Origin: Sphaerochaeta associata
GTDB taxonomy: Bacteria; Spirochaetota; Spirochaetia; Sphaerochaetales; Sphaerochaetaceae
Length of the DNA stretch: 64,000 bases
Direction of reading: 5' to 3'
Assembly: GCF_022869165.1 (NCBI RefSeq)
Contig: NZ_CP094929.1
Span: forward strand, 558,001 to 622,000
Below the pieces are notes generated by a model, which saw only the letters and a list, made by a program, of their open reading frames with translations, ran no database searches and was not told the origin of the DNA. Position numbers and translations under genes: made by a program. Shown in pieces: positions 1 to 64,000 of this stretch. Within the stretch, counting starts at the first letter, position 1, and every line of letters starts with the position of its first letter.

Positions 1-341
1 AAATTCCCCATTCGTACCTTGAAGCTGAGGATGGTGGCAAAGTAGAGAGCCAGAGTAAGCTGTATAACGCCGGCTCCCATATAATAAAAACTGTTTACCA
101 ACGCAGCCTTGGTATCGGTGCGGGAGAAAACATCTTGGTAGTTCTTCAGACCGATAAAGGTTCTAGGACCGAGGTATTTCATTTTGAAGAAACTGAATTC
201 AATCATTTTGACAAACGGAAGGTAGGTAAAGGTGACCAGCAATGCCATAGGAACCAAGGTGAAGGTGATTATTACCAACCATTTCTGTACTTCTCGCTGT
301 TGGAAAAAGTATTGCAGTGCAGGTTTCTGCTGTCGTTCCAT
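1..341 (-). CDS. Sugar ABC transporter permease, MalF/UgpA type (partial, C-terminus beyond window)
   Basis: This is the first 113 codons of an inner-membrane permease; the gene leaves the window at base 1. The predicted N-terminus (MERQQKPALQYFFQQREVQK) is charged and cytoplasmic. A hydrophobic first segment follows (about residues 21-43, WLVIITFTLVPMALLVTF), then FFKMKYLGPRTFIGLKNYQD, the short conserved stretch before the second membrane helix in MalF-type permeases. The ATG at 341 is chosen because it follows AAAGGCGG on the minus strand. The gene lies downstream of the solute-binding protein gene at 438-1805, across a short gap with a hairpin, so the two are probably co-transcribed. The substrate cannot be read from the fragment. 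Confidence 0.85.
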   Translation of the reverse strand, partial: MERQQKPALQYFFQQREVQKWLVIITFTLVPMALLVTFTYLPFVKMIEFSFFKMKYLGPRTFIGLKNYQDVFSRTDTKAALVNSFYYMGAGVIQLTLALYFATILSFKVRMGN

Positions 342-375
342 GAAAATCCGCCTTTAGGAGAAGGTGTAGAGCGCC

Positions 376-395
376 CTCCTGCATTGCTGCAGGAG
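376..395 (-). other. Intercistronic hairpin between binding-protein and permease genes
   Basis: Perfect 8-base-pair inverted repeat CTCCTGCA-TTGC-TGCAGGAG. It lies in the 96-base gap between the binding-protein stop (438) and the permease start (341). No T-run follows on the minus strand, so it is unlikely to be a full terminator. It probably protects the upstream mRNA 3' end so that more binding protein than permease is made. Confidence 0.6.
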
Positions 396-437
396 AGCAA
401 GATTCACTATTGTTAGATGCAGGAGGTAAACTGCACG

Positions 438-1805
438 CTAATACCGATTCTTTGTTGCGTAGTCCTTTCCAATGATGGAGATTTGAGCGGCAGTCCATCG
501 CTTGTTCCAATCCTCCATAATAGAGTCAAAGCTCTCCTTGGTCTGTCCCATCGCAGCTTCGACGATACGAGCCTTCTGGGGATACTTACCCAGATACAAC
601 TCTGATTCTGCATTCAACTCATCAAATAGGCCGATGTCCTGGGGATGGGGAGGATTGTCGAGTACCAAGGTGACTCCAGCATCCTGCAAGGCCTTGAGTG
701 TCTGCGGATATGCTTCACCCTTCATGATGGGAATACCCCCGTAGGTGAAGGAATAGCCGGATTTTTCGGTAAGGAACAGAATATAGTCACGGGCGACCTG
801 ATACCGGTCGGCAGAGATGTTCTTGTTGATTGCATATGCATAGTCAGCTGCAATGGTTGCGTACTGCTTGCCATTGTTGTTCCAAGGGAAGGCTGCGAAG
901 ACGATATCCGAGGGATCCTCCGCTGCTTTCTGGGTATCGACGGTTGCCCATGAACCGATGACTGTTGCAGCAACTTTGCCTTGAGCCAACAGGTTCTTGC
1001 AGGTATCCCAGTTTGAGGTTGCAGGATCGTCTTCCACCAAATCCTGAGCAACCACATCGTAGAGCATCTTCATTACAGTATAATAAGGCTTGCCTGGCGA
1101 GAACGGGTTCTCCATATACACCAGCTTATTCTTATAGTTTCCATCGGCGGTGAGGCTTCCACGGGCATTCCACTCCCAGTCGGCGAGCCGCGAACCGGCA
1201 CCATAGTTGCAGTACAGAGGTATGGCAGCGGTATTAGCCTTTACTTTCCTCAGTGCGTCAAAGAAGGCTTCGGGAGACTTGGGAATTTCAGTGACACCGG
1301 CCTGCTGGAGCACTTTCTTATTATACAGTACACCGTAGGCGGTTCCTGTCGAAGAGATGCCGTATACATCGCCTTCGATTGAGAATGCTGAGGCAAACTC
1401 ATATTTTTTTTCGAATTCTTCAACCTTCCCCAGTGGTGCAAACAACTCGGGAAGCTGGGTTTCACTGATGAACATATGGGGAATCATGCACATATCTCCC
1501 CAGTTGTTGCTGGTCCACCTGATTTCAATGTTTTTCTTGTAGTCTCCAATAGGTTCATAGATGACTTGCACGTTTGGATAGATTTTGTTGAATTCCACCT
1601 GATATTTGGCAAATTCCTCTTCCAAGCCCTGCTTGTGGGTGAGAAACGTAAGCTTCATCGAAACATTCTTGTCCACTGGTTGCTCGATTACCGAGTCTTG
1701 GGCTGGTGTCTGAGCGGTGGTTGCTTCTGATTTTCCTGAGGCAAACAGGACTGCCGGGATTAATGCACAGAGACAGAACAATACCACGAGAACCTTCTTT
1801 TTCAT
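438..1805 (-). CDS. Extracellular sugar-binding protein of an ABC transporter (family 1)
   Basis: 455-residue solute-binding protein of the MalE/UgpB type. It has an N-terminal signal (MKKKVLVVLFCLCALIPAVLFA) with probable cleavage after LFA; no lipobox cysteine is placed at the cut site. The mature start SGKSEATTAQ is a low-complexity linker like those on the other binding proteins here. The body carries the usual family features: LTFLTHKQGLEEEFAKYQVEFNKIYP near the start and VLYNKKVLQQAGVTEIPKSPEAFFDALRKV in the middle. It should deliver an oligosaccharide or sugar to the permease at 1-341. A LacI-type operator overlaps its promoter and the LacI-family gene lies directly upstream on the same strand, so sugar-induced expression is likely. 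The substrate is unknown. Confidence 0.9.
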   Translation of the reverse strand: MKKKVLVVLFCLCALIPAVLFASGKSEATTAQTPAQDSVIEQPVDKNVSMKLTFLTHKQGLEEEFAKYQVEFNKIYPNVQVIYEPIGDYKKNIEIRWTSNNWGDMCMIPHMFISETQLPELFAPLGKVEEFEKKYEFASAFSIEGDVYGISSTGTAYGVLYNKKVLQQAGVTEIPKSPEAFFDALRKVKANTAAIPLYCNYGAGSRLADWEWNARGSLTADGNYKNKLVYMENPFSPGKPYYTVMKMLYDVVAQDLVEDDPATSNWDTCKNLLAQGKVAATVIGSWATVDTQKAAEDPSDIVFAAFPWNNNGKQYATIAADYAYAINKNISADRYQVARDYILFLTEKSGYSFTYGGIPIMKGEAYPQTLKALQDAGVTLVLDNPPHPQDIGLFDELNAESELYLGKYPQKARIVEAAMGQTKESFDSIMEDWNKRWTAAQISIIGKDYATKNRY

Positions 1806-1819
1806 ACATAACTCCTTTT

Positions 1820-1843
1820 TATTAAGTTTACGATAACTTAATA
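1820..1843. promoter_or_regulatory. LacI-type operator upstream of the sugar-binding protein gene
   Basis: A 24-base dyad with central CG (core TAAGTTTAC|GATAACTTA, 1823-1840). Ten of twelve base pairs are symmetric. The shape and central CG are typical of LacI-family operators. It sits immediately downstream of the -10 box and covers the predicted transcription start, which fits repression by the LacI-family protein at 1958-2995. Confidence 0.7.
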
Positions 1844-1845
1844 TT

Positions 1846-1875
1846 AGGTTATGAACAGAAAATTCATGATGTCAA
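1846..1875 (-). promoter_or_regulatory. Promoter of the sugar-binding protein gene
   Basis: On the minus strand, -35 TTGACA (1870-1875), an 18-base spacer and -10 TAACCT (1846-1851). The start codon is at 1805 and is preceded by AAGGAG. Confidence 0.6.
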
Positions 1876-1911
1876 CCTTATGGTGAGAAAATTAACCAAC
1901 CTCTTTAAACG

Positions 1912-1937
1912 AAGAAAAGGCGGAGAGTTTCTCCGCC
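1912..1937 (-). terminator. Rho-independent terminator after the LacI-family gene
   Basis: The stem GGCGGAG/CTCCGCC (1919-1937, 7 base pairs, 5-base loop) is followed on the minus strand by TTTTC. It lies 20 bases past the LacI-family stop codon, so the regulator and the transport genes are separate transcripts. Confidence 0.75.
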
Positions 1938-1957
1938 CTGTACCCTGCTGAAATCAC

Positions 1958-2995
1958 TTATCCGAACCTGCTCAAGGAATCCCACTCCGCCGGGGTGATC
2001 CGCGCCGAGGATTTGCGTACTGCAAGCGATCCGCAAATGGTCTTTCTCCCAAAGTGGGATTCTGGATTCTCTATTTTGTTTATGATGCTCTCGGCTGCAC
2101 TCAATGCCATAAGCGGAATATCGACGGAAAACGTCGTAAGTGGGGGATTGGAAAGAGTTGTATACAGATCTTCGTCGAATCCAACGATGGATATTTGTTC
2201 GGGTACCTGCAGGCCTTGCCCTTGGAGGAGCTGCATGAGCCGATAGGCTGTCTCACAACTTGCACACACATAGGCGGTAGTGCCTTTCTTGGGGAGTGAG
2301 AGAGCAACACGTTGTCCCAGCTCATTGCAGTCATGGAGAACCAGCGCCTCGTCGAGAACGATTCCCTGCTCCATCAAAGCCTTGTAGTATCCAAGGTATC
2401 GATCCATGACGACATTGGAGTACATGGGGTTTCCGACAAAAGCAATCGTGCGATGCCCGAGCGAAAGCAAATGATTGGTCAGCGAGTACCCGCCGTACAT
2501 ATTGTCGCTGATCACTGCATCGGCTTGGTAGTTTTCATAGAAGAAGTCGACAAACACATAGGGAAGGCCGAAGGCCAGGATGGTTTTTACATAGGAAGGA
2601 CGAAGCTGGCCGAGAAGGACCAAAGCGTCGACTTTGTTGTCACAGACAAGCCGGGGAGCCTCGCCTGTTTCCTCATCGTCCGCCGATATGAGTTCCACGA
2701 TCCCATAGTATCCTTGGTTGAGCAGGTGTTTGTTCAGCTCCTGCTGGATGCGCATATAGGCGCAGTCTCCCTGCATGTGACGCTCACCGATGAGAATACC
2801 CACGTTGTGGGTGGTCCCATCGCGCATGTCCTTTGCAATGAGGTTCTTCCGGTACCCCATCTCTTTGGCGACTTGGATGATGTGTTGGCGCAGTTCCTCA
2901 CTCACTCCTTCCTTTCCCCCAAGTGCCTTGGAAACGGTTACAGAGCTCACAGAGAGTCTATTTGCGATGTCCTTCATGGTTACTTGCTTGTTCAT
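1958..2995 (-). CDS. LacI-family transcriptional regulator
   Basis: 345-residue sugar-responsive repressor. The N-terminal helix-turn-helix is textbook LacI (MKDIANRLSVSSVTVSKAL at about residues 7-25), including the hinge-region pattern EMGYRKN. The remainder is a periplasmic-binding-protein-like effector domain (VGILIGERH, ALVLLGQLRPSYV, FVGNPMYSNVVMDRYLGYYKAL, ISIVGFDEDLYTTLSNPPLTT). A longer reading frame begins at 3046, but the ATG at 2995 places the helix-turn-helix at the usual distance from the N-terminus. A -10-like TACTAT lies 9 bases before this ATG with no good ribosome binding site, so the mRNA may be leaderless. It probably controls the sugar ABC operon downstream through the operator at 1820-1843. 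Confidence 0.92.
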   Translation of the reverse strand: MNKQVTMKDIANRLSVSSVTVSKALGGKEGVSEELRQHIIQVAKEMGYRKNLIAKDMRDGTTHNVGILIGERHMQGDCAYMRIQQELNKHLLNQGYYGIVELISADDEETGEAPRLVCDNKVDALVLLGQLRPSYVKTILAFGLPYVFVDFFYENYQADAVISDNMYGGYSLTNHLLSLGHRTIAFVGNPMYSNVVMDRYLGYYKALMEQGIVLDEALVLHDCNELGQRVALSLPKKGTTAYVCASCETAYRLMQLLQGQGLQVPEQISIVGFDEDLYTTLSNPPLTTFSVDIPLMALSAAESIINKIENPESHFGRKTICGSLAVRKSSARITPAEWDSLSRFG

Positions 2996-3138
2996 GATAC
3001 ATCCATAGTAACGTAAGTACAGGCGGAGGGAAATCGGCAAATGCACTAAATCAGTGTATAGTAATACCTTGGATTCATAGTATAAATACTATAAATAATC
3101 CTAATTAGGAACAAAAAAAGCTAATATTATAATATTTG

Positions 3139-3169
3139 GACAAAAATTGGAGGCCCTTTCGGGCCCCTC
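3139..3169 (-). terminator. Rho-independent terminator of the fab operon
   Basis: A GC-rich hairpin with a GAAA loop (minus strand GGGGCCC-GAAA-GGGCCTC, one G-T pair) followed by AATTTTTG. It lies 6 bases past the fabV stop codon and ends the six-gene fatty-acid operon. Confidence 0.85.
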
Positions 3170-3174
3170 GCTTG

Positions 3175-4386
3175 CTACACGATTCTAGGATCGATGTCCT
3201 TGGAGTAGTCGATATCGCCAAAGCCGAAACCGTGAATCTGCTCGTACTCCTCCCAAACACCGCCAAGGTCTCCTTGGACGAGGCTCTTGCCTTCTTGTTG
3301 CAATGCCCAACGTCTTTCAACCTCTGCCTGAATATCGCTTCTCATCTCCCAGTCATCAACCCGTACCCGACCGTCGTTGTCGGTGGGTACTGCGTTGCCC
3401 GAGAAGAGCATGGTTGTGAAGAGGCGGTAAATCTGTTGGGTGCAGTGCTCATGCAGACCCTTCTCCTTCATCACCTGATAGAGCAGGGCCATGTAGAGAG
3501 GCACTACGGGAATGACAGCGCTTGCACGGGTGACCAGAGCCTTGTTCACTGAAACATACGCTTGGCCGTTGATGGCCTTCAGTTTGTTTGTGAGTTCTTC
3601 TGCGCTGTTCTCAAGATGCTCCTTCGCCTTGCCGATGGTACCTTCACGGTAGACCGGGTAGGTGATCTTCGGCCCGATGTAGGAGTAGGCGACAGTCATC
3701 GCCTCGTGTGCAAGAAGATTTCTTTGCAACAAGAAATCAATCCACAGGCTCCAATCCTCGCCGCCCATCACCTTCACCGTCTCTGCTACCTGTTCCTCGG
3801 TCGCGGGTTCAATGGTCGCCTGCTTGACGATATCACTTTCCAAATCCACAGAGAGGGCGGTGAAGGCGTCTCCAATGGGTTTGAGTACTGATTTGTACGC
3901 TTGGCCGGTTACCGGGTCATTTCTGAGCGGACTGGCCAGCGAGTATATGACCAAGTCGATTTGTCCGAGCTCTTGCTCGATTTTCCGTGCCACTGCTTCT
4001 TTGGTCTGATTGCTGAAGGCATCGCCAAAAACAGAAAAAGCTTTCAAGCCTTTGCGCTTGGCCAGGTTTTCGAAGGCCATGGTATTGTACCAGCCGGGGG
4101 TGGCGGTCTTATTCTCACTCGGCTCGCGTTCAAAGCTCACATTGATGGTATCACTATTGTGTCCGAATGCGGCAACGATGCGTGACGAAAGACCATAGCC
4201 GGTGGAACCTCCAAGGACGAGCACACGCTTGGGCATGTGTAGGCCCGTCGTACTCGGATAGTGTGGATTATCGCTTTGCTTGGCATGCTCCTCAACCCAG
4301 GCGATCTGGTCTTCGACATACCGCCTGCACCCTTTTGGGTGGGCGGTAAGGCTCACATTTCTCAACACTTTCTTGGTAATAATCAC
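3175..4386 (-). CDS. fabV: Trans-2-enoyl-ACP/CoA reductase, FabV type
   Basis: 403-residue NADH-dependent enoyl reductase that performs the last step of each type II fatty-acid elongation cycle. The Rossmann motif LVLGGSTGYGLSSRIVAAFG starts near residue 56. The family's active-site pair is present as Y246 and K255 with eight residues between (YREGTIGKAK), the FabV/TER spacing rather than that of FabI. The length (about 400) also matches FabV. The start is a GTG at 4386 after AAAGAGG; translation gives MIITKKVLRN, the usual FabV beginning. It is the last gene of the operon, 11 bases after fabZ. No FabI, FabK or FabL gene is in the window, so this is probably the main enoyl reductase. TER-like activity on crotonyl-CoA cannot be excluded. 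Confidence 0.95.
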   Translation of the reverse strand: MIITKKVLRNVSLTAHPKGCRRYVEDQIAWVEEHAKQSDNPHYPSTTGLHMPKRVLVLGGSTGYGLSSRIVAAFGHNSDTINVSFEREPSENKTATPGWYNTMAFENLAKRKGLKAFSVFGDAFSNQTKEAVARKIEQELGQIDLVIYSLASPLRNDPVTGQAYKSVLKPIGDAFTALSVDLESDIVKQATIEPATEEQVAETVKVMGGEDWSLWIDFLLQRNLLAHEAMTVAYSYIGPKITYPVYREGTIGKAKEHLENSAEELTNKLKAINGQAYVSVNKALVTRASAVIPVVPLYMALLYQVMKEKGLHEHCTQQIYRLFTTMLFSGNAVPTDNDGRVRVDDWEMRSDIQAEVERRWALQQEGKSLVQGDLGGVWEEYEQIHGFGFGDIDYSKDIDPRIV

Positions 4387-4397
4387 ATCTGCCTCTT

Positions 4398-4835
4398 TTA
4401 TGCTTTATTGTCGCCGACGATGCACATCCACGTAGCTTCGGCAGCTACCTTCCCGTTTACCGTGATAGTCCCGCTCTGGCGGACCATGACCTGGGAAACA
4501 CGAGCGTTGTGCACCTCGATGATGGCCGTGTCATCGGGTTTTACCTGGCTGCGGAACTTCGCCTTTTCAATGGTCGCCAGAACGAAAAAAGCTCCATGGG
4601 GAAGAATACCGGCCTGCACCAACCCCGCACCTCCGCATTGTGCCATGGTCTCGACGAGAATGACACCGGGAACTACAGGGTAGCCGGGAAAATGGCCCTT
4701 GAAGAAGAAGTGGTCGGAAGTGAACACCCGCTTGGCAACTGTGTGTTTCTCATCGACTTCCAAGAGCTCATCCAAGAAAATGAACGGATCTCGGTGGGGG
4801 ATTAAATCAACCGGCGATTCAAATGATTCAGACAT
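4398..4835 (-). CDS. fabZ: 3-hydroxyacyl-ACP dehydratase FabZ
   Basis: 145-residue hot-dog-fold dehydratase that removes water from 3-hydroxyacyl-ACP. The catalytic motif GHFPGYPVVPGVILVETMAQ holds His48 and Glu62. The length is normal for FabZ. A GTG nine bases upstream (4844) would extend the protein by three residues, but the ATG at 4835 is preferred because AGGAG lies 8 bases before it. It sits 12 bases after fabF and 11 bases before fabV within the fab operon. Confidence 0.95.
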   Translation of the reverse strand: MSESFESPVDLIPHRDPFIFLDELLEVDEKHTVAKRVFTSDHFFFKGHFPGYPVVPGVILVETMAQCGGAGLVQAGILPHGAFFVLATIEKAKFRSQVKPDDTAIIEVHNARVSQVMVRQSGTITVNGKVAAEATWMCIVGDNKA

Positions 4836-4847
4836 TGTCAGCACTCC

Positions 4848-6101
4848 TTACAATGGTTTAAAGGCTTTGAAGACAAGCACACCGTTATGCCCTCCAAAAC
4901 CAAGAGAATTACTCATGGCATAGCGAATTGTACCCTCTCTTCCTTGGTTGGGTACATAGTCAAGATCACACTCAGTGTCTGGATTTGTCAGGTTGAGCGT
5001 GCAGGGGAAGTACTGGTCGCGGATGGCCAGCAGGCAGACAATCGCCTCTACAGCGCCTGCAGCTGCGATAAGGTGGCTGGTCATCGATTTTGTGGATGAA
5101 ACCTTGAGATTGTAAGCATGGCTTCCAAAGGTGCTCTTGATGGCCTTGGTCTCCATGGAGTCATTGGCGGCGGTACTGGTACCGTGGGCGTTGATATAGT
5201 CGACTTCCTCAAGTTTTGCACCAGCCATCTCAACGGCGGCTTTCATCGCCCTGGCAGCCCCTTCGCCGTCTGGATTCGGGGCGGTGAGATGGAAGGCGTC
5301 ACAGGTCATGCTGTATCCGGCAATCTCGCCAAGAATTACAGCACCGCGTGCCTTTGCATGGGATAGGGATTCGAGCACAAGCATACCCGCGCCCTCTCCC
5401 ATGACAAAGCCGTCGCGTTCCTTGTCAAAGGGACGGCTGGCGATTTGGGGTGTATCGTTGTACTTGGTTGCCAGAGCCTGCAGGCGGCAGAAACCAGCGA
5501 CGCTGAGCTTGGTGATGGCGGCCTCGGTTCCGCCGGTGAGCGCTACATCGACCTGGCCGAAACGGATTGCGTTGAAAGCATCCCCGATGGCATCGGTTCC
5601 GCTTGCACATGCGGTGACGGTGGTGTGGCAGGGCCCCTTGAAGTTGTAATGAATGGCGATATTACCGGCTGCCTCGTTGCTGATGAGTTTGGGAATCGTG
5701 AGCGGAGCCACGGCGTGCGGACCGCGTTCAAAAAGCTTGGCCATATTCTCCTCAACCACCTCGAAGCCGCCGATTCCGTTCCCCAGGTAGACTCCGCTGC
5801 GGTAGGGGTCATAGCCTCCCTTGTCCAGACCCGCCTGCTGCATTGCCTGTACACTTGCGTGAACGGCAAACTTGGTGAAGTCGGCCATACCACGGGTTTC
5901 CTTGCGGTCGAGCAGGTCGGAAGGGTCGAAGTCCCTCACTTCACCTGCAATCTTGGCAGGGTAGTCGGCGGTGTCGAACTTGGTGATCGGACCGACTCCC
6001 GAAACGCCCGCCTTGATATTGTCCCAGAACTGCGTAATGCTCGTTCCCAAGGGATTTACGGTTCCCATACCGGTTACTACTACTCGTTCAAGCTCTATCA
6101 T
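4848..6101 (-). CDS. fabF: 3-oxoacyl-ACP synthase II (FabF)
   Basis: 417-residue thiolase-fold condensing enzyme that elongates acyl-ACP with malonyl-ACP. The Cys-His-His catalytic triad is visible: Cys165 in TACASGTDA, His306 in NAHGTSTAANDSME and His343 in STKSMTSHLIAAAGA. The last motif has TSHL where TGHL is usual, a mild change next to the catalytic histidine. The length and the N-terminus (RVVVTGMGTVNPLG) are those of FabF rather than FabB. It lies 12 bases after fabG. In many bacteria acpP lies between fabG and fabF; there is no room for it here. Confidence 0.96.
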   Translation of the reverse strand: MIELERVVVTGMGTVNPLGTSITQFWDNIKAGVSGVGPITKFDTADYPAKIAGEVRDFDPSDLLDRKETRGMADFTKFAVHASVQAMQQAGLDKGGYDPYRSGVYLGNGIGGFEVVEENMAKLFERGPHAVAPLTIPKLISNEAAGNIAIHYNFKGPCHTTVTACASGTDAIGDAFNAIRFGQVDVALTGGTEAAITKLSVAGFCRLQALATKYNDTPQIASRPFDKERDGFVMGEGAGMLVLESLSHAKARGAVILGEIAGYSMTCDAFHLTAPNPDGEGAARAMKAAVEMAGAKLEEVDYINAHGTSTAANDSMETKAIKSTFGSHAYNLKVSSTKSMTSHLIAAAGAVEAIVCLLAIRDQYFPCTLNLTNPDTECDLDYVPNQGREGTIRYAMSNSLGFGGHNGVLVFKAFKPL

Positions 6102-6113
6102 ACTGTTTCCCCC

Positions 6114-6821
6114 TTACATTGCCATGCCGCCATCGACCGCCAGAACCTGGCCGGTGATGTAGGACGCTTTCTCTGATGCTAAAAATGCCACTGTCTGTGC
6201 AACTTCCTCAGCCTTGCCGATACGCCCGAGTGGTATCTGGGTGGCAATCTGCTCCTTGAGCGTCTGGGAGAGTGCATCGGTCATGGCTGTCTCGATGAAG
6301 CCCGGAGCCACGACATTCACCCGTACGTTTCGGCCTGACAACTCACGGGCCAAACTCTTGGAAAAGCCGATGATGCCGGCCTTGCTTGCCGCATAGTTGG
6401 TCTGCCCCCCGTTGCCCATGATTCCTACGACGCTGGAGATGTTGATGATTGCCCCCCTTCGTTGGGTGGCCATGAGCCTGCTGATTCGTCGGCAGGTGAG
6501 GAAAACCGAAGTCAAATTGACCGACAGTACTTCGTCCCACGCCTCATCCTTCATCCGCATGATCAAGCCGTCACGCGTGATGCCTGCATTGTTGACCAGC
6601 ACATCTACCGTTCCCGCTTGCTTGACCACGGCCTCCAAGGCGGCTTCGACGCTGCTGCGGTCGGCCATATCGCAGCTGATGTAATGCAGATTTTCAGCAT
6701 CTTCGCCTGTGGTCCGCGAAAGCGACCAAACTTCATAGCCCTCCGAGAGCAGGACCTTGACGATCTCGCTTCCAATTCCTCGTGAGCCACCGGTTACCAG
6801 GGCATGTTTTCGTTCACTCAT
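6114..6821 (-). CDS. fabG: 3-oxoacyl-ACP reductase FabG
   Basis: 235-residue short-chain dehydrogenase that reduces 3-oxoacyl-ACP with NADPH. It has the cofactor motif TGGSRGIG (residues 10-17), NNAG (77-80) and the catalytic residues Ser130, Tyr143 and Lys147 (YAASKAG). The C-terminal ITGQVLAVDGGMAM is typical of FabG. Its ATG overlaps the fabD stop by four bases (ATGA), consistent with translational coupling. Confidence 0.95.
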   Translation of the reverse strand: MSERKHALVTGGSRGIGSEIVKVLLSEGYEVWSLSRTTGEDAENLHYISCDMADRSSVEAALEAVVKQAGTVDVLVNNAGITRDGLIMRMKDEAWDEVLSVNLTSVFLTCRRISRLMATQRRGAIINISSVVGIMGNGGQTNYAASKAGIIGFSKSLARELSGRNVRVNVVAPGFIETAMTDALSQTLKEQIATQIPLGRIGKAEEVAQTVAFLASEKASYITGQVLAVDGGMAM

Positions 6822-7759
6822 ACTGCTCGTTCCTTTGCATACGCTTGTATTGTTGTCTCTTCACCCAGACTGAGGCAGGATGACTGTATTCCATTATTTT
6901 TGCACAACCCGCTCAGGACCGTGCCGGATCCTACTTCCGCGATATCGAAGCCGGCCATTGTATTGATACGCTGCATTACAGCAGTCCACCGTACCGGCCT
7001 GGCCAGTTGTTGACTGAGGTGCTCGCGCGCTTGGCGGACATTCGTGATAGGGCTGCCGTCGACGCTGGAGATGACCAAGTCTTTGGGATCGGTCATCTCG
7101 AGTTCGTCAAGAAACGTTCTGAAAGGCTGACTCGCCTCCTCCATGAACGGGGTGTGGAAGGGTCCCGAGACTTTCAGCGGGATGAACCGCTTGGCTCCCT
7201 TTTCCAAGAATGCAGCCTTGGCCCGTGCGATGCTTTCACTCAGGCCTGAGACCACCACCTGGTTTGGTGCATTGTCATTGGCGGCATAGAGGCGAGGCAG
7301 GTTGAGCTCCAGCAGGAGCTGATGTACTGTTTGGTAGTCGAGGCCGATGACGGCCGCCATACCAAGTTCTCCCAACGTTTCTCGTGCCCTTGCCGACATT
7401 TCGTCCATCAAGGCAGTTCTTCTCTGTACGATGGTAAAGAGCGTTTCGTCGTTAAAAATGTTTGCACTCGCATAGGCGCTGAGCTCGCCGAGGCTGAAAC
7501 CGCTGTGGACGTGTGACTGGATGCCCAGTTCAGCAAGGCGAACCTGGGCTGAGCGGCTTGCCAACGTGATGGCGGTCTGGGCGTGTGCGGTAAGCTCCTC
7601 TTCGCTTCCCTCACTAAGCAGTGCATACAGATTCCGCCTTGCGATATCACTTGCCAACTCGAAGAGATTGCGTACCTTGGCGCTGGCTTGGTACAGGTCG
7701 ATGGCCATGCCTTGTTTCTGGGACCCTTGACCGGGATAGAGAGCAATTATTGGTGCCAT
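6818..7759 (-). CDS. fabD: Malonyl-CoA:ACP transacylase FabD
   Basis: 313-residue transacylase that loads malonyl groups onto acyl carrier protein. The N-terminus (MAPIIALYPGQGSQKQGM) is the classic FabD start. The nucleophile elbow GFSLGE carries Ser89, and His202 lies in GPFHTPFM. The open frame extends 63 codons upstream, but that extension reads through fabH in another frame and has no homology; the ATG at 7759 is the right start. It overlaps the end of fabH by 13 bases and the start of fabG by 4. Confidence 0.95.
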   Translation of the reverse strand: MAPIIALYPGQGSQKQGMAIDLYQASAKVRNLFELASDIARRNLYALLSEGSEEELTAHAQTAITLASRSAQVRLAELGIQSHVHSGFSLGELSAYASANIFNDETLFTIVQRRTALMDEMSARARETLGELGMAAVIGLDYQTVHQLLLELNLPRLYAANDNAPNQVVVSGLSESIARAKAAFLEKGAKRFIPLKVSGPFHTPFMEEASQPFRTFLDELEMTDPKDLVISSVDGSPITNVRQAREHLSQQLARPVRWTAVMQRINTMAGFDIAEVGSGTVLSGLCKNNGIQSSCLSLGEETTIQAYAKERAV

Positions 7760-8700
7760 GTCAGTAGTGTTCCTCCATAGGTGAGTCCCGCTCCGAAGCC
7801 AACGAGCAATAGTTTTTGTCCATCCTTGAGCAGGCCTTTCTCCTGCATTTCTGCAAGGGCAAGAGGGATGGAGGCCGCCGATGTATTTGCATACTGTTCG
7901 ATGTTCAAATAGAACTTCTGCACATCGATGCCCAGACGCTTTGCACATGCTGAGATGATGCGCTGGTTTGCCTGGTGCGGGACGATCCAGGCGACATCGT
8001 CGATGGTCAAACTGTTTCTCTCAAGCAGGGTCTCGATGGTCTGTCCGATCGAGCGGACGGCAAAGGAGTAGACAGCCCTTCCATCCATCTTGATCGCACG
8101 ACTCTTGGGGTCGATCACCAAAGCCTCTGCTCCGGCAGCCTCTGCCTTCAAATAGGTGTCGACTATGCCCTCACCCTCTTCAAAGCTTTCGAGCAGTGCG
8201 CAGCCTGCACCGTCTCCGAAGAGAACGCAGGTATTGCGGTCATCCCAGTCGACTACCGTCGAAAGAGTCTCCGACCCCACCACCAAAGCATTTCTCATGG
8301 CGCCGCTGGCGATCATCGCCCGTCCAACCTCAAGTGCGTATATGAAGCCCGTGCATCCTGCACTGACATCCAAGGCTGGGCCGGTGATGCCAAACCGCTG
8401 GGCGAGCAGACATGCGGTGGAAGGGAAGCCGGGGTAGTCGGGTGTGGCGGTCGCCACCACGATGCCATCGATGTCCCCGACATGTTTGCCGCTGGCTTTA
8501 AGGAGATTTTCCACTGCCTTGGTTGCCAGGTCGGTCGTTGTTTCATCTTCAGCGGCAATATGTCGGGTCCCGATGCCGGTGTGACTTCGTATCCACTCAT
8601 CACTGGTGTTGACCCGCTTTGATAGTTCTTCATTGGTGACCACTTTTACCGGGCTGTAGGAGCCCAGGGCGGTGATCTGTATCGATTGTGGAGGCTTCAA
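7747..8700 (-). CDS. fabH: 3-oxoacyl-ACP synthase III (FabH), probable TTG start
   Basis: 317-residue initiating condensing enzyme that joins acetyl-CoA or another starter acyl-CoA with malonyl-ACP. The catalytic residues are Cys in DVSAGCTGF, His in VPHQANQRI and Asn in YANTSAAS (123, 249 and 279 if counted from the upstream ATG at 8721). The ATG at 8721 would add seven residues, but a perfect AGGAGG sits inside that extension, six bases before a TTG at 8700. I therefore prefer TTG, which gives LKPPQSIQITALGSYSPVK, a normal FabH N-terminus. It is the first gene of the leftward fab operon and is read from the shared divergent promoter region at 8735-8794. Confidence 0.93.
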   Translation of the reverse strand: MKPPQSIQITALGSYSPVKVVTNEELSKRVNTSDEWIRSHTGIGTRHIAAEDETTTDLATKAVENLLKASGKHVGDIDGIVVATATPDYPGFPSTACLLAQRFGITGPALDVSAGCTGFIYALEVGRAMIASGAMRNALVVGSETLSTVVDWDDRNTCVLFGDGAGCALLESFEEGEGIVDTYLKAEAAGAEALVIDPKSRAIKMDGRAVYSFAVRSIGQTIETLLERNSLTIDDVAWIVPHQANQRIISACAKRLGIDVQKFYLNIEQYANTSAASIPLALAEMQEKGLLKDGQKLLLVGFGAGLTYGGTLLTWHQ

Positions 8701-8734
8701 GGTCTCCCTCCTTGGTTTCATAACATAGGCCTAT

Positions 8735-8763
8735 AATTATTACAAAATAGAAATATTTGTCAA
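8735..8763 (-). promoter_or_regulatory. Promoter of the fabH-fabV operon
   Basis: On the minus strand, -35 TTGACA (8758-8763), followed at 16-18 bases by an A/T-rich -10 region (minus strand AATAATTATAG). The -10 hexamer is not sharp; the best options are ATAATT at 8735-8740 or AATAAT at 8736-8741. Transcription would start just upstream of the AGGAGG that serves the TTG start of fabH. Confidence 0.6.
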
Positions 8764-8771
8764 TATTGACA
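8758..8771. promoter_or_regulatory. Perfect palindrome containing both divergent -35 boxes of the fab and acc operons
   Basis: TGTCAATATTGACA is a perfect 14-base palindrome. Its two arms are the TTGACA -35 boxes of the leftward fab promoter and the rightward acc promoter. Two RNA polymerases could not easily bind at the same time, and one protein bound here would affect both operons. No regulator gene is adjacent. Confidence 0.6.
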
Positions 8772-8794
8772 CTAAACATCCGTACTGTTATTAT
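8766..8794 (+). promoter_or_regulatory. Promoter of the accBCDA operon
   Basis: -35 TTGACA (8766-8771), an exactly 17-base spacer and -10 TATTAT (8789-8794). This is one of the best sigma-70-type matches in the window. It leaves a 5' leader of about 50 bases before accB. Confidence 0.8.
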
Positions 8795-8853
8795 TAAAAC
8801 AGGTTGGATGTACCCTATTTGCATCCCATCCCCATACGTAATGAGGAACGTTC

Positions 8854-9297
8854 ATGAATACAATCGACAACCCCGATCTACAGCAGATTATTACCATGTT
8901 TGACAACAGTACACTTTCCGAGCTCGAGTTCTCCTCGGCCGGTTATACCTTTAAGCTGAAGCGCAATACTGCAAGCAGTGCCATTGCAGCAGCTGTACCC
9001 GTCGCTGAAGCAGCCAAGAGTGCGAAGACGGAAACGAAGCAGGAAAGCCCTGCATCCTATGAAGTGATCACCAGCCCCATCGTCGGCACCTTTTATCTGA
9101 CGCCCGCCCCTGATGCCCCTCCCTACGTCCGGGTGGGAAACACCGTGGAAACAGGTTCAGTGCTCTGCACCATCGAGGCAATGAAGCTGATGAACCAACT
9201 GGAAGCGGACTTTGCCTGTGAGATCGTGGAGGTTCTGGCCAAGCCCGAGCAGATGGTTGAATTCGGGCAACCCCTCTTCAAGGTCAAACGCGTATGA
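8854..9297 (+). CDS. accB: Biotin carboxyl carrier protein of acetyl-CoA carboxylase
   Basis: 147-residue carrier that moves carboxybiotin between biotin carboxylase and the carboxyltransferase. The biotinyl domain covers about residues 70-147, with the modified lysine at 111 in the EAMKLMN motif. The N-terminal helix (residues 1-35) and an Ala/Lys-rich linker (about 40-66) are typical of AccB. GAGGA precedes the ATG. The gene starts the rightward acc operon and overlaps accC by four bases. Confidence 0.96.
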   Translation: MNTIDNPDLQQIITMFDNSTLSELEFSSAGYTFKLKRNTASSAIAAAVPVAEAAKSAKTETKQESPASYEVITSPIVGTFYLTPAPDAPPYVRVGNTVETGSVLCTIEAMKLMNQLEADFACEIVEVLAKPEQMVEFGQPLFKVKRV

Positions 9298-10625
9298 TTG
9301 CATCGATTCTTATCGCCAACCGGGGCGAAATCGCCGTGCGGGTGGTTCGTGCCTGCAAGGACTTGGGACTGCGCTCGGTGGTTGCCTACTCGACTGCAGA
9401 CAAGGATACGCTGGCAGTACGCATGGCCGACCAGGCGGTGTGTATCGGCGGACCTGCGACAAAAGAGAGTTATCTCCAAAGTCGCAACATCATTATGGCC
9501 GCCTGTCTGACCCGTTGTGATGCAATCCATCCCGGAGTAGGATTTCTCAGTGAGAATGCCGGCTTTGCCAGGCAGGTGGAGGATGCCGGTCTTATCTTCA
9601 TCGGTCCGAAAAGTGAGACCATCGCCCTCTTGGGTAATAAAGTCGAGGCCCGCAAGGTCGCCTTGAAGGCAGGCCTGCCCATAACCCCTGGAAGCAAGGA
9701 AGCAATCATCGACCTTGAGGATGCCAAGCAGACTGCACAGTCAATCGGCTATCCGATCATTCTCAAGGCTGCAGCCGGCGGCGGGGGAAGGGGCATGCGC
9801 ATCGTACGCAAGGAGGCCGACCTTGCTGCCAATCTTGCTGTGGCCAAGAAGGAAGCACTGCTTTTTTTCGGCGATGACGCCGTACACATGGAACGGTATT
9901 TGGAACAACCAAGACACTTGGAAGTCCAGCTTCTCAGTGATGGGCAGGGTACGGTTCTGCACCTAGGCGAGCGTGACTGCTCGGTACAGAAAAACCATCA
10001 GAAGCTCTTGGAGGAGAGCCCGTCCCCTGTACTCAGTGATAGCCTGAGAAATGCAATGTGCAATGATGCAGTGAGGCTTTTTCAGGAATTGGGCTATCGT
10101 GGAGCCGGGACAGTGGAATTCCTTCTTGACGGAGATGCCTACTACTTCATGGAAGTAAATGCAAGGCTGCAGGTCGAGCATCCGGTCAGCGAACTTGTCT
10201 CGGGCATAGATCTCGTCCACGCCCAGATTGACATCGCCCAAGGCAAGACCCTCTCGTATTCCCAGTCCGATGTACGTTGCAAGGGCTATAGCCTGGAATG
10301 CAGGATCAACGGCTTGAGTGCAGGCGAAATCAAGAATTTTGTCATGCCTTGCGGCCCTCATGTCCGTGTCGATACCTATCTTCAGAGCGGATCGGTGCTC
10401 AGCCCGTACTATGACTCACTGATAGCAAAAATCATCGTTTACACCCCGACTCGTGAAATGGGCCTCTCTGTCATGCTGCGAGCCCTTGACGAGGTGGTCA
10501 TCGAGGGTGTGAAGACCAATATCGAGGAGCAGAAACTGCTCATCAAAAGCCGTCCGTTCTCAAGCGGACGATTCTCAACCGACCTGTATACGAAGGTCAT
10601 CACCCAGGAGAAAAACCATGGATGA
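9294..10625 (+). CDS. accC: Biotin carboxylase subunit of acetyl-CoA carboxylase
   Basis: 443-residue ATP-grasp enzyme that carboxylates the biotin on AccB using ATP and bicarbonate. The N-terminal domain starts ILIANRGEIAVRVVRACKDLG. The glycine-rich ATP loop is AAAGGGGRGM (about residues 161-170), and the catalytic region reads NARLQVEHPVSELV. The length matches AccC, with no fused carboxyltransferase. It overlaps accB by 4 bases and accD by 8. Confidence 0.96.
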   Translation: MIASILIANRGEIAVRVVRACKDLGLRSVVAYSTADKDTLAVRMADQAVCIGGPATKESYLQSRNIIMAACLTRCDAIHPGVGFLSENAGFARQVEDAGLIFIGPKSETIALLGNKVEARKVALKAGLPITPGSKEAIIDLEDAKQTAQSIGYPIILKAAAGGGGRGMRIVRKEADLAANLAVAKKEALLFFGDDAVHMERYLEQPRHLEVQLLSDGQGTVLHLGERDCSVQKNHQKLLEESPSPVLSDSLRNAMCNDAVRLFQELGYRGAGTVEFLLDGDAYYFMEVNARLQVEHPVSELVSGIDLVHAQIDIAQGKTLSYSQSDVRCKGYSLECRINGLSAGEIKNFVMPCGPHVRVDTYLQSGSVLSPYYDSLIAKIIVYTPTREMGLSVMLRALDEVVIEGVKTNIEEQKLLIKSRPFSSGRFSTDLYTKVITQEKNHG

Positions 10626-11388
10626 ACTCTGCCCACAATGTCAGAAGGATGTGGAAGTCGGTCCGTACCGAATCTGCCCCTCCTGCAATCACTATTTCCC
10701 GCTCAGCCCCCAACAGCGCATCGCCCTCTTTGCCGACCCAGACTCCTTTGTGGAGATGGCAAAGGAGATGAAATCGATGAATCCCATCTCCCTTGCAGGC
10801 TATGAGGACAAGCTGAAGGAGAATGAGAAAAAGTCATCGCTCAGCGATGCGGTTACCATCGGCAGCTGCACCATCGAACAACAGCCTGTCATCGTGGGCA
10901 TCATGTCCTTCGCTTTCATGGGTGGAAGCATGGGCTCGGTTGTCGGTGAGAAGATCACCCAGGCGATCATCGAAGGTGCCCTTCGGGGGGAGCCGGTTAT
11001 CATCTTCACCGCAAGCGGAGGCGCTCGTATGCAGGAAGGCATCTTCAGCCTGATGCAGATGGCCAAAACCGCCAGTGCCGCCGCCCTGTTGGAGGATACC
11101 CGAACCCCGCTTTTCTTGGTGCTTACCAATCCCACCACCGGGGGGGTGACAGCATCGTTCGCAATGCTCGGGGATGTCATATTGGCAGAGCCTGGCGCGG
11201 TCATCGGCTTTGCAGGTCCGCGGGTTATCGAAGGGACCATCGGACAGAAGCTGCCTGATGGATTCCAGCGTTCGGAGTTCCAACTCAAGAAGGGCTTTGT
11301 AGACGCTTTGGTGGAGCGCAAGAATCTTCGGTCGACCCTTTCGTTCTTGATCAAGACCCATGTAAAAGGGGGTGGTGCACATGCATGA
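10618..11388 (+). CDS. accD: Acetyl-CoA carboxylase carboxyltransferase subunit beta
   Basis: 256-residue crotonase-fold subunit that, with AccA, transfers the carboxyl group from biotin to acetyl-CoA. An N-terminal four-cysteine zinc ribbon is visible (C5, C8, C20, C23). The oxyanion-hole region includes FTASGGARMQEGIFSLMQM and TNPTTGGVTASFAMLGD. It is shorter than the roughly 300 residues of the E. coli protein, mainly at both ends. Its start lies inside accC and its end overlaps accA by 8 bases. Confidence 0.95.
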   Translation: MDELCPQCQKDVEVGPYRICPSCNHYFPLSPQQRIALFADPDSFVEMAKEMKSMNPISLAGYEDKLKENEKKSSLSDAVTIGSCTIEQQPVIVGIMSFAFMGGSMGSVVGEKITQAIIEGALRGEPVIIFTASGGARMQEGIFSLMQMAKTASAAALLEDTRTPLFLVLTNPTTGGVTASFAMLGDVILAEPGAVIGFAGPRVIEGTIGQKLPDGFQRSEFQLKKGFVDALVERKNLRSTLSFLIKTHVKGGGAHA

Positions 11389-12298
11389 AGAAGAAAAACC
11401 GGTGCTTAAACAGACACTGGACCAAATAGAGACCCTGGCCAAGAGCCATGATCGTTGTGAAGGTTCCTCCTCCTGGGAGTGCGTCCTGCGCTCGCGTCAG
11501 CAGGGCAGGCCAGGAGCAAAGCTTTTCATCGAAATGATTTGCGACTCCTTCATGGAGATGCACGGCGACCGCCTCTATGGCGATGATCCCGCCATGATCG
11601 GGGGAGTCGGGCTGGTCGAAGGCAGGCCGGTCACCTTCATCGGAAACCGCAAGGGAGCCAACCTGAAGGAGAATGTGCTGTGCAACTACGGCATGAGCAA
11701 TCCGGAGGGGTATCGCAAGGCCCTCAGGCTTGCAAAACAGGCTGAAAAATTCGGCCGTCCTGTAGTCTGCTTCATCGATACTCCCGGTGCCTATCCCGGC
11801 CTTGGTGCCGAAGAGCGGGGGATCGGGGAGGCCATTGCCCAGAACCTGAAGGTGTTCTCCACACTCAAGACCCCCATATTGTGCTTCATCATCGGTGAAG
11901 GCGGCAGCGGCGGGGCATTAGGTATAGGAGTGGGGGACAAGCTCTACATGCTCGAGCATGCAGTCTATTCGGTCATCACCCCCGAAGGGTTTGCCTCGAT
12001 ACTGCTGCGTGACCCTTCCAAGGCCAAGGAGGCGGCGGAGGCGATGAAGATGACCAGCCATCATCTCAAGGAGTTCTCCGTCATCCACGACATCATTGCC
12101 GAAGGCAGTGCCGAGGAAACCGCCTCCCGGATCAAGCAGACGATTCTGCGTGATTTGGATGTATTGTGTTCCAAGCCCGCCGAACACCTGGTCCGTTACC
12201 GGATCAAGAAAATCCGGGGCATCGGAGAGGTGTCGGGAGGAAAGGAGTGGTGGCAGCCGCTTCTGGAAGTGTTCAAGAAAACCCAGAGTCTGAATTAG
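11381..12298 (+). CDS. accA: Acetyl-CoA carboxylase carboxyltransferase subunit alpha
   Basis: 305-residue partner of AccD in the carboxyltransferase. The diagnostic segments GNRKGANLKENVLCNYGMSN, CFIDTPGAYPGLGAEERG and IIGEGGSGGALGIGVGD are present. A GTG nine bases upstream would add three residues, but the ATG at 11381 lies at the right distance from the AGGGGGTGG ribosome binding site. It closes the acc operon. Its stop codon overlaps that of the convergent MATE gene, and no terminator is seen between them. Confidence 0.95.
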   Translation: MHEEEKPVLKQTLDQIETLAKSHDRCEGSSSWECVLRSRQQGRPGAKLFIEMICDSFMEMHGDRLYGDDPAMIGGVGLVEGRPVTFIGNRKGANLKENVLCNYGMSNPEGYRKALRLAKQAEKFGRPVVCFIDTPGAYPGLGAEERGIGEAIAQNLKVFSTLKTPILCFIIGEGGSGGALGIGVGDKLYMLEHAVYSVITPEGFASILLRDPSKAKEAAEAMKMTSHHLKEFSVIHDIIAEGSAEETASRIKQTILRDLDVLCSKPAEHLVRYRIKKIRGIGEVSGGKEWWQPLLEVFKKTQSLN

Positions 12299-13662
12299 AT
12301 TCTTGCTGCTTTCTTCTCCAGGTCCCTGAGGCCCCTGAAAAAGAAGAAGGCGGTCACAACGGTGGCAAGGGCATCTGAAACAGGTGCCGACCAGAGTATT
12401 CCTTCCATGCCGAAGAAGTGGGCGAAGATGAGGATGGAGGGAATCAAGAAGAGGCCTTGGCGGGAGAGCGTGAGTGTCATGGCGATTTTGCTCTTGCCGA
12501 TGGCCTGGAAGAAACTCCCTGCGATGATTTGGAACCCAACCAAGGGAGTGAAGAGGAACCATCGCTTCAAGGCGAAGGTTCCCAGCTCCAGCAACTCGGG
12601 TTCCCGGTTGAACATGCCCACCATGGCAACAGGGAAGAGGCGGGTGGCCAAATACCCTGCCATGATGACCAAGGTTGCGCTGAAGATGCCCAGCTTGGCT
12701 GCCTCCCTGACCCGGTCGTACTGTCTGGCCCCGAAGTTGAAGCTGATCAGCGGTTGCACCCCTTGGTTTATGCCGATGACCGGCAGGATGAGCAGGGTTT
12801 GAAGGCTGTGCACGATTCCCATGGCCGAGATTCCCAAATCTCCTCCATGGGCGATCAGGGTCTTGTTCAAGATCACGTTGAGCAGGCTTGAGGCAATCTG
12901 AAGGGTGAATGGGGGAATTCCCAAGGTGATGATCAGCTTGATCACCGTCCACTCGGGCTTCAGTGCCTTCAAGCTCAGCTTGACCTTGCTTTTCTTGCCG
13001 ATGAAGTATGATACAACCCAGATGAAGGAGAAGGTTTGGCTGATGATGGTAGCCAAGGCCGCTCCCTCCATGCCCCAGTCGAGTACGTAGATGAAAATCG
13101 GGTCAAGAATTATGTTGGTGCCGGCTCCCAGGAACATGGAGAGCATGGCGACCTTGGGATTACCGTCTGCACGAATGAAGTGGTTCAAACCCATGCTGGT
13201 CACTCCGAACACCGAGCCGAAGAGTATGAAGCGCAGGTAGCCCGTTGCATACGGAAGCACCTCTTGGCTTGCCCCAAAGAGAACGAGAATATCAGTGAGG
13301 AAGATTTGTCCGATTATCAGGAAGACCAAGCCGCCGCTGGTCAAGAGCAGAAAGGCATTTTCCAGCACATGGGCTGCCTCTGCTTCTTTTTTCTGACCCA
13401 AGCGGATCGAGAAGAGGGTGGCCCCTCCGATGCCAAAGAGCACCCCCATTGCCATCAGGATGATCATGATGGGGAAGGCGATGGTAATGCCCGCTATACC
13501 GTTCGCTCCCAAGGAGGGGCTGTTTCCGATGTACATGCGGTCGACGACGTTGTACAGCGCGTTGACCATCATGCCCACGATGGCGGGAATGGAGAAGCGC
13601 ATCAGCAGCTTGAAAATAGGTTCAGTACCCAAGGGATTGGAGTGTATGGCTTCAGATTCCAT
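12295..13662 (-). CDS. MATE-family multidrug/cation efflux protein
   Basis: 455-residue membrane protein with about twelve helices in two similar halves, the MATE arrangement. The first half opens with LLMRFSIPAIVGMMVNALYN followed by VVDRMYIG, which matches the family's first helix and loop; the second half repeats the pattern near LIITLGIPPFTLQIASSLLN. MATE proteins export drugs or other organic compounds in exchange for Na+ or H+. GGAG precedes the ATG by 8 bases. The gene overlaps the end of the upstream MarR gene by 11 bases, so the pair is co-transcribed and probably regulated by MarR in response to an exported compound. Confidence 0.93.
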   Translation of the reverse strand: MESEAIHSNPLGTEPIFKLLMRFSIPAIVGMMVNALYNVVDRMYIGNSPSLGANGIAGITIAFPIMIILMAMGVLFGIGGATLFSIRLGQKKEAEAAHVLENAFLLLTSGGLVFLIIGQIFLTDILVLFGASQEVLPYATGYLRFILFGSVFGVTSMGLNHFIRADGNPKVAMLSMFLGAGTNIILDPIFIYVLDWGMEGAALATIISQTFSFIWVVSYFIGKKSKVKLSLKALKPEWTVIKLIITLGIPPFTLQIASSLLNVILNKTLIAHGGDLGISAMGIVHSLQTLLILPVIGINQGVQPLISFNFGARQYDRVREAAKLGIFSATLVIMAGYLATRLFPVAMVGMFNREPELLELGTFALKRWFLFTPLVGFQIIAGSFFQAIGKSKIAMTLTLSRQGLFLIPSILIFAHFFGMEGILWSAPVSDALATVVTAFFFFRGLRDLEKKAARI

Positions 13663-14086
13663 GGTTCTGCTCCGATTTCATGTTCTGGAGAATGGTTTCC
13701 AGATTGGTACAGACGTTCTGGTAGGTTTGCTCTCCTACAAGCTCTGAAGCACCTGTATTCCAAGCACGCACTTCGGTGGTGATGCTGTTTCGAAGCTCCT
13801 TTGCCTTTTCGGTAAGGTATATGCACTTGCACCGTTTGTCCTGTTCGTTGACCTGCCGTGTGATGTATCCCTTGTTCTCGAGAGAACAGAGACCACGCGT
13901 GGCAGCGGCCTTGTCAATGGCAAGGATGCTGCACAGTTGCTCCTGGGTTCGGCCCTCGGTTTGGTAGAGGGTCATCAAAAAGCCAACCTCGCCGCTGGTG
14001 ATGTTCCACTGTTTGAGAACCCGATTGACGTACATTGCATGGCTTCTATGAAGAATGGCCACAAGACGCGATAAACTCTGTTGCAT
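13652..14086 (-). CDS. MarR-family transcriptional regulator
   Basis: 144-residue winged-helix repressor. The central HTH region (GRTQEQLCSILAIDKAAATRGLCSLENKGYITR) is followed by the wing DKRCKCIYLTEKAKELR, the standard MarR layout. A GTG at 14095 would add three residues but lies inside the -10 box, so the ATG at 14086 is chosen. There is no ribosome binding site, and the predicted transcription start falls at or beside the ATG, so the mRNA may be leaderless. It very likely represses itself and the MATE pump through the operator at 14108-14125. Confidence 0.92.
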   Translation of the reverse strand: MQQSLSRLVAILHRSHAMYVNRVLKQWNITSGEVGFLMTLYQTEGRTQEQLCSILAIDKAAATRGLCSLENKGYITRQVNEQDKRCKCIYLTEKAKELRNSITTEVRAWNTGASELVGEQTYQNVCTNLETILQNMKSEQNHGI

Positions 14087-14093
14087 GGCAGAC

Positions 14094-14122
14094 ACTGTAG
14101 AAGTTTATAGTTGATATGTCAA
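14094..14122 (-). promoter_or_regulatory. Promoter of the marR-MATE operon
   Basis: On the minus strand, -35 TTGACA (14117-14122), a 17-base spacer and -10 TACAGT (14094-14099). Only 7 bases separate the -10 box from the ATG at 14086. Confidence 0.7.
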
Positions 14123-14125
14123 CTA
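14108..14125. promoter_or_regulatory. MarR operator
   Basis: Perfect inverted repeat TAGTTGA-TATG-TCAACTA covering the -35 box and part of the spacer of the marR promoter. Its size (two 7-base arms, 4-base centre) is typical of MarR-family operators. Confidence 0.75.
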
Positions 14126-14157
14126 ATATTTGCCTGCTTCCCATCCATCCTTCATGG

Positions 14158-14163
14158 TATACT
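14158..14163 (+). promoter_or_regulatory. Probable -10 box of the HAD phosphatase gene
   Basis: TATACT ends 9 bases before the ATG at 14173. No ribosome binding site is present between them, and no good -35 box was found. Confidence 0.4.
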
Positions 14164-14172
14164 GTCTCCACT

Positions 14173-15027
14173 ATGGAAACACGACCGACGATAGCCATCA
14201 TGTACGATTTTGATAAAACCCTGACCACCCGTGATATGCAGGAGTACACCTTCATTCCCAATTTGGGGCTCAGTGCAGCTGAGTTCTGGCAGAAGGCGAA
14301 CACCCTTGCCCGAACGCAGGGTATGGACAGCATTCTTTCCTACATGAAATTGATGCTTGATGAGTCCAAGAGACAGGCAAAGCCGATCAGGAGAAGCGAC
14401 TTTGTCGCCCTGGGGCGCGAGCTTGAGTTCTTCCCAGGTGTCCTGGATTGGTTCTCGCTCGTCAACAACCTGGGAGAAGAGCTTGGCCTGGTCATCGAGC
14501 ACTACATCATCTCCTCCGGGCTCAAGGAGATCATCGAAGGGTCGGCGATCGGTGGTGCATTCCGTCGCATCTATGCCTGCGAGTATCTGTACGACGAAAA
14601 TGGTGTTGCGGTGTGGCCGAAGCTTTCGGTCAACTATACGGCAAAGACGCAATTTCTCTTTCGGATCAACAAGGGTGTGCTCGATGTCCATGAGGATCAG
14701 GCCCTGAATGCCTATAAGGCCGAGACTGAGCGCACCGTACCGTTTCGCAATATGATTTATATCGGGGATGGCCTTACCGATGTGCCTTGCATGAAGCTGG
14801 TAAAGCAGAACGGTGGAAAGAGCATTGCCGTCTACATGCAGGGTAAGGAGGAGACAGCCTATCGCCTGATGGCCGAGGATCGGATCAACTTCTATACACC
14901 AGCCGATTATACCCAGGCGGGAGCTCTCTTTGGTTTGGTCAGGACCATTCTTGAAGAGATGAAAGCCTGTAATCGTTTGGAAACTTTAAGCATTGAAATG
15001 AAATACAAAGCAAGCAAGACTGGATGA
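14173..15027 (+). CDS. HAD-superfamily phosphatase
   Basis: 284-residue haloacid-dehalogenase-type hydrolase. Motif I is YDFDKTLT with the nucleophile Asp12 and acid Asp14. A later motif reads YIGDGLTDVPCMKL, which supplies the Mg2+-binding aspartates. The organisation resembles phosphoserine-phosphatase-like members, but the substrate is not evident. A start at 14116 is possible, but the ATG at 14173 puts motif I at the usual position. A TATACT -10 box lies 9 bases upstream with no ribosome binding site. The gene is divergent from marR; nothing links the two functionally. Confidence 0.85.
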   Translation: METRPTIAIMYDFDKTLTTRDMQEYTFIPNLGLSAAEFWQKANTLARTQGMDSILSYMKLMLDESKRQAKPIRRSDFVALGRELEFFPGVLDWFSLVNNLGEELGLVIEHYIISSGLKEIIEGSAIGGAFRRIYACEYLYDENGVAVWPKLSVNYTAKTQFLFRINKGVLDVHEDQALNAYKAETERTVPFRNMIYIGDGLTDVPCMKLVKQNGGKSIAVYMQGKEETAYRLMAEDRINFYTPADYTQAGALFGLVRTILEEMKACNRLETLSIEMKYKASKTG

Positions 15028-15327
15028 AAGAATTGAAAACTGTTGCAGGGTGGATTGACAGACTTTATTTGATAAACCTTATCTGCAATGCTGATAAAGT
15101 TCTGTTCAAACTAAATCAGCCTCAGCCGTATATTGCATCCTTACAGGGATTGAATCTACATTTCAAGCTCTTATTTGTTGTTCATCATCAACACTGTGCT
15201 CATTAGGTTTTCTTCTTCGAGATTTCAAAAATGACGCTCACTCGACCCCTGGTGCAGGGCTTGTTCGTCCACCTGGGCAGGGTGCTTACCGATATGGACA
15301 TTCTCTCCAAACGCTACCCCCAGTATT
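15028..15327. other. Degenerate stretch with no convincing gene
   Basis: This part of the 554-base gap between the HAD gene and the kinase is A/T-richer and shows no credible complete gene. A 60-codon frame at 15024-15206 has no recognisable features. A short plus-strand frame at 15231-15338 ends in DMDILSKRYPQYFKA and could be a broken C-terminus, but I cannot place it. No clear promoter or terminator was seen. Confidence 0.4.
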
Positions 15328-15575
15328 TCAAGGCTTGATGTGTTTGGTGCATCGCTCGCTGCCGAGCTTTGCCTCAAGGAGAGTAGTCACCTCGTTTCTG
15401 TTTTCAAGCACATCATGCGGGAGTAGGAACGCCTTGTCCTTGGTCAGGAACAGGTAGATGCTCTCCTTCTCGAAATACGCATGGTATACATCCTGCCACC
15501 GATAGCTTGCCTTCTCTTTCTCGTTGAAGATGTCCAGTACATCCGAGTCCTGCGAAAACTGCAGCGTGTAGACAA
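15328..15575 (-). pseudogene. C-terminal remnant of a YcxB-like protein, 5' end missing
   Basis: A minus-strand frame of about 80 codons without a start codon. It reads QFSQDSDVLDIFNEKEKASY, then RWQDVYHAYFEKESIYLFLT, then KDKAFLLPHDVLENRNEVTT, ending ERCTKHIKP and a stop at 15328. The pattern (a strand, W/Y-x-D-I/V, an aromatic strand, then LxLPxxVL) looks like the YcxB-like C-terminal domain of small membrane proteins. The family call is from memory of the pattern. The homology-like sequence stops where the plus-strand kinase frame begins, at about 15576-15584, so the 5' part of this gene was lost in a deletion that also removed the 5' part of the kinase. Confidence 0.6.
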
Positions 15576-15581
15576 GTCGGG

Positions 15582-16790
15582 GTGGAGCAGTACCTTCTGG
15601 TGCAGGCGGTGAATACCACCTACAACAACTATCGCACCTATCTTTCGGCCATGCAGGACCAACTGCTTAAAAATAACATCGACAAGGCATCGACGATGTA
15701 CTACTCCAATCTCGAACCAAGGCTCAACTACCTCTACCTCTACGTGCAGCAGCTGATCGAACGGGCCATCATGGACAACCAATCCGCCTACGACAGGTTG
15801 ATACGGCTCAACGATGATTTGGACGCGGTATACGGCCTTACGGTTCTTGTGATGATTCTCTTCGGTTTCGCCGCTTTCAAGGAAGTGATTCGGATACTCG
15901 CCACTGTCCAGGAGATGGCGCGCTCCTCCAAGGCGATAACCGCGGGGGATTATGACAGGCCCGAGATTTCGGTGCATCGCAAGGATGAAATCGGGGATAT
16001 GGCCCGGGCGTTCAATGAGATGAAGAAGGCGATGCGCAACCAGGTGCGATTGCTCACGGCGAACAATGAGATGGAGAAGGAGATTCACAAGAAAAATACT
16101 GAGGCGTTGGCTATGCAGAATCTGCTCGAACGAGAGAAGCTGCAGCTTCTACGAAGCCAGATAAACCCCCATTTCCTCTTCAACACCATCAATGTGATCA
16201 AATACACCGCCCAGGAGGAGAATGCTGAAGAAACCGATGCATTGCTCTCCTCCCTTGCCCGTCTGTTCCGGTACGCACTCGCCGACAATGAGGTGCAGGT
16301 TCCTCTTTCGAGGGAGATCCAGATTGTAGATGAGTACTACAGTCTCTACAAAGCCAGGTTCAAGGAAAAGATGTCGCTTTATTGGGATATCTCTCCCTCC
16401 TTGGTGTTGACCGAGACGCTGGTGCCATCCTTCTTTCTCCAACCTTTGGTGGAGAACTCCTTCAAGCATGGGCTTGGTCCGAAAGAGAGTGCCGGCAGCG
16501 TTTGGCTCACCTTGGAAGAGAAGGATGGCATCCTCTTCGTACAGGTCAGGGATGACGGGGTGGGGATGAAGAACGAGGCCTTGGAGGCGCTTCATTCCCG
16601 GCTGCTCGACTCTCCGGTCACCGGAGAGCATATAGGTTTGTATACCGTCGCCGCCCGATTGAAGCTGCTGGATGCCCGGTGTTCCCTGAAGGTGAGTTCC
16701 GAGGAAGGGTATGGCACAACAATCTCTATCGAAATGCCGTTGGTATTGAAAAAGGAGGAGGAAGAGGATGATCAAGATACTGATAGTTGA
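15582..16790 (+). CDS. YesM/LytS-type sensor histidine kinase, N-terminally truncated
   Basis: Only the C-terminal 402 residues of a kinase remain. Visible parts in order: about 75 residues of helical sensor region, one membrane helix (GLTVLVMILFGFAAFKEVIRI, about 85-105), HAMP, the His_kinase motif LRSQINPHFLFNTINVIKYT with the phospho-histidine, and an ATPase domain with LQPLVENSFKHGL and VRDDGVGM. Relatives such as the kinase at 55357-57174 start with a first membrane helix and a 200-residue extracellular domain; both are missing here. The first possible start is a GTG at 15582 with no ribosome binding site. It overlaps the response regulator by 23 bases. Catalytic parts look intact, but signal sensing and probably expression are damaged. 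Confidence 0.85.
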   Translation: MEQYLLVQAVNTTYNNYRTYLSAMQDQLLKNNIDKASTMYYSNLEPRLNYLYLYVQQLIERAIMDNQSAYDRLIRLNDDLDAVYGLTVLVMILFGFAAFKEVIRILATVQEMARSSKAITAGDYDRPEISVHRKDEIGDMARAFNEMKKAMRNQVRLLTANNEMEKEIHKKNTEALAMQNLLEREKLQLLRSQINPHFLFNTINVIKYTAQEENAEETDALLSSLARLFRYALADNEVQVPLSREIQIVDEYYSLYKARFKEKMSLYWDISPSLVLTETLVPSFFLQPLVENSFKHGLGPKESAGSVWLTLEEKDGILFVQVRDDGVGMKNEALEALHSRLLDSPVTGEHIGLYTVAARLKLLDARCSLKVSSEEGYGTTISIEMPLVLKKEEEEDDQDTDS

Positions 16791-17544
16791 TGACGAAAGT
16801 GTCGAACGAGAGCTTCTGTATAAAATACTCTCGCCCAATCCCCTCCTGGAACTGTATCAGGTGGAAAACGGGCGGTTGGCCGTTACGTATGCCTCCCTGT
16901 ACGATGTGGATGTCGTCCTTATGGATATTGAGATGCCGGCTCTCAACGGTTTGGAAGCCGCCCAAAGGATTCTGGCGGACAAGCCCTTGTGCCGTATTAT
17001 TTTCATAACGGCCTACAGTGTATTCTCCTACGCCCGTGAAGCTGTAAAGCTGGGGGCCATCGACTATATTCTCAAACCAGTGGATAAGGAGGATGTGTTG
17101 AGGGCTGTAAAGCGGGCGATCAGCCAGGTGGAAGCCGAGCGGCAGCTGAAGGCTGTCCGGCCTCCTGAAGGCGATTGTCTGGAAGTGGATGAGGTTTCCG
17201 ACAAGGCCGCCCTGATGATGGCCAAGGTAAAGAAGTATCTGGAACACAGCTATATGAACTACGACCTTTCCTTGGATTCGGTAAGCAGCCTGCTCAATAT
17301 CAATGCATCGTATCTGAGCTGCATCTTCAAACGCTGCACCGGGGTCAATTTCCTCGATTACATCACAAATCTCAGGATTTCGGCGGCAAAGGACTATCTG
17401 TGCGATCCCTTCAAGTCGGCTTCGGAAATCGCCTCGATGGTCGGCTACGACAGTTCCAGCTATTTCACCCGTGCCTTCAAGAAAAATACGGGGCTTACTC
17501 CAACCGAATACCGAAGACAGGTCAGTGGGGGAGTGAGAAAATGA
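16768..17544 (+). CDS. Response regulator with AraC-type DNA-binding domain
   Basis: 258-residue two-component regulator. The receiver domain (1-120) has the acidic pocket VDDE (residues 7-10), phospho-acceptor Asp53 in LMDIEMP, Thr in FITAYS and Lys in ILKPVDK. The C-terminal about 100 residues are an AraC/XylS double helix-turn-helix (SLDSVSSLLNINASYLSCIF and SASEIASMVGYDSSSYFTRAF). It is the partner of the truncated kinase (23-base overlap) and is followed, with ATGA overlap, by a TRAP-type lipoprotein. By position it should control the TRAP-Etf operon downstream. Confidence 0.93.
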   Translation: MIKILIVDDESVERELLYKILSPNPLLELYQVENGRLAVTYASLYDVDVVLMDIEMPALNGLEAAQRILADKPLCRIIFITAYSVFSYAREAVKLGAIDYILKPVDKEDVLRAVKRAISQVEAERQLKAVRPPEGDCLEVDEVSDKAALMMAKVKKYLEHSYMNYDLSLDSVSSLLNINASYLSCIFKRCTGVNFLDYITNLRISAAKDYLCDPFKSASEIASMVGYDSSSYFTRAFKKNTGLTPTEYRRQVSGGVRK

Positions 17545-18530
17545 AGAAAGTCCTGCTTGTTGCATTGTTGCTCATCTGCATCTTCTTTGCCTGCCGCAAG
17601 GAGGAGCCCAGCCATCCCGAGTTGGTGCTCCGCTATGCCGATAACCAGAGTACCGGCTACCCCACTGTTGAAGCGGCCAAATATATGGCTGAACTTGTGA
17701 AAAAGCGGACTGGGGGGAAGATAGAGATCAGGATCTACCCCGATAGTGTATTGGGGTCGGAGAACAGTGTGATGGAGCAGATGACCTATGGAGGCATCGA
17801 TATGTCCCGTTTCTCGCTGGGCACGCTCTCCCGTTTCTTTCCAGAGCTCTGGACGCTCCAACTGCCCTACTTGTACACCGACAGCGAGCATATGTGGAGG
17901 GTCCTGGACGGGGATATCGGTGACATGTATCTGCGTGAAATGTCGGGCAAGGGTATTATTGGATTGGCTTGGTACGATGCCGGAGCCAGGAGTTTCTACA
18001 CAAGAACTCCGATTTCCAGCTTTGCTTCCCTTCAGGACCTTACGATAAGGGTCCAGGAGAATGACATGATGAGTCGTACCATCGAACTGCTTGGTGCCGA
18101 GGCGGTGCAGATTCCCTATGGGGATGTCTATTCTGCATTGCAGAAACTACGAATCGACGGGGCGGAGAACAACCTTCCCAGTTATGTGTTTATGGACCAC
18201 AACCAAGCGGCCCCTTATTTCTATCAGGATGAGCACTTCCGGCTGCCCGAAGTCGTAATGATAAGCGCCGATGCCCAAAAGAAAGTATCCGCCATCGATC
18301 CCGGCTTTGTTGAGATTATCGAAGCATGTGCAAGGGATAGCGGGGTGTATGAGCGAAAACTCTGGCAGGAAGAGGAGAACCGGGCGTATGAGAAGGCAGT
18401 GCAATCAGGAGTTACATTCATCATTCCCAGTGATGAGGACATGTTTGCATTGAAGCAAGCCATGGAGCCGCTGTACCATGAGCTGGGACAGAAGGAACGA
18501 GAAATTGTTGAAAGGATTAGAGATACCTAA
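17541..18530 (+). CDS. TRAP-type (DctP family) solute-binding lipoprotein, probable sensory partner
   Basis: 329-residue DctP-family protein. The signal peptide ends in a lipobox (IFFAC, lipidated Cys18), so it is tethered to a membrane. It shares key segments with the transport binding protein at 18656-19675: VLGSENSVMEQ and GGIDMSRFS near the middle, and the carboxylate-binding arginine stretch LTIRVQENDMMSRTIELLGA followed by PYGDVYSALQ. Its start overlaps the response-regulator stop (ATGA), so it belongs to the kinase-regulator operon rather than to the transporter genes. A second DctP protein beside a two-component system suggests that it presents the ligand to the kinase; this is inference. 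Confidence 0.88.
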   Translation: MKKVLLVALLLICIFFACRKEEPSHPELVLRYADNQSTGYPTVEAAKYMAELVKKRTGGKIEIRIYPDSVLGSENSVMEQMTYGGIDMSRFSLGTLSRFFPELWTLQLPYLYTDSEHMWRVLDGDIGDMYLREMSGKGIIGLAWYDAGARSFYTRTPISSFASLQDLTIRVQENDMMSRTIELLGAEAVQIPYGDVYSALQKLRIDGAENNLPSYVFMDHNQAAPYFYQDEHFRLPEVVMISADAQKKVSAIDPGFVEIIEACARDSGVYERKLWQEEENRAYEKAVQSGVTFIIPSDEDMFALKQAMEPLYHELGQKEREIVERIRDT

Positions 18531-18655
18531 ACAGTTTTTTCAATTTTTTGGATAGATTGTACTTTCTTTGACTGCTCCTTGTGTGCGTGATTTTCCTGAT
18601 TTACATTTTTCATGTACCTGTGGTAACCAGGTCGAATTTCTATTAGGAGGCTCCT

Positions 18656-19675
18656 ATGAAACGTGTAATGTTGGTTCTTTTGGCGCTCGTGCTCTGTTCA
18701 TCCATGGCATTTGCCGCTGGTTCGCAAGAAGCTCCAGCTGCGGGTCCCGCAGTTGAAAAAAATGTAAAGCTTGTCTATGCCGAGGTAAACCCTCTTGACA
18801 GCATCGTTGGCAAGACCGGTGTCTATTTCAAGCAGCAGGTCGAAAAACTCAGCGGTGGAACGGTGACCATCGACATCCAGGCTTCCGGTGTTCTTGGATC
18901 GGAGAACGACGTTCTTGACTCGATTCTCGGTGGTGGTACCTCGATCGACATGTCCAGAATTTCCGCTTTTGCACTGACCAGTTATGGTGCTGTAAAGTCC
19001 AAGCTTCTTTCTATTCCGTTCACCTTCGAGAACAGGGCTCACTTCTGGGCATTTGCCAACTCCGACCTTGCTCCTGAATTCTTGAACGAACCCCAGACCA
19101 TCGGTCTTCCCATCCGCGGTGTTTTCTATGGTGAGGAAGGTTTCAGACATTTCTTTACTGTAAAGAAAGTTGCAAAGATGAGTGACCTCAAGGGCATGAA
19201 GCTTCGCGTATCCAACGACCCCGTTATGAACGGCATGGTAAGAGGCCTTGGGGCTTCCCCGACCGTAGTATCCTTTGGTGAGCTCTATTCCGCCCTGCAG
19301 ACCGGTGTTGTCGACGGCGCCGAGCAGCCGATTGCAAACTACAAGGCCAACGCTTTCCAGGAAGTTGCCCCTACCATGATTCTTGACGGCCACACCCTTG
19401 GTGCCATCCAGGTTGTCATCACCGACAATGCTTGGAACAAGCTGTCCGAGAAGCAGAGAAGCGCCATCATGGAAGCAGGCAAGCTTGCTCAGGCATACAA
19501 TGCCGAGATCAGCGAGAATGCCGAGAACGAAGTGCTTGCAGCGCTCAAGGCACAAGGCACCAATATTGTTGAAGTAACCAACAAGGCTGAATGGGCCGAA
19601 GCCAGCAAGGCTGTGATCGAAGAGAATACCAAGAGCCAGGCTGCTCTGTATCAGAAGATCAAGGCATTGAAGTAA
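18656..19675 (+). CDS. dctP: TRAP transporter solute-binding protein (DctP)
   Basis: 339-residue periplasmic receptor for an organic acid. A signal peptide (MKRVMLVLLALVLCSSMAFA) is followed by the mature start AGSQEAPAAG. The conserved arginine that binds the ligand carboxylate is Arg184 in GMKLRVSND, and SFGELYSALQTGVVDGAEQP is the DctP signature helix and loop. AGGAGG precedes the ATG by 6 bases. It heads the transporter operon dctP-dctQ-dctM; a perfect hairpin at 19696-19721 separates it from dctQ. With etfBA-glcD just downstream, a 2-hydroxy monocarboxylate such as lactate or glycolate is the likely ligand. Confidence 0.93.
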   Translation: MKRVMLVLLALVLCSSMAFAAGSQEAPAAGPAVEKNVKLVYAEVNPLDSIVGKTGVYFKQQVEKLSGGTVTIDIQASGVLGSENDVLDSILGGGTSIDMSRISAFALTSYGAVKSKLLSIPFTFENRAHFWAFANSDLAPEFLNEPQTIGLPIRGVFYGEEGFRHFFTVKKVAKMSDLKGMKLRVSNDPVMNGMVRGLGASPTVVSFGELYSALQTGVVDGAEQPIANYKANAFQEVAPTMILDGHTLGAIQVVITDNAWNKLSEKQRSAIMEAGKLAQAYNAEISENAENEVLAALKAQGTNIVEVTNKAEWAEASKAVIEENTKSQAALYQKIKALK

Positions 19676-19695
19676 GGGTTTTTATGTCAGGTATC

Positions 19696-19721
19696 GGTGG
19701 GATTGAAGAATCAATCCCACC
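19696..19721 (+). other. Intercistronic hairpin between dctP and dctQ
   Basis: Perfect 10-base-pair stem GGTGGGATTG/CAATCCCACC with a 6-base loop, followed by TTTTC. It lies 20 bases past the dctP stop. It may act as a weak terminator or as a 3' stabiliser that raises binding-protein output relative to the membrane subunits. Confidence 0.7.
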
Positions 19722-19745
19722 TTTTCAAGTCTCAGGAGATACACC

Positions 19746-20285
19746 ATGTCAAAGTTCTTTGCAACCATGGATAAAATCAAACATGCATATGATTGGACGG
19801 ACAGGATTGTCATGATAGCCTGCAAATTATTGCTGATTGCAGACATCCTGATCACCAGTTATGCAGTAGCCGGCCGAATGTTCAATCAATACATTCCTTT
19901 CCTTAAAGACCCTGCCTGGTCGGAAGAGGTGGTATTGACTTGCATGTCCTATATGGCTGTCCTTTCCGCCGCCCTTGCCATCAGGCGGTGTTCGCACATC
20001 AGGATGACCGCCTTTGATAAATACCTTCCCAAACGGGTCATCAAGTTCCTGGACATCCTCTCTGATATCGCAGTCCTCAGCCTGGGCTTGATCATGCTCT
20101 TTGTCGGTTGGCGTTATGCCACGACCATCGGAAGTAGGGGAACATATGTTTCAATGCCATGGCTCAGTCGTTTCTGGATGTATTTTCCTGTTCCCCTCGC
20201 AGGATTTGCCATGATCATTTTTGAGTTGGAATCCCTGTACAACCATTTGAAATCCTTCTTTGTGAAGGAAGAGGAGAAAGCCTGA
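19746..20285 (+). CDS. dctQ: TRAP transporter small membrane subunit (DctQ)
   Basis: 179-residue four-helix membrane protein of the DctQ family. The segments MIACKLLLIADILITSYAVA, the motif WSEEVVLTCMSYMAVLSAALAIRRCSHIRM with its conserved W-x-E-E-V and R-x-x-x-H-I pattern, and two later helices are all in place. DctQ pairs with DctM for Na+-driven uptake. The gene ends in tgATG, sharing one base with dctM. Confidence 0.92.
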   Translation: MSKFFATMDKIKHAYDWTDRIVMIACKLLLIADILITSYAVAGRMFNQYIPFLKDPAWSEEVVLTCMSYMAVLSAALAIRRCSHIRMTAFDKYLPKRVIKFLDILSDIAVLSLGLIMLFVGWRYATTIGSRGTYVSMPWLSRFWMYFPVPLAGFAMIIFELESLYNHLKSFFVKEEEKA

Positions 20286-21601
20286 TGGACGCAAACAGTA
20301 TTGCAATTCTGATTCTCCTGGGAACTTTCTTTGCCATGATTCTCCTTCGTTTTCCCATTGCCTATGCGGTAGGGCTTTCCTCAGTCTTCTGTATGCTTTT
20401 CCAGGGCTCAAGCCTGAATGATATCTGCCGACTTATGGTCAAGGGCATCAGCTCGTTCTCGCTGATGGCGGTTCCCTTCTTCATAACCATGGGTGTGCTG
20501 ATGGGTTCCGGTGGGATATCGGAAAAACTCATTGCTCTTGCCAATGCGTGTGTGGGTTGGATGAGAGGCGGCCTTGCCCAGGTGAACATCGTGGCTTCGT
20601 ACTTCTTCGGAGGCATTTCCGGCTCTGCTGCCGCCGACACAGCCTCACTTGGCTCCATCCTCATTCCCATGATGGTCAACGAAGGCTATGATGCAGACTT
20701 CTCCACCGCAGTCACGATTACCAGCTCCTGCGAGGGCTTGCTCGTGCCTCCCAGCCACAACATGGTCATCTATGCCACCACCGCTGGCGGTATTTCAGTT
20801 GGAAGCCTCTTTCTTGCCGGCTACCTCCCTGGTGCTCTGCTTGCCGTCACCTTGATGATCGGTTCTTACATCTTTGCGGTGAAGCGCGGCTATCCCAAGG
20901 GGGATGCGTTCAGTATCAAGAACTTTTTTGTGCAATTGGGAAAATCCTTCTGGGCTTTGGCGGCTGTCATCATTGTTGTCATCGGTGTTGTCGCCGGTTT
21001 CTTTACTGCTACTGAATCAGCAGCCATTGCAGTTATTTACTCCCTTATTGTCTCGGTCTTCATCTATAAGGGCTTGACCTGGAAGGGTGTATGGAAGGCT
21101 TTGGACGATTGTGTAGGAACCTTGGCAATAGTGCTGATTCTTATCGCTACCTCTTCGGTCTTCGGGTACTGTCTGACCACTCTCCATGTCCCCGATCTGG
21201 CCGCAAATGCAATCACCAGTCTCACCAGCAACAGGATTCTTCTGATTCTGTTGTTGAATGTGATTTTGCTGGTTCTCGGCTGCATCATGGATATGGCACC
21301 GATCATCCTCATCGCCACCCCGATTCTGTTCCCCATCGCAACCGGCGTCTGCGGCCTCGATCCCATTCAGTTCGGCATCATGGTGGTGCTCAACTGCGGT
21401 ATCGGTCTCTTGACTCCTCCTGTAGGAGCCGTTCTGTTCATCGGTTCGGCCGTTGCAAAAATTTCCATGGAAAGGGTTGTCAAGGCAACGCTTCCGTTCT
21501 ATCTCTGTATGATCGTCGCGCTTTTGCTCGTGTCCTTCATTCCCCAGATCAGCCTCTTCCTACCGATGGTTTTTGGAGGCTATATTCCCACCAATTTGTA
21601 G
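20285..21601 (+). CDS. dctM: TRAP transporter large membrane subunit (DctM)
   Basis: 438-residue membrane protein of the DctM family, with about twelve helices. Signature regions are VPFFITMGVLMGSGGISEKL, YFFGGISGSAAADTASLGSI, SCEGLLVPPSHNMVIYATTAGG and NCGIGLLTPPVGAVLFIGSA. It forms the transport channel with DctQ. A strong terminator follows 31 bases after its stop, so transport and oxidation genes are separate transcripts. Confidence 0.94.
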   Translation: MDANSIAILILLGTFFAMILLRFPIAYAVGLSSVFCMLFQGSSLNDICRLMVKGISSFSLMAVPFFITMGVLMGSGGISEKLIALANACVGWMRGGLAQVNIVASYFFGGISGSAAADTASLGSILIPMMVNEGYDADFSTAVTITSSCEGLLVPPSHNMVIYATTAGGISVGSLFLAGYLPGALLAVTLMIGSYIFAVKRGYPKGDAFSIKNFFVQLGKSFWALAAVIIVVIGVVAGFFTATESAAIAVIYSLIVSVFIYKGLTWKGVWKALDDCVGTLAIVLILIATSSVFGYCLTTLHVPDLAANAITSLTSNRILLILLLNVILLVLGCIMDMAPIILIATPILFPIATGVCGLDPIQFGIMVVLNCGIGLLTPPVGAVLFIGSAVAKISMERVVKATLPFYLCMIVALLLVSFIPQISLFLPMVFGGYIPTNL

Positions 21602-21632
21602 CAGTTGGTGCATGCCTTTTTTTCGTATTAAG

Positions 21633-21656
21633 CCGGGGTTTACGCCCCGGTTTTTT
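21633..21656 (+). terminator. Rho-independent terminator after dctM
   Basis: Perfect stem CCGGGG/CCCCGG with loop TTTACG, followed by six T. Confidence 0.9.
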
Positions 21657-21678
21657 GTATGGTGATGATGTATGGAAT

Positions 21679-21702
21679 AAAAAATGACCGCGGTCATTTT
21701 TT
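21679..21702. promoter_or_regulatory. 24-base perfect palindrome, probable TetR operator
   Basis: The core TGACCGCGGTCA is flanked by six A on the left and six T on the right, giving perfect symmetry over 24 bases. There is no loop, so it is not a terminator. It lies 2 bases upstream of the -35 box of the etfBA-glcD-tetR promoter. The TetR-family gene at the end of that operon (24988-25596) is the obvious candidate to bind it. Confidence 0.7.
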
Positions 21703-21704
21703 TG

Positions 21705-21733
21705 TTGACCTCTGATCAAACCCACTCTACCAT
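21705..21733 (+). promoter_or_regulatory. Promoter of the etfB-etfA-glcD-tetR operon
   Basis: -35 TTGACC (21705-21710), a 17-base spacer and -10 TACCAT (21728-21733), immediately downstream of the palindrome. Confidence 0.55.
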
Positions 21734-21753
21734 GGAGCAAAAGAGGGGGTATC

Positions 21754-22575
21754 ATGCATATCATCGTTCCCATCAAACAAGTTCCCCAGACCAGTGATGT
21801 ACAGATGGACAAACAGACCGGCACCATGATCCGGTCGAGCTCTGCATCCATTCTCAATCCATTGGATCTGTATGCCGTCAGTGCAGCCCTTGCATTGAAG
21901 GATCGCTATCAGGCACGGGTCAGCGTCATCACCATGGGGCCGCAAAGCGCCGTCAAGGTGCTCAAGGAAGCCATCGCCATGGGGTGTGACGACGCCGTGC
22001 ATCTGACCGACCGGGCCTTCGGAGGCTCCGATACCTGGGCTACTTCATACATCCTGTCACTGGCAGTCAAGAAGCTTGGCATTCCTGACTTGATTCTGAC
22101 CGGAGAGCGGGCAACCGACGGGGACACCGCCCAAGTCGGGCCGGCTCTTGCCTCATGGCTCGGTCTTCCGGTTCTGAGCTATGTATCAAAGATTGAGCAG
22201 GTGCATGCTGATTCCCTTATCGCCGAGCGCTTGGTCGAGGAGGGCTATCAGAAGGTGAGAACCACCTTGCCGGCACTCCTTACCGTCATAAAGGAAATCT
22301 CGTCGGTTCGCCTTCCCACCCTCAGCGGAAAGAAGCGGGCGATGGCCAGTTCAATCGCAGTCTGGGACGCCCAGGCCCTTGAGGCCGACAGCCGGTTCAT
22401 CGGTCTTAAGGGATCGCCGACCAAGGTCGTCAAGATCGAGATTCCCAAGGTCAGCCGAAACTGCATTGTCGCCAAGGTTGAGGACGATGCCTCCCTCGTC
22501 GCGGCTGTGGACCGGTTGATTGCATTTCTGGAAGAGCGGGATTTGCTTGGTGAAGGAGGTGCCCATCATGGCTGA
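21754..22575 (+). CDS. etfB: Electron transfer flavoprotein, beta subunit
   Basis: 273-residue EtfB. The N-terminus MHIIVPIKQVPQTSDVQMD, the segment NPLDLYAVSAALALKDRY, and LILTGERATDGDTAQVGPALASWLGLP are family hallmarks. EtfB binds AMP or, in bifurcating Etfs, a second FAD and NAD(H). It overlaps etfA by 8 bases. Together with etfA and the GlcD-type dehydrogenase downstream, the order matches the lctB-lctC-lctD lactate dehydrogenase/Etf genes of acetogens such as Acetobacterium woodii. Confidence 0.93.
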   Translation: MHIIVPIKQVPQTSDVQMDKQTGTMIRSSSASILNPLDLYAVSAALALKDRYQARVSVITMGPQSAVKVLKEAIAMGCDDAVHLTDRAFGGSDTWATSYILSLAVKKLGIPDLILTGERATDGDTAQVGPALASWLGLPVLSYVSKIEQVHADSLIAERLVEEGYQKVRTTLPALLTVIKEISSVRLPTLSGKKRAMASSIAVWDAQALEADSRFIGLKGSPTKVVKIEIPKVSRNCIVAKVEDDASLVAAVDRLIAFLEERDLLGEGGAHHG

Positions 22576-23563
22576 TGTATGGACGCTCAGTGAATATTCC
22601 GAGCATGGGATGAAGGATGTCTCCCTCGAGCTCCTTGGTAGAGGAAGGGCCCTTGCCGACAGCTTGGGTGTATCGTTGGCGGCAGTGGTGTTGGGACATG
22701 GGATCGAAGAGTCCGCATTGCAATCGCTGATCGAACATGGGGCCGATGTAGTCTACGTTGCCGATGATCCGTGTCTTGCCGACTTTACGTGCGAAAGCTA
22801 TGCAAACGTGTTGGTTCCTCTGATCAAGGAACACAAGCCTCAGGTGATGATTGCAGCGGCCACCACCACCGGACGCACCTTGATGCCCTATGTGGCCGTC
22901 CAGGTCCATGCCGGTTTGACTGCCGACTGCACCGAGCTGGCGATCGAGCCGGGAACGGGGAATCTGCTACAGACCAGGCCTGCAATCGGTGGCAATATCA
23001 TGGCAACCATCAAGAGTCCCGACCATCGCCCCCAGATGGCGACCATCAGGCCTCGTTCAACCAAGAAACCAATGCGTGACGGCAGTCGTGTTGGTACGAT
23101 TGTGCATATTCCTCCATCTCCGAGTTGGAAGAATGCATGTGTAGAGGTTCTCGGACTGAGGAGTTTGGAAGGCCAGAATGCAAGCATTGAAGAGGCCGAG
23201 ATTGTTGTCAGCGGAGGTAAGGGCTTGAAGAAGCGGGACAACTTTACCTTGGTCGAGGACCTTGCAAAGGCTCTCGGCGGGGAAGTTGGAGCGAGCAGGG
23301 ATGCAGTGGACCGCGGGTGGGCGGCCTATCCCCATCAGGTCGGACTCTCGGGCAAGACCGTCTCACCGCGCCTGTATGTGGCGGTGGGGATTTCGGGGGC
23401 CATCCAGCATCTTGCAGGCATCAAGACCGCAAAGTGCATTGTGGCGATCAATCACGACGAGCATGCAAACATTCTCGATCTCGCAGACTTCGCCCTGGTC
23501 GGAGATTTATTCACCATCCTGCCGGAGATTCAAAAGCGGCTGGAAGCAAGGAGGCAGGCATGA
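22568..23563 (+). CDS. etfA: Electron transfer flavoprotein, alpha subunit
   Basis: 331-residue EtfA. The start at 22568 follows GAAGGAGG; the open frame begins earlier inside etfB. The N-terminal domain begins [20 protein letters not shown]. The C-terminal FAD domain shows [32 protein letters not shown] and [18 protein letters not shown]. There is no N-terminal ferredoxin-like [4Fe-4S] domain of the kind I recall in the A. woodii lactate Etf. It overlaps glcD by four bases (ATGA). Confidence 0.93.
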
Positions 23564-24978
23564 ATTCGATATATGGAGTCGTCACCAGGGAACTGGTCGG
23601 TGAACTTGAGGCGATTGTTGGCAAATCCAATCTCCTGACCGACCTTGAGCGGATGGAAAACTACAGTCATGACGAAACCTCCAAGGAGGAGTATGCCCAC
23701 AGTCCCGAGGTGGTAATCACCCCGACCTCGGCCGATCAAATTGCTGCGGTTATGAAGCTTGCCACCAGAGAACGTATTCCTGTAACACCCCGTGGTGCGG
23801 GTTCGGGCCTCTCAGGTGGTGCCATTCCCTTGTTCGGAGGCATCGTATTATCGGTGGAAAAGATGAACAAGGTCTTGGAAATCGATGAGGCAAACCTGAC
23901 GGTCACCGCCGAGGCCGGTATCGTCACCAATGAACTGAATGAACAATTGAAGAGCCGGGGGCTCTTCTTTGCAGGCTATCCGATGAGCCTTGAGACCTGT
24001 TTTTTAGGCGGCAATATTGCAGAGAATGCCGGTGGAGGAAAGGCGGTCAAGTACGGAGTGACCGGTCGATACATTTTAGGTATGGAGGTGGTCACCCCGC
24101 AGGGAGACATTGTGGAACTGGGCGGAAAGGTGACCAAGGATGTGAGCGGATATGACTTGAAGCAGCTGTACATCGGCAGCGAAGGGACGCTGGGAATCAT
24201 CACCAAGGCAACGATCAAGCTGCTGGGTGTGCCCAAAGTCGCCTCCAATCTTTTGGTACCGTTCGCCACCGCCCAACAGGCAATCGCGGTGGTTCCCCTG
24301 ATCATGAAGCAGGGCATCATCCCCACCAGCATTGAATTCATGGACCGCAGCTCGATCGAGATGTCCTGTTCCTACCTGAATGAGAGCCTGCCTCTTGAAG
24401 GGGTGGGTGCCATGCTGCTCATCGAGATTGACGGAACGGATGAACAGACTGTCGAGCGGGAACTGATTCAGGTTGGGGATCTGTGCAGCGGGCAGGGGGC
24501 GATGGAAGTCTACATCGCCGAGGATGCCACCACCCGTGAACGCATCTGGTCGGTGCGGCGCAACATCGCCGAGGCGATCAAGGTCTACAGCCCGGTTCAG
24601 AGCCTGGAGGATGTGGTGGTTCCCATCGCCTCCATCCCGCTTGTACTCCCCCGTCTACAGGAGCTGAAAGAGAAGTATCAGGTCAGGATTCCCTGCTACG
24701 GCCACGCCGGGGATGGGAATCTCCATGCGACCATAGTCAAGGATCCCGGGATGAGCCTTGCTGATTGGAAGGAGTTGGAACCAAAGCTTCTTACCGAGCT
24801 CTATGCCTTCATCACCGGCGAGCTGGGAGGGAAGATCAGCGGGGAGCACGGTATCGGTTTGAAGCGAAAAGGGTTCTTGAAAGCGTTGATTCCTGATGCG
24901 GAGTATCAGCTCTTCAAGGCCTTGAAAACTGCCTTCGATCCCCTGTACATAATGAACCCCGGCAAGATTCTGGACTGA
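23560..24978 (+). CDS. FAD-linked 2-hydroxy-acid dehydrogenase (GlcD/LctD family)
   Basis: 472-residue oxidase of the glycolate/D-lactate dehydrogenase family. The PCMH-type FAD-binding domain has PRGAGSGLSGGAIPLFGGIV (about residues 82-101) and GGNIAENAGGGKAVKYGVTGRY. The C-terminal domain ends with CYGHAGDGNLHATIV and the typical GEHGIGLKRKGFLKAL and IMNPGKILD. The ATG at 23560 overlaps the etfA stop. The direct etfB-etfA-glcD order suggests that electrons from lactate, glycolate or a similar acid go to the Etf, possibly with confurcation to make NADH. The exact substrate and stereochemistry are not readable. Confidence 0.92.
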   Translation: MNSIYGVVTRELVGELEAIVGKSNLLTDLERMENYSHDETSKEEYAHSPEVVITPTSADQIAAVMKLATRERIPVTPRGAGSGLSGGAIPLFGGIVLSVEKMNKVLEIDEANLTVTAEAGIVTNELNEQLKSRGLFFAGYPMSLETCFLGGNIAENAGGGKAVKYGVTGRYILGMEVVTPQGDIVELGGKVTKDVSGYDLKQLYIGSEGTLGIITKATIKLLGVPKVASNLLVPFATAQQAIAVVPLIMKQGIIPTSIEFMDRSSIEMSCSYLNESLPLEGVGAMLLIEIDGTDEQTVERELIQVGDLCSGQGAMEVYIAEDATTRERIWSVRRNIAEAIKVYSPVQSLEDVVVPIASIPLVLPRLQELKEKYQVRIPCYGHAGDGNLHATIVKDPGMSLADWKELEPKLLTELYAFITGELGGKISGEHGIGLKRKGFLKALIPDAEYQLFKALKTAFDPLYIMNPGKILD

Positions 24979-24987
24979 GGAGAAGGA

Positions 24988-25596
24988 ATGGCAAAGCAAC
25001 CCAAACCGCACGGCAAGGCAGAAGCAACCAAGCAACTGATTTTTGAAAGAGCATTGACGCTGTTCAAGAAGAAGGGCTTCGACCAGGTCTCCATCAGGGA
25101 GATCACCGATTATGCGGGTACGGCGAAGGGGAGTTTTTACACCTACTTCAGCACCAAGAGCGACATCATCGTCGAGGAGTTCTGGACCATCGATGCCTAC
25201 TACCGCAGCATTGAGGCAGAGGTGCTCAAGCAGGCCTCTGCTCCACGGCGACTGCTCAGGTTCACCGAGTTGCAGCTTCTGTATGTACGCGATGTCATCG
25301 GCTGTGAGACACTGAAGGTCCTGTATGCCAATCAGGTGCTCAAGGAGGGATCGGACAAGGTCATCACCGACCAAAGCCGATTCTGGTACACCTTCATCTG
25401 CTCGATCATCGAGGAGGGGCAAGAGACGGGCTTGTTTCGGAAGGAGAAAGGGGCTGCTGAATATGCAAACTTCTTCAACCGAGCGATTCGCGGTCTCTTC
25501 CTCGATTGGAATATCAGCTCGGCCTCCTTTGATTTAGTGGAGGCCGGGCTCGATTATTGCAGGTCCTTGTTGCTTCCCGCCCTGCTACAGTCCTAA
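24988..25596 (+). CDS. TetR-family transcriptional regulator
   Basis: 202-residue regulator with an N-terminal TetR helix-turn-helix (ERALTLFKKKGFDQVSIREITDYAGTAKGSFYTYFSTKSDII, residues 20-61). The C-terminal ligand domain is unassigned. GAGGAGAAGGA precedes the ATG, 9 bases after the glcD stop, so it is the last gene of the etf operon and probably autoregulates via the palindrome at 21679-21702. Likely inducers are the hydroxy acid or an acyl-CoA product. Its end overlaps the convergent SGNH gene by 12 bases. Confidence 0.92.
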   Translation: MAKQPKPHGKAEATKQLIFERALTLFKKKGFDQVSIREITDYAGTAKGSFYTYFSTKSDIIVEEFWTIDAYYRSIEAEVLKQASAPRRLLRFTELQLLYVRDVIGCETLKVLYANQVLKEGSDKVITDQSRFWYTFICSIIEEGQETGLFRKEKGAAEYANFFNRAIRGLFLDWNISSASFDLVEAGLDYCRSLLLPALLQS

Positions 25597-26226
25597 TCCC
25601 TGCTGAATTAGGTGTGAGAGGGTTTTCATTCCCTGTCTGGTGGGGTGGAGGTTGTCTGCCAGCATCCCGTCCCCTTCGTGGATGGGATAGGCTGCCAGGT
25701 CGATAAGGTTGGCTTTCGGATGGCGAGCAACGCAGTCGCGTACCACCTGCGCAAGCTCAAGCTGACTCCAGTTGTGCATGTTCACTTGCTCCAGGGTTCT
25801 GTCGGTGCGTTGCAGGGGAGTGCAGAAGTAGAGCTTGCTTGCTGAATGCCGCTCAAGCATGGCTGCCACCAACTGCTCATATGCTTGGATGAACACCTCC
25901 TTGGTTACCGGCAGGTCGGCCTGTCCCCAGTCGTTGGTTCCTCCAAAGACGATGATCAGGTCGCCACAGAGCCGGGACTGCCTTTTTTCATCCTGGAAAC
26001 AAGAAGAAAGGGGTCTCAAGCCGGTTCTGCTGATCCTGCTGCCCGAGTACGACTCGTTCATGATCAGGTCCAGATTGCACCGCTTTGCCAGCTGATGCCA
26101 CCAGGTGTGTTCGACGTTGATGACGTCCACCCCCTCCTTGGGGTAGAAGAGTTCGTTCTCTTGGGGAACAAAACCTTTGAAGGTTGATATGGAATCACCG
26201 AGGATTGAGAAGGTTGTATGTGTCAT
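25585..26226 (-). CDS. SGNH/GDSL-family hydrolase
   Basis: 213-residue esterase-like protein without a signal peptide. The SGNH blocks are present: block I GDSIS (nucleophile Ser), block III FGGTNDWGQ (Gly-x-Asn), and block V DNLHPTRQG with the catalytic Asp/His. Members often remove acetyl or other acyl groups from sugars or lipids. The substrate is unknown. A GTG at 26244 could add six residues, but the ATG at 26226 is favoured. A -35/-10 pair ends six bases before it with no ribosome binding site, so the mRNA is probably leaderless. Confidence 0.88.
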   Translation of the reverse strand: MTHTTFSILGDSISTFKGFVPQENELFYPKEGVDVINVEHTWWHQLAKRCNLDLIMNESYSGSRISRTGLRPLSSCFQDEKRQSRLCGDLIIVFGGTNDWGQADLPVTKEVFIQAYEQLVAAMLERHSASKLYFCTPLQRTDRTLEQVNMHNWSQLELAQVVRDCVARHPKANLIDLAAYPIHEGDGMLADNLHPTRQGMKTLSHLIQQGLGL

Positions 26227-26232
26227 GGAGGC

Positions 26233-26261
26233 AGTGTATCGCACTGCTTTTCCTCACTCAA
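26233..26261 (-). promoter_or_regulatory. Promoter of the SGNH hydrolase gene
   Basis: On the minus strand, -35 TTGAGT (26256-26261), a 17-base spacer and -10 TACACT (26233-26238). Six bases separate the -10 box from the ATG, so transcription should start at or next to the start codon. Confidence 0.6.
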
Positions 26262-26293
26262 GAGTCTGTGGTATGCTCAAAAAGGAGGCTTGC

Positions 26294-27580
26294 ATGGATA
26301 CGAAGATTTCGCTGGTGCAAAGAGGGGCCTTGAAGAAGGTAGGCTCAACCTTTGTGGAGGCATTCGGTCATACGAACGCGCTGTTGATCGCCGATGGGAA
26401 CACCCTTCGCATTGGAGGCTTTGCCACCGCCCGATCGCTACAGAAGGCCGGCATCGAGGTTCGTCAGTTCATATTCCCGGCCCACCCGCAGCCCTATGCG
26501 GACGAGCACTCCATCGCCCAGGTCCGTCTCAGTCTTGAGATGGACAACAGCATCGCCGTCGTCCTCGGCTCGGGGACGCTCAATGATATCACCAAGCGTG
26601 CAAGTTCAGAGCTGGACCGTCCCTACATGGTAGTCGCCACCGCCCCTTCGGTGGATGGATACACCTCCTATGGCGCAGCCGTCTCGATCAAGGGTTTCAA
26701 ACAGACGCTCAGTTGTGCCGCCCCTATGGTGGTCCTTGCCGATACCGATATTCTCTGTGAGGCTCCTGCTGAGATGATAGCCAGCGGCTATGGTGATTGC
26801 ATGGCCAAATATACGGCGGGCATGGACTGGATCCTTGCAGATCTTTTAGGTGTGCAACCCATACGGGACGATGTCTGGGAGATGGTCCAAAAGCCTCTTC
26901 GCTTGGTGTATGCTCATCACAAGGGTATCGCCAACAGGCAGCGCGAAGGTATCGGCCTGCTTTTCGATGCGCTCTCGGCAAGCGGGTTTGCCATGCAGAT
27001 CATGCATGACTCACGCCCGGCAAGCGGTGCAGAACATCTGATCAGCCATATTTGGGAGATGGAACACCTGAGCAAGGACGGTCTGCCGGTAAGCCATGGG
27101 TTCAAGGTCGCGGTAGGGACGATGGCAATCGCTCACCTCTATGAAGAACTTGCCATGCTGGATGTTACTGAATGTTATGGCAAGCCCACCCAAAGCTGGG
27201 AGGAGCGGAAGCAGGCAATTCTCTCCTTCTTTTCCAATAAAACGGTAGCCGAGGAAGCTCTTTCCGTCTCCAAGGCGAAGTTCTTGGAAGGGAAGGCCTT
27301 GCAGGCAAGACGAAAGGCGTTGATTGCCCTGCTGCCCACCCTGAAGGAGCGAATCTCCGTACAGCTTCCTCCTTCCAAGGAGCTGAGGGATTCTCTTATT
27401 GAAGTGGGCTGTCCCGTGCATCCGAGCCACATCAATGCAACGCTCGAGGACTTGAAGCGGGCCGTGACCGGGGCGCAGATGATTCGCAATCGCTATACCG
27501 TGCTCGACCTTTATTATGAGCTTGGACTGTTCGACCGGGCGCTGCAGAGCTTGGAAGCGCTCAGCGGAAGAGTTGGTTGA
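26294..27580 (+). CDS. sn-Glycerol-1-phosphate dehydrogenase-like protein (AraM/EgsA family)
   Basis: 428-residue member of the iron-containing/glycerol dehydrogenase fold. Segments expected of the AraM/EgsA branch are present: VVLGSGTLNDITK (NAD binding), TAPSVDGYTSYGAAVS, GYGDCMAKYTAGMDW with metal-binding Asp, and SGAEHLISHIWEM and PVSHGFKVAVGT with the metal-binding histidines. AraM of Bacillus makes glycerol-1-phosphate from dihydroxyacetone phosphate. The ATG at 26294 follows AAAGGAGG. An extended -10 (TGGTATGCT) lies just upstream. The context (phosphosugar-type ABC importer, PfkB kinase, isomerase-like barrels) leaves open a role in breakdown of a phosphorylated sugar or polyol instead of lipid synthesis. 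Confidence 0.85.
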   Translation: MDTKISLVQRGALKKVGSTFVEAFGHTNALLIADGNTLRIGGFATARSLQKAGIEVRQFIFPAHPQPYADEHSIAQVRLSLEMDNSIAVVLGSGTLNDITKRASSELDRPYMVVATAPSVDGYTSYGAAVSIKGFKQTLSCAAPMVVLADTDILCEAPAEMIASGYGDCMAKYTAGMDWILADLLGVQPIRDDVWEMVQKPLRLVYAHHKGIANRQREGIGLLFDALSASGFAMQIMHDSRPASGAEHLISHIWEMEHLSKDGLPVSHGFKVAVGTMAIAHLYEELAMLDVTECYGKPTQSWEERKQAILSFFSNKTVAEEALSVSKAKFLEGKALQARRKALIALLPTLKERISVQLPPSKELRDSLIEVGCPVHPSHINATLEDLKRAVTGAQMIRNRYTVLDLYYELGLFDRALQSLEALSGRVG

Positions 27581-28364
27581 TGCTCTTCTGTATTTCCATT
27601 TCCAACGACTCAATGTCGAGGTTCTGTACTGCAGGACTGAACGGTTCAAACGAGAAGGTTCCCCGATAGCCGCTGTTGACCAAGGCTTGCGCCTGTTCCC
27701 TGGTGGCCAGCAGATCGTCCTCCAAGAAGAGGATCCTGTCGGCATCGGTCGGTTCTTTGTGCAACGAACCTGCTGCCACAGAGGAGAGATGTACCAAGCC
27801 GGTCATTGAGGCAAAATACTGCTTTTCGTTGGCAAGGTGATGGTGGAAGGTGTCATGCACAAGGCGGTACCACCGCTCATATCCGCTGCCTTCGATCGCC
27901 TCAATCGCCTCGGCTTTGCTTCGCAGGGAACTTGCTGTGAAGCCCAGCGGTTCTACATAGCCGTATAGTCCATACTCTTCAAACAGCGGTCCGTACTGGG
28001 AGAGTGCATAGCGGGTGCGTTCCAACCACGACGAGCGATTCTCATTGGCATCGATGCCGTTGACCGGGCAGAGCACAATCGCATCGGCACGCAGGTTTTT
28101 TGCATATTCCAAAAGAGTGCGGAGCTCTTGATTCTTAGCCTCGGAATACTCATTGAAGCGTTGGAGGGCGTTGATGGTAGCCACCTTGAGCTGATGCTTG
28201 GCAAGATGGTCGCGTACCTCTTCTGCCTTTTTCCCGTCGAACGGGTGTTGAGTTCCTCCATCATTTCTCAATTCAATGACCGAGCAGCCACACCGCTGGG
28301 CGAGAGAAAAGAAGTCATAAAGGGGCAGCGAGGGGGCGATGATTCTATTGAGGCCGATCTGCAT
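27561..28364 (-). CDS. Sugar-phosphate isomerase/epimerase-like TIM barrel
   Basis: 267-residue AP-endonuclease-2-type TIM barrel, the fold of IolE/IolI, hydroxypyruvate isomerase and related sugar epimerases. The barrel starts with MQIGLNRIIAPSLPLYDFFS and has metal-site segments GYVEPLGF (Glu), RLVHDTFHHHL (His) and FSFEPFSP (Glu). The start at 28364 follows CAGGAGGATTATTCAG; a longer frame upstream has no such signal. It is convergent with the glycerol-1-phosphate dehydrogenase-like gene (20-base overlap) and divergent from the second barrel gene at 28461. The reaction is unknown. Confidence 0.85.
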   Translation of the reverse strand: MQIGLNRIIAPSLPLYDFFSLAQRCGCSVIELRNDGGTQHPFDGKKAEEVRDHLAKHQLKVATINALQRFNEYSEAKNQELRTLLEYAKNLRADAIVLCPVNGIDANENRSSWLERTRYALSQYGPLFEEYGLYGYVEPLGFTASSLRSKAEAIEAIEGSGYERWYRLVHDTFHHHLANEKQYFASMTGLVHLSSVAAGSLHKEPTDADRILFLEDDLLATREQAQALVNSGYRGTFSFEPFSPAVQNLDIESLEMEIQKSINQLFR

Positions 28365-28448
28365 CTGAATAATCCTCCTGTGCCTCATAGTATCATCCGA
28401 TATTCTGCTGTCAAGCAAACGATGCTGGTGTTTGCAAGACAGCGGTGC

Positions 28449-28454
28449 TACACT
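28449..28454 (+). promoter_or_regulatory. Extended -10 box of the second TIM-barrel gene
   Basis: TGCTACACT, an extended -10 with TG one base upstream of the hexamer, ends 6 bases before the ATG at 28461. No ribosome binding site is present and no clear -35 box was found. Confidence 0.45.
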
Positions 28455-28460
28455 TGCCCT

Positions 28461-29348
28461 ATGCAAATAATGAGATGGCCGGTTATCGGGGTGAAAATGC
28501 CCAAAGTCAGAACCTTGGAGGCCCTCGATGCCTTCCTGGCAAAAGTTCAGGGGCAAGGATTCGATGCCGTTGAGATGTCGCTGGAGATGTTCCCCTTCAT
28601 CATCGATGGGAATATTTGCTCGGCCTGGGTAGATGCCGTCGAGCCGGTGCTTGCACGGTACCCCCTACTGTATTCAGCTCATATCGGACGTGGCCTGGAT
28701 TTACGCAATCTGGAAAACCACGAACTTCATGCTTCGGTCCTGCGCTCCTCGCTTCAAATCTGCCACGTCCTGCATATGGATATCCTGGTATTGCATTATG
28801 AGGTGAAGACCAACAACCTGAAGGCCGAACGGCAGTTCCTCGATGCCCATAGATGGGCGGCCGACCTTGCCCTCAGGCTTGGAATAACCTTGGCTGTCGA
28901 GAACATCGAGGTTGAGCTGGTAGAGCCGGTGGTGGCATTGATGGATGAAATCCGTCATCCCAATCTCAAACTCAATCTCGATACGGGTCATGCATACCTC
29001 GCATCCAAGCGCTTTGGGTTCGACTTTCTGGAGGCTGTGAAGCAGATGGCCCCCCATCTATGCCATATGCACCTCAATGACAATACCGGGCGTTTCGAGG
29101 AGTTGAGGATCACCGACCGTCTTGCCTACGACTGCCTGTCGATGTCCCATCGCAGGGAATTCGGACGGGGTGATATCCACATTCCGCCTTTCTTTGGCAG
29201 TGTTCCGTTTGACCAGGTGTTCTCCCTTGTCCAATCGTATCAAGGTCGATTCATCTGTGAGTATACCTATGAGGATTTCGAACCGTTCAATCAAGCAATC
29301 GGAGAGAAGGTTCGCTCCCGTCTGCTTGCCTCTCGGTCCCTGCTGTAA
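28461..29348 (+). CDS. Sugar-phosphate isomerase/epimerase-like TIM barrel
   Basis: 295-residue TIM barrel of the xylose-isomerase-like (AP-endonuclease 2) group, distinct from its neighbour at 27561. Metal-ligand-type segments are VEMSLEMFPF (Glu), LVLHYEVKTNN (His), LAVENIEVE (Glu), LNLDTGHAYL (Asp and His), CHMHLNDNTG and FICEYTYEDF (Glu). The ATG at 28461 is used; an in-frame ATG lies at 28470. A -10 box ends 6 bases upstream and there is no ribosome binding site. The function may be epimerisation or isomerisation of a sugar or keto acid in the pathway served by the ABC importer downstream. Confidence 0.85.
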   Translation: MQIMRWPVIGVKMPKVRTLEALDAFLAKVQGQGFDAVEMSLEMFPFIIDGNICSAWVDAVEPVLARYPLLYSAHIGRGLDLRNLENHELHASVLRSSLQICHVLHMDILVLHYEVKTNNLKAERQFLDAHRWAADLALRLGITLAVENIEVELVEPVVALMDEIRHPNLKLNLDTGHAYLASKRFGFDFLEAVKQMAPHLCHMHLNDNTGRFEELRITDRLAYDCLSMSHRREFGRGDIHIPPFFGSVPFDQVFSLVQSYQGRFICEYTYEDFEPFNQAIGEKVRSRLLASRSLL

Positions 29349-29350
29349 TG

Positions 29351-29364
29351 TGAAAACGTTCTTA
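29351..29364. promoter_or_regulatory. LacI-type site upstream of the phosphosugar-type ABC operon (distal)
   Basis: TGAAAACGTTCTTA has a central CG and five of seven symmetric pairs. Its TGAAAACGTT half recurs in inverted form at 29485-29494, about 130 bases away. Two sites at this spacing could support DNA looping. Confidence 0.4.
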
Positions 29365-29444
29365 CAGTCAAGCCTGATGAATTCCTGCAATTTTCTTGCA
29401 GTGCATTGCTGTTGCTGGTGAATGGGAAGAAATTTGAGAATTAT

Positions 29445-29473
29445 TTGACAAATGACAACTTTGATGCAATCAT
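29445..29473 (+). promoter_or_regulatory. Probable promoter of the phosphosugar-type ABC operon
   Basis: -35 TTGACA (29445-29450) followed after 17 bases by a poor -10 (AATCAT). The -10 region lies within the inverted repeat at 29458-29479, so a protein bound there would block it. Confidence 0.4.
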
Positions 29474-29479
29474 CAAAGT
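29458..29479. promoter_or_regulatory. Perfect inverted repeat, probable operator
   Basis: ACTTTGATG-CAAT-CATCAAAGT, two perfect 9-base arms with a 4-base centre. It sits just downstream of a TTGACA box. The cognate regulator is not identified; no regulator gene is adjacent. Confidence 0.55.
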
Positions 29480-29480
29480 A

Positions 29481-29494
29481 TGGTAACGTTTTCA
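29481..29494. promoter_or_regulatory. LacI-type site upstream of the phosphosugar-type ABC operon (proximal)
   Basis: TGGTAACGTTTTCA with central CG. Its AACGTTTTCA half is the exact reverse complement of the half-site at 29351-29360. Confidence 0.4.
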
Positions 29495-29585
29495 TGAAAG
29501 GGTCAGGGACAAAGGAGGATGCGTTCCTGAGCTCGAAGGTGTTGCCGCTCCTGGTAAAGGAGCTGTATAGAAAGGAGGATCGATT

Positions 29586-30602
29586 ATGAAGAAAATGGTA
29601 TGTGTAGTGGCAGCTGTGCTCATGCTTGTCATGCCTTTGTTCGCCCAGGCGACAGCGGAAAGCGGACCGAAGAAGTATCAGACGCTGCAGATGTATACTG
29701 CGCTCGATACCGAGGAGGCTCAGTACTACTTGGATGTATTTCAGAAGTCTTCTGGGATCAAGGTAGAGTATGTACGTATGAGCTCTGGTGAGGTTTTGGC
29801 CCGAATGGAGGCGGAGAAGTCCAATCCGCAGGCTAGTGTTTGGTTCGGCGGTTCCAATACCGATCACATCAATGCCCAGTCCAAGGGTCTGCTGACTCCC
29901 TACAAGCCCGCCACTGATTTCGAGCTTGCACCGATGCTGCATGCCGATGATTACAGCTGGAATGGCTTTTATACCGGTGCCATCGGCTTTGTGACCAACA
30001 CCGAGTTTTTGAAGAAGCATAATCTCCAACCCCCCAAGAGTTGGGACGATTTGCTCAACCCTGTCTACAAGGGACAGATTGAAATGGCGTATCCGTATAC
30101 CAGCGGAACCGCCTACACAACCTGGGCCACCATCATTCAAATGAAAGGTTTGGCCGGAGCCCTCGATTGGTGGGAGAAGTTCGATAAGAACGTTCATCAG
30201 TACACCAAGAGCGGTACTGCCTGTATCGCACGCGCCGGCCTTGGCGAATGTGCCGTCGGCATCTCCTTTTCCCACGATATTGTTGCAAAGGGTGTTGCCA
30301 TGGGGTATCCGTTGGTCATGAGCTTCCCCGAGGAAGGAACCGGCTATGAAGTTGGTGCAGTTTCCATGATCAATGGGGCCAGGCAGGTGGAAGAAGCCAA
30401 GATTTTCATGGATTGGTGTTTCACCGAAGAAGCACAGAACCTGTTCAAGAAGTACTCCCGTCTGCCGGTCAACCCGAAGGCTACCGTTGCAGAAGGTGCT
30501 GTGAAGCTGTCCGACATCAAGTTGATCGACTACGATGCAGTGAAGATGGGTCTTGCCAAGGATGAGTATGTCACCGCTTGGAGAGATCGTATCGGCAAGT
30601 AA
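29586..30602 (+). CDS. ABC transporter solute-binding protein, ferric/phosphosugar (AfuA/FbpA) type
   Basis: 338-residue periplasmic binding protein with signal peptide MKKMVCVVAAVLMLVMPLFAQA. The body (YTALDTEEAQYYLDVFQKSSGIKVEYVRMSSGEVLARMEAEKSNPQASVWFGGS) is that of the FbpA/FutA/AfuA family. No clear iron-binding tyrosine pair near the C-terminus could be confirmed. Some members of this family (AfuA) were shown to bind sugar phosphates rather than iron, and the neighbours (PfkB kinase, glycerol-1-phosphate dehydrogenase-like, isomerase-like proteins) point to a sugar, polyol or phosphorylated sugar here. AAAGGAGG precedes the ATG; a second AAAGGAGG at 29512 has no open frame behind it. 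Confidence 0.85.
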   Translation: MKKMVCVVAAVLMLVMPLFAQATAESGPKKYQTLQMYTALDTEEAQYYLDVFQKSSGIKVEYVRMSSGEVLARMEAEKSNPQASVWFGGSNTDHINAQSKGLLTPYKPATDFELAPMLHADDYSWNGFYTGAIGFVTNTEFLKKHNLQPPKSWDDLLNPVYKGQIEMAYPYTSGTAYTTWATIIQMKGLAGALDWWEKFDKNVHQYTKSGTACIARAGLGECAVGISFSHDIVAKGVAMGYPLVMSFPEEGTGYEVGAVSMINGARQVEEAKIFMDWCFTEEAQNLFKKYSRLPVNPKATVAEGAVKLSDIKLIDYDAVKMGLAKDEYVTAWRDRIGK

Positions 30603-30619
30603 CAGTTCATGTCCGAATT

Positions 30620-30659
30620 CAAGGTGCAATCTCAGCTCTTCCTGTGGGGTTGCACCTTG
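30620..30659 (+). other. Intercistronic hairpin between binding-protein and permease genes
   Basis: Perfect 10-base-pair inverted repeat CAAGGTGCAA/TTGCACCTTG with a 20-base loop, in the 74-base gap before the permease. No T-run follows. A role in 3' protection of the binding-protein mRNA is likely. Confidence 0.6.
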
Positions 30660-30676
30660 CTGTAAAGAGGTAGGTG

Positions 30677-32368
30677 ATGAAACATCAGGGCCGCAGCACT
30701 ATTCAGCGCATCAATGAGATAAAGAAACTGATACAGGAACCGTTCTTGCTAATTTCCATCCTTGTAATTTTCTATCTCTTGATTCTCTTTGTCATTTTCC
30801 CGATTTATCAGGTGTTTAAGACCAGCCTGTCATACGACGGGCACTTCAGCCTGAAGAACTACAGTGATGTTCTCAGGCAGTCGTACTATATAAAGCCGCT
30901 CTTCAATTCAATGATTCTTGGAGTCCTGGTGGCAACCATTGGAACATTGGTCGGCTTTGTATTCGCCTATGCCATCACCAGGACCCCTATGAAGGCGAAA
31001 GGTGCATTCCGCTTGATTGCAACCTTCCCGATGGTAAGTCCTCCGTTTGTCGTGGCTCTTGCCTGTATACTGCTCTTTGGTAGATCGGGGATATTTGCAG
31101 GTGCGATCGGAAACATCTACGGCCTCACCGGTCTTACCATTGTTGAGGTGATCGCCTACGCTCCGACGGCCTTTCTTGCCTTAGTCGGGGTGCTGCAGGC
31201 AATAGATCCGGCCCTTGAAGAGGCCGCCATGGATTGCGGGGCCTCCAGGATTAAGATTTTCAAGACCATCATCCTGCCACTGGCCACTCCGGGCATCGTC
31301 AGTGCTTGGCTCCTGGTGTTCATCCAGTCCCTTGCAGATTTCGGCAATCCCATGATTCTAAGCGGGGATTTTTCCGTTCTCTCGGTGCAGGCGTATCTGC
31401 AGATCACCGGCATGTATGACCTTGCCCGTGGATCGACGCTGGCCATCCTGCTTTTGGTTCCCACCGTCGTCGCCTTCTACCTGCAGAAGTACCTGCTTTC
31501 CAAGAAGTCGTATGTCACGGTTACCGGCAAGCCTACATCGGCAACCATCAAGAATCTTGAATGGTACATCAAGTATCCGGTCTATGCGTTTTGCATGCTG
31601 TTTGCCCTGATCGTACTCTTGTTTTACAGCATGGTTGTCTGGGGTTCATTCCAGAAACTGTGGGGCGTCGACTCCACCCTGACACTGCGCAACTATGTGC
31701 AGATGTGGCGTGTGGGAAAGAACTACATCATCGACTCGCTCTACATTTCGGCCATCATCACTCCGATCACCGGAATTTTGAGCATGTTCATCGCCTATTT
31801 GATCACCCGCAAGCAGTTCTTCGGGCGCAATGCGATGGAGTTCTCCAGCATGCTGACCTTTGCGGTTCCCGGAACCGTTGTAGGTATCGGCTATATTCTT
31901 GCCTTCAATACTCCCTCTCCCTTGATGCCTATCACCCTTACCGGTACGGGTTTCATCATCATGGCTCTCTTGGTGTTTAGAAACCTGCCGGTCGGCATTC
32001 GAAACGGGGTTGCCGCCATCGAACAGATCGACCCTTCCATCGAGGAGGCCTCGATTGATTTAGGCGCCGACAGCGGTCTTACGTTCCGAAAGATCACCTT
32101 GCCGATGATCACCCCGGCGTTCTTTTCCGGTTTGGCCAACTGCTTCGTCCGTTCGATGACCGCCATCAGTGCCATCATCTTCGTTGTCTCGGGTCGGTGG
32201 AACTTCATCACCGTCGCCGTACTCGGGTTTGTAGACAATAGTCAGTATGCTCAGGCTGCAGCCATGAGCCTCCTGCTGATCGCCATCGTTTTGCTCGCCT
32301 TGGGCCTGATCAAGTTTGTAACAGACAAGATGGGCAGGGGCATGCAATCCACCTCAATCATTGAATAG
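30677..32368 (+). CDS. ABC transporter permease, fused two-domain FbpB/ThiP type
   Basis: 563-residue permease with two complete binding-protein-dependent transport domains in one chain. Each half carries the EAA loop that contacts the ATPase: EEAAMDCGASRIKIFKTIIL in the first and EEASIDLGADSGLTFRKITL in the second. About twelve membrane helices are predicted. The frame begins with a GTG at 30674, but the ATG at 30677 is better spaced from AGAGGTAGG. One chain forms the whole channel, as in FbpB, AfuB and ThiP. It lies between the binding protein and the ATPase of the same operon. Confidence 0.92.
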   Translation: MKHQGRSTIQRINEIKKLIQEPFLLISILVIFYLLILFVIFPIYQVFKTSLSYDGHFSLKNYSDVLRQSYYIKPLFNSMILGVLVATIGTLVGFVFAYAITRTPMKAKGAFRLIATFPMVSPPFVVALACILLFGRSGIFAGAIGNIYGLTGLTIVEVIAYAPTAFLALVGVLQAIDPALEEAAMDCGASRIKIFKTIILPLATPGIVSAWLLVFIQSLADFGNPMILSGDFSVLSVQAYLQITGMYDLARGSTLAILLLVPTVVAFYLQKYLLSKKSYVTVTGKPTSATIKNLEWYIKYPVYAFCMLFALIVLLFYSMVVWGSFQKLWGVDSTLTLRNYVQMWRVGKNYIIDSLYISAIITPITGILSMFIAYLITRKQFFGRNAMEFSSMLTFAVPGTVVGIGYILAFNTPSPLMPITLTGTGFIIMALLVFRNLPVGIRNGVAAIEQIDPSIEEASIDLGADSGLTFRKITLPMITPAFFSGLANCFVRSMTAISAIIFVVSGRWNFITVAVLGFVDNSQYAQAAAMSLLLIAIVLLALGLIKFVTDKMGRGMQSTSIIE

Positions 32369-32379
32369 GAAGAGAAGCC

Positions 32380-33468
32380 ATGAAAGAAGCATATTTGGAG
32401 TTGAAAGATTTGACGAAGTCCTTCGGAAACGATGCGGACAAGGTAGTTGCCGTCGACCATATCAATTTGCAGGTGAAAGAGGGCGATTTGGTGACCTTGC
32501 TCGGTCCCTCGGGATGCGGAAAGACCACCACCCTCAGGATGATTGCGGGTTTTCATACACCCACCGGAGGTGATGTGTATATCGACGGGGTGAGCATGAA
32601 TCAGATTCCCCCGAACAAACGTCCGACTGCGATGGTGTTTCAGAACTATGCACTGTTTCCGCATATGACGGTTTTTGAGAACATCGCCTATGGGTTGAGA
32701 ATCCGAAAAGAGAGCAATGATGAGGTGAAACGCAAGGTAGAGGATATCATGCGCCTGATCGGCCTGGAGAATCTGGGAGACCGACAACCCCGCCAGCTTT
32801 CCGGCGGTCAACAGCAGCGTGTCAGCCTCGCCAGGGCCTTGGTCATGGAGCCGAAGGTGCTGCTGTTCGATGAGCCGCTTTCCAATCTTGATGCCAAGCT
32901 CCGTGTTTCCACTCGATTGGAGATACGCAAACTGCAGCAGCGGGTGGGGATCACCAGTGTGTATGTCACCCATGACCAGGAGGAGGCGATGACGCTCTCC
33001 GACAAGGTTGTGATCATGGATAGAGGACTGATTCAGCAGGTGGGCTCCCCAGCCGAAATCTACAGCCACCCGGTCAATCGTTTTGTCGCCGGGTTCATCG
33101 GCAAGGCGAACTTTTTGCAGGCGGTTGTGGATTCGGTGGAATCAGAACAGTTGGTTCTGCAGTTTTTGGGCAAGAAGATCGTTGCACCACGTTGGAACAA
33201 GGAAATCAAGACAGGGGATGAGGTGCTCATCGTTGCCAGGCCGGAGTCGATTCTTCCTGAACACCCCAATGAGGAACTGGTGGAAGGAGTGGTTGTCAAC
33301 TCTGTCTACTTCGGCTCGCAGATGCTCTATGAGGTGGAGCTGCCCGACCATACCGTACTTCAGATTGAGGTGGCCGATCCTCAGTATCACCCGATATTCA
33401 CCCAAGGCCACAAAGTCGGATTGGCATTCAAGGACCGCAGCCTTCATGTGCTGCCGATGGAGAAATAA
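32380..33468 (+). CDS. ABC transporter ATP-binding protein, FbpC/PotA type
   Basis: 362-residue ATPase. The Walker A is GPSGCGKTT (about residues 44-52), the signature LSGGQQQRVSLARAL, Walker B VLLFDEPLSNLD and switch histidine in VTHDQEEAM. A C-terminal TOBE-like domain (from about 240) includes VLIVARPESILPEHPNEELVEG. It powers the permease at 30677-32368. It lies 11 bases after the permease and 3 bases before the PfkB kinase. Confidence 0.94.
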   Translation: MKEAYLELKDLTKSFGNDADKVVAVDHINLQVKEGDLVTLLGPSGCGKTTTLRMIAGFHTPTGGDVYIDGVSMNQIPPNKRPTAMVFQNYALFPHMTVFENIAYGLRIRKESNDEVKRKVEDIMRLIGLENLGDRQPRQLSGGQQQRVSLARALVMEPKVLLFDEPLSNLDAKLRVSTRLEIRKLQQRVGITSVYVTHDQEEAMTLSDKVVIMDRGLIQQVGSPAEIYSHPVNRFVAGFIGKANFLQAVVDSVESEQLVLQFLGKKIVAPRWNKEIKTGDEVLIVARPESILPEHPNEELVEGVVVNSVYFGSQMLYEVELPDHTVLQIEVADPQYHPIFTQGHKVGLAFKDRSLHVLPMEK

Positions 33469-33471
33469 AGA

Positions 33472-34347
33472 ATGAACTATGACATCTTGATGCTGGGCCA
33501 CATCTCCCAGGATGTTCTGATCGACCATCAGAACGTACGACAGGACATCGTGGGAGGGGCTGTTGTCTACTCCTCGTTTGCTGCAGGTTCTGCAGGCAAG
33601 CGTGTAAAGGTGATCACCAAGCTTGCGGCCAAGGACCTCAACATCCTCAAGGACCTTGAGCATCCGCTGGTGGACTGGGATGTATTGCCCTCCAGGGAGA
33701 GTACATCGATCAAGAACACCTATTTTACTGCAGACAAGGAGAGGCGCGAGGTGATTCTGCTCTCCCAGGCTGATCCTTTCACCCTCGAGGAAGTACAGGC
33801 AGAGGCCTCCATCTACCACCTTGCCGGCCTGTTCGGCGGTGAAATTCCCGACTCCTTGGTCCTGCCGCTTTCCAAGCGGGGCAAAGTCGCCCTCGACGCC
33901 CAAGGGGTGCTTCGGTGTCTGGATGAACAGAAAAATCTTGTTTTCAAGGACTGGCGGCGCAAGCAGGAGTTGCTTCCCTATATTACCTACTTCAAGACCG
34001 ATGCCGCCGAGGCAAAGATACTCACCGGCTTGGATAACCGACAGGAGGCCGCCCGTCTCTTATACTCCTGGGGGGCCCAGGAGGTGATGCTCACGCACAA
34101 TACCGAGGTGATGGTCTGCCATCAGGGGAACATCCATACTGCTCCATTCACCAACGTCAACAACAGCGGGCGGACCGGACGGGGTGATACCACCTTTGCC
34201 GCCTACCTCGCATGGAGGCAGGACCACGATGCAGCAGAGTCCACCCGCTTTGCTGCTGCACTGTGCAGTCTGAAGATGGAGAAGCCCGGAGTCTTCCGGG
34301 GAACCCTTGAAGAGGTGCTCAAGCGGATGGAGCAGGATCGAATGTAG
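33472..34347 (+). CDS. PfkB/ribokinase-family carbohydrate kinase
   Basis: 291-residue kinase-like protein. The C-terminal PfkB signature appears as NNSGRTGRGDTTFAAYLA, with GRGD in place of the usual GAGD; the catalytic Asp is kept. The N-terminal signature region VGGAVVYSSFAAGSAGKRVKVITKLA is also recognisable. It lies 3 bases after the ATPase, so it is part of the importer operon and probably phosphorylates the imported compound or its product. A terminator follows 20 bases later. The substrate is unknown. Confidence 0.88.
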   Translation: MNYDILMLGHISQDVLIDHQNVRQDIVGGAVVYSSFAAGSAGKRVKVITKLAAKDLNILKDLEHPLVDWDVLPSRESTSIKNTYFTADKERREVILLSQADPFTLEEVQAEASIYHLAGLFGGEIPDSLVLPLSKRGKVALDAQGVLRCLDEQKNLVFKDWRRKQELLPYITYFKTDAAEAKILTGLDNRQEAARLLYSWGAQEVMLTHNTEVMVCHQGNIHTAPFTNVNNSGRTGRGDTTFAAYLAWRQDHDAAESTRFAAALCSLKMEKPGVFRGTLEEVLKRMEQDRM

Positions 34348-34367
34348 TGAATGTATCCGTGGAGTAT

Positions 34368-34404
34368 GGGAGGTGTTTCAAGGGAGACCTCCCTTCTCTT
34401 TTTA
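34368..34404 (+). terminator. Rho-independent terminator after the PfkB gene
   Basis: Stem GGGAGGT/ACCTCCC with a 12-base loop (34368-34393), followed by TTCTCTTTTT. Confidence 0.7.
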
Positions 34405-34432
34405 TTGCAGATTTTCCGTTAATCATTATACT
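34405..34432 (+). promoter_or_regulatory. Promoter of the Gfo/Idh/MocA gene
   Basis: -35 TTGCAG (34405-34410), a 16-base spacer and -10 TATACT (34427-34432), directly after the terminator of the previous operon. Confidence 0.55.
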
Positions 34433-34451
34433 GATGATGCAAGGAGCAGCT

Positions 34452-35597
34452 ATGCACATACTTGGAGTGGCCGTCATCGGTTGTGGCGGTATTTCTAAAG
34501 CGCATGTCGAGGGGTATCAGGCGTTGGGACAGGAGTGTGAGATTCGCTGCCTTTGCGACATCTATCCCCAGAAGATGGAGAGCCTGAAACAACAATATAT
34601 GCTAGGCAATTTGGTTGAAGTGGAAGATTATCACCAGTTGCTCGATCGGAAAGACATTGACTTGGTCTCCATTTGCCTTCCTCCCTCACTGCACTGTCAG
34701 GTTTCGGTTGATTTTCTCAGAGCCGGTAAACATGTTCTGTGTGAGAAGCCTATGGCGCCTTCTCTTGCTGAGTGCGACATTATGATGAAAGCCGAGATTG
34801 AGAGCGGAAAAATGCTTTCCATCGTTTCGCAGAACCGCTTTAAAACCGATACGATGCGCATGAAAGCCTTGATTGAAGGAGGCAAGCTCGGCAAGGTGTT
34901 GCTGGCTCGCGTCAACTCCATGTGGTGGAGAGGCTCGAAGTATTACGACCTTTGGTGGCGCGGAACCTATGAGAAAGAAGGTGGAGGCTGCACGCTCAAC
35001 CATGCAGTGCACCAGATTGATATACTGGTTTGGCTCCTTGGCATGCCGCAAAGCGTGTACTCAGTCATGAGTAATGTGGCGCATACCAACTCGGAGGTGG
35101 AGGATCTCTCTCTTTCAATACTAACGTATCCAGGAATGCTCGCCCAGGTTGACGCTGCTTTGGTCGACCATGATGAGAAGCAGGAATTTTTCTTCGCTTG
35201 TGAAAAGGCTACAGTAGGTATTCCTTGGATGGTCAAGGCATGCAAACAGCGGCCGAATGGATTTCTTGAGCCGAACTTGGAACAGGAGCGGGAGCTGAAC
35301 AGGTTTGTAGAAACCCTGCCGATGCTTGAGAAGGAACGGCATGCAGCCCAGATTGAGGATGTAGTGCAGGCTGTTCTCAGCGATCGAACTCCTTGTGTGA
35401 CATCAAAGGATGGGCGTAATGCAGTCGAGCTGATCAGTGCCATGTATAAGAGTGCAACATGTACTCACAGCGTAATACTTCCTTTGGAGTCTGAAGACCC
35501 GTTCTACACTCAGGAAGGAATGATGAGGCATGCGGTTCGTTATTACAAGAAACAACAATCAGTGGATAACCTTGAGGATGCTGGAATAACCTTGTAG
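34452..35597 (+). CDS. Gfo/Idh/MocA-family oxidoreductase
   Basis: 381-residue NAD(P)-dependent sugar or inositol dehydrogenase-like enzyme. The Rossmann start is VAVIGCGGISKAHVEGYQ, the family motif CEKPMAPS follows near residue 100, and the substrate domain contains GGGCTLNHAVHQIDILVWLLG with the catalytic His region. The ATG at 34452 follows AAGGAG; the frame is open 35 codons further upstream but without a start signal. It is a single gene between a terminator and the convergent AraC gene (19-base gap). Its position beside the glycan locus suggests a role in metabolism of a released sugar. Confidence 0.9.
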   Translation: MHILGVAVIGCGGISKAHVEGYQALGQECEIRCLCDIYPQKMESLKQQYMLGNLVEVEDYHQLLDRKDIDLVSICLPPSLHCQVSVDFLRAGKHVLCEKPMAPSLAECDIMMKAEIESGKMLSIVSQNRFKTDTMRMKALIEGGKLGKVLLARVNSMWWRGSKYYDLWWRGTYEKEGGGCTLNHAVHQIDILVWLLGMPQSVYSVMSNVAHTNSEVEDLSLSILTYPGMLAQVDAALVDHDEKQEFFFACEKATVGIPWMVKACKQRPNGFLEPNLEQERELNRFVETLPMLEKERHAAQIEDVVQAVLSDRTPCVTSKDGRNAVELISAMYKSATCTHSVILPLESEDPFYTQEGMMRHAVRYYKKQQSVDNLEDAGITL

Positions 35598-35616
35598 GAT
35601 GATTCGGACTTGAAAT

Positions 35617-36612
35617 TCAGCGAAGCATCGCTGATCGCTTTCCTTCCTGCTCCTCGGGGGTCTGCAATATCCTGGGCAGCGATGCATGGGCATTACGCTC
35701 GGGGTCGGACTGACGAAGAAGCAGTAGTGATTGGTGATTCACATCCTTTCTGAACTCAGTCGGATTCATGTTGCAGTATTTGTGGAAAACACGGTTGAAC
35801 TGACTGAATGAGGAAAATCCACATCGTGAGCAGATATCCCTGATCGGGGTAGTGCTGTACAGCAACAGGTTCTGTGCATTACGCACCCGAACCAGTTGAA
35901 GGTAGGTGATGTAGGTCGTACCGGTCACCTCCTTGAATTGCCTTGAGAGATAGAAGGGACTTATGGAGAACTTGAGGGCTATGTCGGCAAGCGGCAGGTC
36001 CTCTTCGAAATGGCTGTGCATGTAGCTGGTGACTTCGTAGATTTTCTGGGTGATCGAGTCGACAATCTCCTGCTTGGTATAGCGATTGGCCTTCCTGTTG
36101 GTGGCAATGATCCAGAGAATCCTCTGGAAGGTGTTGTGGATCATCAAATCCGAGCCGGGAATGCTGCTTGTTCCCATCAGGTAGATTTCATTGAAAAGCT
36201 TGATGATGCCTTGCAGGATGGTCGGCTCGAACCGATAGATGGGAATCTTCTCCTCGAACAAGGAGAGCAGTCGCTCCGTCTGTCGCTCAAACCCGATGGG
36301 AATCGGGAACTGAAAGGCAATTACAAGCCGAGACTTCGAACTCTCGTGCTCCGGGTAGAGACTCTTATGCAGGCACATCGGCTTGAGCAGCACTATGTCG
36401 CCACGTTGCAAGGAAAAGTATTCACCCTCGATGATGTGTGTCGCAGCATCGTCGAGCAGGACATACACCTCATAGTAGGTGTGAAAGTGCTGGAACTCCA
36501 TATTCAAATGGCGTTTCTGATAATCGAAGACATAAAAGACAGGATCATCCACCTGATTGACCTTGATGACCAAGGACTCATTGAAGAGCATGTCCAATTT
36601 TTCGTACTTCAT
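35617..36612 (-). CDS. AraC-family regulator with N-terminal cupin domain (paralogue 1)
   Basis: 331-residue regulator. The N-terminal half is a sugar-sensing cupin-like domain (NMEFQHFHTYYEVYVLLDDA, IIEGEYFSLQRGDIVLLKP). The C-terminal half has the AraC double helix-turn-helix: LPLADIALKFSISPFYLSRQF and TPIRDICSRCGFSSFSQFNRVF. It is closely related along its whole length to the regulator at 46714-47736, including an unusual shared tail (SDPERNAHAS versus LDPERNTDAT). It is divergent from the 839-residue toroid gene, with an inverted repeat in between, and probably activates the glycan locus. Confidence 0.92.
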   Translation of the reverse strand: MKYEKLDMLFNESLVIKVNQVDDPVFYVFDYQKRHLNMEFQHFHTYYEVYVLLDDAATHIIEGEYFSLQRGDIVLLKPMCLHKSLYPEHESSKSRLVIAFQFPIPIGFERQTERLLSLFEEKIPIYRFEPTILQGIIKLFNEIYLMGTSSIPGSDLMIHNTFQRILWIIATNRKANRYTKQEIVDSITQKIYEVTSYMHSHFEEDLPLADIALKFSISPFYLSRQFKEVTGTTYITYLQLVRVRNAQNLLLYSTTPIRDICSRCGFSSFSQFNRVFHKYCNMNPTEFRKDVNHQSLLLLRQSDPERNAHASLPRILQTPEEQEGKRSAMLR

Positions 36613-36664
36613 GCTCCCATCCTACTGTAAAACGCATGAAATGCAAGCTCGAATATATTTCTCA

Positions 36665-36686
36665 GCAAGAAATACGTGGTTCTTGC
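36665..36686. promoter_or_regulatory. Inverted repeat between the AraC gene and the toroid gene
   Basis: GCAAGAA-atacgtgg-TTCTTGC, two perfect 7-base arms. It overlaps the position of the -35 box for the -10 TATACT at 36700-36705; the -35 itself (TGGTTC) is poor, as in activator-dependent promoters. The 10-mer GCAAGAAATA recurs at 52150-52159. Confidence 0.5.
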
Positions 36687-36699
36687 AATAAAGCGGGCA

Positions 36700-36705
36700 T
36701 ATACT
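36700..36705 (+). promoter_or_regulatory. -10 box of the toroid gene
   Basis: TATACT, 22 bases before the ATG at 36728. No consensus -35 is present, which suggests that activator binding at 36665-36686 is needed. Confidence 0.45.
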
Positions 36706-36727
36706 TCTCTATGTGGGAGGACCATCC

Positions 36728-39247
36728 ATGCAATATCTTACCTATGCATTACAGCAAGGCGGCATCATCAATCGGTTTCTCGTCAGTGAAACGCATACAC
36801 AACCTGTCAGGGGTGAAGCCGTAGTCATTCAAAAAGAGGCGAATGTCTGGGAAGGCTCGGTGGGTGCGGCAACGCATGTGAATCCCGTGAGGGAAACCTT
36901 TGTCCAGCAGCGAAGACAGGCCATTGAATCCTATCCAACGTTCATCGAAAAACAGGCTGGAGGATCAGTCCTCATCGACGGGACAGCTCATCAGCTTTCA
37001 GCCCGTTTTCCCTTCAACGACCCGGTGCTCTCACTTTCCGGCTTCTATCCCAATCCTACGTGGATCAGTGCAACAGCAATCACCTACCTCGACTCACAAA
37101 AGCAGAGGGATGTCGGTTGCGTTCTCTCTGTCTGTGGAGGAGCCAGAATTTGGGTTAATGAAAACCTGGTGGCTTCGTTTACTCCGCACTTGAGAAACCA
37201 GATGCAGCAGACACACATTGTGCTCCCGCTGAAAGTGGGTGAGAACGAAGTGGTGGTGTTCTGGGATGAGTTTGCAGAGCGTGACAGCGATTGTTCCTTT
37301 TCTCTATCCCTGGATTCAGACTGTGAAGGACTTGTCCAGAAGCTGCCCATCGGCGAGTGCGATGCCGCTCTGGTTCTGGCGGTGGAGGAAGCGTTGGGAA
37401 ACCTCAGTTGCAGGAGCAATCATGTACGGAAAGGCGAGGTCGAATTGTTCTGTCCCAATCCGTATGAGCATCAGACTCTTGAGATCCACCTTATCGGAGC
37501 CACCGAAGAGAACTTCATGGTCGGAGATCTCTACGAGACTACGGCGGTCATTCTTCCCGGAAAGAACACCTGCTCCCTCGGGCCCTGCGAAAAGCTGCCC
37601 ATCGGATATCTGCAGTTCAAGGCAACGGCAGTGGTACAGGGGATGAGCATGAGCTATCACCTGGCGTTTGAGAACTTCCCCCTCTCCCTGGTTCCACAGG
37701 CAAAAGCGACCATGGATGAGCGCAAGCAACAGGCTTTCGAGGTGCTTGCCCGGTACGGAGAGCGCAACGCAAATCGTGCGGTTGCAATCCTGCATGCAGA
37801 CGGACCGAGGGATGAGTTTGAGCATATCCTGCGCCGTCAGATCACCTTCATCAACAAGCGAAGCGATTGCAGTGACTTCTATCTCTCCTATTTTCCCCAT
37901 ATCCTGAGAACCTTTGCCGACCATCCCTATGTTACCGAGGATTTGAAAGAGGAGATGAAGCACTGCCTGCTCAATTTCCGTTACTGGCACGATGAACCCG
38001 GTGACGACGCCATGTGGTTCTACAGCGAGAACCACGCCCTTATGTTCCATGTCTGCCAGCTGCTCGCCGGAGAGCTGTATCCGGATGAGGTGTTTACCAA
38101 CAGCGGCATGACTGGGGCCCGGATGCAGGAAAAAGCCGTCGGCTTGCTGCGCCCGTGGTTTGAGACCTTCTTCGCCATCGGGTTCACCGAGTGGAACAGC
38201 CCTCCCTACCTGCCCATCGATGCACTGGGGTTTGCCAGCCTGTATGCACAGACAAGCAATCAGGAGATGAAGGACCTGGCCAGGAAGGCGATGGACTCAA
38301 TCTATTACATTCTTGCAATCAACTCACTCGATGGGATTTTCTGTACCACCGCCGGCCGCACCTATCCCAAGGAGTTGTTCGGAAACAACTCCAACTGTCC
38401 ATCCTTCATCAATTGGATCGGCTATGGCATCGGCAATACCAGCCACGCCGGCAAGGGTGTGACCGCCCTCTGTTTCTCCGACTACCAGGCTCCACAGGAG
38501 TACCGCCAATTCTGTCAGGTTCCCAAAGGCAAGGCGCTTATCAGCCAGTCGACGCACGGCTACAACGGACACGCCGATGTGTATGTCTGTAAAACCTCCT
38601 GTTCACTGCTCAGCAGCGCCAACAACTTCCGAGTCGGAGAGCGTGGGTTCCAGGAGAATCCCATCCACCTTATCTTTTCAGCCACCGAGCAGGTATGGAT
38701 TAACCACCCGGGCGAACACAACCTATTCGGCCATGCCCGGCCATCCTACTGGGCGGGTAACGGGACGTTGCCGCGGGTGAACCAGTATGAGAACTTTGCT
38801 TGTGTTGTTTTCAACAATGATCCTGCCCATCCTGTAGATTTCACCCATGTCTACCTGCCGACCATGGAGTTCGCTTCTTTTGAGAGGAGAGGCAGCTGGC
38901 TCTTTGCTGCATCGCATAATGGAGGGTATGTCGGTGTGTACTGCTCCCAATACCTTGAGCCTGCAGGCTACGGTCCGAACAAGGAGCGTGAGTTCATCGC
39001 AGCAGGCAGGAAGGCCGTCTATCTGCTGAGGGTGGGGTCGCAGTGCAGCTTCGGCAGCTTTGCATCTTTCATCAAGGCGATGCTCGATTCTGATTTGTCG
39101 GCAACAGATCAGGCGTTTGTATTCGAGGACCCGTCCCTCGGTCGTCTGGAGGGGGGCTGGGACGCATCATTGGAGGTCCAAGGACAGACGATCAAGTACA
39201 ATAATTTTGACCCGGTTGGAACGAATCTGTGGTATGTGGAGCGATAA
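36728..39247 (+). CDS. Uncharacterised large protein, alpha/alpha-toroid polysaccharide-lyase-like architecture
   Basis: 839 residues with no signal peptide, so cytoplasmic. Three regions can be seen. An N-terminal beta-rich part (about 1-330) resembles the carbohydrate-binding beta-sandwiches of glycoside hydrolases (CGGARIWVNENLV, LPLKVGENEVVVFWDEFAER). A helical middle (about 335-590) has FYSENHALMFHVCQLLAGEL near residue 430 and GFTEWNSPPYLPIDALGFAS near 485, typical of an alpha/alpha toroid. A C-terminal beta-rich part has HGYNGHADVYVC near 610 and WAGNGTLPRVNQYEN, reminiscent of heparinase II/III-type lyases. No catalytic activity is established. ATG at 36728 follows GGAGG. It sits next to an oligosaccharide importer, GH38 and GH105 genes, so it probably acts on the imported glycan. 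Confidence 0.7.
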   Translation: MQYLTYALQQGGIINRFLVSETHTQPVRGEAVVIQKEANVWEGSVGAATHVNPVRETFVQQRRQAIESYPTFIEKQAGGSVLIDGTAHQLSARFPFNDPVLSLSGFYPNPTWISATAITYLDSQKQRDVGCVLSVCGGARIWVNENLVASFTPHLRNQMQQTHIVLPLKVGENEVVVFWDEFAERDSDCSFSLSLDSDCEGLVQKLPIGECDAALVLAVEEALGNLSCRSNHVRKGEVELFCPNPYEHQTLEIHLIGATEENFMVGDLYETTAVILPGKNTCSLGPCEKLPIGYLQFKATAVVQGMSMSYHLAFENFPLSLVPQAKATMDERKQQAFEVLARYGERNANRAVAILHADGPRDEFEHILRRQITFINKRSDCSDFYLSYFPHILRTFADHPYVTEDLKEEMKHCLLNFRYWHDEPGDDAMWFYSENHALMFHVCQLLAGELYPDEVFTNSGMTGARMQEKAVGLLRPWFETFFAIGFTEWNSPPYLPIDALGFASLYAQTSNQEMKDLARKAMDSIYYILAINSLDGIFCTTAGRTYPKELFGNNSNCPSFINWIGYGIGNTSHAGKGVTALCFSDYQAPQEYRQFCQVPKGKALISQSTHGYNGHADVYVCKTSCSLLSSANNFRVGERGFQENPIHLIFSATEQVWINHPGEHNLFGHARPSYWAGNGTLPRVNQYENFACVVFNNDPAHPVDFTHVYLPTMEFASFERRGSWLFAASHNGGYVGVYCSQYLEPAGYGPNKEREFIAAGRKAVYLLRVGSQCSFGSFASFIKAMLDSDLSATDQAFVFEDPSLGRLEGGWDASLEVQGQTIKYNNFDPVGTNLWYVER

Positions 39248-39316
39248 AACGCAAGATATGCACACTCAAAACGGTTTATTGGGCAAAAAAGTTGTAGTTT
39301 TCTATCTATGGCTCTT

Positions 39317-39343
39317 TATACTGAAGATGAGAGCATAGCTCTC
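39317..39343 (+). promoter_or_regulatory. -10 box and start-site hairpin upstream of the oligosaccharide binding-protein gene
   Basis: TATACT (39317-39322) is followed at the expected start site by a perfect small hairpin GAGAGC-ATA-GCTCTC (39329-39343), which would form the very 5' end of the mRNA. TTGTAG lies 19 bases upstream of the -10, longer than ideal. The hairpin may stabilise the mRNA or act as an operator. Confidence 0.45.
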
Positions 39344-39380
39344 CAATTCGATTTGTTTTCTCATACGTAGGAGGTATGAT

Positions 39381-40649
39381 ATGAAGAAAGTATCGATGAT
39401 TCTCTTGATGGTTCTTCTGCTCTCCGGCATGGTTTTCGCTGCCGGAACAAAAGAAGCTGCCGCTGCCGGCCCTCAGGTATTGAAGGTTATGCTCAGCGAG
39501 GAACCTTCGAGTGAGGATGCCCTGCTCAATACCCTCAAGAAGTGGGCTGCCGAGACAGGAAACACTTTGGATGTCATGGTAATTCCGTACGAAGACCAGT
39601 TGACCAAGTTCCCCTTGATGGCGCGCAACAATGATTTGCCCGACCTTCTCACCACAACTCGTCTATCCCGCCTCTATCCGGATGAGTTCCTTGATATGGC
39701 ACAGTATTTTGACATGTCCATCTTCGAGCCTATGGCCGTTGAGATCATCGTCCAGGACTACAAGTCATCCAAGAAGTCCATCCTGCCGCAGCAGTTCACG
39801 ATTACCAATGTGTACTACAACAAGGATGCTTTTGCTCGTGCCGGCATCACCGCCCCCACGATTGAGAAGCCTTGGACCCTTGATGAGCTGGAGAAGAATG
39901 CCATCCTGCTCAAGGAGAAGGGTGGTGTGAAGTACGGCATGGCAATGGATGCCTCCCGTGCACGCTATGACAACATGATGTATGCCAATGGCGGATCGAT
40001 GGTTGAAAAAGACGGGGCAAGTTTTGATGTCGCCATCAACAGCCCGCAGAATATCGCCGCCCTGCAGCGGTTCATCGACTGGAACAATAAGTTCATGCCC
40101 AAGGCCATCTGGGCCGGCGGTACGACTGACAACCCGGCCGACTACTTCAAGAACGGCGACGTAGGCATCTACTTCAGCGGAAGCTGGAACTACAACTCCT
40201 TCTACAACCAGATCAAGAACTTCAAATGGGGCGTCATGCCTTCACCGGTTGGAAAGAGTGCGAGTGCCATTCTCGGTGGAAGCGGTCTTGGCGTACCGGC
40301 GAATGCAAAGAACAAGGACCTGGCCATCTCCTTCCTCAAGTGGTTCTACACCAAGGAAAACTTCCAGGAGTATCTTAATCGCGACAAGGGTCTCTCATCC
40401 TTGGTCGGCGTGACGTACTCTCCTCTAGATGCACAGGTTGCTGAAGACTACAAGGTATTGCAGAGTGAAGTCGGCAAGGTCACCTATGCATTCAGCACCG
40501 ACGAGAGTTCCATGTGGAGAAACTTCTACGACAATGAGTACCGCGATGCCATGAAACAGGCTGTCAACGGCGATCTCACCGCCGCAAAGGCTCTCAATGA
40601 TTTTGCAGCCCTGCTTTCCAAGAAGTCCGGCTGGGATCTCAAGTATTAA
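39381..40649 (+). CDS. Oligosaccharide-binding protein of an ABC transporter (family 1)
   Basis: 422-residue solute-binding protein. The signal peptide MKKVSMILLMVLLLSGMVFA is followed by AGTKEAAAAG. Family-1 features include NNDLPDLLTTTRLSRLYPD, VYYNKDAFARAGITAPTIEKPWTLDELEKNA, GDVGIYFSGSW and AKNKDLAISFLKWFYTKENFQEYL. AGGAGG precedes the ATG. Its cognate permeases lie at 40736 and 41611; no ATPase is encoded nearby, which is common where one MsmK/UgpC-type ATPase serves several importers. By context the ligand is an oligosaccharide containing mannose and/or an unsaturated uronic acid. Confidence 0.92.
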   Translation: MKKVSMILLMVLLLSGMVFAAGTKEAAAAGPQVLKVMLSEEPSSEDALLNTLKKWAAETGNTLDVMVIPYEDQLTKFPLMARNNDLPDLLTTTRLSRLYPDEFLDMAQYFDMSIFEPMAVEIIVQDYKSSKKSILPQQFTITNVYYNKDAFARAGITAPTIEKPWTLDELEKNAILLKEKGGVKYGMAMDASRARYDNMMYANGGSMVEKDGASFDVAINSPQNIAALQRFIDWNNKFMPKAIWAGGTTDNPADYFKNGDVGIYFSGSWNYNSFYNQIKNFKWGVMPSPVGKSASAILGGSGLGVPANAKNKDLAISFLKWFYTKENFQEYLNRDKGLSSLVGVTYSPLDAQVAEDYKVLQSEVGKVTYAFSTDESSMWRNFYDNEYRDAMKQAVNGDLTAAKALNDFAALLSKKSGWDLKY

Positions 40650-40656
40650 GTGTTCT

Positions 40657-40687
40657 ATCCGGGCTGTCCGGTACGGGCGGCCCGGAT
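40657..40687 (+). other. Intercistronic hairpin between oligosaccharide-binding protein and permease genes
   Basis: Perfect 8-base-pair inverted repeat ATCCGGGC/GCCCGGAT with an inner CCG-GTA-CGG hairpin, beginning 7 bases past the binding-protein stop. No T-run follows. Confidence 0.65.
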
Positions 40688-40735
40688 GATTCAATTGGAA
40701 GAAGCAAGGTGTTGTATGCCAACCGGGGGGATGAT

Positions 40736-41614
40736 ATGAAGACACGATATGTGAAACGGCACGTAAGAGCCTTCTGGCTGTTCGTAGCTCCCTGTCTGTT
40801 GCTGTTTTCCACCTTCTTCCTCGTCCCGCTTGGGTTGAGTGTGGGATTTTCCTTCACCAACTACGATGGATGGAAGACGATAAACTTCATCGGATTGGCA
40901 AATTACAGGGAGTTGTTCGCTGACACCAAGTTCTATCAATCGCTTGGAAGGACGTTTGCCTACACACTGTTCAGCCTTCCTTTCAAGGTCGTCGTTCCGC
41001 TGCTCATCGCCAGCCTGGTCACTTCCAAACGGGTTGCCATCAAAGGTCTGGCAAGGACGCTGACCTATATCCCTTCCTTGCTCAGTGCTCTGGTCGTCGG
41101 TATTACGATCAACTGGATGTTCAGCGCCGAGTACGGACTGGTCAATTACGTCATCCAACTACTTGGAGGAAAGCCGCTTCAATGGGCCCTTAACCCCAAG
41201 CTTGCCACTTTTGTAATCAGTTTTGCCTCCAACTGGGCTTCCACCGGATTTTACATGGTAATCTTCATCGGCGGGCTCAACAACATATCCCGTGACATCT
41301 ATGAGGCAGCGGCCATCGATGGAAGTTCCAATGTGCAGACCTTTTTACGCATCACCATTCCCATGCTCGCCCCCACCACCTTCCTGGTGACCTTGCTTTC
41401 CACGGTCAATCTGCTGAAGGAGTACGCACTGGTCCAAGGTATCACCCAAGGCGGACCGGGCTTGAATACCACCTTCATCATCCAGTTCATCTTCGACAAG
41501 GGCTTCAACCAGATGCAGTACGGCTACGCTTCGGCCATCTCCTTGGTTGTCATGGTAATTTTCTCCTTCATCGCCTATGTCCAGTTCAAGTTCAGCAATG
41601 GAGGTGACCGATGA
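40736..41614 (+). CDS. Sugar ABC transporter permease, MalF/UgpA type
   Basis: 292-residue permease with six predicted helices. It starts MKTRYVKRHVRAFWLFVAPC; the conserved early segment is FTNYDGWKTINFIGLANYRE. The EAA loop is YEAAAIDGSSNVQTFLRITI. The ATG at 40736 is chosen over the frame start at 40709 because of its position after GGGGGGATG and the usual N-terminal length. It overlaps the next permease by 4 bases. Confidence 0.93.
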   Translation: MKTRYVKRHVRAFWLFVAPCLLLFSTFFLVPLGLSVGFSFTNYDGWKTINFIGLANYRELFADTKFYQSLGRTFAYTLFSLPFKVVVPLLIASLVTSKRVAIKGLARTLTYIPSLLSALVVGITINWMFSAEYGLVNYVIQLLGGKPLQWALNPKLATFVISFASNWASTGFYMVIFIGGLNNISRDIYEAAAIDGSSNVQTFLRITIPMLAPTTFLVTLLSTVNLLKEYALVQGITQGGPGLNTTFIIQFIFDKGFNQMQYGYASAISLVVMVIFSFIAYVQFKFSNGGDR

Positions 41615-42447
41615 ACAAGCCTTCGCTTCGCGTTTCCAAAACATTGATCCCTTCGGCGTTGACGTTGATTGTCTCCCTGGCCATCCTCTTTCCCATCGTT
41701 TGGCTGGTTCTGAGCTCGTTCAAGGAGACAGGGGAACTCTTCAGCTATCCTTTGGCCATGTTCCCCTCCCGCTTCACCTTCATTCATTACCAAAAGGTCA
41801 TTGGTGAAGGCTTTTTCGGCTATGTCTTCAACAGCCTCTTTCTGGCTGTGGTGGGAACTGCAATAACCTTGGTGATCAGCGCCATGTGCGGTTATGCATT
41901 GGCGATCTATCGGCAAGAAGTCTCCTATACCAATTTGGTGTTCGGCATCTTCCTCCTGGGTACCCTGATTCCCGGCGAGACACTGACCGTGCCGCAGGTG
42001 ACGGTTATCAGCGAGCTGGGCCTGTACAACAACATCTGGGGAGTCATTCTTCCTGTGGTGACCACGACGACCGGAATTTTCATGTTCCGTCAGCACTACC
42101 TGTCCATCCCTCTCTCGTTTGTGGAAGCGGCCCGCATCGACGGCAGCAATGAGGCACAGACCTTCCTCTATGTCATGCTTCCGCTTGGAACCTCAAGTAC
42201 GGTCACGCTTGCCATCTTCAGCTTCATGTGGCGTTGGAATGACTACATCCTGCCGTTGCTTGTCCTGAGCGACCAGAAGAAGTACACCATTCAGATTGCA
42301 ATCAAGAATTACATTGGATTCAATGGCGTCGACTGGAGCAGCATTCTCTCAGCCTCGGTCATGTCGATCATCCCGATCATCATCTTGTTCATCATTTTAC
42401 AGCGATACATCGTTGGAGGACTTTCGGCGTCAGGGGTGAAAGGGTAA
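41611..42447 (+). CDS. Sugar ABC transporter permease, MalG/UgpE type
   Basis: 278-residue partner permease. It has the MalG-type beginning (LIVSLAILFPIVWLVLSSFK, then ETGELFSYPLAMFPSRFTF) and EAA loop VEAARIDGSNEAQTFLYVML, and ends in GGLSASGVKG, typical of this subunit. It overlaps its partner by four bases and is followed 9 bases later by the GH38 gene, so transporter and mannosidase are one operon. Confidence 0.94.
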   Translation: MNKPSLRVSKTLIPSALTLIVSLAILFPIVWLVLSSFKETGELFSYPLAMFPSRFTFIHYQKVIGEGFFGYVFNSLFLAVVGTAITLVISAMCGYALAIYRQEVSYTNLVFGIFLLGTLIPGETLTVPQVTVISELGLYNNIWGVILPVVTTTTGIFMFRQHYLSIPLSFVEAARIDGSNEAQTFLYVMLPLGTSSTVTLAIFSFMWRWNDYILPLLVLSDQKKYTIQIAIKNYIGFNGVDWSSILSASVMSIIPIIILFIILQRYIVGGLSASGVKG

Positions 42448-42456
42448 ACTGCTGCT

Positions 42457-45400
42457 ATGACAAAACAACAGCTCCAACTATTCGTTCAGGGTCCTCTTCA
42501 GGTACTCAACCAAAGCCGGTATGCTCAGATGCTGGATGTGCAGGATCTGCAGTATAAAACATGCGCCTACCATGACTGGGGTGTACGCCTCGAGGCAGAT
42601 GGCTGGCTGCCGTTCGACCGAAGCCGCGGCTTTGGGGGTAGGGAGTATCATGCCCTCTTCAAGACCGCTCTGAAAGTACCCCCCTCATGGATGGGGGGAA
42701 AGGTCAGGCTGAAGGTGGAGACCGGCTCGTCGGACATTTGGAACTTCAACAACCCGCAGTTCCTGGTCTACCTCAATGATAAGCTTTCCTGCGGCTTTGA
42801 TGTCCGTCATACCGAAGTAGATCTTCCCGACATGGAGGATGTCGAGCTTGTCCTGTACTGCTATGTCTCCAGCGAGAAGCAGGATGTGTTTCTGGATGTC
42901 AGCATATACCTTGTCAACGAAGAGCTTGAGGCTTTCGTCTACGACCTCGGTCTTGCCTATGAAACTGCAATGACGGTCGAATATGACAGTGAGGCATATA
43001 TAACTCTCAGTAAAGCCTGTATTGAGGCTGTCAAGGCAGTGGACTTCTCCAGTCTGAAGGCGTTGCAGAATGTTTCCATGCTTACGAAGGCAAGGGCCGT
43101 TCTTTCTCAAATTCTTAGCTCAGGTACTTCACCTTCCAAGGCAAAGGTGGCCGTTGTGGGACACAGTCATATCGATATGGCATGGTTGTGGACAGTCGAC
43201 CAGACCCGGGAGAAAGGCATACGAAGCTACGCCACAGTACTCTCCTTGATGGAACAGTATCCCGACTATGTCTTCAGTTCCAGCCAGATGCAGCTGCTTG
43301 CCTTCATCAAGGCCGATATGCCCTCCTTGTATGACCGGATAAAGGCCCGGATCGATGAGGGCAGGTGGGAAGTGGAAGGGGGTATGTGGGTCGAGAGCGA
43401 TACCATCCTCACCAGCGGGGAGTCTCTTGTACGCCAGTTCTACTGGGGGAAAAAGTGGATGAGGGATGAGTATGGAAAAGAGAGTGTAGTTCTCTGGCTT
43501 CCCGACTGCTTCGGGTTCCCTGCCACCTTGCCGCAGATCATGAAAGGTGCGGGCATCTCCTATTTTGTGACCACCAAGCTTGGGTGGAATGAGACCAATC
43601 GATTCCCCCACGACGTCTTTGCATGGCAAGGCTTGGACGGAAGCCGGGTCTTGAGCTATCTGGTCAGCACCACCGACTACGAGAGTCTTGCTTCCTATCC
43701 AAAGAAAACAAGCAACGAGACCACCTACAACGGAGTGCTCACTCCCAGCCAGATTCTCGGAACCCGCCAGCGATTTCAGGACAAGGCCCTTTGTTCCTCC
43801 AATCTTCATCTGTATGGCTATGGTGATGGCGGAGGGGGACCGACAAAGCAGATGCTTGAGAACCATCAGCGAATGAAGACGGGCCTTCCCGGTCTTCCTA
43901 AAACATATAGCAGCACGGTCCGTTCGTTCTTGGATACCGTAAGGAACGAGGTGCCAGATCCCCCTGTTTGGGCGGGAGAGCTTTACCTTGAGTACCACCG
44001 GGGTACCTACACCACCATGGCTGAAGTCAAACGGCTCAATCGGTTGTGTGAACAAAAGGCCTTCGCCTCCGAATTCTTCTGCTGTCTTGCCTGGGCTTTG
44101 GATGCAAGGCAAAGGTATCCCCATCAAAGCTTTGAGGCGGCGTGGAAGCTGCTGGCACTCAATCAGTTCCATGACATTCTTCCCGGCTCCTCCATCAAGG
44201 AAGTCTATGAGACAACCATTCCCCAGCTCACCCAGATTACAACAACCTTCGATGAAGCAGCCTCCCAGGCCCGCTCATTCCTGGCTTCCAACATAGCAAA
44301 GGCTGCCGAGGATGTAGTTGTTTTCAACACGTTGGATTTTGTCCGCAACGATCTATGCACCATCGAAGCTGCTTCGTATTGCAGCATTCATGACGAGACC
44401 GGCAGGCGTCTTCCTTCCTGCAAGCAAGGCTCAAAACTCCATTTCATCGCTTGCAAGGTACCGTCCAAGGGATGGAAGCGGTATCGATTGGGAAATGAGC
44501 ACGCTGAATCAGAGAGCCCTTTCTCTTGGGCCGAACCAAACCTCAGCACGCCCTATTACGAGGCGACCTTTGCCGAAGATGGCTCATTGGCGCGTCTGTA
44601 TGACAAGCAACAGAGGCGGGACGTGCTTGCACAAGGCAAGCGTGGCAATGTTCTATCCCTATCGGTTGACCTTCCCAAGGAGTATGATGCCTGGAATATC
44701 GGCAAGCAGGGTGCTTTGATGCAGTATGCCTTGGACGGCGAGGTGCGCTACCGCGTACTCTCTTGTTCTGAGGTTGGGATCACGCTCGAAGGTACATGGA
44801 CGTGGCTCAAGTCGACCTACCGGCAGCGCATCACCTTCGGCGCCCACTCCAAGCGCATTGATTTCAACCTGCATGTCGATTGGAGGGAAGACCACCTGAT
44901 GCTTCGTACAGCCTTCGACGTCGATGTCCGGGCTATGCGCGCATCGTATGACATCGCCTTCGGGGTGTGTGAGCGCAGCACCCATACCAACACGAGTTGG
45001 GATGAGGTGCAGTTCGAGGTGCCGGCCCACAAGTGGGTTGACCTGAGTGAGAAGACCCATGGGGTGGCGCTGCTCAGCAAACAATCGTATGGATACTCGG
45101 CTAAGGGTAATACCCTGACGCTCTCCTTGCTGCGCGCCCCCACCTATCCAAGCCCTCAAGCCGACAGGGGCGAGCATGACTTCTCCTATGCCCTTCTGCC
45201 TCATGCAGGTGGTTATGAGCAAGGCAAGGTGATCGAGGAGGGCTACGCACTTCATCAGAGCCTGATCGCCGAGCGTTCGGAGCAGGTGTGCGATAAGTTG
45301 GATGATCACTTCAGTTTGGTTGAAGCGACCGGCGATGGTGTTGTAATTGAGACCATCAAGAAGTGCGAAGAGCGGGCTTCGCTCATCCTGCGCTTGATCA

Positions 45401-45579
45401 GCATGGCAGGCAGGGATGGCGTATGTACGCTGCGTTCGGCGCTTGCAGTCAAACAGGTGTGGATATGTAATCTGGTCGAAGAACGACTCGAGCAACTGTC
45501 CGTGGCAGGACAAATGGTGGAGATTGCGATGAAAGGACATGAGATTGTAAGTGTGGAACTTGTCCTGAACGATGAATGA
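42457..45579 (+). CDS. Glycoside hydrolase family 38 alpha-mannosidase
   Basis: 1040-residue GH38 enzyme without a signal peptide. An N-terminal galactose-binding-like region (1-220) precedes the catalytic domain. The zinc motif is GHSHIDMAWLW (His238, Asp240), followed by WEVEGGMWVESDTILTSGES, and the nucleophile is Asp350 in LWLPDCFGF. The helical domain has LLALNQFHDILPGSSIKEVY with another zinc ligand. C-terminal beta domains complete the typical length. GH38 enzymes release alpha-linked mannose. It is flanked by importer genes and the GH105-type gene, which suggests cytoplasmic trimming of imported mannose-containing oligosaccharides. Confidence 0.94.
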   Translation: MTKQQLQLFVQGPLQVLNQSRYAQMLDVQDLQYKTCAYHDWGVRLEADGWLPFDRSRGFGGREYHALFKTALKVPPSWMGGKVRLKVETGSSDIWNFNNPQFLVYLNDKLSCGFDVRHTEVDLPDMEDVELVLYCYVSSEKQDVFLDVSIYLVNEELEAFVYDLGLAYETAMTVEYDSEAYITLSKACIEAVKAVDFSSLKALQNVSMLTKARAVLSQILSSGTSPSKAKVAVVGHSHIDMAWLWTVDQTREKGIRSYATVLSLMEQYPDYVFSSSQMQLLAFIKADMPSLYDRIKARIDEGRWEVEGGMWVESDTILTSGESLVRQFYWGKKWMRDEYGKESVVLWLPDCFGFPATLPQIMKGAGISYFVTTKLGWNETNRFPHDVFAWQGLDGSRVLSYLVSTTDYESLASYPKKTSNETTYNGVLTPSQILGTRQRFQDKALCSSNLHLYGYGDGGGGPTKQMLENHQRMKTGLPGLPKTYSSTVRSFLDTVRNEVPDPPVWAGELYLEYHRGTYTTMAEVKRLNRLCEQKAFASEFFCCLAWALDARQRYPHQSFEAAWKLLALNQFHDILPGSSIKEVYETTIPQLTQITTTFDEAASQARSFLASNIAKAAEDVVVFNTLDFVRNDLCTIEAASYCSIHDETGRRLPSCKQGSKLHFIACKVPSKGWKRYRLGNEHAESESPFSWAEPNLSTPYYEATFAEDGSLARLYDKQQRRDVLAQGKRGNVLSLSVDLPKEYDAWNIGKQGALMQYALDGEVRYRVLSCSEVGITLEGTWTWLKSTYRQRITFGAHSKRIDFNLHVDWREDHLMLRTAFDVDVRAMRASYDIAFGVCERSTHTNTSWDEVQFEVPAHKWVDLSEKTHGVALLSKQSYGYSAKGNTLTLSLLRAPTYPSPQADRGEHDFSYALLPHAGGYEQGKVIEEGYALHQSLIAERSEQVCDKLDDHFSLVEATGDGVVIETIKKCEERASLILRLISMAGRDGVCTLRSALAVKQVWICNLVEERLEQLSVAGQMVEIAMKGHEIVSVELVLNDE

Positions 45580-45588
45580 GGAGTTTTC

Positions 45589-46671
45589 ATGCAAGAAGTA
45601 GATGAGACATTGAAAAAATTGGTTGCAGGGTTTTTGCCGGTGCTATATGCCCCCGATGATCCTGATTATGCTTCCCATAAACTGGCAAGTGCCATTGATG
45701 ATGCCCATCGCAAGCTGTATCAGTTTTGGGAGTGGCCCCATGGGGTCGGTCTCTTCGGGCTGTGGAAGCTGTTTGAGAAGACCAAGGAGAAACAGTATTT
45801 GGATATTCTCACCCAGTACTACGATCAGCGTATCGCCCAGGGCTTGCCTGGAAAGAACGTCAACACGATGGCTCCCATCCTTGCACTCTCTTTCCTTGCC
45901 GAGTATACGAATAAACAGGCGTATATGGATATTGCCGTTGAATGGGTCGAGTGGGTGATGGAAGGAGGTCTTGACCGGACCGAGGAAGGCGGGTTCCAGC
46001 ACCGCACCACCGATGATGAGAATCCCGGGGAGCTGTGGGACGACACCCTGATGATGACTGTCCTTGCGGTTGCCAATGTGGGGCGAATCCTTGGAAGACA
46101 AGAGTACATCGATGAGGCAGTCTACCAATTCCTGCTGCATGTTGAGTATCTGTGTGATGTGAAGAGCGGTCTCTGGTACCACGGGTGGACCTTCGAGGGG
46201 CGGCATCACTTCAGCGAGGCCTTCTGGGGTAGGGGCAACTGCTGGGTGACCATTGCAATTCCAGTATTTCTGGAGATGGTGGAGGTGAGCGCCTCTGTCA
46301 GCCGTTACCTGAAGACTGTGCTGGTGCGTCAGATCAAAGCCTTGGCAACGCTGCAGGATGAGAGCGGGATGTGGCACACTGTGTTGGACGACCCGACCAG
46401 CTATTTGGAGAGCAGTGCAACCTGCGGCTTCGGATACGGGATTCTCAAGGCGGTGAACATGGGTCTGCTTGACCGCTCGTACTGTGCTATATCGGATAAG
46501 GCATTGTGTGCGCTGCTTGCTGTGGTGGATAAGGACGGTGTGGTTCAGCAGGTCTCCTATGGAACCCCGATGGGACGGGAGAGCAAGAACTTCTACAAGG
46601 AGATTCCGCTGAGGCCGATGCCCTACGGACAAGCGCTTGCCATGCTGTTCCTGATGGAAAATCAAGGGTGA
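45589..46671 (+). CDS. Unsaturated uronyl/rhamnogalacturonyl hydrolase, GH105 (GH88-related)
   Basis: 360-residue (alpha/alpha)6-barrel enzyme of the YteR/YesR type. Characteristic pieces are NVNTMAPILALSFLAEYTN, WDDTLMMTVLAVANVGRI (catalytic Asp151 or Asp152), GLWYHGWTFEGRHHFSEAFW and WGRGNCWVTIA. These enzymes hydrate the 4,5-unsaturated uronic acid left by a polysaccharide lyase and release it from the oligosaccharide. There is no signal peptide. It lies 9 bases after the GH38 gene. Its presence implies that a lyase made the substrate, either outside the cell or through the 839-residue toroid protein. Confidence 0.9.
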   Translation: MQEVDETLKKLVAGFLPVLYAPDDPDYASHKLASAIDDAHRKLYQFWEWPHGVGLFGLWKLFEKTKEKQYLDILTQYYDQRIAQGLPGKNVNTMAPILALSFLAEYTNKQAYMDIAVEWVEWVMEGGLDRTEEGGFQHRTTDDENPGELWDDTLMMTVLAVANVGRILGRQEYIDEAVYQFLLHVEYLCDVKSGLWYHGWTFEGRHHFSEAFWGRGNCWVTIAIPVFLEMVEVSASVSRYLKTVLVRQIKALATLQDESGMWHTVLDDPTSYLESSATCGFGYGILKAVNMGLLDRSYCAISDKALCALLAVVDKDGVVQQVSYGTPMGRESKNFYKEIPLRPMPYGQALAMLFLMENQG

Positions 46672-46678
46672 TTCACCC

Positions 46679-46707
46679 TTGCAAACCGAGCGGATGGCCG
46701 GTATCGT
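46679..46707 (+). promoter_or_regulatory. Promoter of the second AraC-family gene
   Basis: -35 TTGCAA (46679-46684), a 17-base spacer and -10 TATCGT (46702-46707), ending 6 bases before the ATG. No ribosome binding site is present, so the mRNA is probably leaderless. Confidence 0.5.
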
Positions 46708-46713
46708 TTTCCT

Positions 46714-47736
46714 ATGGAACAGTGGGATAAGAGATTGTTATTCAAGCAGGATTTCTCGATCACCGTCAACAATGACAGAAGCCCGCTGTTCTATGTATTT
46801 GACTATGGGGTTCGCTCGGATTCCATGAATATGGAGTTCCAGCACTTTCACGACTTCTATGAACTTTTCTTCTTGGTGGACGACCATGCCAGTCATATCA
46901 TCGAAGGGGAGTATTTCAGTTTGCAACGGTATGACTTGGTGCTGCTCAAGCCTTCCTTGTTGCATATGACGATGTATCCCAAAGGTGAAAATCCCAAATC
47001 CCGGCTCATTGTGGCGTTTCGCATCCCTCTCGAAGTACCGGGCTTGGAGCGTCAACTCAAGAGGCTGTTCACCGTCTTTGATGAGCAGCCTCCGATTTTT
47101 CGGTTTCCTCTGGAAGTGCAGGCTAAAGTCGTAGAGCTGCTCAATTCGATATACATTTTGGGTAGTGAGCTGCGAGTCGGATATGAGTTGATGGTTCACA
47201 GCAAGTTTCTTGAACTCTTATGGCTTCTCTTTACACATCGAAAGGCGAATACCTACGCCAAACAGGAGATAACCGATTCGATCACCCAGAAAATCTATGA
47301 AGTGACCAGCTATCTGCATACCCATTTTCAAGAGGAGTTGAGCCTGCAGCTTGTTGCTGACTATTTCACCGTCAGTTCATTTTATCTTTCCCACCAATTC
47401 AAGCGGGTGACGGGGTTGAACTTTGTGAACTATCTACAGCAGATCAGAGTAAAGAACGCCCAACAGTTGCTTCTCTACTCTCCGCTCAAGATCAAGGATA
47501 TTTGCGAGCAGTGTGGTTTCTCCTCCTTCAGTCAGTTCAATCGGGTGTTCTCCAAGTTCTGCAGTGTTACTCCCTCAGCGTTCAGAAAGAATAGTGATCA
47601 CCGATCGGAGCAGATGCTTCGATCCCTCGATCCGGAGCGCAATACCGATGCAACGCCCTCGAAGGCGCTGCAGAGCGAGGATGAGTATCGGGCGGTAAAG
47701 AAGAAGGAGCTGCTTACGAAAGAGACGGTACGGTGA
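46714..47736 (+). CDS. AraC-family regulator with N-terminal cupin domain (paralogue 2)
   Basis: 340-residue regulator homologous over its full length to the one at 35617-36612. Shared stretches include NMEFQHFHDFYELFFLVDDH, HIIEGEYFSLQRYDLVLLKP, KANTYAKQEITDSITQKIYE, GFSSFSQFNRVF and the tail DPERN. The DNA-binding half is in LSLQLVADYFTVSSFYLSHQ and LKIKDICEQCGFSSFSQFNR. The two recognition helices are similar but not identical, so overlapping or diverged operators are possible. It follows the GH105-type gene by 42 bases with its own leaderless-type promoter and overlaps the convergent larA-like gene by 23 bases. Confidence 0.92.
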   Translation: MEQWDKRLLFKQDFSITVNNDRSPLFYVFDYGVRSDSMNMEFQHFHDFYELFFLVDDHASHIIEGEYFSLQRYDLVLLKPSLLHMTMYPKGENPKSRLIVAFRIPLEVPGLERQLKRLFTVFDEQPPIFRFPLEVQAKVVELLNSIYILGSELRVGYELMVHSKFLELLWLLFTHRKANTYAKQEITDSITQKIYEVTSYLHTHFQEELSLQLVADYFTVSSFYLSHQFKRVTGLNFVNYLQQIRVKNAQQLLLYSPLKIKDICEQCGFSSFSQFNRVFSKFCSVTPSAFRKNSDHRSEQMLRSLDPERNTDATPSKALQSEDEYRAVKKKELLTKETVR

Positions 47737-48970
47737 CGCAGCCGTCGGGAAGCAGGATTACCGACGGCCTCTCTATTCCTTTGGACTTTGCCTCTGCGAT
47801 TGCACCATCGAGTGCCGCCTGCAGATCTGCAATCGGTTCAAGAAAAAGCGAAGCAACCTGTCCCTCAGTCAATTCGGTATATGCCATGACGTTCACCCGC
47901 TTGCAGACACTGGCCATCTTGGCCGCCTTGTGGTAGCCCAGCTTGTAGGACTTGTTTATCATCTGCAGTGCCTGGTCGGGTGAGCTGCAGGAACCCAACA
48001 GGTCGGCGAACTCTTGGTCTCCAATCCCTTCCCTGCACGCTGAGACGAGAATCAAAGTCCCTCCATCCTTGACGGCAAGCGCGCCGTTGTCGATGGCCTT
48101 CTGGGACTGATAGAGATTGATATCCATAGGGAACTTGGCGATTGAGACCACGATATCGGCTTTTTGAGGAATCGGCACACAAAACACACGGGTGGCGATT
48201 TCCACCGCTTTCCCAAAGCTTTCAACAATATCCCCGCCGGTCGCTGCTACCACGTTCTGTTCCTTGTCCAGGACGGTCATCAATGAGAAAACCGGAGCCT
48301 TGATGTGAGTCAGGGCATCCATCATATCCTCGTGGACGGGGTTTCCCTCCAAGGCCAAGGAGTGGGCTGTGTCACTGACGGCGAGCTTGTGGTTCGCTAC
48401 GATGGTCTCGTAGCCGGCAATGCCCGGGAGGAAGGCTTTCCTTCCTCCGGTGAAACCTGCAAAGTAGTGGGGTTCGACACTGCCGGTTACCACGATGCGG
48501 TCGTAGGCGAAGAGCAGCTTGTTCAATAGGATCGGGGTTCCGTTGCGCGTCACCCCGATTCGCACCAGACTCGATGCATCCTTTGCTTCATGGCTGACCA
48601 GTCTGGGGGAAAGCCTTTCCTTGAAAGTCCCGAGCAGTTGGTCGAGCTCACCATCCTTTACCGGACGATGAGCTCCGGTTGCAACCAGAAGCGTCAGGTT
48701 GTCATCACTAATCCCTGCCTGTTCGAAGCACGGCAGCAAGGCAGCCAGCATGGCTTTGGTAGGAGTGGGGCGGGTGGCATCATTGATGATTACAAGAACG
48801 TTGGAGGCACCTTCCAGGAACGTCATGATTCCATTCCCCAGGGCCTGGGTAAGTGCCTCTTGTGCCCCAAGGGAGGGTATTTCATTGGGCTCGAAGATGC
48901 CGAGCAGCAGCTCATCGTCTATGCTCAGCAGTATATTCTCGCTTTTGTTGTAGGGGATGCTCACCAGCAT
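47714..48970 (-). CDS. LarA-family nickel-pincer 2-hydroxy-acid racemase/epimerase
   Basis: 418-residue LarA-domain protein. The residues that bind the nickel-pincer cofactor and act in catalysis in Lactobacillus plantarum LarA (His108, His174, Lys184, His200) have clear counterparts: His101 (VATGAHRP), His168 and Lys178 (EPHYFAGFTGGRKAF), and His194 (ANHKLAV). The phosphate-loop-like segment NDATRPTPT is also present. Many LarA homologues are not lactate racemases but act on other 2-hydroxy acids, so the substrate is open. The cofactor-making larB, larC and larE are not in this window. It lies 3 bases after pgk in the DeoR-gap-pgk operon, which suggests a link with phosphorylated or tetronate-like acids. 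Confidence 0.88.
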   Translation of the reverse strand: MLVSIPYNKSENILLSIDDELLLGIFEPNEIPSLGAQEALTQALGNGIMTFLEGASNVLVIINDATRPTPTKAMLAALLPCFEQAGISDDNLTLLVATGAHRPVKDGELDQLLGTFKERLSPRLVSHEAKDASSLVRIGVTRNGTPILLNKLLFAYDRIVVTGSVEPHYFAGFTGGRKAFLPGIAGYETIVANHKLAVSDTAHSLALEGNPVHEDMMDALTHIKAPVFSLMTVLDKEQNVVAATGGDIVESFGKAVEIATRVFCVPIPQKADIVVSIAKFPMDINLYQSQKAIDNGALAVKDGGTLILVSACREGIGDQEFADLLGSCSSPDQALQMINKSYKLGYHKAAKMASVCKRVNVMAYTELTEGQVASLFLEPIADLQAALDGAIAEAKSKGIERPSVILLPDGCVTVPSLS

Positions 48971-48973
48971 ACC

Positions 48974-50254
48974 TTACTCCTTGTCCCGCTCCCAGGCCTT
49001 CTCCATTGCCAGGATCAGGGGAAGCTTCTTGCCTGAAAGGAAGCGAACCATCGCACCTCCTGCGGTGCAGACATAGGAGTAGTCCTCCAGGTTGGTGAAC
49101 TTTGTTGCTGCTGTGATGGTGTCGCCCCCGCCGATGACAGTGTAAGCATTGCATGCGGCAATGGCCTTCCAAATCTCCTTGGTCGCCTTCTCCCATCTGC
49201 TGTCCTCATAGACGCCGGCCGGTCCGTTTACAAAAACCGAGCCTGCCTTGGCAATCTCCGTCTTGTACAGCTCGATGCTCTTGCTGCCCAGGTCTGGGAA
49301 GAGTTTTGTCTGCAATTCATCACGTTCGACAATCTCAAGTACGTCTGACTCAAAACGCTCTCCATCCTTTTCATAGGCAAGGTCGAGGGGGGTGACGAAG
49401 CGATCGGGCCACACGGCGAGCAGCTCCCGTGCCTCATCGATGAAGTGTGTCAGATCGCGGTCCTGGAGGAACGTCCTGGTTCTCTGACCAAGTTCCTTGT
49501 TTTGGGCAAGCAGCATGACCAGGGCGGTGATGCCGCCGCACAGGATCTTGTCGGCGGTATTGTTGGCCAATACATGCTTCATCATGCCAAAGGCGTCGCT
49601 GATCTTTCCCCCGCCCAGAACAAAGATGCAGGGATGGATGGGATGTGACGCCACGTTGGAGAGGGCTGTGTACTCGGCCACCAGCTGTTTTCCACCTGCG
49701 GTCGGCAGAACTTCCTGGAATGCAACCATGGAAGGGCTGCTTCGATGAGCGGCGGCAAAGGCGTCGTTGACATAGAGGTCGAAGAGGGGTGCAAGTGAGC
49801 GTACCAGCCAGGTGCTCTGCATCTCCTGGGGTGCCAGTTTTACTTCTTTTTCGAATGCGGTGATCTCTTCGCTCAGATACCGAAGGTTTCCCAAGAGAAC
49901 CGCTTCGCCTTCCTTCAATGCTTTCACCGTTTCAATCGCCTTCGGGCCGCAGACATCGTCAAGGTATGTGACCGTCCTGCCGGTCAAGCTGGAGAGGATG
50001 GATGCATGCTCCGATAGCGGGATGAGGTTCTGGTAGTCCAGGGTGTCGCCTTGGTGGGCGATGATGGCCACCTTCGCCCCTCCCTCAAGCAGGTGCGTGA
50101 GGGTGGGAGCGGCTTTCTCCAAACGGTTTGTATTGACGATTTTCTTGGTTGCCGGATCGATGGGGCTGTTGATGTCAGGGCGAAACAACACGGTTTTGCC
50201 CTTCAGTGCAACAGCATCGATGCTCGTCATGCGAATTCGGTTTACTTCTTCCAT
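48974..50254 (-). CDS. pgk: Phosphoglycerate kinase, divergent type
   Basis: 426-residue PGK-fold protein. Recognisable elements: FRPDINSP and NTNRLEKAAPTL near the N-terminus, AKVAIIAHQGD, LLGNLRYLSEE, LYVNDAFAAAHRSSPSMVAF, VLGGGKISDAFGMMKHVL, VFVNGPAGVYED and the nucleotide loop YTVIGGGDTITAATKF. Several positions differ from ordinary bacterial PGK (LLGNLRY instead of LLENVRF, GGGKISDA instead of GGAKVSDK), so it is a distant branch. It overlaps the class II GAPDH gene by 13 bases, so both steps (aldehyde to acyl phosphate to acid plus ATP) are coupled in one operon. It is probably not the housekeeping enzyme. Confidence 0.85.
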   Translation of the reverse strand: MEEVNRIRMTSIDAVALKGKTVLFRPDINSPIDPATKKIVNTNRLEKAAPTLTHLLEGGAKVAIIAHQGDTLDYQNLIPLSEHASILSSLTGRTVTYLDDVCGPKAIETVKALKEGEAVLLGNLRYLSEEITAFEKEVKLAPQEMQSTWLVRSLAPLFDLYVNDAFAAAHRSSPSMVAFQEVLPTAGGKQLVAEYTALSNVASHPIHPCIFVLGGGKISDAFGMMKHVLANNTADKILCGGITALVMLLAQNKELGQRTRTFLQDRDLTHFIDEARELLAVWPDRFVTPLDLAYEKDGERFESDVLEIVERDELQTKLFPDLGSKSIELYKTEIAKAGSVFVNGPAGVYEDSRWEKATKEIWKAIAACNAYTVIGGGDTITAATKFTNLEDYSYVCTAGGAMVRFLSGKKLPLILAMEKAWERDKE

Positions 50255-51273
50255 GTTCCAATCCCCAAGTAGGTGTTGGTTGCTTCGGTACCGCTCTTGC
50301 GGTCCAGCTGCATCTTCATAGCGGCACGGACGGCATCGATGTTCTCAGGGATTACCACCGACTCCTGGGGGATGTTGATGGCGAACATCAAGTCCTTTCC
50401 GCTCTTGACCACCGAGTCTCTCCACAAGGCGATCTCATACATGTCCCCACGGGGATTGCCGAGGTCGCGGGCATACCGGAAGAGGCTGGCGTCGCCCAAG
50501 AATCCCTCATCGATGGAGACCATTCGGATTCTGGGGTGCTTCTCGAACATGGCGATGGCTTCTTCAACAGAGATGTCCTTCTTGGGCGTCATAACCACGG
50601 TGATGATGTGCCCGTGGGTCACCGGTGTGTGGACAAGGATGCCGGTAGCCTCGACATGGGGCATGATGGTCATCAAATCGACAGCCTGGTGGCTGGGAGC
50701 CTTGTCGATCTGCAGGGCATTGGTAAGGCCGCGGTGATAGTCACCGGGGTCCGCTACGCGGCGGATGATTGTGATGGCAACCTTTTCCACCCCGACTTCA
50801 CGGTCGATGCAGTCCACTGCACGGATGAGGCCGGTGGTATTGCAGCTGGTGAGCTTAAGATAGTCGACACCCAGACCTTTTTCATAGTTTGCATAACCAT
50901 GGAAGAAGACATCGGCGATGGCATTCTTCTCCCCGCCTTGGAATACGGCTTTTTTGCCGTACTTCTTATAGATTTCCTTGTTCTTCAACCCGACTCCGGC
51001 ACTGGTGGCGTCGAGCATGATGTCAACCTGCTTCACCAGGTCCTCAAGCGTGCCGCTGATGGGAATTCCAACAGCTTCAAGCGCTGCCGTATTGTCCGGT
51101 GCGGCGGTAAAGAACTTGTAGGGCATACCCTTTTCCTTGAGGGCCCGTACGCTGAGCGTTGGTGCCACATCGGCGACCCCGATTAGTTCCATGTCACCCT
51201 GCAGGGCGACTCCATCAGCGAGACGCTGTCCAATTACTCCGTATCCGGCAACGCCGACCTTGATTTTGTTCAT
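50242..51273 (-). CDS. Class II (archaeal-type) glyceraldehyde-3-phosphate dehydrogenase
   Basis: 343-residue dehydrogenase of the archaeal GAPDH type, different from the common bacterial GapA. The Rossmann start is KVGVAGYGVIGQRLADGV. The catalytic cysteine is Cys144 in LKLTSCNTTGLIRAVDCI, with SCNTTGL the archaeal form of the motif (bacterial enzymes have SCTTNCL). Other class II markers are RRVADPGDYHRGLTNAL and VHTPVTHGHIITV. It should make an acyl phosphate that PGK converts to acid and ATP. AGGAGG precedes the ATG. It follows the DeoR regulator by 38 bases. Possible lateral origin from archaea or from bacteria with the same cassette. Confidence 0.9.
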   Translation of the reverse strand: MNKIKVGVAGYGVIGQRLADGVALQGDMELIGVADVAPTLSVRALKEKGMPYKFFTAAPDNTAALEAVGIPISGTLEDLVKQVDIMLDATSAGVGLKNKEIYKKYGKKAVFQGGEKNAIADVFFHGYANYEKGLGVDYLKLTSCNTTGLIRAVDCIDREVGVEKVAITIIRRVADPGDYHRGLTNALQIDKAPSHQAVDLMTIMPHVEATGILVHTPVTHGHIITVVMTPKKDISVEEAIAMFEKHPRIRMVSIDEGFLGDASLFRYARDLGNPRGDMYEIALWRDSVVKSGKDLMFAINIPQESVVIPENIDAVRAAMKMQLDRKSGTEATNTYLGIGTWKK

Positions 51274-51311
51274 TGTTGTTTCCTCCTGATTATCTCAAAA
51301 AATCTGTATTG

Positions 51312-52097
51312 TCAGAGGCTCTGCGCCTGCTCTGATTCCGGGGTCAATACAGTTACCTTGTTATGTTTTAGCACATTGCACGTAGCTGTATCTGTTATCG
51401 GCTTATCGGTGATAAGAAAATCGAGCTCAGAGAATTCACAAAACACATTCACTCCTGCCATAGTGAATTTTGATGCATCAACCACCCCATAGGCCTGCTT
51501 GGCGGATCTAACCATCAGTCGCTTTATTTCCGCCTCATAGGGATTCAGTGTCTCCAGACCTACGCTTTGACGAACTCCGCTTGCACCTACGAAAGCTTTA
51601 TTAACCTCAATTTTTTTAAAGAAGGCTTCGGCATCAGGTCCTTGGGTGGACATGTTTTGGCTGAACAAGTGCCCACCGGCAAATAAGAGTGATACCTTTG
51701 TTGGTGCTAAAATGTTGGCGATCGGCAGTGAGTTGGTAACAATGGTGAGGTTGTTTTTCTGGGTGAGTAGTCTGGCAATTTCTAAGGTGGTGGTACCTGC
51801 ATCAAGAATGACGGTATCATTGTCTTGTATGAGCTTTGCAGCGATATGGGCGATGATTTGCTTTGCAGAGCGATTGATGTTTTCCCTTTGTTGGAATGCA
51901 CTTTCCAAGGATTTCTTGAGCACAAAGGCTTCTCCACGCCTACGCATGATGCATTGTTTTTGCTCCAGTAGCGTTAAATCCCGTCTAATCGTGGCTTCTG
52001 AAGCAGGAATCTGTGAAAAGAGTGTATGTATGTTGATTGAGCCACGCTCTTCGATAAATCGGAGAATCGTGCTCTGACGAGTGTTCAAGCTTTTCAC
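51312..52097 (-). CDS. DeoR-family transcriptional regulator
   Basis: 261-residue regulator with an N-terminal DeoR helix-turn-helix (NTRQSTILRFIEERGSINIHTLF followed by EATIRRDLTLLEQK) and a C-terminal phosphosugar-sensing DeoRC domain (DNDTVILDAGTTTLEIARLL, NLTIVTNSLPIANIL, KAFVGASGVRQSVGL). The frame is open to 52166, but a perfect AGGAGG lies 5 bases before a GTG at 52097, which I take as the start. It probably represses itself and the gap-pgk-larA genes until a phosphorylated intermediate binds. Direct repeats at its promoter are candidate operators. Confidence 0.92.
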   Translation of the reverse strand: MKSLNTRQSTILRFIEERGSINIHTLFSQIPASEATIRRDLTLLEQKQCIMRRRGEAFVLKKSLESAFQQRENINRSAKQIIAHIAAKLIQDNDTVILDAGTTTLEIARLLTQKNNLTIVTNSLPIANILAPTKVSLLFAGGHLFSQNMSTQGPDAEAFFKKIEVNKAFVGASGVRQSVGLETLNPYEAEIKRLMVRSAKQAYGVVDASKFTMAGVNVFCEFSELDFLITDKPITDTATCNVLKHNKVTVLTPESEQAQSL

Positions 52098-52134
52098 TAG
52101 TACCTCCTGCCTCATACACCATCCATCATATGAC

Positions 52135-52159
52135 AAGAAATATATGTTTGCAAGAAATA
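52135..52159. promoter_or_regulatory. Direct repeats, candidate DeoR operator
   Basis: CAAGAAATA occurs twice, at 52135-52143 and 52151-52159, exactly 16 bases apart (TATTTCTTG on the minus strand). The repeats overlap the -10 box and spacer of the deoR promoter. DeoR-family operators are often direct repeats. The second copy extends to GCAAGAAATA, a 10-mer also found at 36665-36674, so one copy could instead belong to an AraC-type regulator. Confidence 0.45.
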
Positions 52160-52166
52160 GTTTCAA
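52139..52166 (-). promoter_or_regulatory. Promoter of the deoR-gap-pgk-larA operon
   Basis: On the minus strand, -35 TTGAAA (52161-52166), a 16-base spacer and -10 TATATT (52139-52144). Confidence 0.55.
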
Positions 52167-52243
52167 ATTCAGTCATTAATGATCATTATTTGATTGTATG
52201 AGATTGGATATGAAAGAAATATCTGCGTTTCGTCAAGCCATTC

Positions 52244-53182
52244 TTGCTTTATGCCGAGCCCTGCCGTACTATCGGAGTTGTGGAACACTGCTTCTCTGAC
52301 GTACAGGTACTCTGGGCTTCTCGCTTTGACTACCAAAATGATTGGTCGTTGAGGGTTCATGCGCATGACCACTACTATCAAATCATCCATTTCCTGGAAG
52401 GCTCGGCACAGGTTCAGGTGGGGAAAAGGGTGGTGAAAGCACAAGGCAATCTGCTTATGTTCCTTCCTCCGGGTGAGATGCATGGGATACTGCAGGTATA
52501 TTCAGAGAAGTTGTGCACATTGGACATCAAATTCACCATCACCAATCCAACCCTTGCGAATGCCTGCAACGTCATTCCTGTGCTCAGTCTCCCTTCCGGC
52601 GATACCCTCAGCCACATTATGCAAAGCATTCTGCAACAAGGCGTGTTGAAACCTCCGCTCTATCAGTCGATGTGTTCAGTACAGATGGGGATGTTGCTCA
52701 TCGAGCTTATACGGAATTTCCAGACTCACAGCAATGATCCGATCATCAAACAAAATGTCGATATCCCCATCGAGCGGGTACATCACCCACTTGTCAGGGA
52801 TGTGTTGCGGTATCTCGATTCCAGAAGTCTGGATGTACTGTGCTCCGAGGATCTGGAAGCGGTATTTTCGGTCAGTTATCGCTATTTAAGCCAGCTGTTC
52901 AAGCAGGCTTTGGGGTGCACCCCGATAGCCTATGCCCAAAAAAGCAGGATTGAAACGGCGAAGACGCTGCTGATATCCACTAATGCGACAATCAAGCAAA
53001 TCAGCGAAAAACTTGGATATGCCGACATTCATCAGTTTACTAAAAGTTTCTGCAAACTGGTTGGCTTGCCTCCTGCTCGTTGGAGAGAACAGGAGCTCAA
53101 CTTTATTTGCAAGGATGTGAATATAGATCCTGACTTTTCCAACCAGTATTTCCTGGAGACAGGCTCCTCGTTCCCGAAATGA
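52244..53182 (+). CDS. AraC-family transcriptional regulator (start uncertain)
   Basis: About 312 residues. The N-terminal half is a cupin-like sensor (LRVHAHDHYYQIIHFLEGSA, NLLMFLPPGEMHGI). The C-terminal half holds the two AraC helix-turn-helix units (EAVFSVSYRYLSQLFKQALG and ATIKQISEKLGYADIHQFTKSF). The first in-frame start is a TTG at 52244 without a ribosome binding site; a stop lies 11 codons further up. A GTG at codon 13 is another option. An ATG at 52210 with a plausible beginning is in a different frame and runs into a stop, so a frameshift is possible but not shown. It probably activates the dehydrogenase genes that follow. Confidence 0.85.
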   Translation: MLYAEPCRTIGVVEHCFSDVQVLWASRFDYQNDWSLRVHAHDHYYQIIHFLEGSAQVQVGKRVVKAQGNLLMFLPPGEMHGILQVYSEKLCTLDIKFTITNPTLANACNVIPVLSLPSGDTLSHIMQSILQQGVLKPPLYQSMCSVQMGMLLIELIRNFQTHSNDPIIKQNVDIPIERVHHPLVRDVLRYLDSRSLDVLCSEDLEAVFSVSYRYLSQLFKQALGCTPIAYAQKSRIETAKTLLISTNATIKQISEKLGYADIHQFTKSFCKLVGLPPARWREQELNFICKDVNIDPDFSNQYFLETGSSFPK

Positions 53183-53228
53183 CAACAACATGACCAATTT
53201 CGACAAATACAGATGCCTGCCCTGCCTC

Positions 53229-53250
53229 GTATAGTGAACATATCCTATAC
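53229..53250. promoter_or_regulatory. Inverted repeat upstream of the zinc-type dehydrogenase gene
   Basis: GTATAG-tgaacatatc-CTATAC, perfect 6-base arms 10 bases apart, so the two arms are 16 bases centre to centre. It contains a -10-like TATAGT (53230-53235). Candidate site for the AraC regulator just upstream. Confidence 0.35.
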
Positions 53251-53262
53251 AAGGAGGCCGCT

Positions 53263-54303
53263 ATGCCTACAACCATGACGTACGCCGATCTTGCTTTACT
53301 TTCCGAGCGCGAAGCCAAAGGTGACTATCAGAAGGTTGCCATTCTTGAAGAACCTTACAAGCTTTCTTTGGCGAAAGCTGCAATACCTGAACCATCCGAT
53401 ACTGAAATTCGGGTGAAGGTGATCTATGTGGGAATCTGCGGCTCGGACTTAGAGGCCTTTAAAGGAACACGCAATCCGGAATTCATCACCTTGCCTGCAA
53501 GACTTGGGCACGAGGTAGCTGGAATCATCGACAAAGTTGGGTCCAATGTTCTCGGCCTGAAAGTCGGAATGAAGGTAGCCTGCCGGTATGTGTGGGGTGC
53601 CTATGCGCAGTATATCGTATGCAAGCCGTTCAATGTACAGGTAATGCCCGATTCATTCCCGCTGAAATCCATCAGCCTGATTGAGATTCTTCCTGGTGTC
53701 ATTCATGCAGCAGAGCTTTCCGCCATCGACTCGGGGAAGCGGGTTCTTATCATCGGCCAGGGTGTAAGCGGTCTGATGCTCACGCAGGTGGTTTCTCTGT
53801 ATTCCCCTTCTGCTTTGGTGGTAACCGACCACAAGAAGAGGAATCTGGAACTTGCCAAGAGCTATGGAGCAACCCAGACAATTCAAATTCCCGTTGATAA
53901 GATTGATAATGCGCCGTATGTGCTACAGGCTCATCCCGAGGGGTATGATGTGGTCATCCCTTGTCTCTTGGAAGGGGACTGCGTGGTGGATGCAATTTCC
54001 TGCTGCAGAATTGGAGGAAAGGTGGTGATGTATGGAGGAATAGGAAAGACATCACAACCCGTCGACTATTTTGCAATGCACAGAAAGCGTGCTGAAATTC
54101 TCTCAACCGAACCAAAACGTGATATCGATATGTATCGCTATTTCAAGGAAGGCATATCCCTGGTGACCGATGGCCTGATCAGGACTCATGACTATATCGA
54201 TAGAATCTACCCATTGGAGGCAATCCAAGAAGCATTCGAAGTTCGAGCAGAGAATTCCAATGATGTCATACATGTCTTGATCCAGGTTGCAGAGGAGATT
54301 TGA
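53263..54303 (+). CDS. Zinc-type medium-chain alcohol/polyol dehydrogenase
   Basis: 346-residue MDR-family dehydrogenase. The catalytic-zinc region is VGICGSDLEAFKG (Cys) with LGHEVAGII (His, Glu), and the NAD(P) fold has GKRVLIIGQGVSGLMLTQVV. The structural-zinc loop with four cysteines is absent (VACRYVWGAYAQYIV follows directly). The N-terminus is extended by about 20 residues compared with many members. AAGGAGG precedes the ATG. It shares an operon with the Gfo/Idh/MocA gene (one base between stop and next ATG), so oxidation of a sugar alcohol or a related compound is likely. Confidence 0.88.
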   Translation: MPTTMTYADLALLSEREAKGDYQKVAILEEPYKLSLAKAAIPEPSDTEIRVKVIYVGICGSDLEAFKGTRNPEFITLPARLGHEVAGIIDKVGSNVLGLKVGMKVACRYVWGAYAQYIVCKPFNVQVMPDSFPLKSISLIEILPGVIHAAELSAIDSGKRVLIIGQGVSGLMLTQVVSLYSPSALVVTDHKKRNLELAKSYGATQTIQIPVDKIDNAPYVLQAHPEGYDVVIPCLLEGDCVVDAISCCRIGGKVVMYGGIGKTSQPVDYFAMHRKRAEILSTEPKRDIDMYRYFKEGISLVTDGLIRTHDYIDRIYPLEAIQEAFEVRAENSNDVIHVLIQVAEEI

Positions 54304-54304
54304 T

Positions 54305-55261
54305 ATGAAGAATGGAGTTTACAATATCGGGTTTCTGGGATATGGCGGGGTCGCCCGTAATCAAATGAGACCAGCGGTAGAAGCCTGCAAGCGGCTGAAT
54401 TTATACGCGATTGCCTCTGCCTCGCAACAGAAAATCGAGGATTTCTCCGGGGTTCTGTATCAAGATTACCAGAGTCTGCTCGATGATCCGCAGGTTGATA
54501 TTATCTATATAGCCCTGCCTAATACGCTGCATGCCGGATATGTCCTTGCCTGCCTTCAGAAGGGTAAGCATGTCATCTGCGAAAAGCCGCTTGCCATGCG
54601 GGAAGAGGAGGTGGATGCCATCATGCAAGTCTCCTTGAAAACCGGATGCAAGGTGATGGAAGGCTTCATGTATCGGTACATGGATAGGATGCAAATCTTG
54701 CAGAAATTGCTTGAAGAGAAGGTCATCGGGGAGCTGACGCTTATCCAGTCGTCGTTCTTTTCATTGCGCGAGAGACTGAAGGGCATTCGAGCCAACCCTT
54801 CCTTGGGAGGGGGAAGTCTCTGGGATTTAGGCTGCTATCCCATCAGCCTTATCAGCTTTCTTACAGGTGGAGAGAATCCTCTCACGGTCCAGGTGATGGC
54901 TAAACGCGAGCAAGGCGTGGATGGCTACATGGCAGGACAGTTGGGATACGGCAGCGCTCTGCTCGCTTCCTTCTCTTGCGGTTGGATCTCCGAGGTGAGA
55001 ACCATTGAAACCCGGCTGATCGGGACAAAGGGAGTCATTGAAATCCAAAGACTGTTCAATTGGGAACAGGGTTCGATTCGCATACTGACCAAGGACGATG
55101 ACAAGCAGATGCTTCTCGATGCAGAAGATCCATTCCTCAAGGAACTTGATGCATTCATAGGGCATATTGAGACGAATTCTGCACTAGGGATGCCACTAGA
55201 GGAGAGCAAGCGAATCATCTCGTTGATGCAGAGACTAGAGACTTCAATTACATGGATCTAG
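54305..55261 (+). CDS. Gfo/Idh/MocA-family oxidoreductase
   Basis: 318-residue NAD(P)-dependent sugar dehydrogenase-like enzyme. Rossmann start IGFLGYGGVARNQMRPAVEA; family motif VDIIYIALPNTLHAGYVLAC then GKHVICEKPLAMREEE; substrate-site segment MEGFMYRYMDRMQ and GGGSLWDLGCYPISLI. The ATG at 54305 follows GAGGAG and comes one base after the stop of the upstream dehydrogenase. It resembles the dimeric-dihydrodiol/xylose dehydrogenase-like branch. It probably acts in the same pathway as the zinc-type dehydrogenase. Confidence 0.9.
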   Translation: MKNGVYNIGFLGYGGVARNQMRPAVEACKRLNLYAIASASQQKIEDFSGVLYQDYQSLLDDPQVDIIYIALPNTLHAGYVLACLQKGKHVICEKPLAMREEEVDAIMQVSLKTGCKVMEGFMYRYMDRMQILQKLLEEKVIGELTLIQSSFFSLRERLKGIRANPSLGGGSLWDLGCYPISLISFLTGGENPLTVQVMAKREQGVDGYMAGQLGYGSALLASFSCGWISEVRTIETRLIGTKGVIEIQRLFNWEQGSIRILTKDDDKQMLLDAEDPFLKELDAFIGHIETNSALGMPLEESKRIISLMQRLETSITWI

Positions 55262-55356
55262 GACAGGAAAGGAAAATTTCTCCCTAGCTCGCCCATTCTG
55301 GTCTATACTGCATGCAGGAAATAGTTCTGCTTGCTACGCTTGCTGATGGAGTACTC

Positions 55357-57174
55357 ATGAAAGGTGGAGCGTCCAAAATTCCTGTCATCTCAAAGTTTAT
55401 TGGCTCGAAATACAGCATTCGGGCCAAATTGATTATCATGTATTTGTTGGTGGCCACCTTACCGATCATCATTATCTCCATCATTTCTTATACCTTGTCG
55501 TTTCGAGCAATGCGGAGATCTGCTGTTGATACATTTTTCACAGTTGCCGACCAGTTGAACAACAATATCGAGTTGTTGCTGCTGGACAGTAAAAACTTCC
55601 TAAAAATCGCTGAATCAGAACAGGTTCAGAACTATCTCTACCGGTCCACTGATGAGGAAACTAAGTATAAGAATGCTATGGAAGTAGTGACTCTCTTCAA
55701 AAGTTATAGAAACTTGTTTGATTTCACCAACTACATTGCCAATGTTGTTATTCTAAACAGAAATGGCAGTCATATCAGTGAGCATCGTGGCGTCTATGAC
55801 CTGCCTGTCGGAATCGACGAGCTTGAGATAGTGCAGGAGATCCGCAAGTATGGCGACCGTATTTCCATCATTCCTGCAGAGAAGCACCCATACATGATTC
55901 CTGAGAGCACACAGGGGTATCTCTCCATCTGCCAGGTGATCCGAAAGAACATTACTCATGAGGAGTTGGGTTATATTATTGTTAATGTCAGGATTGACAC
56001 CCTGCATAACCTCGTGGATACCATTTCCATCTCACCTCCTGGTGATTTCTTCATTGTGGAGGGGCTGGACAACTTCATCTACCCGCGCACGTTTGCCTAT
56101 GAAGAGGGACTGCTGCCAAGCAATCGGATAGAGCAGATTCGCACAGAACAAAGCGGCTATTTCACCGAATCCTATAAGGGTGTGGACTCCTTTTTTGTAT
56201 TCAATACACTGGGGTTGACAGGGTGGAAGATTATCGGGCGTTCTGACAGTAGAAATCTGCTTGCCGGTGCCATCACCATCCGCAATACAACCTTTCTGCT
56301 TTTGCTGGTGACGATGACCATTTCTGTCCTCATGTATGTCTATATTTCCAGCAGACTGACGCATCCGATCAGAAATCTGAAACAGTCGATGACCCTCGTC
56401 GAGCAGGGGGACCTTGACTTACAAATAACGACTGTTTCAAAGGATGAAATCGGGGATTTGACGCATAGTTTTCACTCAATGGTCGGGAAAATCAAGGAGC
56501 TTCTGGATATCACCCGTGAAGAGCAGATGCTCTCAAAGAAGATGGAATTTCGTGCGCTACAGGCTCAGATCAATCCCCACTTCCTCTACAACTCACTGGA
56601 ATCGATACTTTGGATGGCGGAAGCCGGCAAGAAGGAAGATATTCTCACCATCACCAAGTCGCTTTCAAACTTCTATCGCATCAGTTTGAGCAAGGGTGAT
56701 TACAAGATTCCTATACGCAATGAGATTGCACATGTGGAGAATTATCTCATCATCCAGAAGTTGCGGTACCGTGACATTCTCTCGTACAAGATTGAAGTTC
56801 CCCAAACCCTGTATCAGTATACAATCATCAAACTGGTCCTGCAGCCGATTGTAGAGAATGCCCTGTATCACGGTATTAAGAATAGACGCGATATGGGAAC
56901 GCTACTTATCAAGGGGTATGAAGAGCCTGACGCCATTGTGCTTGAGGTGAGTGATGATGGCATGGGTATGGATGCAGAGCAGATTCAGAGTATTGAGCAC
57001 ATGCTGAACATACCCATTACATCTAACACACTCTCTGCAAGCTATGGACTGAGGAATATCCATCAGCGCTTGAAGCTGGAGTATGGAGAAGGGATGGGAG
57101 TGCACATAAAAAGCGAACGGTCGGTTGGGACTGTAGTCAGCATCCGCATTGCCAAGGAGCCGTATGATGTATAA
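55357..57174 (+). CDS. YesM-type sensor histidine kinase
   Basis: 605-residue membrane kinase. First helix LIIMYLLVATLPIIIISIIS (about residues 26-45), an extracellular sensor of about 230 residues, second helix TTFLLLLVTMTISVLMYVYI, HAMP (RLTHPIRNLKQSMTLVEQGD), the phospho-acceptor motif LQAQINPHFLYNSLESILWM, and an ATPase domain with LQPIVENALYHGIKN and VSDDGMGMD. The frame opens at 55312, but that ATG lies only two bases after a TATACT -10 box (55304-55309); the ATG at 55357 with GGAG is the better start. It overlaps the response-regulator gene. Complete, unlike the kinase at 15582. Confidence 0.93.
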   Translation: MKGGASKIPVISKFIGSKYSIRAKLIIMYLLVATLPIIIISIISYTLSFRAMRRSAVDTFFTVADQLNNNIELLLLDSKNFLKIAESEQVQNYLYRSTDEETKYKNAMEVVTLFKSYRNLFDFTNYIANVVILNRNGSHISEHRGVYDLPVGIDELEIVQEIRKYGDRISIIPAEKHPYMIPESTQGYLSICQVIRKNITHEELGYIIVNVRIDTLHNLVDTISISPPGDFFIVEGLDNFIYPRTFAYEEGLLPSNRIEQIRTEQSGYFTESYKGVDSFFVFNTLGLTGWKIIGRSDSRNLLAGAITIRNTTFLLLLVTMTISVLMYVYISSRLTHPIRNLKQSMTLVEQGDLDLQITTVSKDEIGDLTHSFHSMVGKIKELLDITREEQMLSKKMEFRALQAQINPHFLYNSLESILWMAEAGKKEDILTITKSLSNFYRISLSKGDYKIPIRNEIAHVENYLIIQKLRYRDILSYKIEVPQTLYQYTIIKLVLQPIVENALYHGIKNRRDMGTLLIKGYEEPDAIVLEVSDDGMGMDAEQIQSIEHMLNIPITSNTLSASYGLRNIHQRLKLEYGEGMGVHIKSERSVGTVVSIRIAKEPYDV

Positions 57175-58771
57175 AGCAGTACTCATCGAGGATGAAATAA
57201 TAATTCGTGAGAATATCAGGGAGAACTTTCCTTGGGCGGAAAATGGTGTTTTGCTTGCAGGAGAAGCCTCCGATGGAGAGACGGCATTGCAGCTTATTGA
57301 GGATGTGAACCCTCAAATTGTCATTACCGATATCAAGATGCCGTTTCTGGACGGCTTGGACTTAAGCCGTATCATCCTTTCCCAGATGCCTTGGATCAAG
57401 GTAATCATCATGACCGGTCATGATGACTTTGAACTTGCCCAGCAAGCCTTGAAGATAGGAGTAAGCGATTATCTACTCAAACCGGTCGGCATGGAGGAGC
57501 TGAAGGCAAGCCTGCATTCGGTAATCCAGAGAATCGATGATGAGCGTGCGCATCTTGATAATATTGAGAAACTGCAAACCGAGATGGAGATCAACAAACA
57601 GTTTTTGCAGAAGGAGTTTCTCAGTAATCTGATCGCCGGGGTGCTGAGCGTCTCTGAAATCTTCGATACGGCAACATCGCTAAATATCGCAATCAAGGCA
57701 AAAGCCTACGGGGTTATTGTCCTGAACTTGGAAATGCAGCCAGCCTCCGTATCAGAGGAGTTCATTAAAGCCGGTTCCATCATCAATACATTGCAGACCG
57801 ACGATGTATTGTTGATACGATCAAGTCTCAAGGAATATATCCTTTTGATGAAGGGTGCTAGTGAGAGAGCCTTGCAAAATGACAGATACCGCATCAGCCA
57901 GTCGATCAAACGGGAGCTCGAGCGACAAACAAAAGTACAGGTAAGTCTCTCCATCGGAGGAGTGAAGAGTCGACTCCAGGATATTCATGAGTCGTACGAG
58001 GAGGCGCAAAAAACGGCCAAGCTCTCCTATCTCTTTGGGAAAAACAAGGTGGTAGGATTTGAGGACACGACCATGCTCAACCCCTATCAAGGAGCGAAAA
58101 TCCCCTTTGAGCGTTCGGAGATTTCTGACTTTTTAAGAATCGGCCTTAAGGATGAATTGGAAGACTTTATAGCTCGACATATCCTGCGTTTTGAGGCATT
58201 CCCGTCCAATCTCTTTTTCACCATGCTTGCCCGCTTTAATGTGTTCTACGAGACAACCTTGTTCTTGGAGGAGATCGGGTACTATCAGCAGAGTATGGAA
58301 TCGAATCAGCAACTCAATCTCTTGATAACCGAGTGCACAGAGAGCTTGAGTTTGGACGAAGTAATTGAACAGACCAGGCAACTATTTGCCTTTGCCCTGC
58401 AACAACGGGAACAACAAAAGACTCAGACCTACGAATCGGTCATCAATAAGGTGAAAAACTTTATCAAGGCCAACTATCAACACAGGACACTGCAACTTTC
58501 GGATGTTGCCAATCATGTGAATATGAGTTGCAGTCACCTCAGTACAATCTTCAATCAAGAGACGGGTATGAGTTACACAGACTATGTTTGCGAGATTCGA
58601 ATTGCCAAGGCTAAAGAGTTGCTCTCCCTTGGATCACTGCGCTCGGCGGAAGTGGCCTATGCAGTGGGATTCAGTGATCCTCACTACTTTTACACAATCT
58701 TTAAAAAGGTAACCGGTATGACTTCAAGCGCTTATCGGATGAGTGTAAAAGGTGCCGATATCGAAGTATAA
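57167..58771 (+). CDS. Response regulator with AraC-type output, YesN type
   Basis: 534-residue regulator. Receiver domain with IEDE (7-10), phospho-acceptor Asp55 (ITDIKMP), Thr in IMTGHDD and Lys in LLKPVGM. A middle region (about 130-420) is typical of the long YesN branch. The C-terminal AraC unit shows LQLSDVANHVNMSCSHLSTIF and RSAEVAYAVGFSDPHYFYTIF. Two adjacent ATGs exist; 57167 is 7 bases from AAGGAG. It overlaps the kinase by 8 bases and probably activates the ribose-type ABC operon that follows. Confidence 0.93.
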   Translation: MYKAVLIEDEIIIRENIRENFPWAENGVLLAGEASDGETALQLIEDVNPQIVITDIKMPFLDGLDLSRIILSQMPWIKVIIMTGHDDFELAQQALKIGVSDYLLKPVGMEELKASLHSVIQRIDDERAHLDNIEKLQTEMEINKQFLQKEFLSNLIAGVLSVSEIFDTATSLNIAIKAKAYGVIVLNLEMQPASVSEEFIKAGSIINTLQTDDVLLIRSSLKEYILLMKGASERALQNDRYRISQSIKRELERQTKVQVSLSIGGVKSRLQDIHESYEEAQKTAKLSYLFGKNKVVGFEDTTMLNPYQGAKIPFERSEISDFLRIGLKDELEDFIARHILRFEAFPSNLFFTMLARFNVFYETTLFLEEIGYYQQSMESNQQLNLLITECTESLSLDEVIEQTRQLFAFALQQREQQKTQTYESVINKVKNFIKANYQHRTLQLSDVANHVNMSCSHLSTIFNQETGMSYTDYVCEIRIAKAKELLSLGSLRSAEVAYAVGFSDPHYFYTIFKKVTGMTSSAYRMSVKGADIEV

Positions 58772-58864
58772 AATTTTTAGGTGGGGAGCACGAGTTCAAA
58801 AAATTTTCTACACTCCAAAGTCTTTCTTATGAATGATTTTCAACTCCGTCCCGATTTAATTCTA

Positions 58865-58894
58865 TTGTGGGCTGAAAAAAACGGCTCATATACT
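58865..58894 (+). promoter_or_regulatory. Promoter of the ribose-type ABC operon
   Basis: -35 TTGTGG (58865-58870), an 18-base spacer and -10 TATACT (58889-58894), about 55 bases before the binding-protein ATG. Confidence 0.5.
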
Positions 58895-58949
58895 TTAGGC
58901 AGATATTACGAACAATCTTTCACATTCACCAAAAAAAAGGGGGAGAATT

Positions 58950-59912
58950 ATGAAAAGACGTAGTGTAATCACCACCGTGGCTATCGCGCTCGTGCTTCTT
59001 GCCGTGTCATCCCTGTTGTTTGCAGCTGGATCGTCAGAAGGCAAAGCTGGAGCCGCAAAAACCAAGACGTACGCAATCGTGTATCCAATCGTACACCCGT
59101 TCTTCGAACCGGTGACCGATAGTGCTGAAGCGTATGCAGAGAAGATGGGGTACAAGGTCATTACCAGAGCCCCTGAGGGAGTAGGAGTCAATCAACAAAT
59201 TGAGATCATGGAAAATCTGATCGCAATGAAGGTTGATGGTATTGCAATCGTTCCGACCGATCCTGATGCTTTGGCACCGTATATCGACAAAGCTATCGAT
59301 GCAGGAATTCCGACCATTTGTTTTGAATCCGACAACCAGGAAAGTAAGCGATTGGCGTTCTTGGGAACGTACAATTACAATGCTGGTAGACACCTTGGCT
59401 CGGTCGTAGGGCGTGAACTCAATGGGAAGGGGACGATGATCATCTGTACCGGTCTGCCCACCCAGAGAAGCTTGAACGAGCGCATACAGGGTATCCAGGA
59501 TGAGCTGAAGGAAAACTTTCCTGGCGTGAAAATTCTCGACATTCAGACCGGACAGGGTGACCCGAACTTGACTGTCAACGTCATTGAGACACAAATTCAG
59601 TCGTATCCCAATTTCGATGTTTTCACCAGCATCGATGCAACAGGCGGACCTGCTGCTGTGGCAATCTGGAAATCCCTTGGCTGGACGGCAGATGACCATA
59701 TGATCATCACATTCGATAACATGGAAGAGAACATCCAGGGAATCCGTGATGGCCAGGTAACCTCTGTCGTATCCCAAAAGCAGTGGCTCTGGGGTGAGAT
59801 GATCCTCAAGACCCTGGACGACATTGTTGCTGGAAAGAGCGTTCCAGACTCCACAGATACCGGAACGGTTGAAATCACCAAAGCTAATGTTGAAACCTAC
59901 ATGAGCAATTGA
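58950..59912 (+). CDS. Ribose-type sugar-binding protein of an ABC transporter
   Basis: 320-residue periplasmic binding protein of the RbsB group. Signal peptide MKRRSVITTVAIALVLLAVSSLLFA, mature start AGSSEGKAG. The body has KTYAIVYPIVHPFFEPVTDS, MENLIAMKVDGIAIVPTDPD, AGIPTICFESDNQESKRLAFLGTYNYNAGR and FTSIDATGGPAAVAIWKSLG, all typical of the family. GGGGGAG precedes the ATG. Two hairpins separate it from the permease gene. The ligand is probably a monosaccharide, polyol or similar. Confidence 0.92.
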   Translation: MKRRSVITTVAIALVLLAVSSLLFAAGSSEGKAGAAKTKTYAIVYPIVHPFFEPVTDSAEAYAEKMGYKVITRAPEGVGVNQQIEIMENLIAMKVDGIAIVPTDPDALAPYIDKAIDAGIPTICFESDNQESKRLAFLGTYNYNAGRHLGSVVGRELNGKGTMIICTGLPTQRSLNERIQGIQDELKENFPGVKILDIQTGQGDPNLTVNVIETQIQSYPNFDVFTSIDATGGPAAVAIWKSLGWTADDHMIITFDNMEENIQGIRDGQVTSVVSQKQWLWGEMILKTLDDIVAGKSVPDSTDTGTVEITKANVETYMSN

Positions 59913-59922
59913 TGTATTGGAC

Positions 59923-59952
59923 TTCAGCGATATCCTCTGGGGTATCGCTGAA
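59923..59952 (+). other. Intercistronic hairpin between ribose-type binding-protein and permease genes
   Basis: Perfect 10-base-pair stem TTCAGCGATA/TATCGCTGAA with a 10-base loop, starting 10 bases past the binding-protein stop. No long T-run follows. Confidence 0.65.
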
Positions 59953-59967
59953 TCTCTGTGTTTCCAA

Positions 59968-59993
59968 ACAGCTTTCGGTGTTAGGGAAGCTGT
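59968..59993 (+). other. Second intercistronic hairpin upstream of the permease gene
   Basis: Perfect 7-base-pair arms ACAGCTT/AAGCTGT around a 12-base loop, 21 bases before the permease ATG. It could influence translation of the permease. Confidence 0.45.
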
Positions 59994-60014
59994 CATGAAA
60001 TAGGTGTCTTGACC

Positions 60015-60995
60015 ATGAACAAAGTAATAACAGGCAAACAAATTAGGATTTGGGCTACCGACCTTAGAAAAAACAGGATGACCGGGCTCATCGTGCTGAT
60101 GGTTCTTCTGATACTTATCCTTTCCTTATTGCGGCCGGACACCTTTTTTTCTTCGACTAATCTATTCAACATTCTCAAGCAGGCAAGTATTGTCTCCATT
60201 ATCGCCTTCGGTCAAACCTTCATTATGGTCTCGGGGGGAATCGACCTCTCGGTCGGCTACTCCTTGGGCTTGTCCGGAGTAATCATGGCCGTTATGATTA
60301 CCGCCGGTTTTTCTCCTATGCTGGCCATACTCGGCGGATTGGGAATCAGCTGTCTTATCGGTTTGGCCAATGGTGTCATCATTACCCAATTCAAGCTGCC
60401 TCCCTTCATCGTCACCCTGGGCTTGGCCAAAATTGCCAGAGGAATTATGTATGTATTAACCCGCGGTTATCCGATTCCTGTTCGCGACCCGTTTGTAATC
60501 GGGGTGGGAAACAAGTATCTTGGGCCGTTTCCCATTATGTCTCTCATTATGCTCGCGCTCTTTGTTGTCTCAGCCTTTGTATTGGGAAAGACGGTTTTCG
60601 GCTTGAGAACAAAGGCCATAGGCGGCAATGAAACCGCCGCCCGACTTTCAGGTATAAAAGTTACTCGTCATAAAATTATGCTCTATGTGCTTACTGGTTT
60701 GCTCTGTGGTATTGCCGGAATCATCATGGCTGGTCGTGTGAACTCAGGCAATCCAAACTCGGGTGTAAACTTCGACCTGGACTCAATCGCTGCCGTAATT
60801 GTCGGAGGAACCGCCATGAGTGGCGGCGAGGGTACGGTAATCGGAACCTTGCTGGGCGCTTTGATCCTTCAGATAATCAGCAACGGATTGGTACTGATGA
60901 ATGTAAGTATCTACTGGCAGACAATCGTAGCTGGTGTGCTGATCATTTCCGTATGCGCCTTGGATAGTTTCTCCCATTCGAGAAATCAGGCATAA
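60015..60995 (+). CDS. Ribose-type ABC transporter permease
   Basis: 326-residue permease of the RbsC family. Characteristic stretches are IIAFGQTFIMVSGGIDLSVG, LANGVIITQFKLPPFIVTLG, FGLRTKAIGGNETAARLSGI and LDSIAAVIVGGTAMSGGEGT. A TTG at 60009 opens the frame; the ATG at 60015 is used. Two copies form the channel. It is 13 bases before the ATPase gene. Confidence 0.93.
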   Translation: MNKVITGKQIRIWATDLRKNRMTGLIVLMVLLILILSLLRPDTFFSSTNLFNILKQASIVSIIAFGQTFIMVSGGIDLSVGYSLGLSGVIMAVMITAGFSPMLAILGGLGISCLIGLANGVIITQFKLPPFIVTLGLAKIARGIMYVLTRGYPIPVRDPFVIGVGNKYLGPFPIMSLIMLALFVVSAFVLGKTVFGLRTKAIGGNETAARLSGIKVTRHKIMLYVLTGLLCGIAGIIMAGRVNSGNPNSGVNFDLDSIAAVIVGGTAMSGGEGTVIGTLLGALILQIISNGLVLMNVSIYWQTIVAGVLIISVCALDSFSHSRNQA

Positions 60996-61008
60996 GGGAG
61001 GATTTTCT

Positions 61009-62529
61009 ATGCAGTCCAACTATATACTGGAGATGCAAGGGATAACCAAACGTTTCCCAGGCGTGGTTGCCCTCGAAAATGTCTCATTCAATTTGATGAA
61101 GGGAGAAATTCACGCCCTCATCGGTGAGAATGGGGCTGGGAAGAGCACACTGATGAAAATTCTCGGTGGTGTCTATATACCCGATGAAGGTTCCATCTTT
61201 CTTGAGAACGAGCCGGTTCAGTTCCATACTCCACGCGAATCTTTGGCCCACAGTATCAGTGTCATTTACCAGGAATTCAATCTGGTTCCGACCCTCAGCG
61301 TTGCTGAGAATATTTTCCTTGGCAAGGAGTTGATAGCCAAGAATCGATTGGCAGCTGATCGAAAGACAATGGAAGCGGAGGCGGCCAAGGTGATGGCAAA
61401 GTTGGGTCTTTCGAATTTTGATTGCTCTGTATGGGTCAAGCATCTAAGTGTTGCACAACAACAATTGGTGGAAATCGCAAAGGCTATTTACAATAATGCC
61501 AAGATTCTTGTCATGGACGAGCCTACTGCAGTGCTCAGCCCCAACGAAACAGGCCTTCTTTTCAAGCTTATGCGTGACTTGCGTTCCCATGGGCTTTCCA
61601 TCATCTATATATCCCATCGACTATCGGAAATTCTTGATCTCTCCGACAGAGTCACCGTGCTGCGTGACGGCAAGTTTGTCGTTGAGCTGGAAAATAATCG
61701 AGATCAGGTCCACGAGACGGACTTGGTGAAATACATGGTTGGAAGGGATTTGAAGGATACGTTTCCGATGCGGGAAAACCTCGAATTCGGCGACACCATT
61801 CTCGAGGTCAAAAACCTGACCAAGAAGGGGATGTTTTCCGATATCTCATTCTCACTTCGCAAAGGTGAAATCCTTGGATTTTCCGGTTTGATTGGTGCAG
61901 GAAGAACCGAGGTGATGAAGGCTCTATTCGGGTACTATCCCGTCGATTCGGGGGAAATCTTTGTCGAGGGAAAGGAAGTTCATATCAGATCGGTCAGCGA
62001 TGCCATCAAGCATCGCATCGCCCTCATTCCAGAGGACCGTAAGCGGGAGGGCTTGGTGTTGGTGCTTTCCATGGCACAGAACATGGTTTTGACGAGCATC
62101 GATTTGGTTCAACGCTATGGGATTCTGATTAAGAAACAGTTCAACAAGGTAGTGAATTCCTATATCGAGGAGCTTTCAATTCGACCTGCACTTCCGAATC
62201 GTAAGATTAAGGATTTCAGCGGCGGCAACCAGCAGAAAGTCGTGGTTGCCAAGTGGTTATCCAATAATCCACATATTGTAATTCTTGACGAACCTACCAG
62301 GGGAATCGATGTCGGGGCCAAGGTCGAGATTTATAAATTGATCAATGCGTTGGCCCAGTCGGGTCTGGGAGTAATCTTCATCTCATCTGAACAGTTGGAG
62401 GTGATCGGCATGTGTGACCGGGTGCTGGTCATGCACAACGGAAGGATGAGCGGAGAGTTTGAGAGGAGTCAGGTGACTGAAGAAGGTCTTATGGCCGCAG
62501 CTGCCGGGCTTCGTGCACTGAATAAATAA
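61009..62529 (+). CDS. Ribose-type ABC transporter ATP-binding protein (two ATPase domains)
   Basis: 506-residue RbsA/MglA-type ATPase. First domain: Walker A GENGAGKST, signature-like LSVAQQQLVEIAKA, Walker B ILVMDEPTAVL. Second domain: degenerate Walker A GLIGAGRTEVMKALFG, signature FSGGNQQKVVVAKWL and Walker B VILDEPTRGIDVGAKVEIY. GGGAGG precedes the ATG. It energises the permease at 60015 and is followed 10 bases later by the aldehyde dehydrogenase gene. Confidence 0.94.
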   Translation: MQSNYILEMQGITKRFPGVVALENVSFNLMKGEIHALIGENGAGKSTLMKILGGVYIPDEGSIFLENEPVQFHTPRESLAHSISVIYQEFNLVPTLSVAENIFLGKELIAKNRLAADRKTMEAEAAKVMAKLGLSNFDCSVWVKHLSVAQQQLVEIAKAIYNNAKILVMDEPTAVLSPNETGLLFKLMRDLRSHGLSIIYISHRLSEILDLSDRVTVLRDGKFVVELENNRDQVHETDLVKYMVGRDLKDTFPMRENLEFGDTILEVKNLTKKGMFSDISFSLRKGEILGFSGLIGAGRTEVMKALFGYYPVDSGEIFVEGKEVHIRSVSDAIKHRIALIPEDRKREGLVLVLSMAQNMVLTSIDLVQRYGILIKKQFNKVVNSYIEELSIRPALPNRKIKDFSGGNQQKVVVAKWLSNNPHIVILDEPTRGIDVGAKVEIYKLINALAQSGLGVIFISSEQLEVIGMCDRVLVMHNGRMSGEFERSQVTEEGLMAAAAGLRALNK

Positions 62530-62539
62530 GGGGGATTCT

Positions 62540-64000
62540 ATGAAGCATTATGATTTGTTCATTGACAACAAGTGGGTGAAGAGCTCCATCGGTGAAACGT
62601 TTACATCAACGTGTCCAGCTACCGGGGAGGTGCTTGCATCGTTTGAGGAAGCCGGTCTCGACGATGTTGACAAGGCCTGTCAGGTTGCCAGAAGAACGTT
62701 CAATAGTGGTGTCTGGTCGAGAATGGAAAACAATGAGCGCGCCAAAATCATGCTCAAGGCTGCCGATATCATGCAGCGTCGTTGGGATGAGTTGTGCAGA
62801 ATGGAAGCTCAGGATACCGGTAAGCCGATTCATGAAGTCGAAACAGGAGATATGCCCTATTCAATCTATGCATTTCGGTATTTTGCAAATATTGCACGTG
62901 AGATAAACGGCGAACTCATCCCGGTTGCCAACGAACCCTACATGCATGACTACATGACATATGAGCCGTATGGAGTGGTTGCCATTATCAGTCCTTATAA
63001 CTTCCCGTTGCACCTGCTGACCCGCAGTCTTGCCCCGGCTTTGGCTGCAGGAAATACGACGGTATGCAAAGCTTCTTCCATGACTCCTTGGACAACCGCA
63101 GTGTTGGGTGAAATCATTGAAGAGGCAGGGTTTCCAGCCGGTGTGGTAAACATCATCTCCGGAAAAGGAAGTACTGTAGGTGAAGCATTGGCCTCTCATC
63201 GTGAGGTTGATGTTGTAGCACTTACCGGGTCCGAACAGGTAGGTCGGAGACTGTTGGAACTGTCCGCCAGGTCGGAGATTATTAAAAAGAATGTGCTTGA
63301 ACTGGGAGGAAAGGGACCTGTCATTGTGGAACCCGATTGCCGCTATGAGGACACCGTGGTTGGAGTGGCCGACGGACTGTTGCTGAACGGTGGGCAGGTA
63401 TGCTGTGCGCAGACCCGTCTGTTGCTCCATGAGTCGCTCTATGACCGCTTTATTGCAGATCTCTGCAAGGAACTTCAAAAACGCAAACCCGGTGACATCC
63501 TCGATCCAGAAACCCGATTGGGCTCTATGATCAACAGGGCCCAAATGGAAAAGGTCCACAAAACCGTCATGGATGCCGTCGCCGATGGTGCTACCTTGGT
63601 CTGTGGAGGCGAGCCGTTCAGTGGACCTCTCTTTGACAAGGGGTCTTTCTACAAACCGACCTTGCTGTGTGATGTACGAGAAGACATGAAATGCTACCGT
63701 GAGGAAATTTTCGGACCTGTGCTTGTGGTGATGAAGTACACATCCTTGAATGAGGCCATTGACTATGCAAACGCCTCAAAGTTTGGTTTGGGTGCAGGAA
63801 TTTTCTCGGAGAGCCATAAAACCATTCATTATGCAGCCCAACGCCTCAATGCAGGTTCGATCTTTGTGAATATGCCCAACACTGCTCGGATGAACGCTCC
63901 ATTCGGAGGGAACCGCAACAGTGGTATCGGGCGCGAATATGGGAAGACTGGATTGCACGAGTACCTGCGAACCAAGAATACCATATGGAATATGGCATTT
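62540..64000 (+). CDS. NAD(P)-dependent aldehyde dehydrogenase (runs off the window)
   Basis: 487 codons of an aldehyde dehydrogenase that continues past base 64000; probably only a few residues are missing. Conserved sites: Asn in ISPYNFPLHLLTRSLAPALA (Asn154), catalytic Glu254 in LELGGKGP, catalytic Cys288 in NGGQVCCAQTR, and the cofactor/structural motif EEIFGPVLVV. The end carries NAPFGGNRNSGIGREYGKTG, the usual C-terminal stretch. GGGGGA precedes the ATG. Co-transcribed with the ribose-type importer, so it probably oxidises an aldehyde formed from the imported polyol or sugar. Confidence 0.93.
   Translation, partial: MKHYDLFIDNKWVKSSIGETFTSTCPATGEVLASFEEAGLDDVDKACQVARRTFNSGVWSRMENNERAKIMLKAADIMQRRWDELCRMEAQDTGKPIHEVETGDMPYSIYAFRYFANIAREINGELIPVANEPYMHDYMTYEPYGVVAIISPYNFPLHLLTRSLAPALAAGNTTVCKASSMTPWTTAVLGEIIEEAGFPAGVVNIISGKGSTVGEALASHREVDVVALTGSEQVGRRLLELSARSEIIKKNVLELGGKGPVIVEPDCRYEDTVVGVADGLLLNGGQVCCAQTRLLLHESLYDRFIADLCKELQKRKPGDILDPETRLGSMINRAQMEKVHKTVMDAVADGATLVCGGEPFSGPLFDKGSFYKPTLLCDVREDMKCYREEIFGPVLVVMKYTSLNEAIDYANASKFGLGAGIFSESHKTIHYAAQRLNAGSIFVNMPNTARMNAPFGGNRNSGIGREYGKTGLHEYLRTKNTIWNMAF

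Follow-up and report, generated by a model that had tools for sequence, protein, structure and literature searches.

GH105 enzymes remove unsaturated uronate and require a lyase to produce their unsaturated substrate. The xanthan pathway of human-gut R.UCG13 employs an oligosaccharide-specific PL8 lyase along with GH88, GH38 and ABC genes (PMC10881899), and for several lyase families of the toroid fold, catalytic triplets have been published (PMC12088678 Table 4): N192-Y246-H401 for PL35 (+54/+155), N240-Y294-H424 for PL12, H311-Y365-H531 for PL15 (Atu3025; +54/+166), N201-Y258-H413 for PL17 (+57/+155) and N186/H187-Y239-H405 for PL39 (+53/+166). The protein considered here, P0001, is encoded within a 64,000-nucleotide stretch of the Sphaerochaeta associata genome (contig NZ_CP094929.1, positions 558,001 to 622,000), hereafter "the window". 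Judging from its predicted model and its partner genes, P0001 is very probably a cytoplasmic poly- or oligosaccharide lyase of the toroid-plus-beta-sandwich superfamily, belonging to a large sequence family that is absent from Pfam, NCBIfam and the PDB. A beta-elimination lyase acting upstream of GH105 would explain the fold, the conserved residues and the gene context together.

The gene and its surroundings

The P0001 reading frame comprises 839 codons without an internal stop, its ATG at 36728 has a GGGAGG ribosome-binding site 7 bases upstream (the GTG at 36713 being the alternative start), and, because relatives of 46–86% identity align with it full-length in many genomes, it is a real gene. 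The earlier note had proposed just such an 839-residue protein at 36728–39247, devoid of a signal peptide and sitting with an oligosaccharide importer, GH38 and GH105-type genes: the stop-free frame, ribosome-binding site and full-length relatives bear out the first of these claims, a hydrophobic N-terminal stretch was looked for in P0001 and not found, in agreement with the second, and a binding protein, two permeases, a GH38 and a GH88/GH105 gene confirm the third (Table 1).

Table 1. Coordinates of the P0001 gene, its parts and its neighbors in the window
Feature	Position	Strand	Remarks
AraC-family regulator	35617..36612	-	Divergent from the operon
Putative cytoplasmic uronate-oligosaccharide lyase P0001, 839 aa	36728..39247	+	ORF, conservation, predicted fold
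P0001, N-terminal part	36728..37690	+	Beta-sandwich, residues ~9-200 (GH2-jelly-roll/PA14-like, Z ~9), and linking beta part, 201-321
P0001, catalytic region, residues 322-839	37691..39244	+	Helical toroid, then C-terminal antiparallel beta-sandwich; pLDDT 94.5 when modelled alone; fold matches
S433-E434-N435-H436	38024..38035	+	N435 proposed carboxylate neutraliser; start of helix 434-450; role from spacing
Y494	38207..38209	+	Proposed catalytic Tyr; start of helix 494-508; putative role
H660	38705..38707	+	Proposed catalytic His of the beta-domain, NHPGE motif; putative role
ABC transporter sugar-binding protein (SBP_bac_1)	39381..40649	+	
ABC transporter permease	40709..41614	+	
ABC transporter permease	41611..42447	+	
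GH38 alpha-mannosidase family protein	42457..45579	+	Four GH38 domains, all over curated cut-offs
GH105-type unsaturated uronyl hydrolase	45589..46671	+	D152 aligns with YteR catalytic D143
AraC-family regulator	46714..47736	+	End of the operon

The two AraC regulators that bracket the operon are similar and look like paralogs. A search for a sigma-70-like promoter over 36500–48000 of the window gave no match, with shuffled sequences averaging 7.7 (sd 3.0). Past the operon, the minus strand carries a lactate racemase (LarA)-like gene (47714–48970) directly downstream of a phosphoglycerate-kinase-like one (48974–50254) and a glyceraldehyde-3-phosphate-dehydrogenase-like one (50242–51273), both of these being recognised by eye only. 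A separate upstream cluster (26177–35597) encodes a glycerol-1-phosphate-dehydrogenase-like protein, two sugar-isomerase-like TIM barrels, an ABC importer with a fused double permease, a PfkB kinase and a Gfo/Idh/MocA oxidoreductase.

The sequence family and its distribution

The P0001 gene is present as a single copy in its own 3.55 Mb genome, and full-length relatives of 54–86% identity occur within the same genus, family and class (close matches include organisms named Spirochaetales and Bullifex), copies elsewhere in the taxonomic family showing 47–49% identity. Scanning 84,980 species genomes with one conserved peptide returned at least 593 matches, of which at least 582 encode P0001 relatives, and these homologous loci belong to Spirochaetota, Bacillota, Alpha- and Gammaproteobacteria. 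A plasmid search yielded 199 records with a P0001 homolog, mostly from Rhizobium and some of them unannotated. The homolog of R. etli CFN 42 goes under the RefSeq name "hypothetical protein".

Pfam, NCBIfam and PHROGs searches with P0001 gave no match, and neither did an NCBIfam search with 22 diverse family members; the same 22 members had, in Pfam, weak single-member matches and PA14 in four members (best 0.0012), none of them to a lyase family, the PA14 matches being consistent with the PA14-like N-terminal sandwich. Searching PDB sequences with P0001 or with either of two family profiles brought up no lyase, the characterised members of PL15, PL17, PL33, PL35 and PL39 that have structures showing no sequence similarity to P0001. 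The Lyase_8 Pfam models of PL8 matched neither P0001 nor 21 relatives, and a PF08124 (PL8) search of the same genomes, in which the controls were equally silent, returned nothing. A literature search that covered few subscription journals brought up no publication that names the family. The earlier note had recognised no described CAZy family either, which agrees with the lack of a relevant Pfam, NCBIfam or PDB sequence match to P0001.

As the alginate-lyase families in CAZy run to at least PL44 (PMC12336832), P0001 could be thought of as a lyase of an existing CAZy PL family that happens to have no Pfam, NCBIfam or PDB representative; this, however, seems unlikely in view of the silence of all three resources towards lyase families for P0001 and the 22 diverse members, the RefSeq name of the R. 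etli homolog and the outcome of the literature search. A predicted lyase activity and a known fold class, combined with no relevant Pfam, NCBIfam or PDB sequence match, make P0001 a candidate for a new PL family within that fold class, and we consider it reasonably probable that this is a previously undescribed PL family of at least several hundred members that usually partners GH105 in the cytoplasmic breakdown of uronate oligosaccharides, is spread over spirochaetes, Bacillota of gut and soil, and rhizobia, and has secreted or anchored distant relatives.

Distant relatives from spirochaetes are about 690 aa long, and their neighbors are a symporter of the GPH type, Gfo/Idh, ThuA and a KDG-kinase-like gene, one of their loci also having a GH105; some distant relatives possess an N-terminal membrane or lipoprotein segment, which P0001 does not. 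One cluster (L177) encodes an FAD protein, ThuA, Gfo/Idh, a GPH symporter and a lyase-like protein, with gene sizes and order being similar in L178, L180, L181 and L183; the cluster of the distant, shorter branch possibly serves a different chemistry. Elsewhere, Eisenbergiella tayi (L089) has three family members within 12 kb (649–3099, 3095–5395 and 10001–12493), two of which overlap by a few bases, and in Lacrimispora ASCUSBR21 (L127) the family gene is split into overlapping frames (10001–10957 and 10929–12374) by a frameshift or a sequencing error.

Predicted fold and candidate catalytic residues

AlphaFold2 modelled the full P0001 from a 66-sequence alignment at a pLDDT of 93.4 and a pTM of 0.92, the parts following one another as an N-terminal beta-sandwich, a helical toroid and a C-terminal beta-sandwich, which is the architecture the earlier note had anticipated. 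When the whole model was submitted to Foldseek, GH2 enzymes ranked first, which might speak for a toroid-fold glycoside hydrolase instead of a lyase; VIA-align, however, placed the GH2 match on the N-terminal sandwich (residues 9–200) and aligned residues 326–827 with PL39, PL8, PL21, PL17, PL12 and PL15 lyases (Z 9–10.7). Because the GH2 ranking came from the N-terminal sandwich, a separate model of the catalytic region was made and searched. It matched lyases, with GH127, GH146 and GH95 matches not being significant, and P0001 being a hydrolase is thus very improbable.

For this region, the only Foldseek matches at E<1e-3 were 8khv/8khw (PL35 GAGases), 3afl (PL15 Atu3025) and 8r6z (PL33), and the best 50 VIA alignments (Z 7.9–10.8 over 360–438 residues, identity 6–11%) were all to superfamily lyases and dermatan sulfate epimerase 1. 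The alignments are loose (rmsd 5–7 Å, a Z near 10 being only moderately above background), and so they indicate that the fold is shared, not that the proteins are closely related. The predicted model nevertheless has the helical toroid followed by an antiparallel beta-sandwich that defines the toroid-fold lyase superfamily, so that the structure prediction and fold search, proposed in the earlier note as a check, did reveal a toroid, one matching PL8, PL12, PL15, PL17, PL21, PL33, PL35 and PL39 lyases. Since dermatan sulfate epimerase shares this superfamily fold, with 6hzn (DSE1) aligning at Z 9.9 over 433 residues, P0001 might also be imagined as a uronosyl C5-epimerase, yet an epimerase would not need the adjoining GH105, and the family genes sit in catabolic import operons, which renders this reading extremely improbable. 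As for the resemblance to heparinase II/III-type lyases suggested earlier, it holds at the level of the fold (Z ~10) but not in the sequence: a comparison of an 87-sequence profile with 23 spirochaete PF07940 proteins gave an hhalign probability of 0.4%, and no PF07940 Pfam match was obtained for P0001 or the relatives searched.

Two of the three motifs singled out in the earlier note are nearly invariant among 87 homologs, namely SENH (433–436; E434 in 87/87, N435 in 86/87 and H436 in 87/87) and EWNSPPY, or EW.S..Y at 488–494 (E488 in 87/87, S491 and Y494 in 86/87 each). The third, HGYNGHADVY, did not hold up, as just 14 of 66 close homologs have a His at position 610 (G611 is invariant). The idea that it is a heparinase H-x-H site was therefore dropped, and H660, conserved in 85/87, became the candidate in its place. 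R544, Y546 and H707 are each kept in 86/87, and the divergent homolog L016 lacks N435, Y494, R544 and Y546.

N435-Y494-H660 (+59, +166) is the only N/Y/H triple conserved in at least 95% of the 87 members that has a lyase-like spacing, and a triple of this kind arose in 1.5% of trials when the same number of conserved N/Y/H residues was placed at random. A conserved Asn/His, a Tyr and a beta-domain His at the spacing characteristic of the superfamily are, therefore, all present, and comparison with the published triplets suggests catalytic roles for N435, Y494 and H660.

The GH105 partner, the proposed pathway and known systems

The partner enzyme matches PF07470 (E=9e-93), has GH105 chains as its nearest PDB neighbors and retains the catalytic Asp along with the conserved Trp and Arg; an Asp equivalent to YteR D143 was seen in 69/69 aligned GH105 neighbors. 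Among 79 homologous loci from named genomes, which are not independent of descent, a GH105 gene lies within 10 kb of the family gene in 64 and directly adjoins it on the same strand (gap below 300 bp) in 47. By group, the 10 kb association was found in 17/20 loci of Spirochaetota, 39/47 of Bacillota, 7/9 of Alphaproteobacteria, 1/1 of Gammaproteobacteria and 0/2 of Halanaerobium. With six PF07470 genes per 3.55 Mb in the own genome, chance proximity would be expected at a few per cent of loci. This recurrence across phyla (Spirochaetota, Bacillota, Alpha- and Gammaproteobacteria) strengthens the earlier argument that a lyase feeds the GH105, and the lyase interpretation of that note is supported as a whole.

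Other recurrent neighbors are ABC importers, AraC regulators, GH28, GH36, GH38 and GH31, and some neighborhoods feature KduI, mannonate dehydratase (UxuA) and KDG-kinase-like genes; PF04962 (KduI) homologs are present in the own genome as well. The gene order on R. etli p42f is "hypothetical protein"-GH88-GH28-ABC importer. Two further recurrent neighbor families have no Pfam or NCBIfam match (L106:8948-10588, ~547 aa, and L069:2988-4181, ~398 aa), with homologs in 8 loci each. Four heparinase II/III-type matches to PF07940 are also present in the own genome, and a GH88/105 gene lies within ~2 kb of two of these (C1:80705-81316 with 82514-83374, and C1:1079229-1079837 with 1077153-1077998), which is a parallel lyase-hydrolase pairing.

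The partner also scores 448 bits against NCBIfam NF051900 "beta-galactosidase BglB" (cut-off 420), a name that misfits an unsaturated-uronide hydrolase, conflicts with PF07470, the PDB neighbors and the catalytic Asp, and for which the literature search returned no source. Were the partner a glycosidase BglB, P0001 could be a beta-eliminase of 3-keto-glycosides formed by Gfo/Idh/MocA oxidation at C3, a reading to which the Gfo/Idh/MocA and sugar-isomerase TIM-barrel genes recurring in some neighborhoods, and the distant branch with ThuA plus Gfo/Idh, would also lend themselves. It is quite improbable, however: structural comparison returns uronate lyases, the partner retains the catalytic Asp of GH105 together with the conserved Trp and Arg, the KduI, KDG-kinase-like and UxuA neighbors belong to uronate catabolism, and Gfo/Idh neighbors are far rarer than GH105.

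From the fold, the conserved residues and the gene context taken together, we infer that P0001 is active as a lyase. In that case the ABC importer would take up an oligosaccharide that contains uronate, the carboxylate of the +1 uronate would be neutralised by N435 (H436 perhaps assisting), and Y494 and H660 would serve as base and acid in a beta-elimination that breaks the linkage at the uronate C4. The product would bear a 4,5-unsaturated uronate at its non-reducing end, which the adjacent GH105 enzyme would remove, the released 5-keto-4-deoxyuronate presumably entering the KduI/KDG route, and, in the window, the GH38 enzyme would remove an alpha-mannose. As GH38 suggests a mannose-containing substrate (GlcA-Man), the operon in the window most likely targets a GlcA/Man-containing substrate, whereas GH28 beside relatives suggests pectin-derived ones, and specificity thus probably varies across the family. 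If this holds true, the family would constitute a new sequence family among lyases, supply the missing lyase step in many clusters where the annotation goes no further than "hypothetical protein", allow hundreds of clusters to be interpreted (in gut Lachnospiraceae, on rhizobial megaplasmids and in spirochaetes) and serve as a new tool to cut uronate-containing gums and pectins.

Of the known systems, PL35 (GAGase II/VII, 8khv/8khw) and PL33 (BtPL33HA, 8r6z) share the toroid and beta-sandwich with P0001 and are its best Foldseek matches, PL35 also having an Asn-Tyr-His triple in the same order and at similar spacing, but identity is ~10%, there is no sequence match, and P0001 has an additional N-terminal beta-sandwich. 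The fold is likewise common to the oligo-alginate/exo lyases of PL15/PL17 (Atu3025, Alg17c, exoHep) and PL39 Dp0100, the triple spacing is close to that of PL15 and PL39 (+53/54, +166), and the N-H pair is as in PL39 (N186, H187); P0001 differs from all three in having no sequence match to them and in its GH105-coupled operons, and it is not known to act on alginate. Heparinase II/III (PL21/PL12, PF07940) resembles P0001 in fold and not, as detailed above, in sequence. Compared with the R.UCG13 xanthan pathway, P0001 is not a PL8 by sequence, and no GH5 xanthanase, GH94 or esterase was identified among the genes of the operon; PL8 xanthan lyase structures are, however, among the fold matches, and the operon has the same combination of a (predicted) lyase, an unsaturated uronyl hydrolase, a GH38 mannosidase and an ABC importer.
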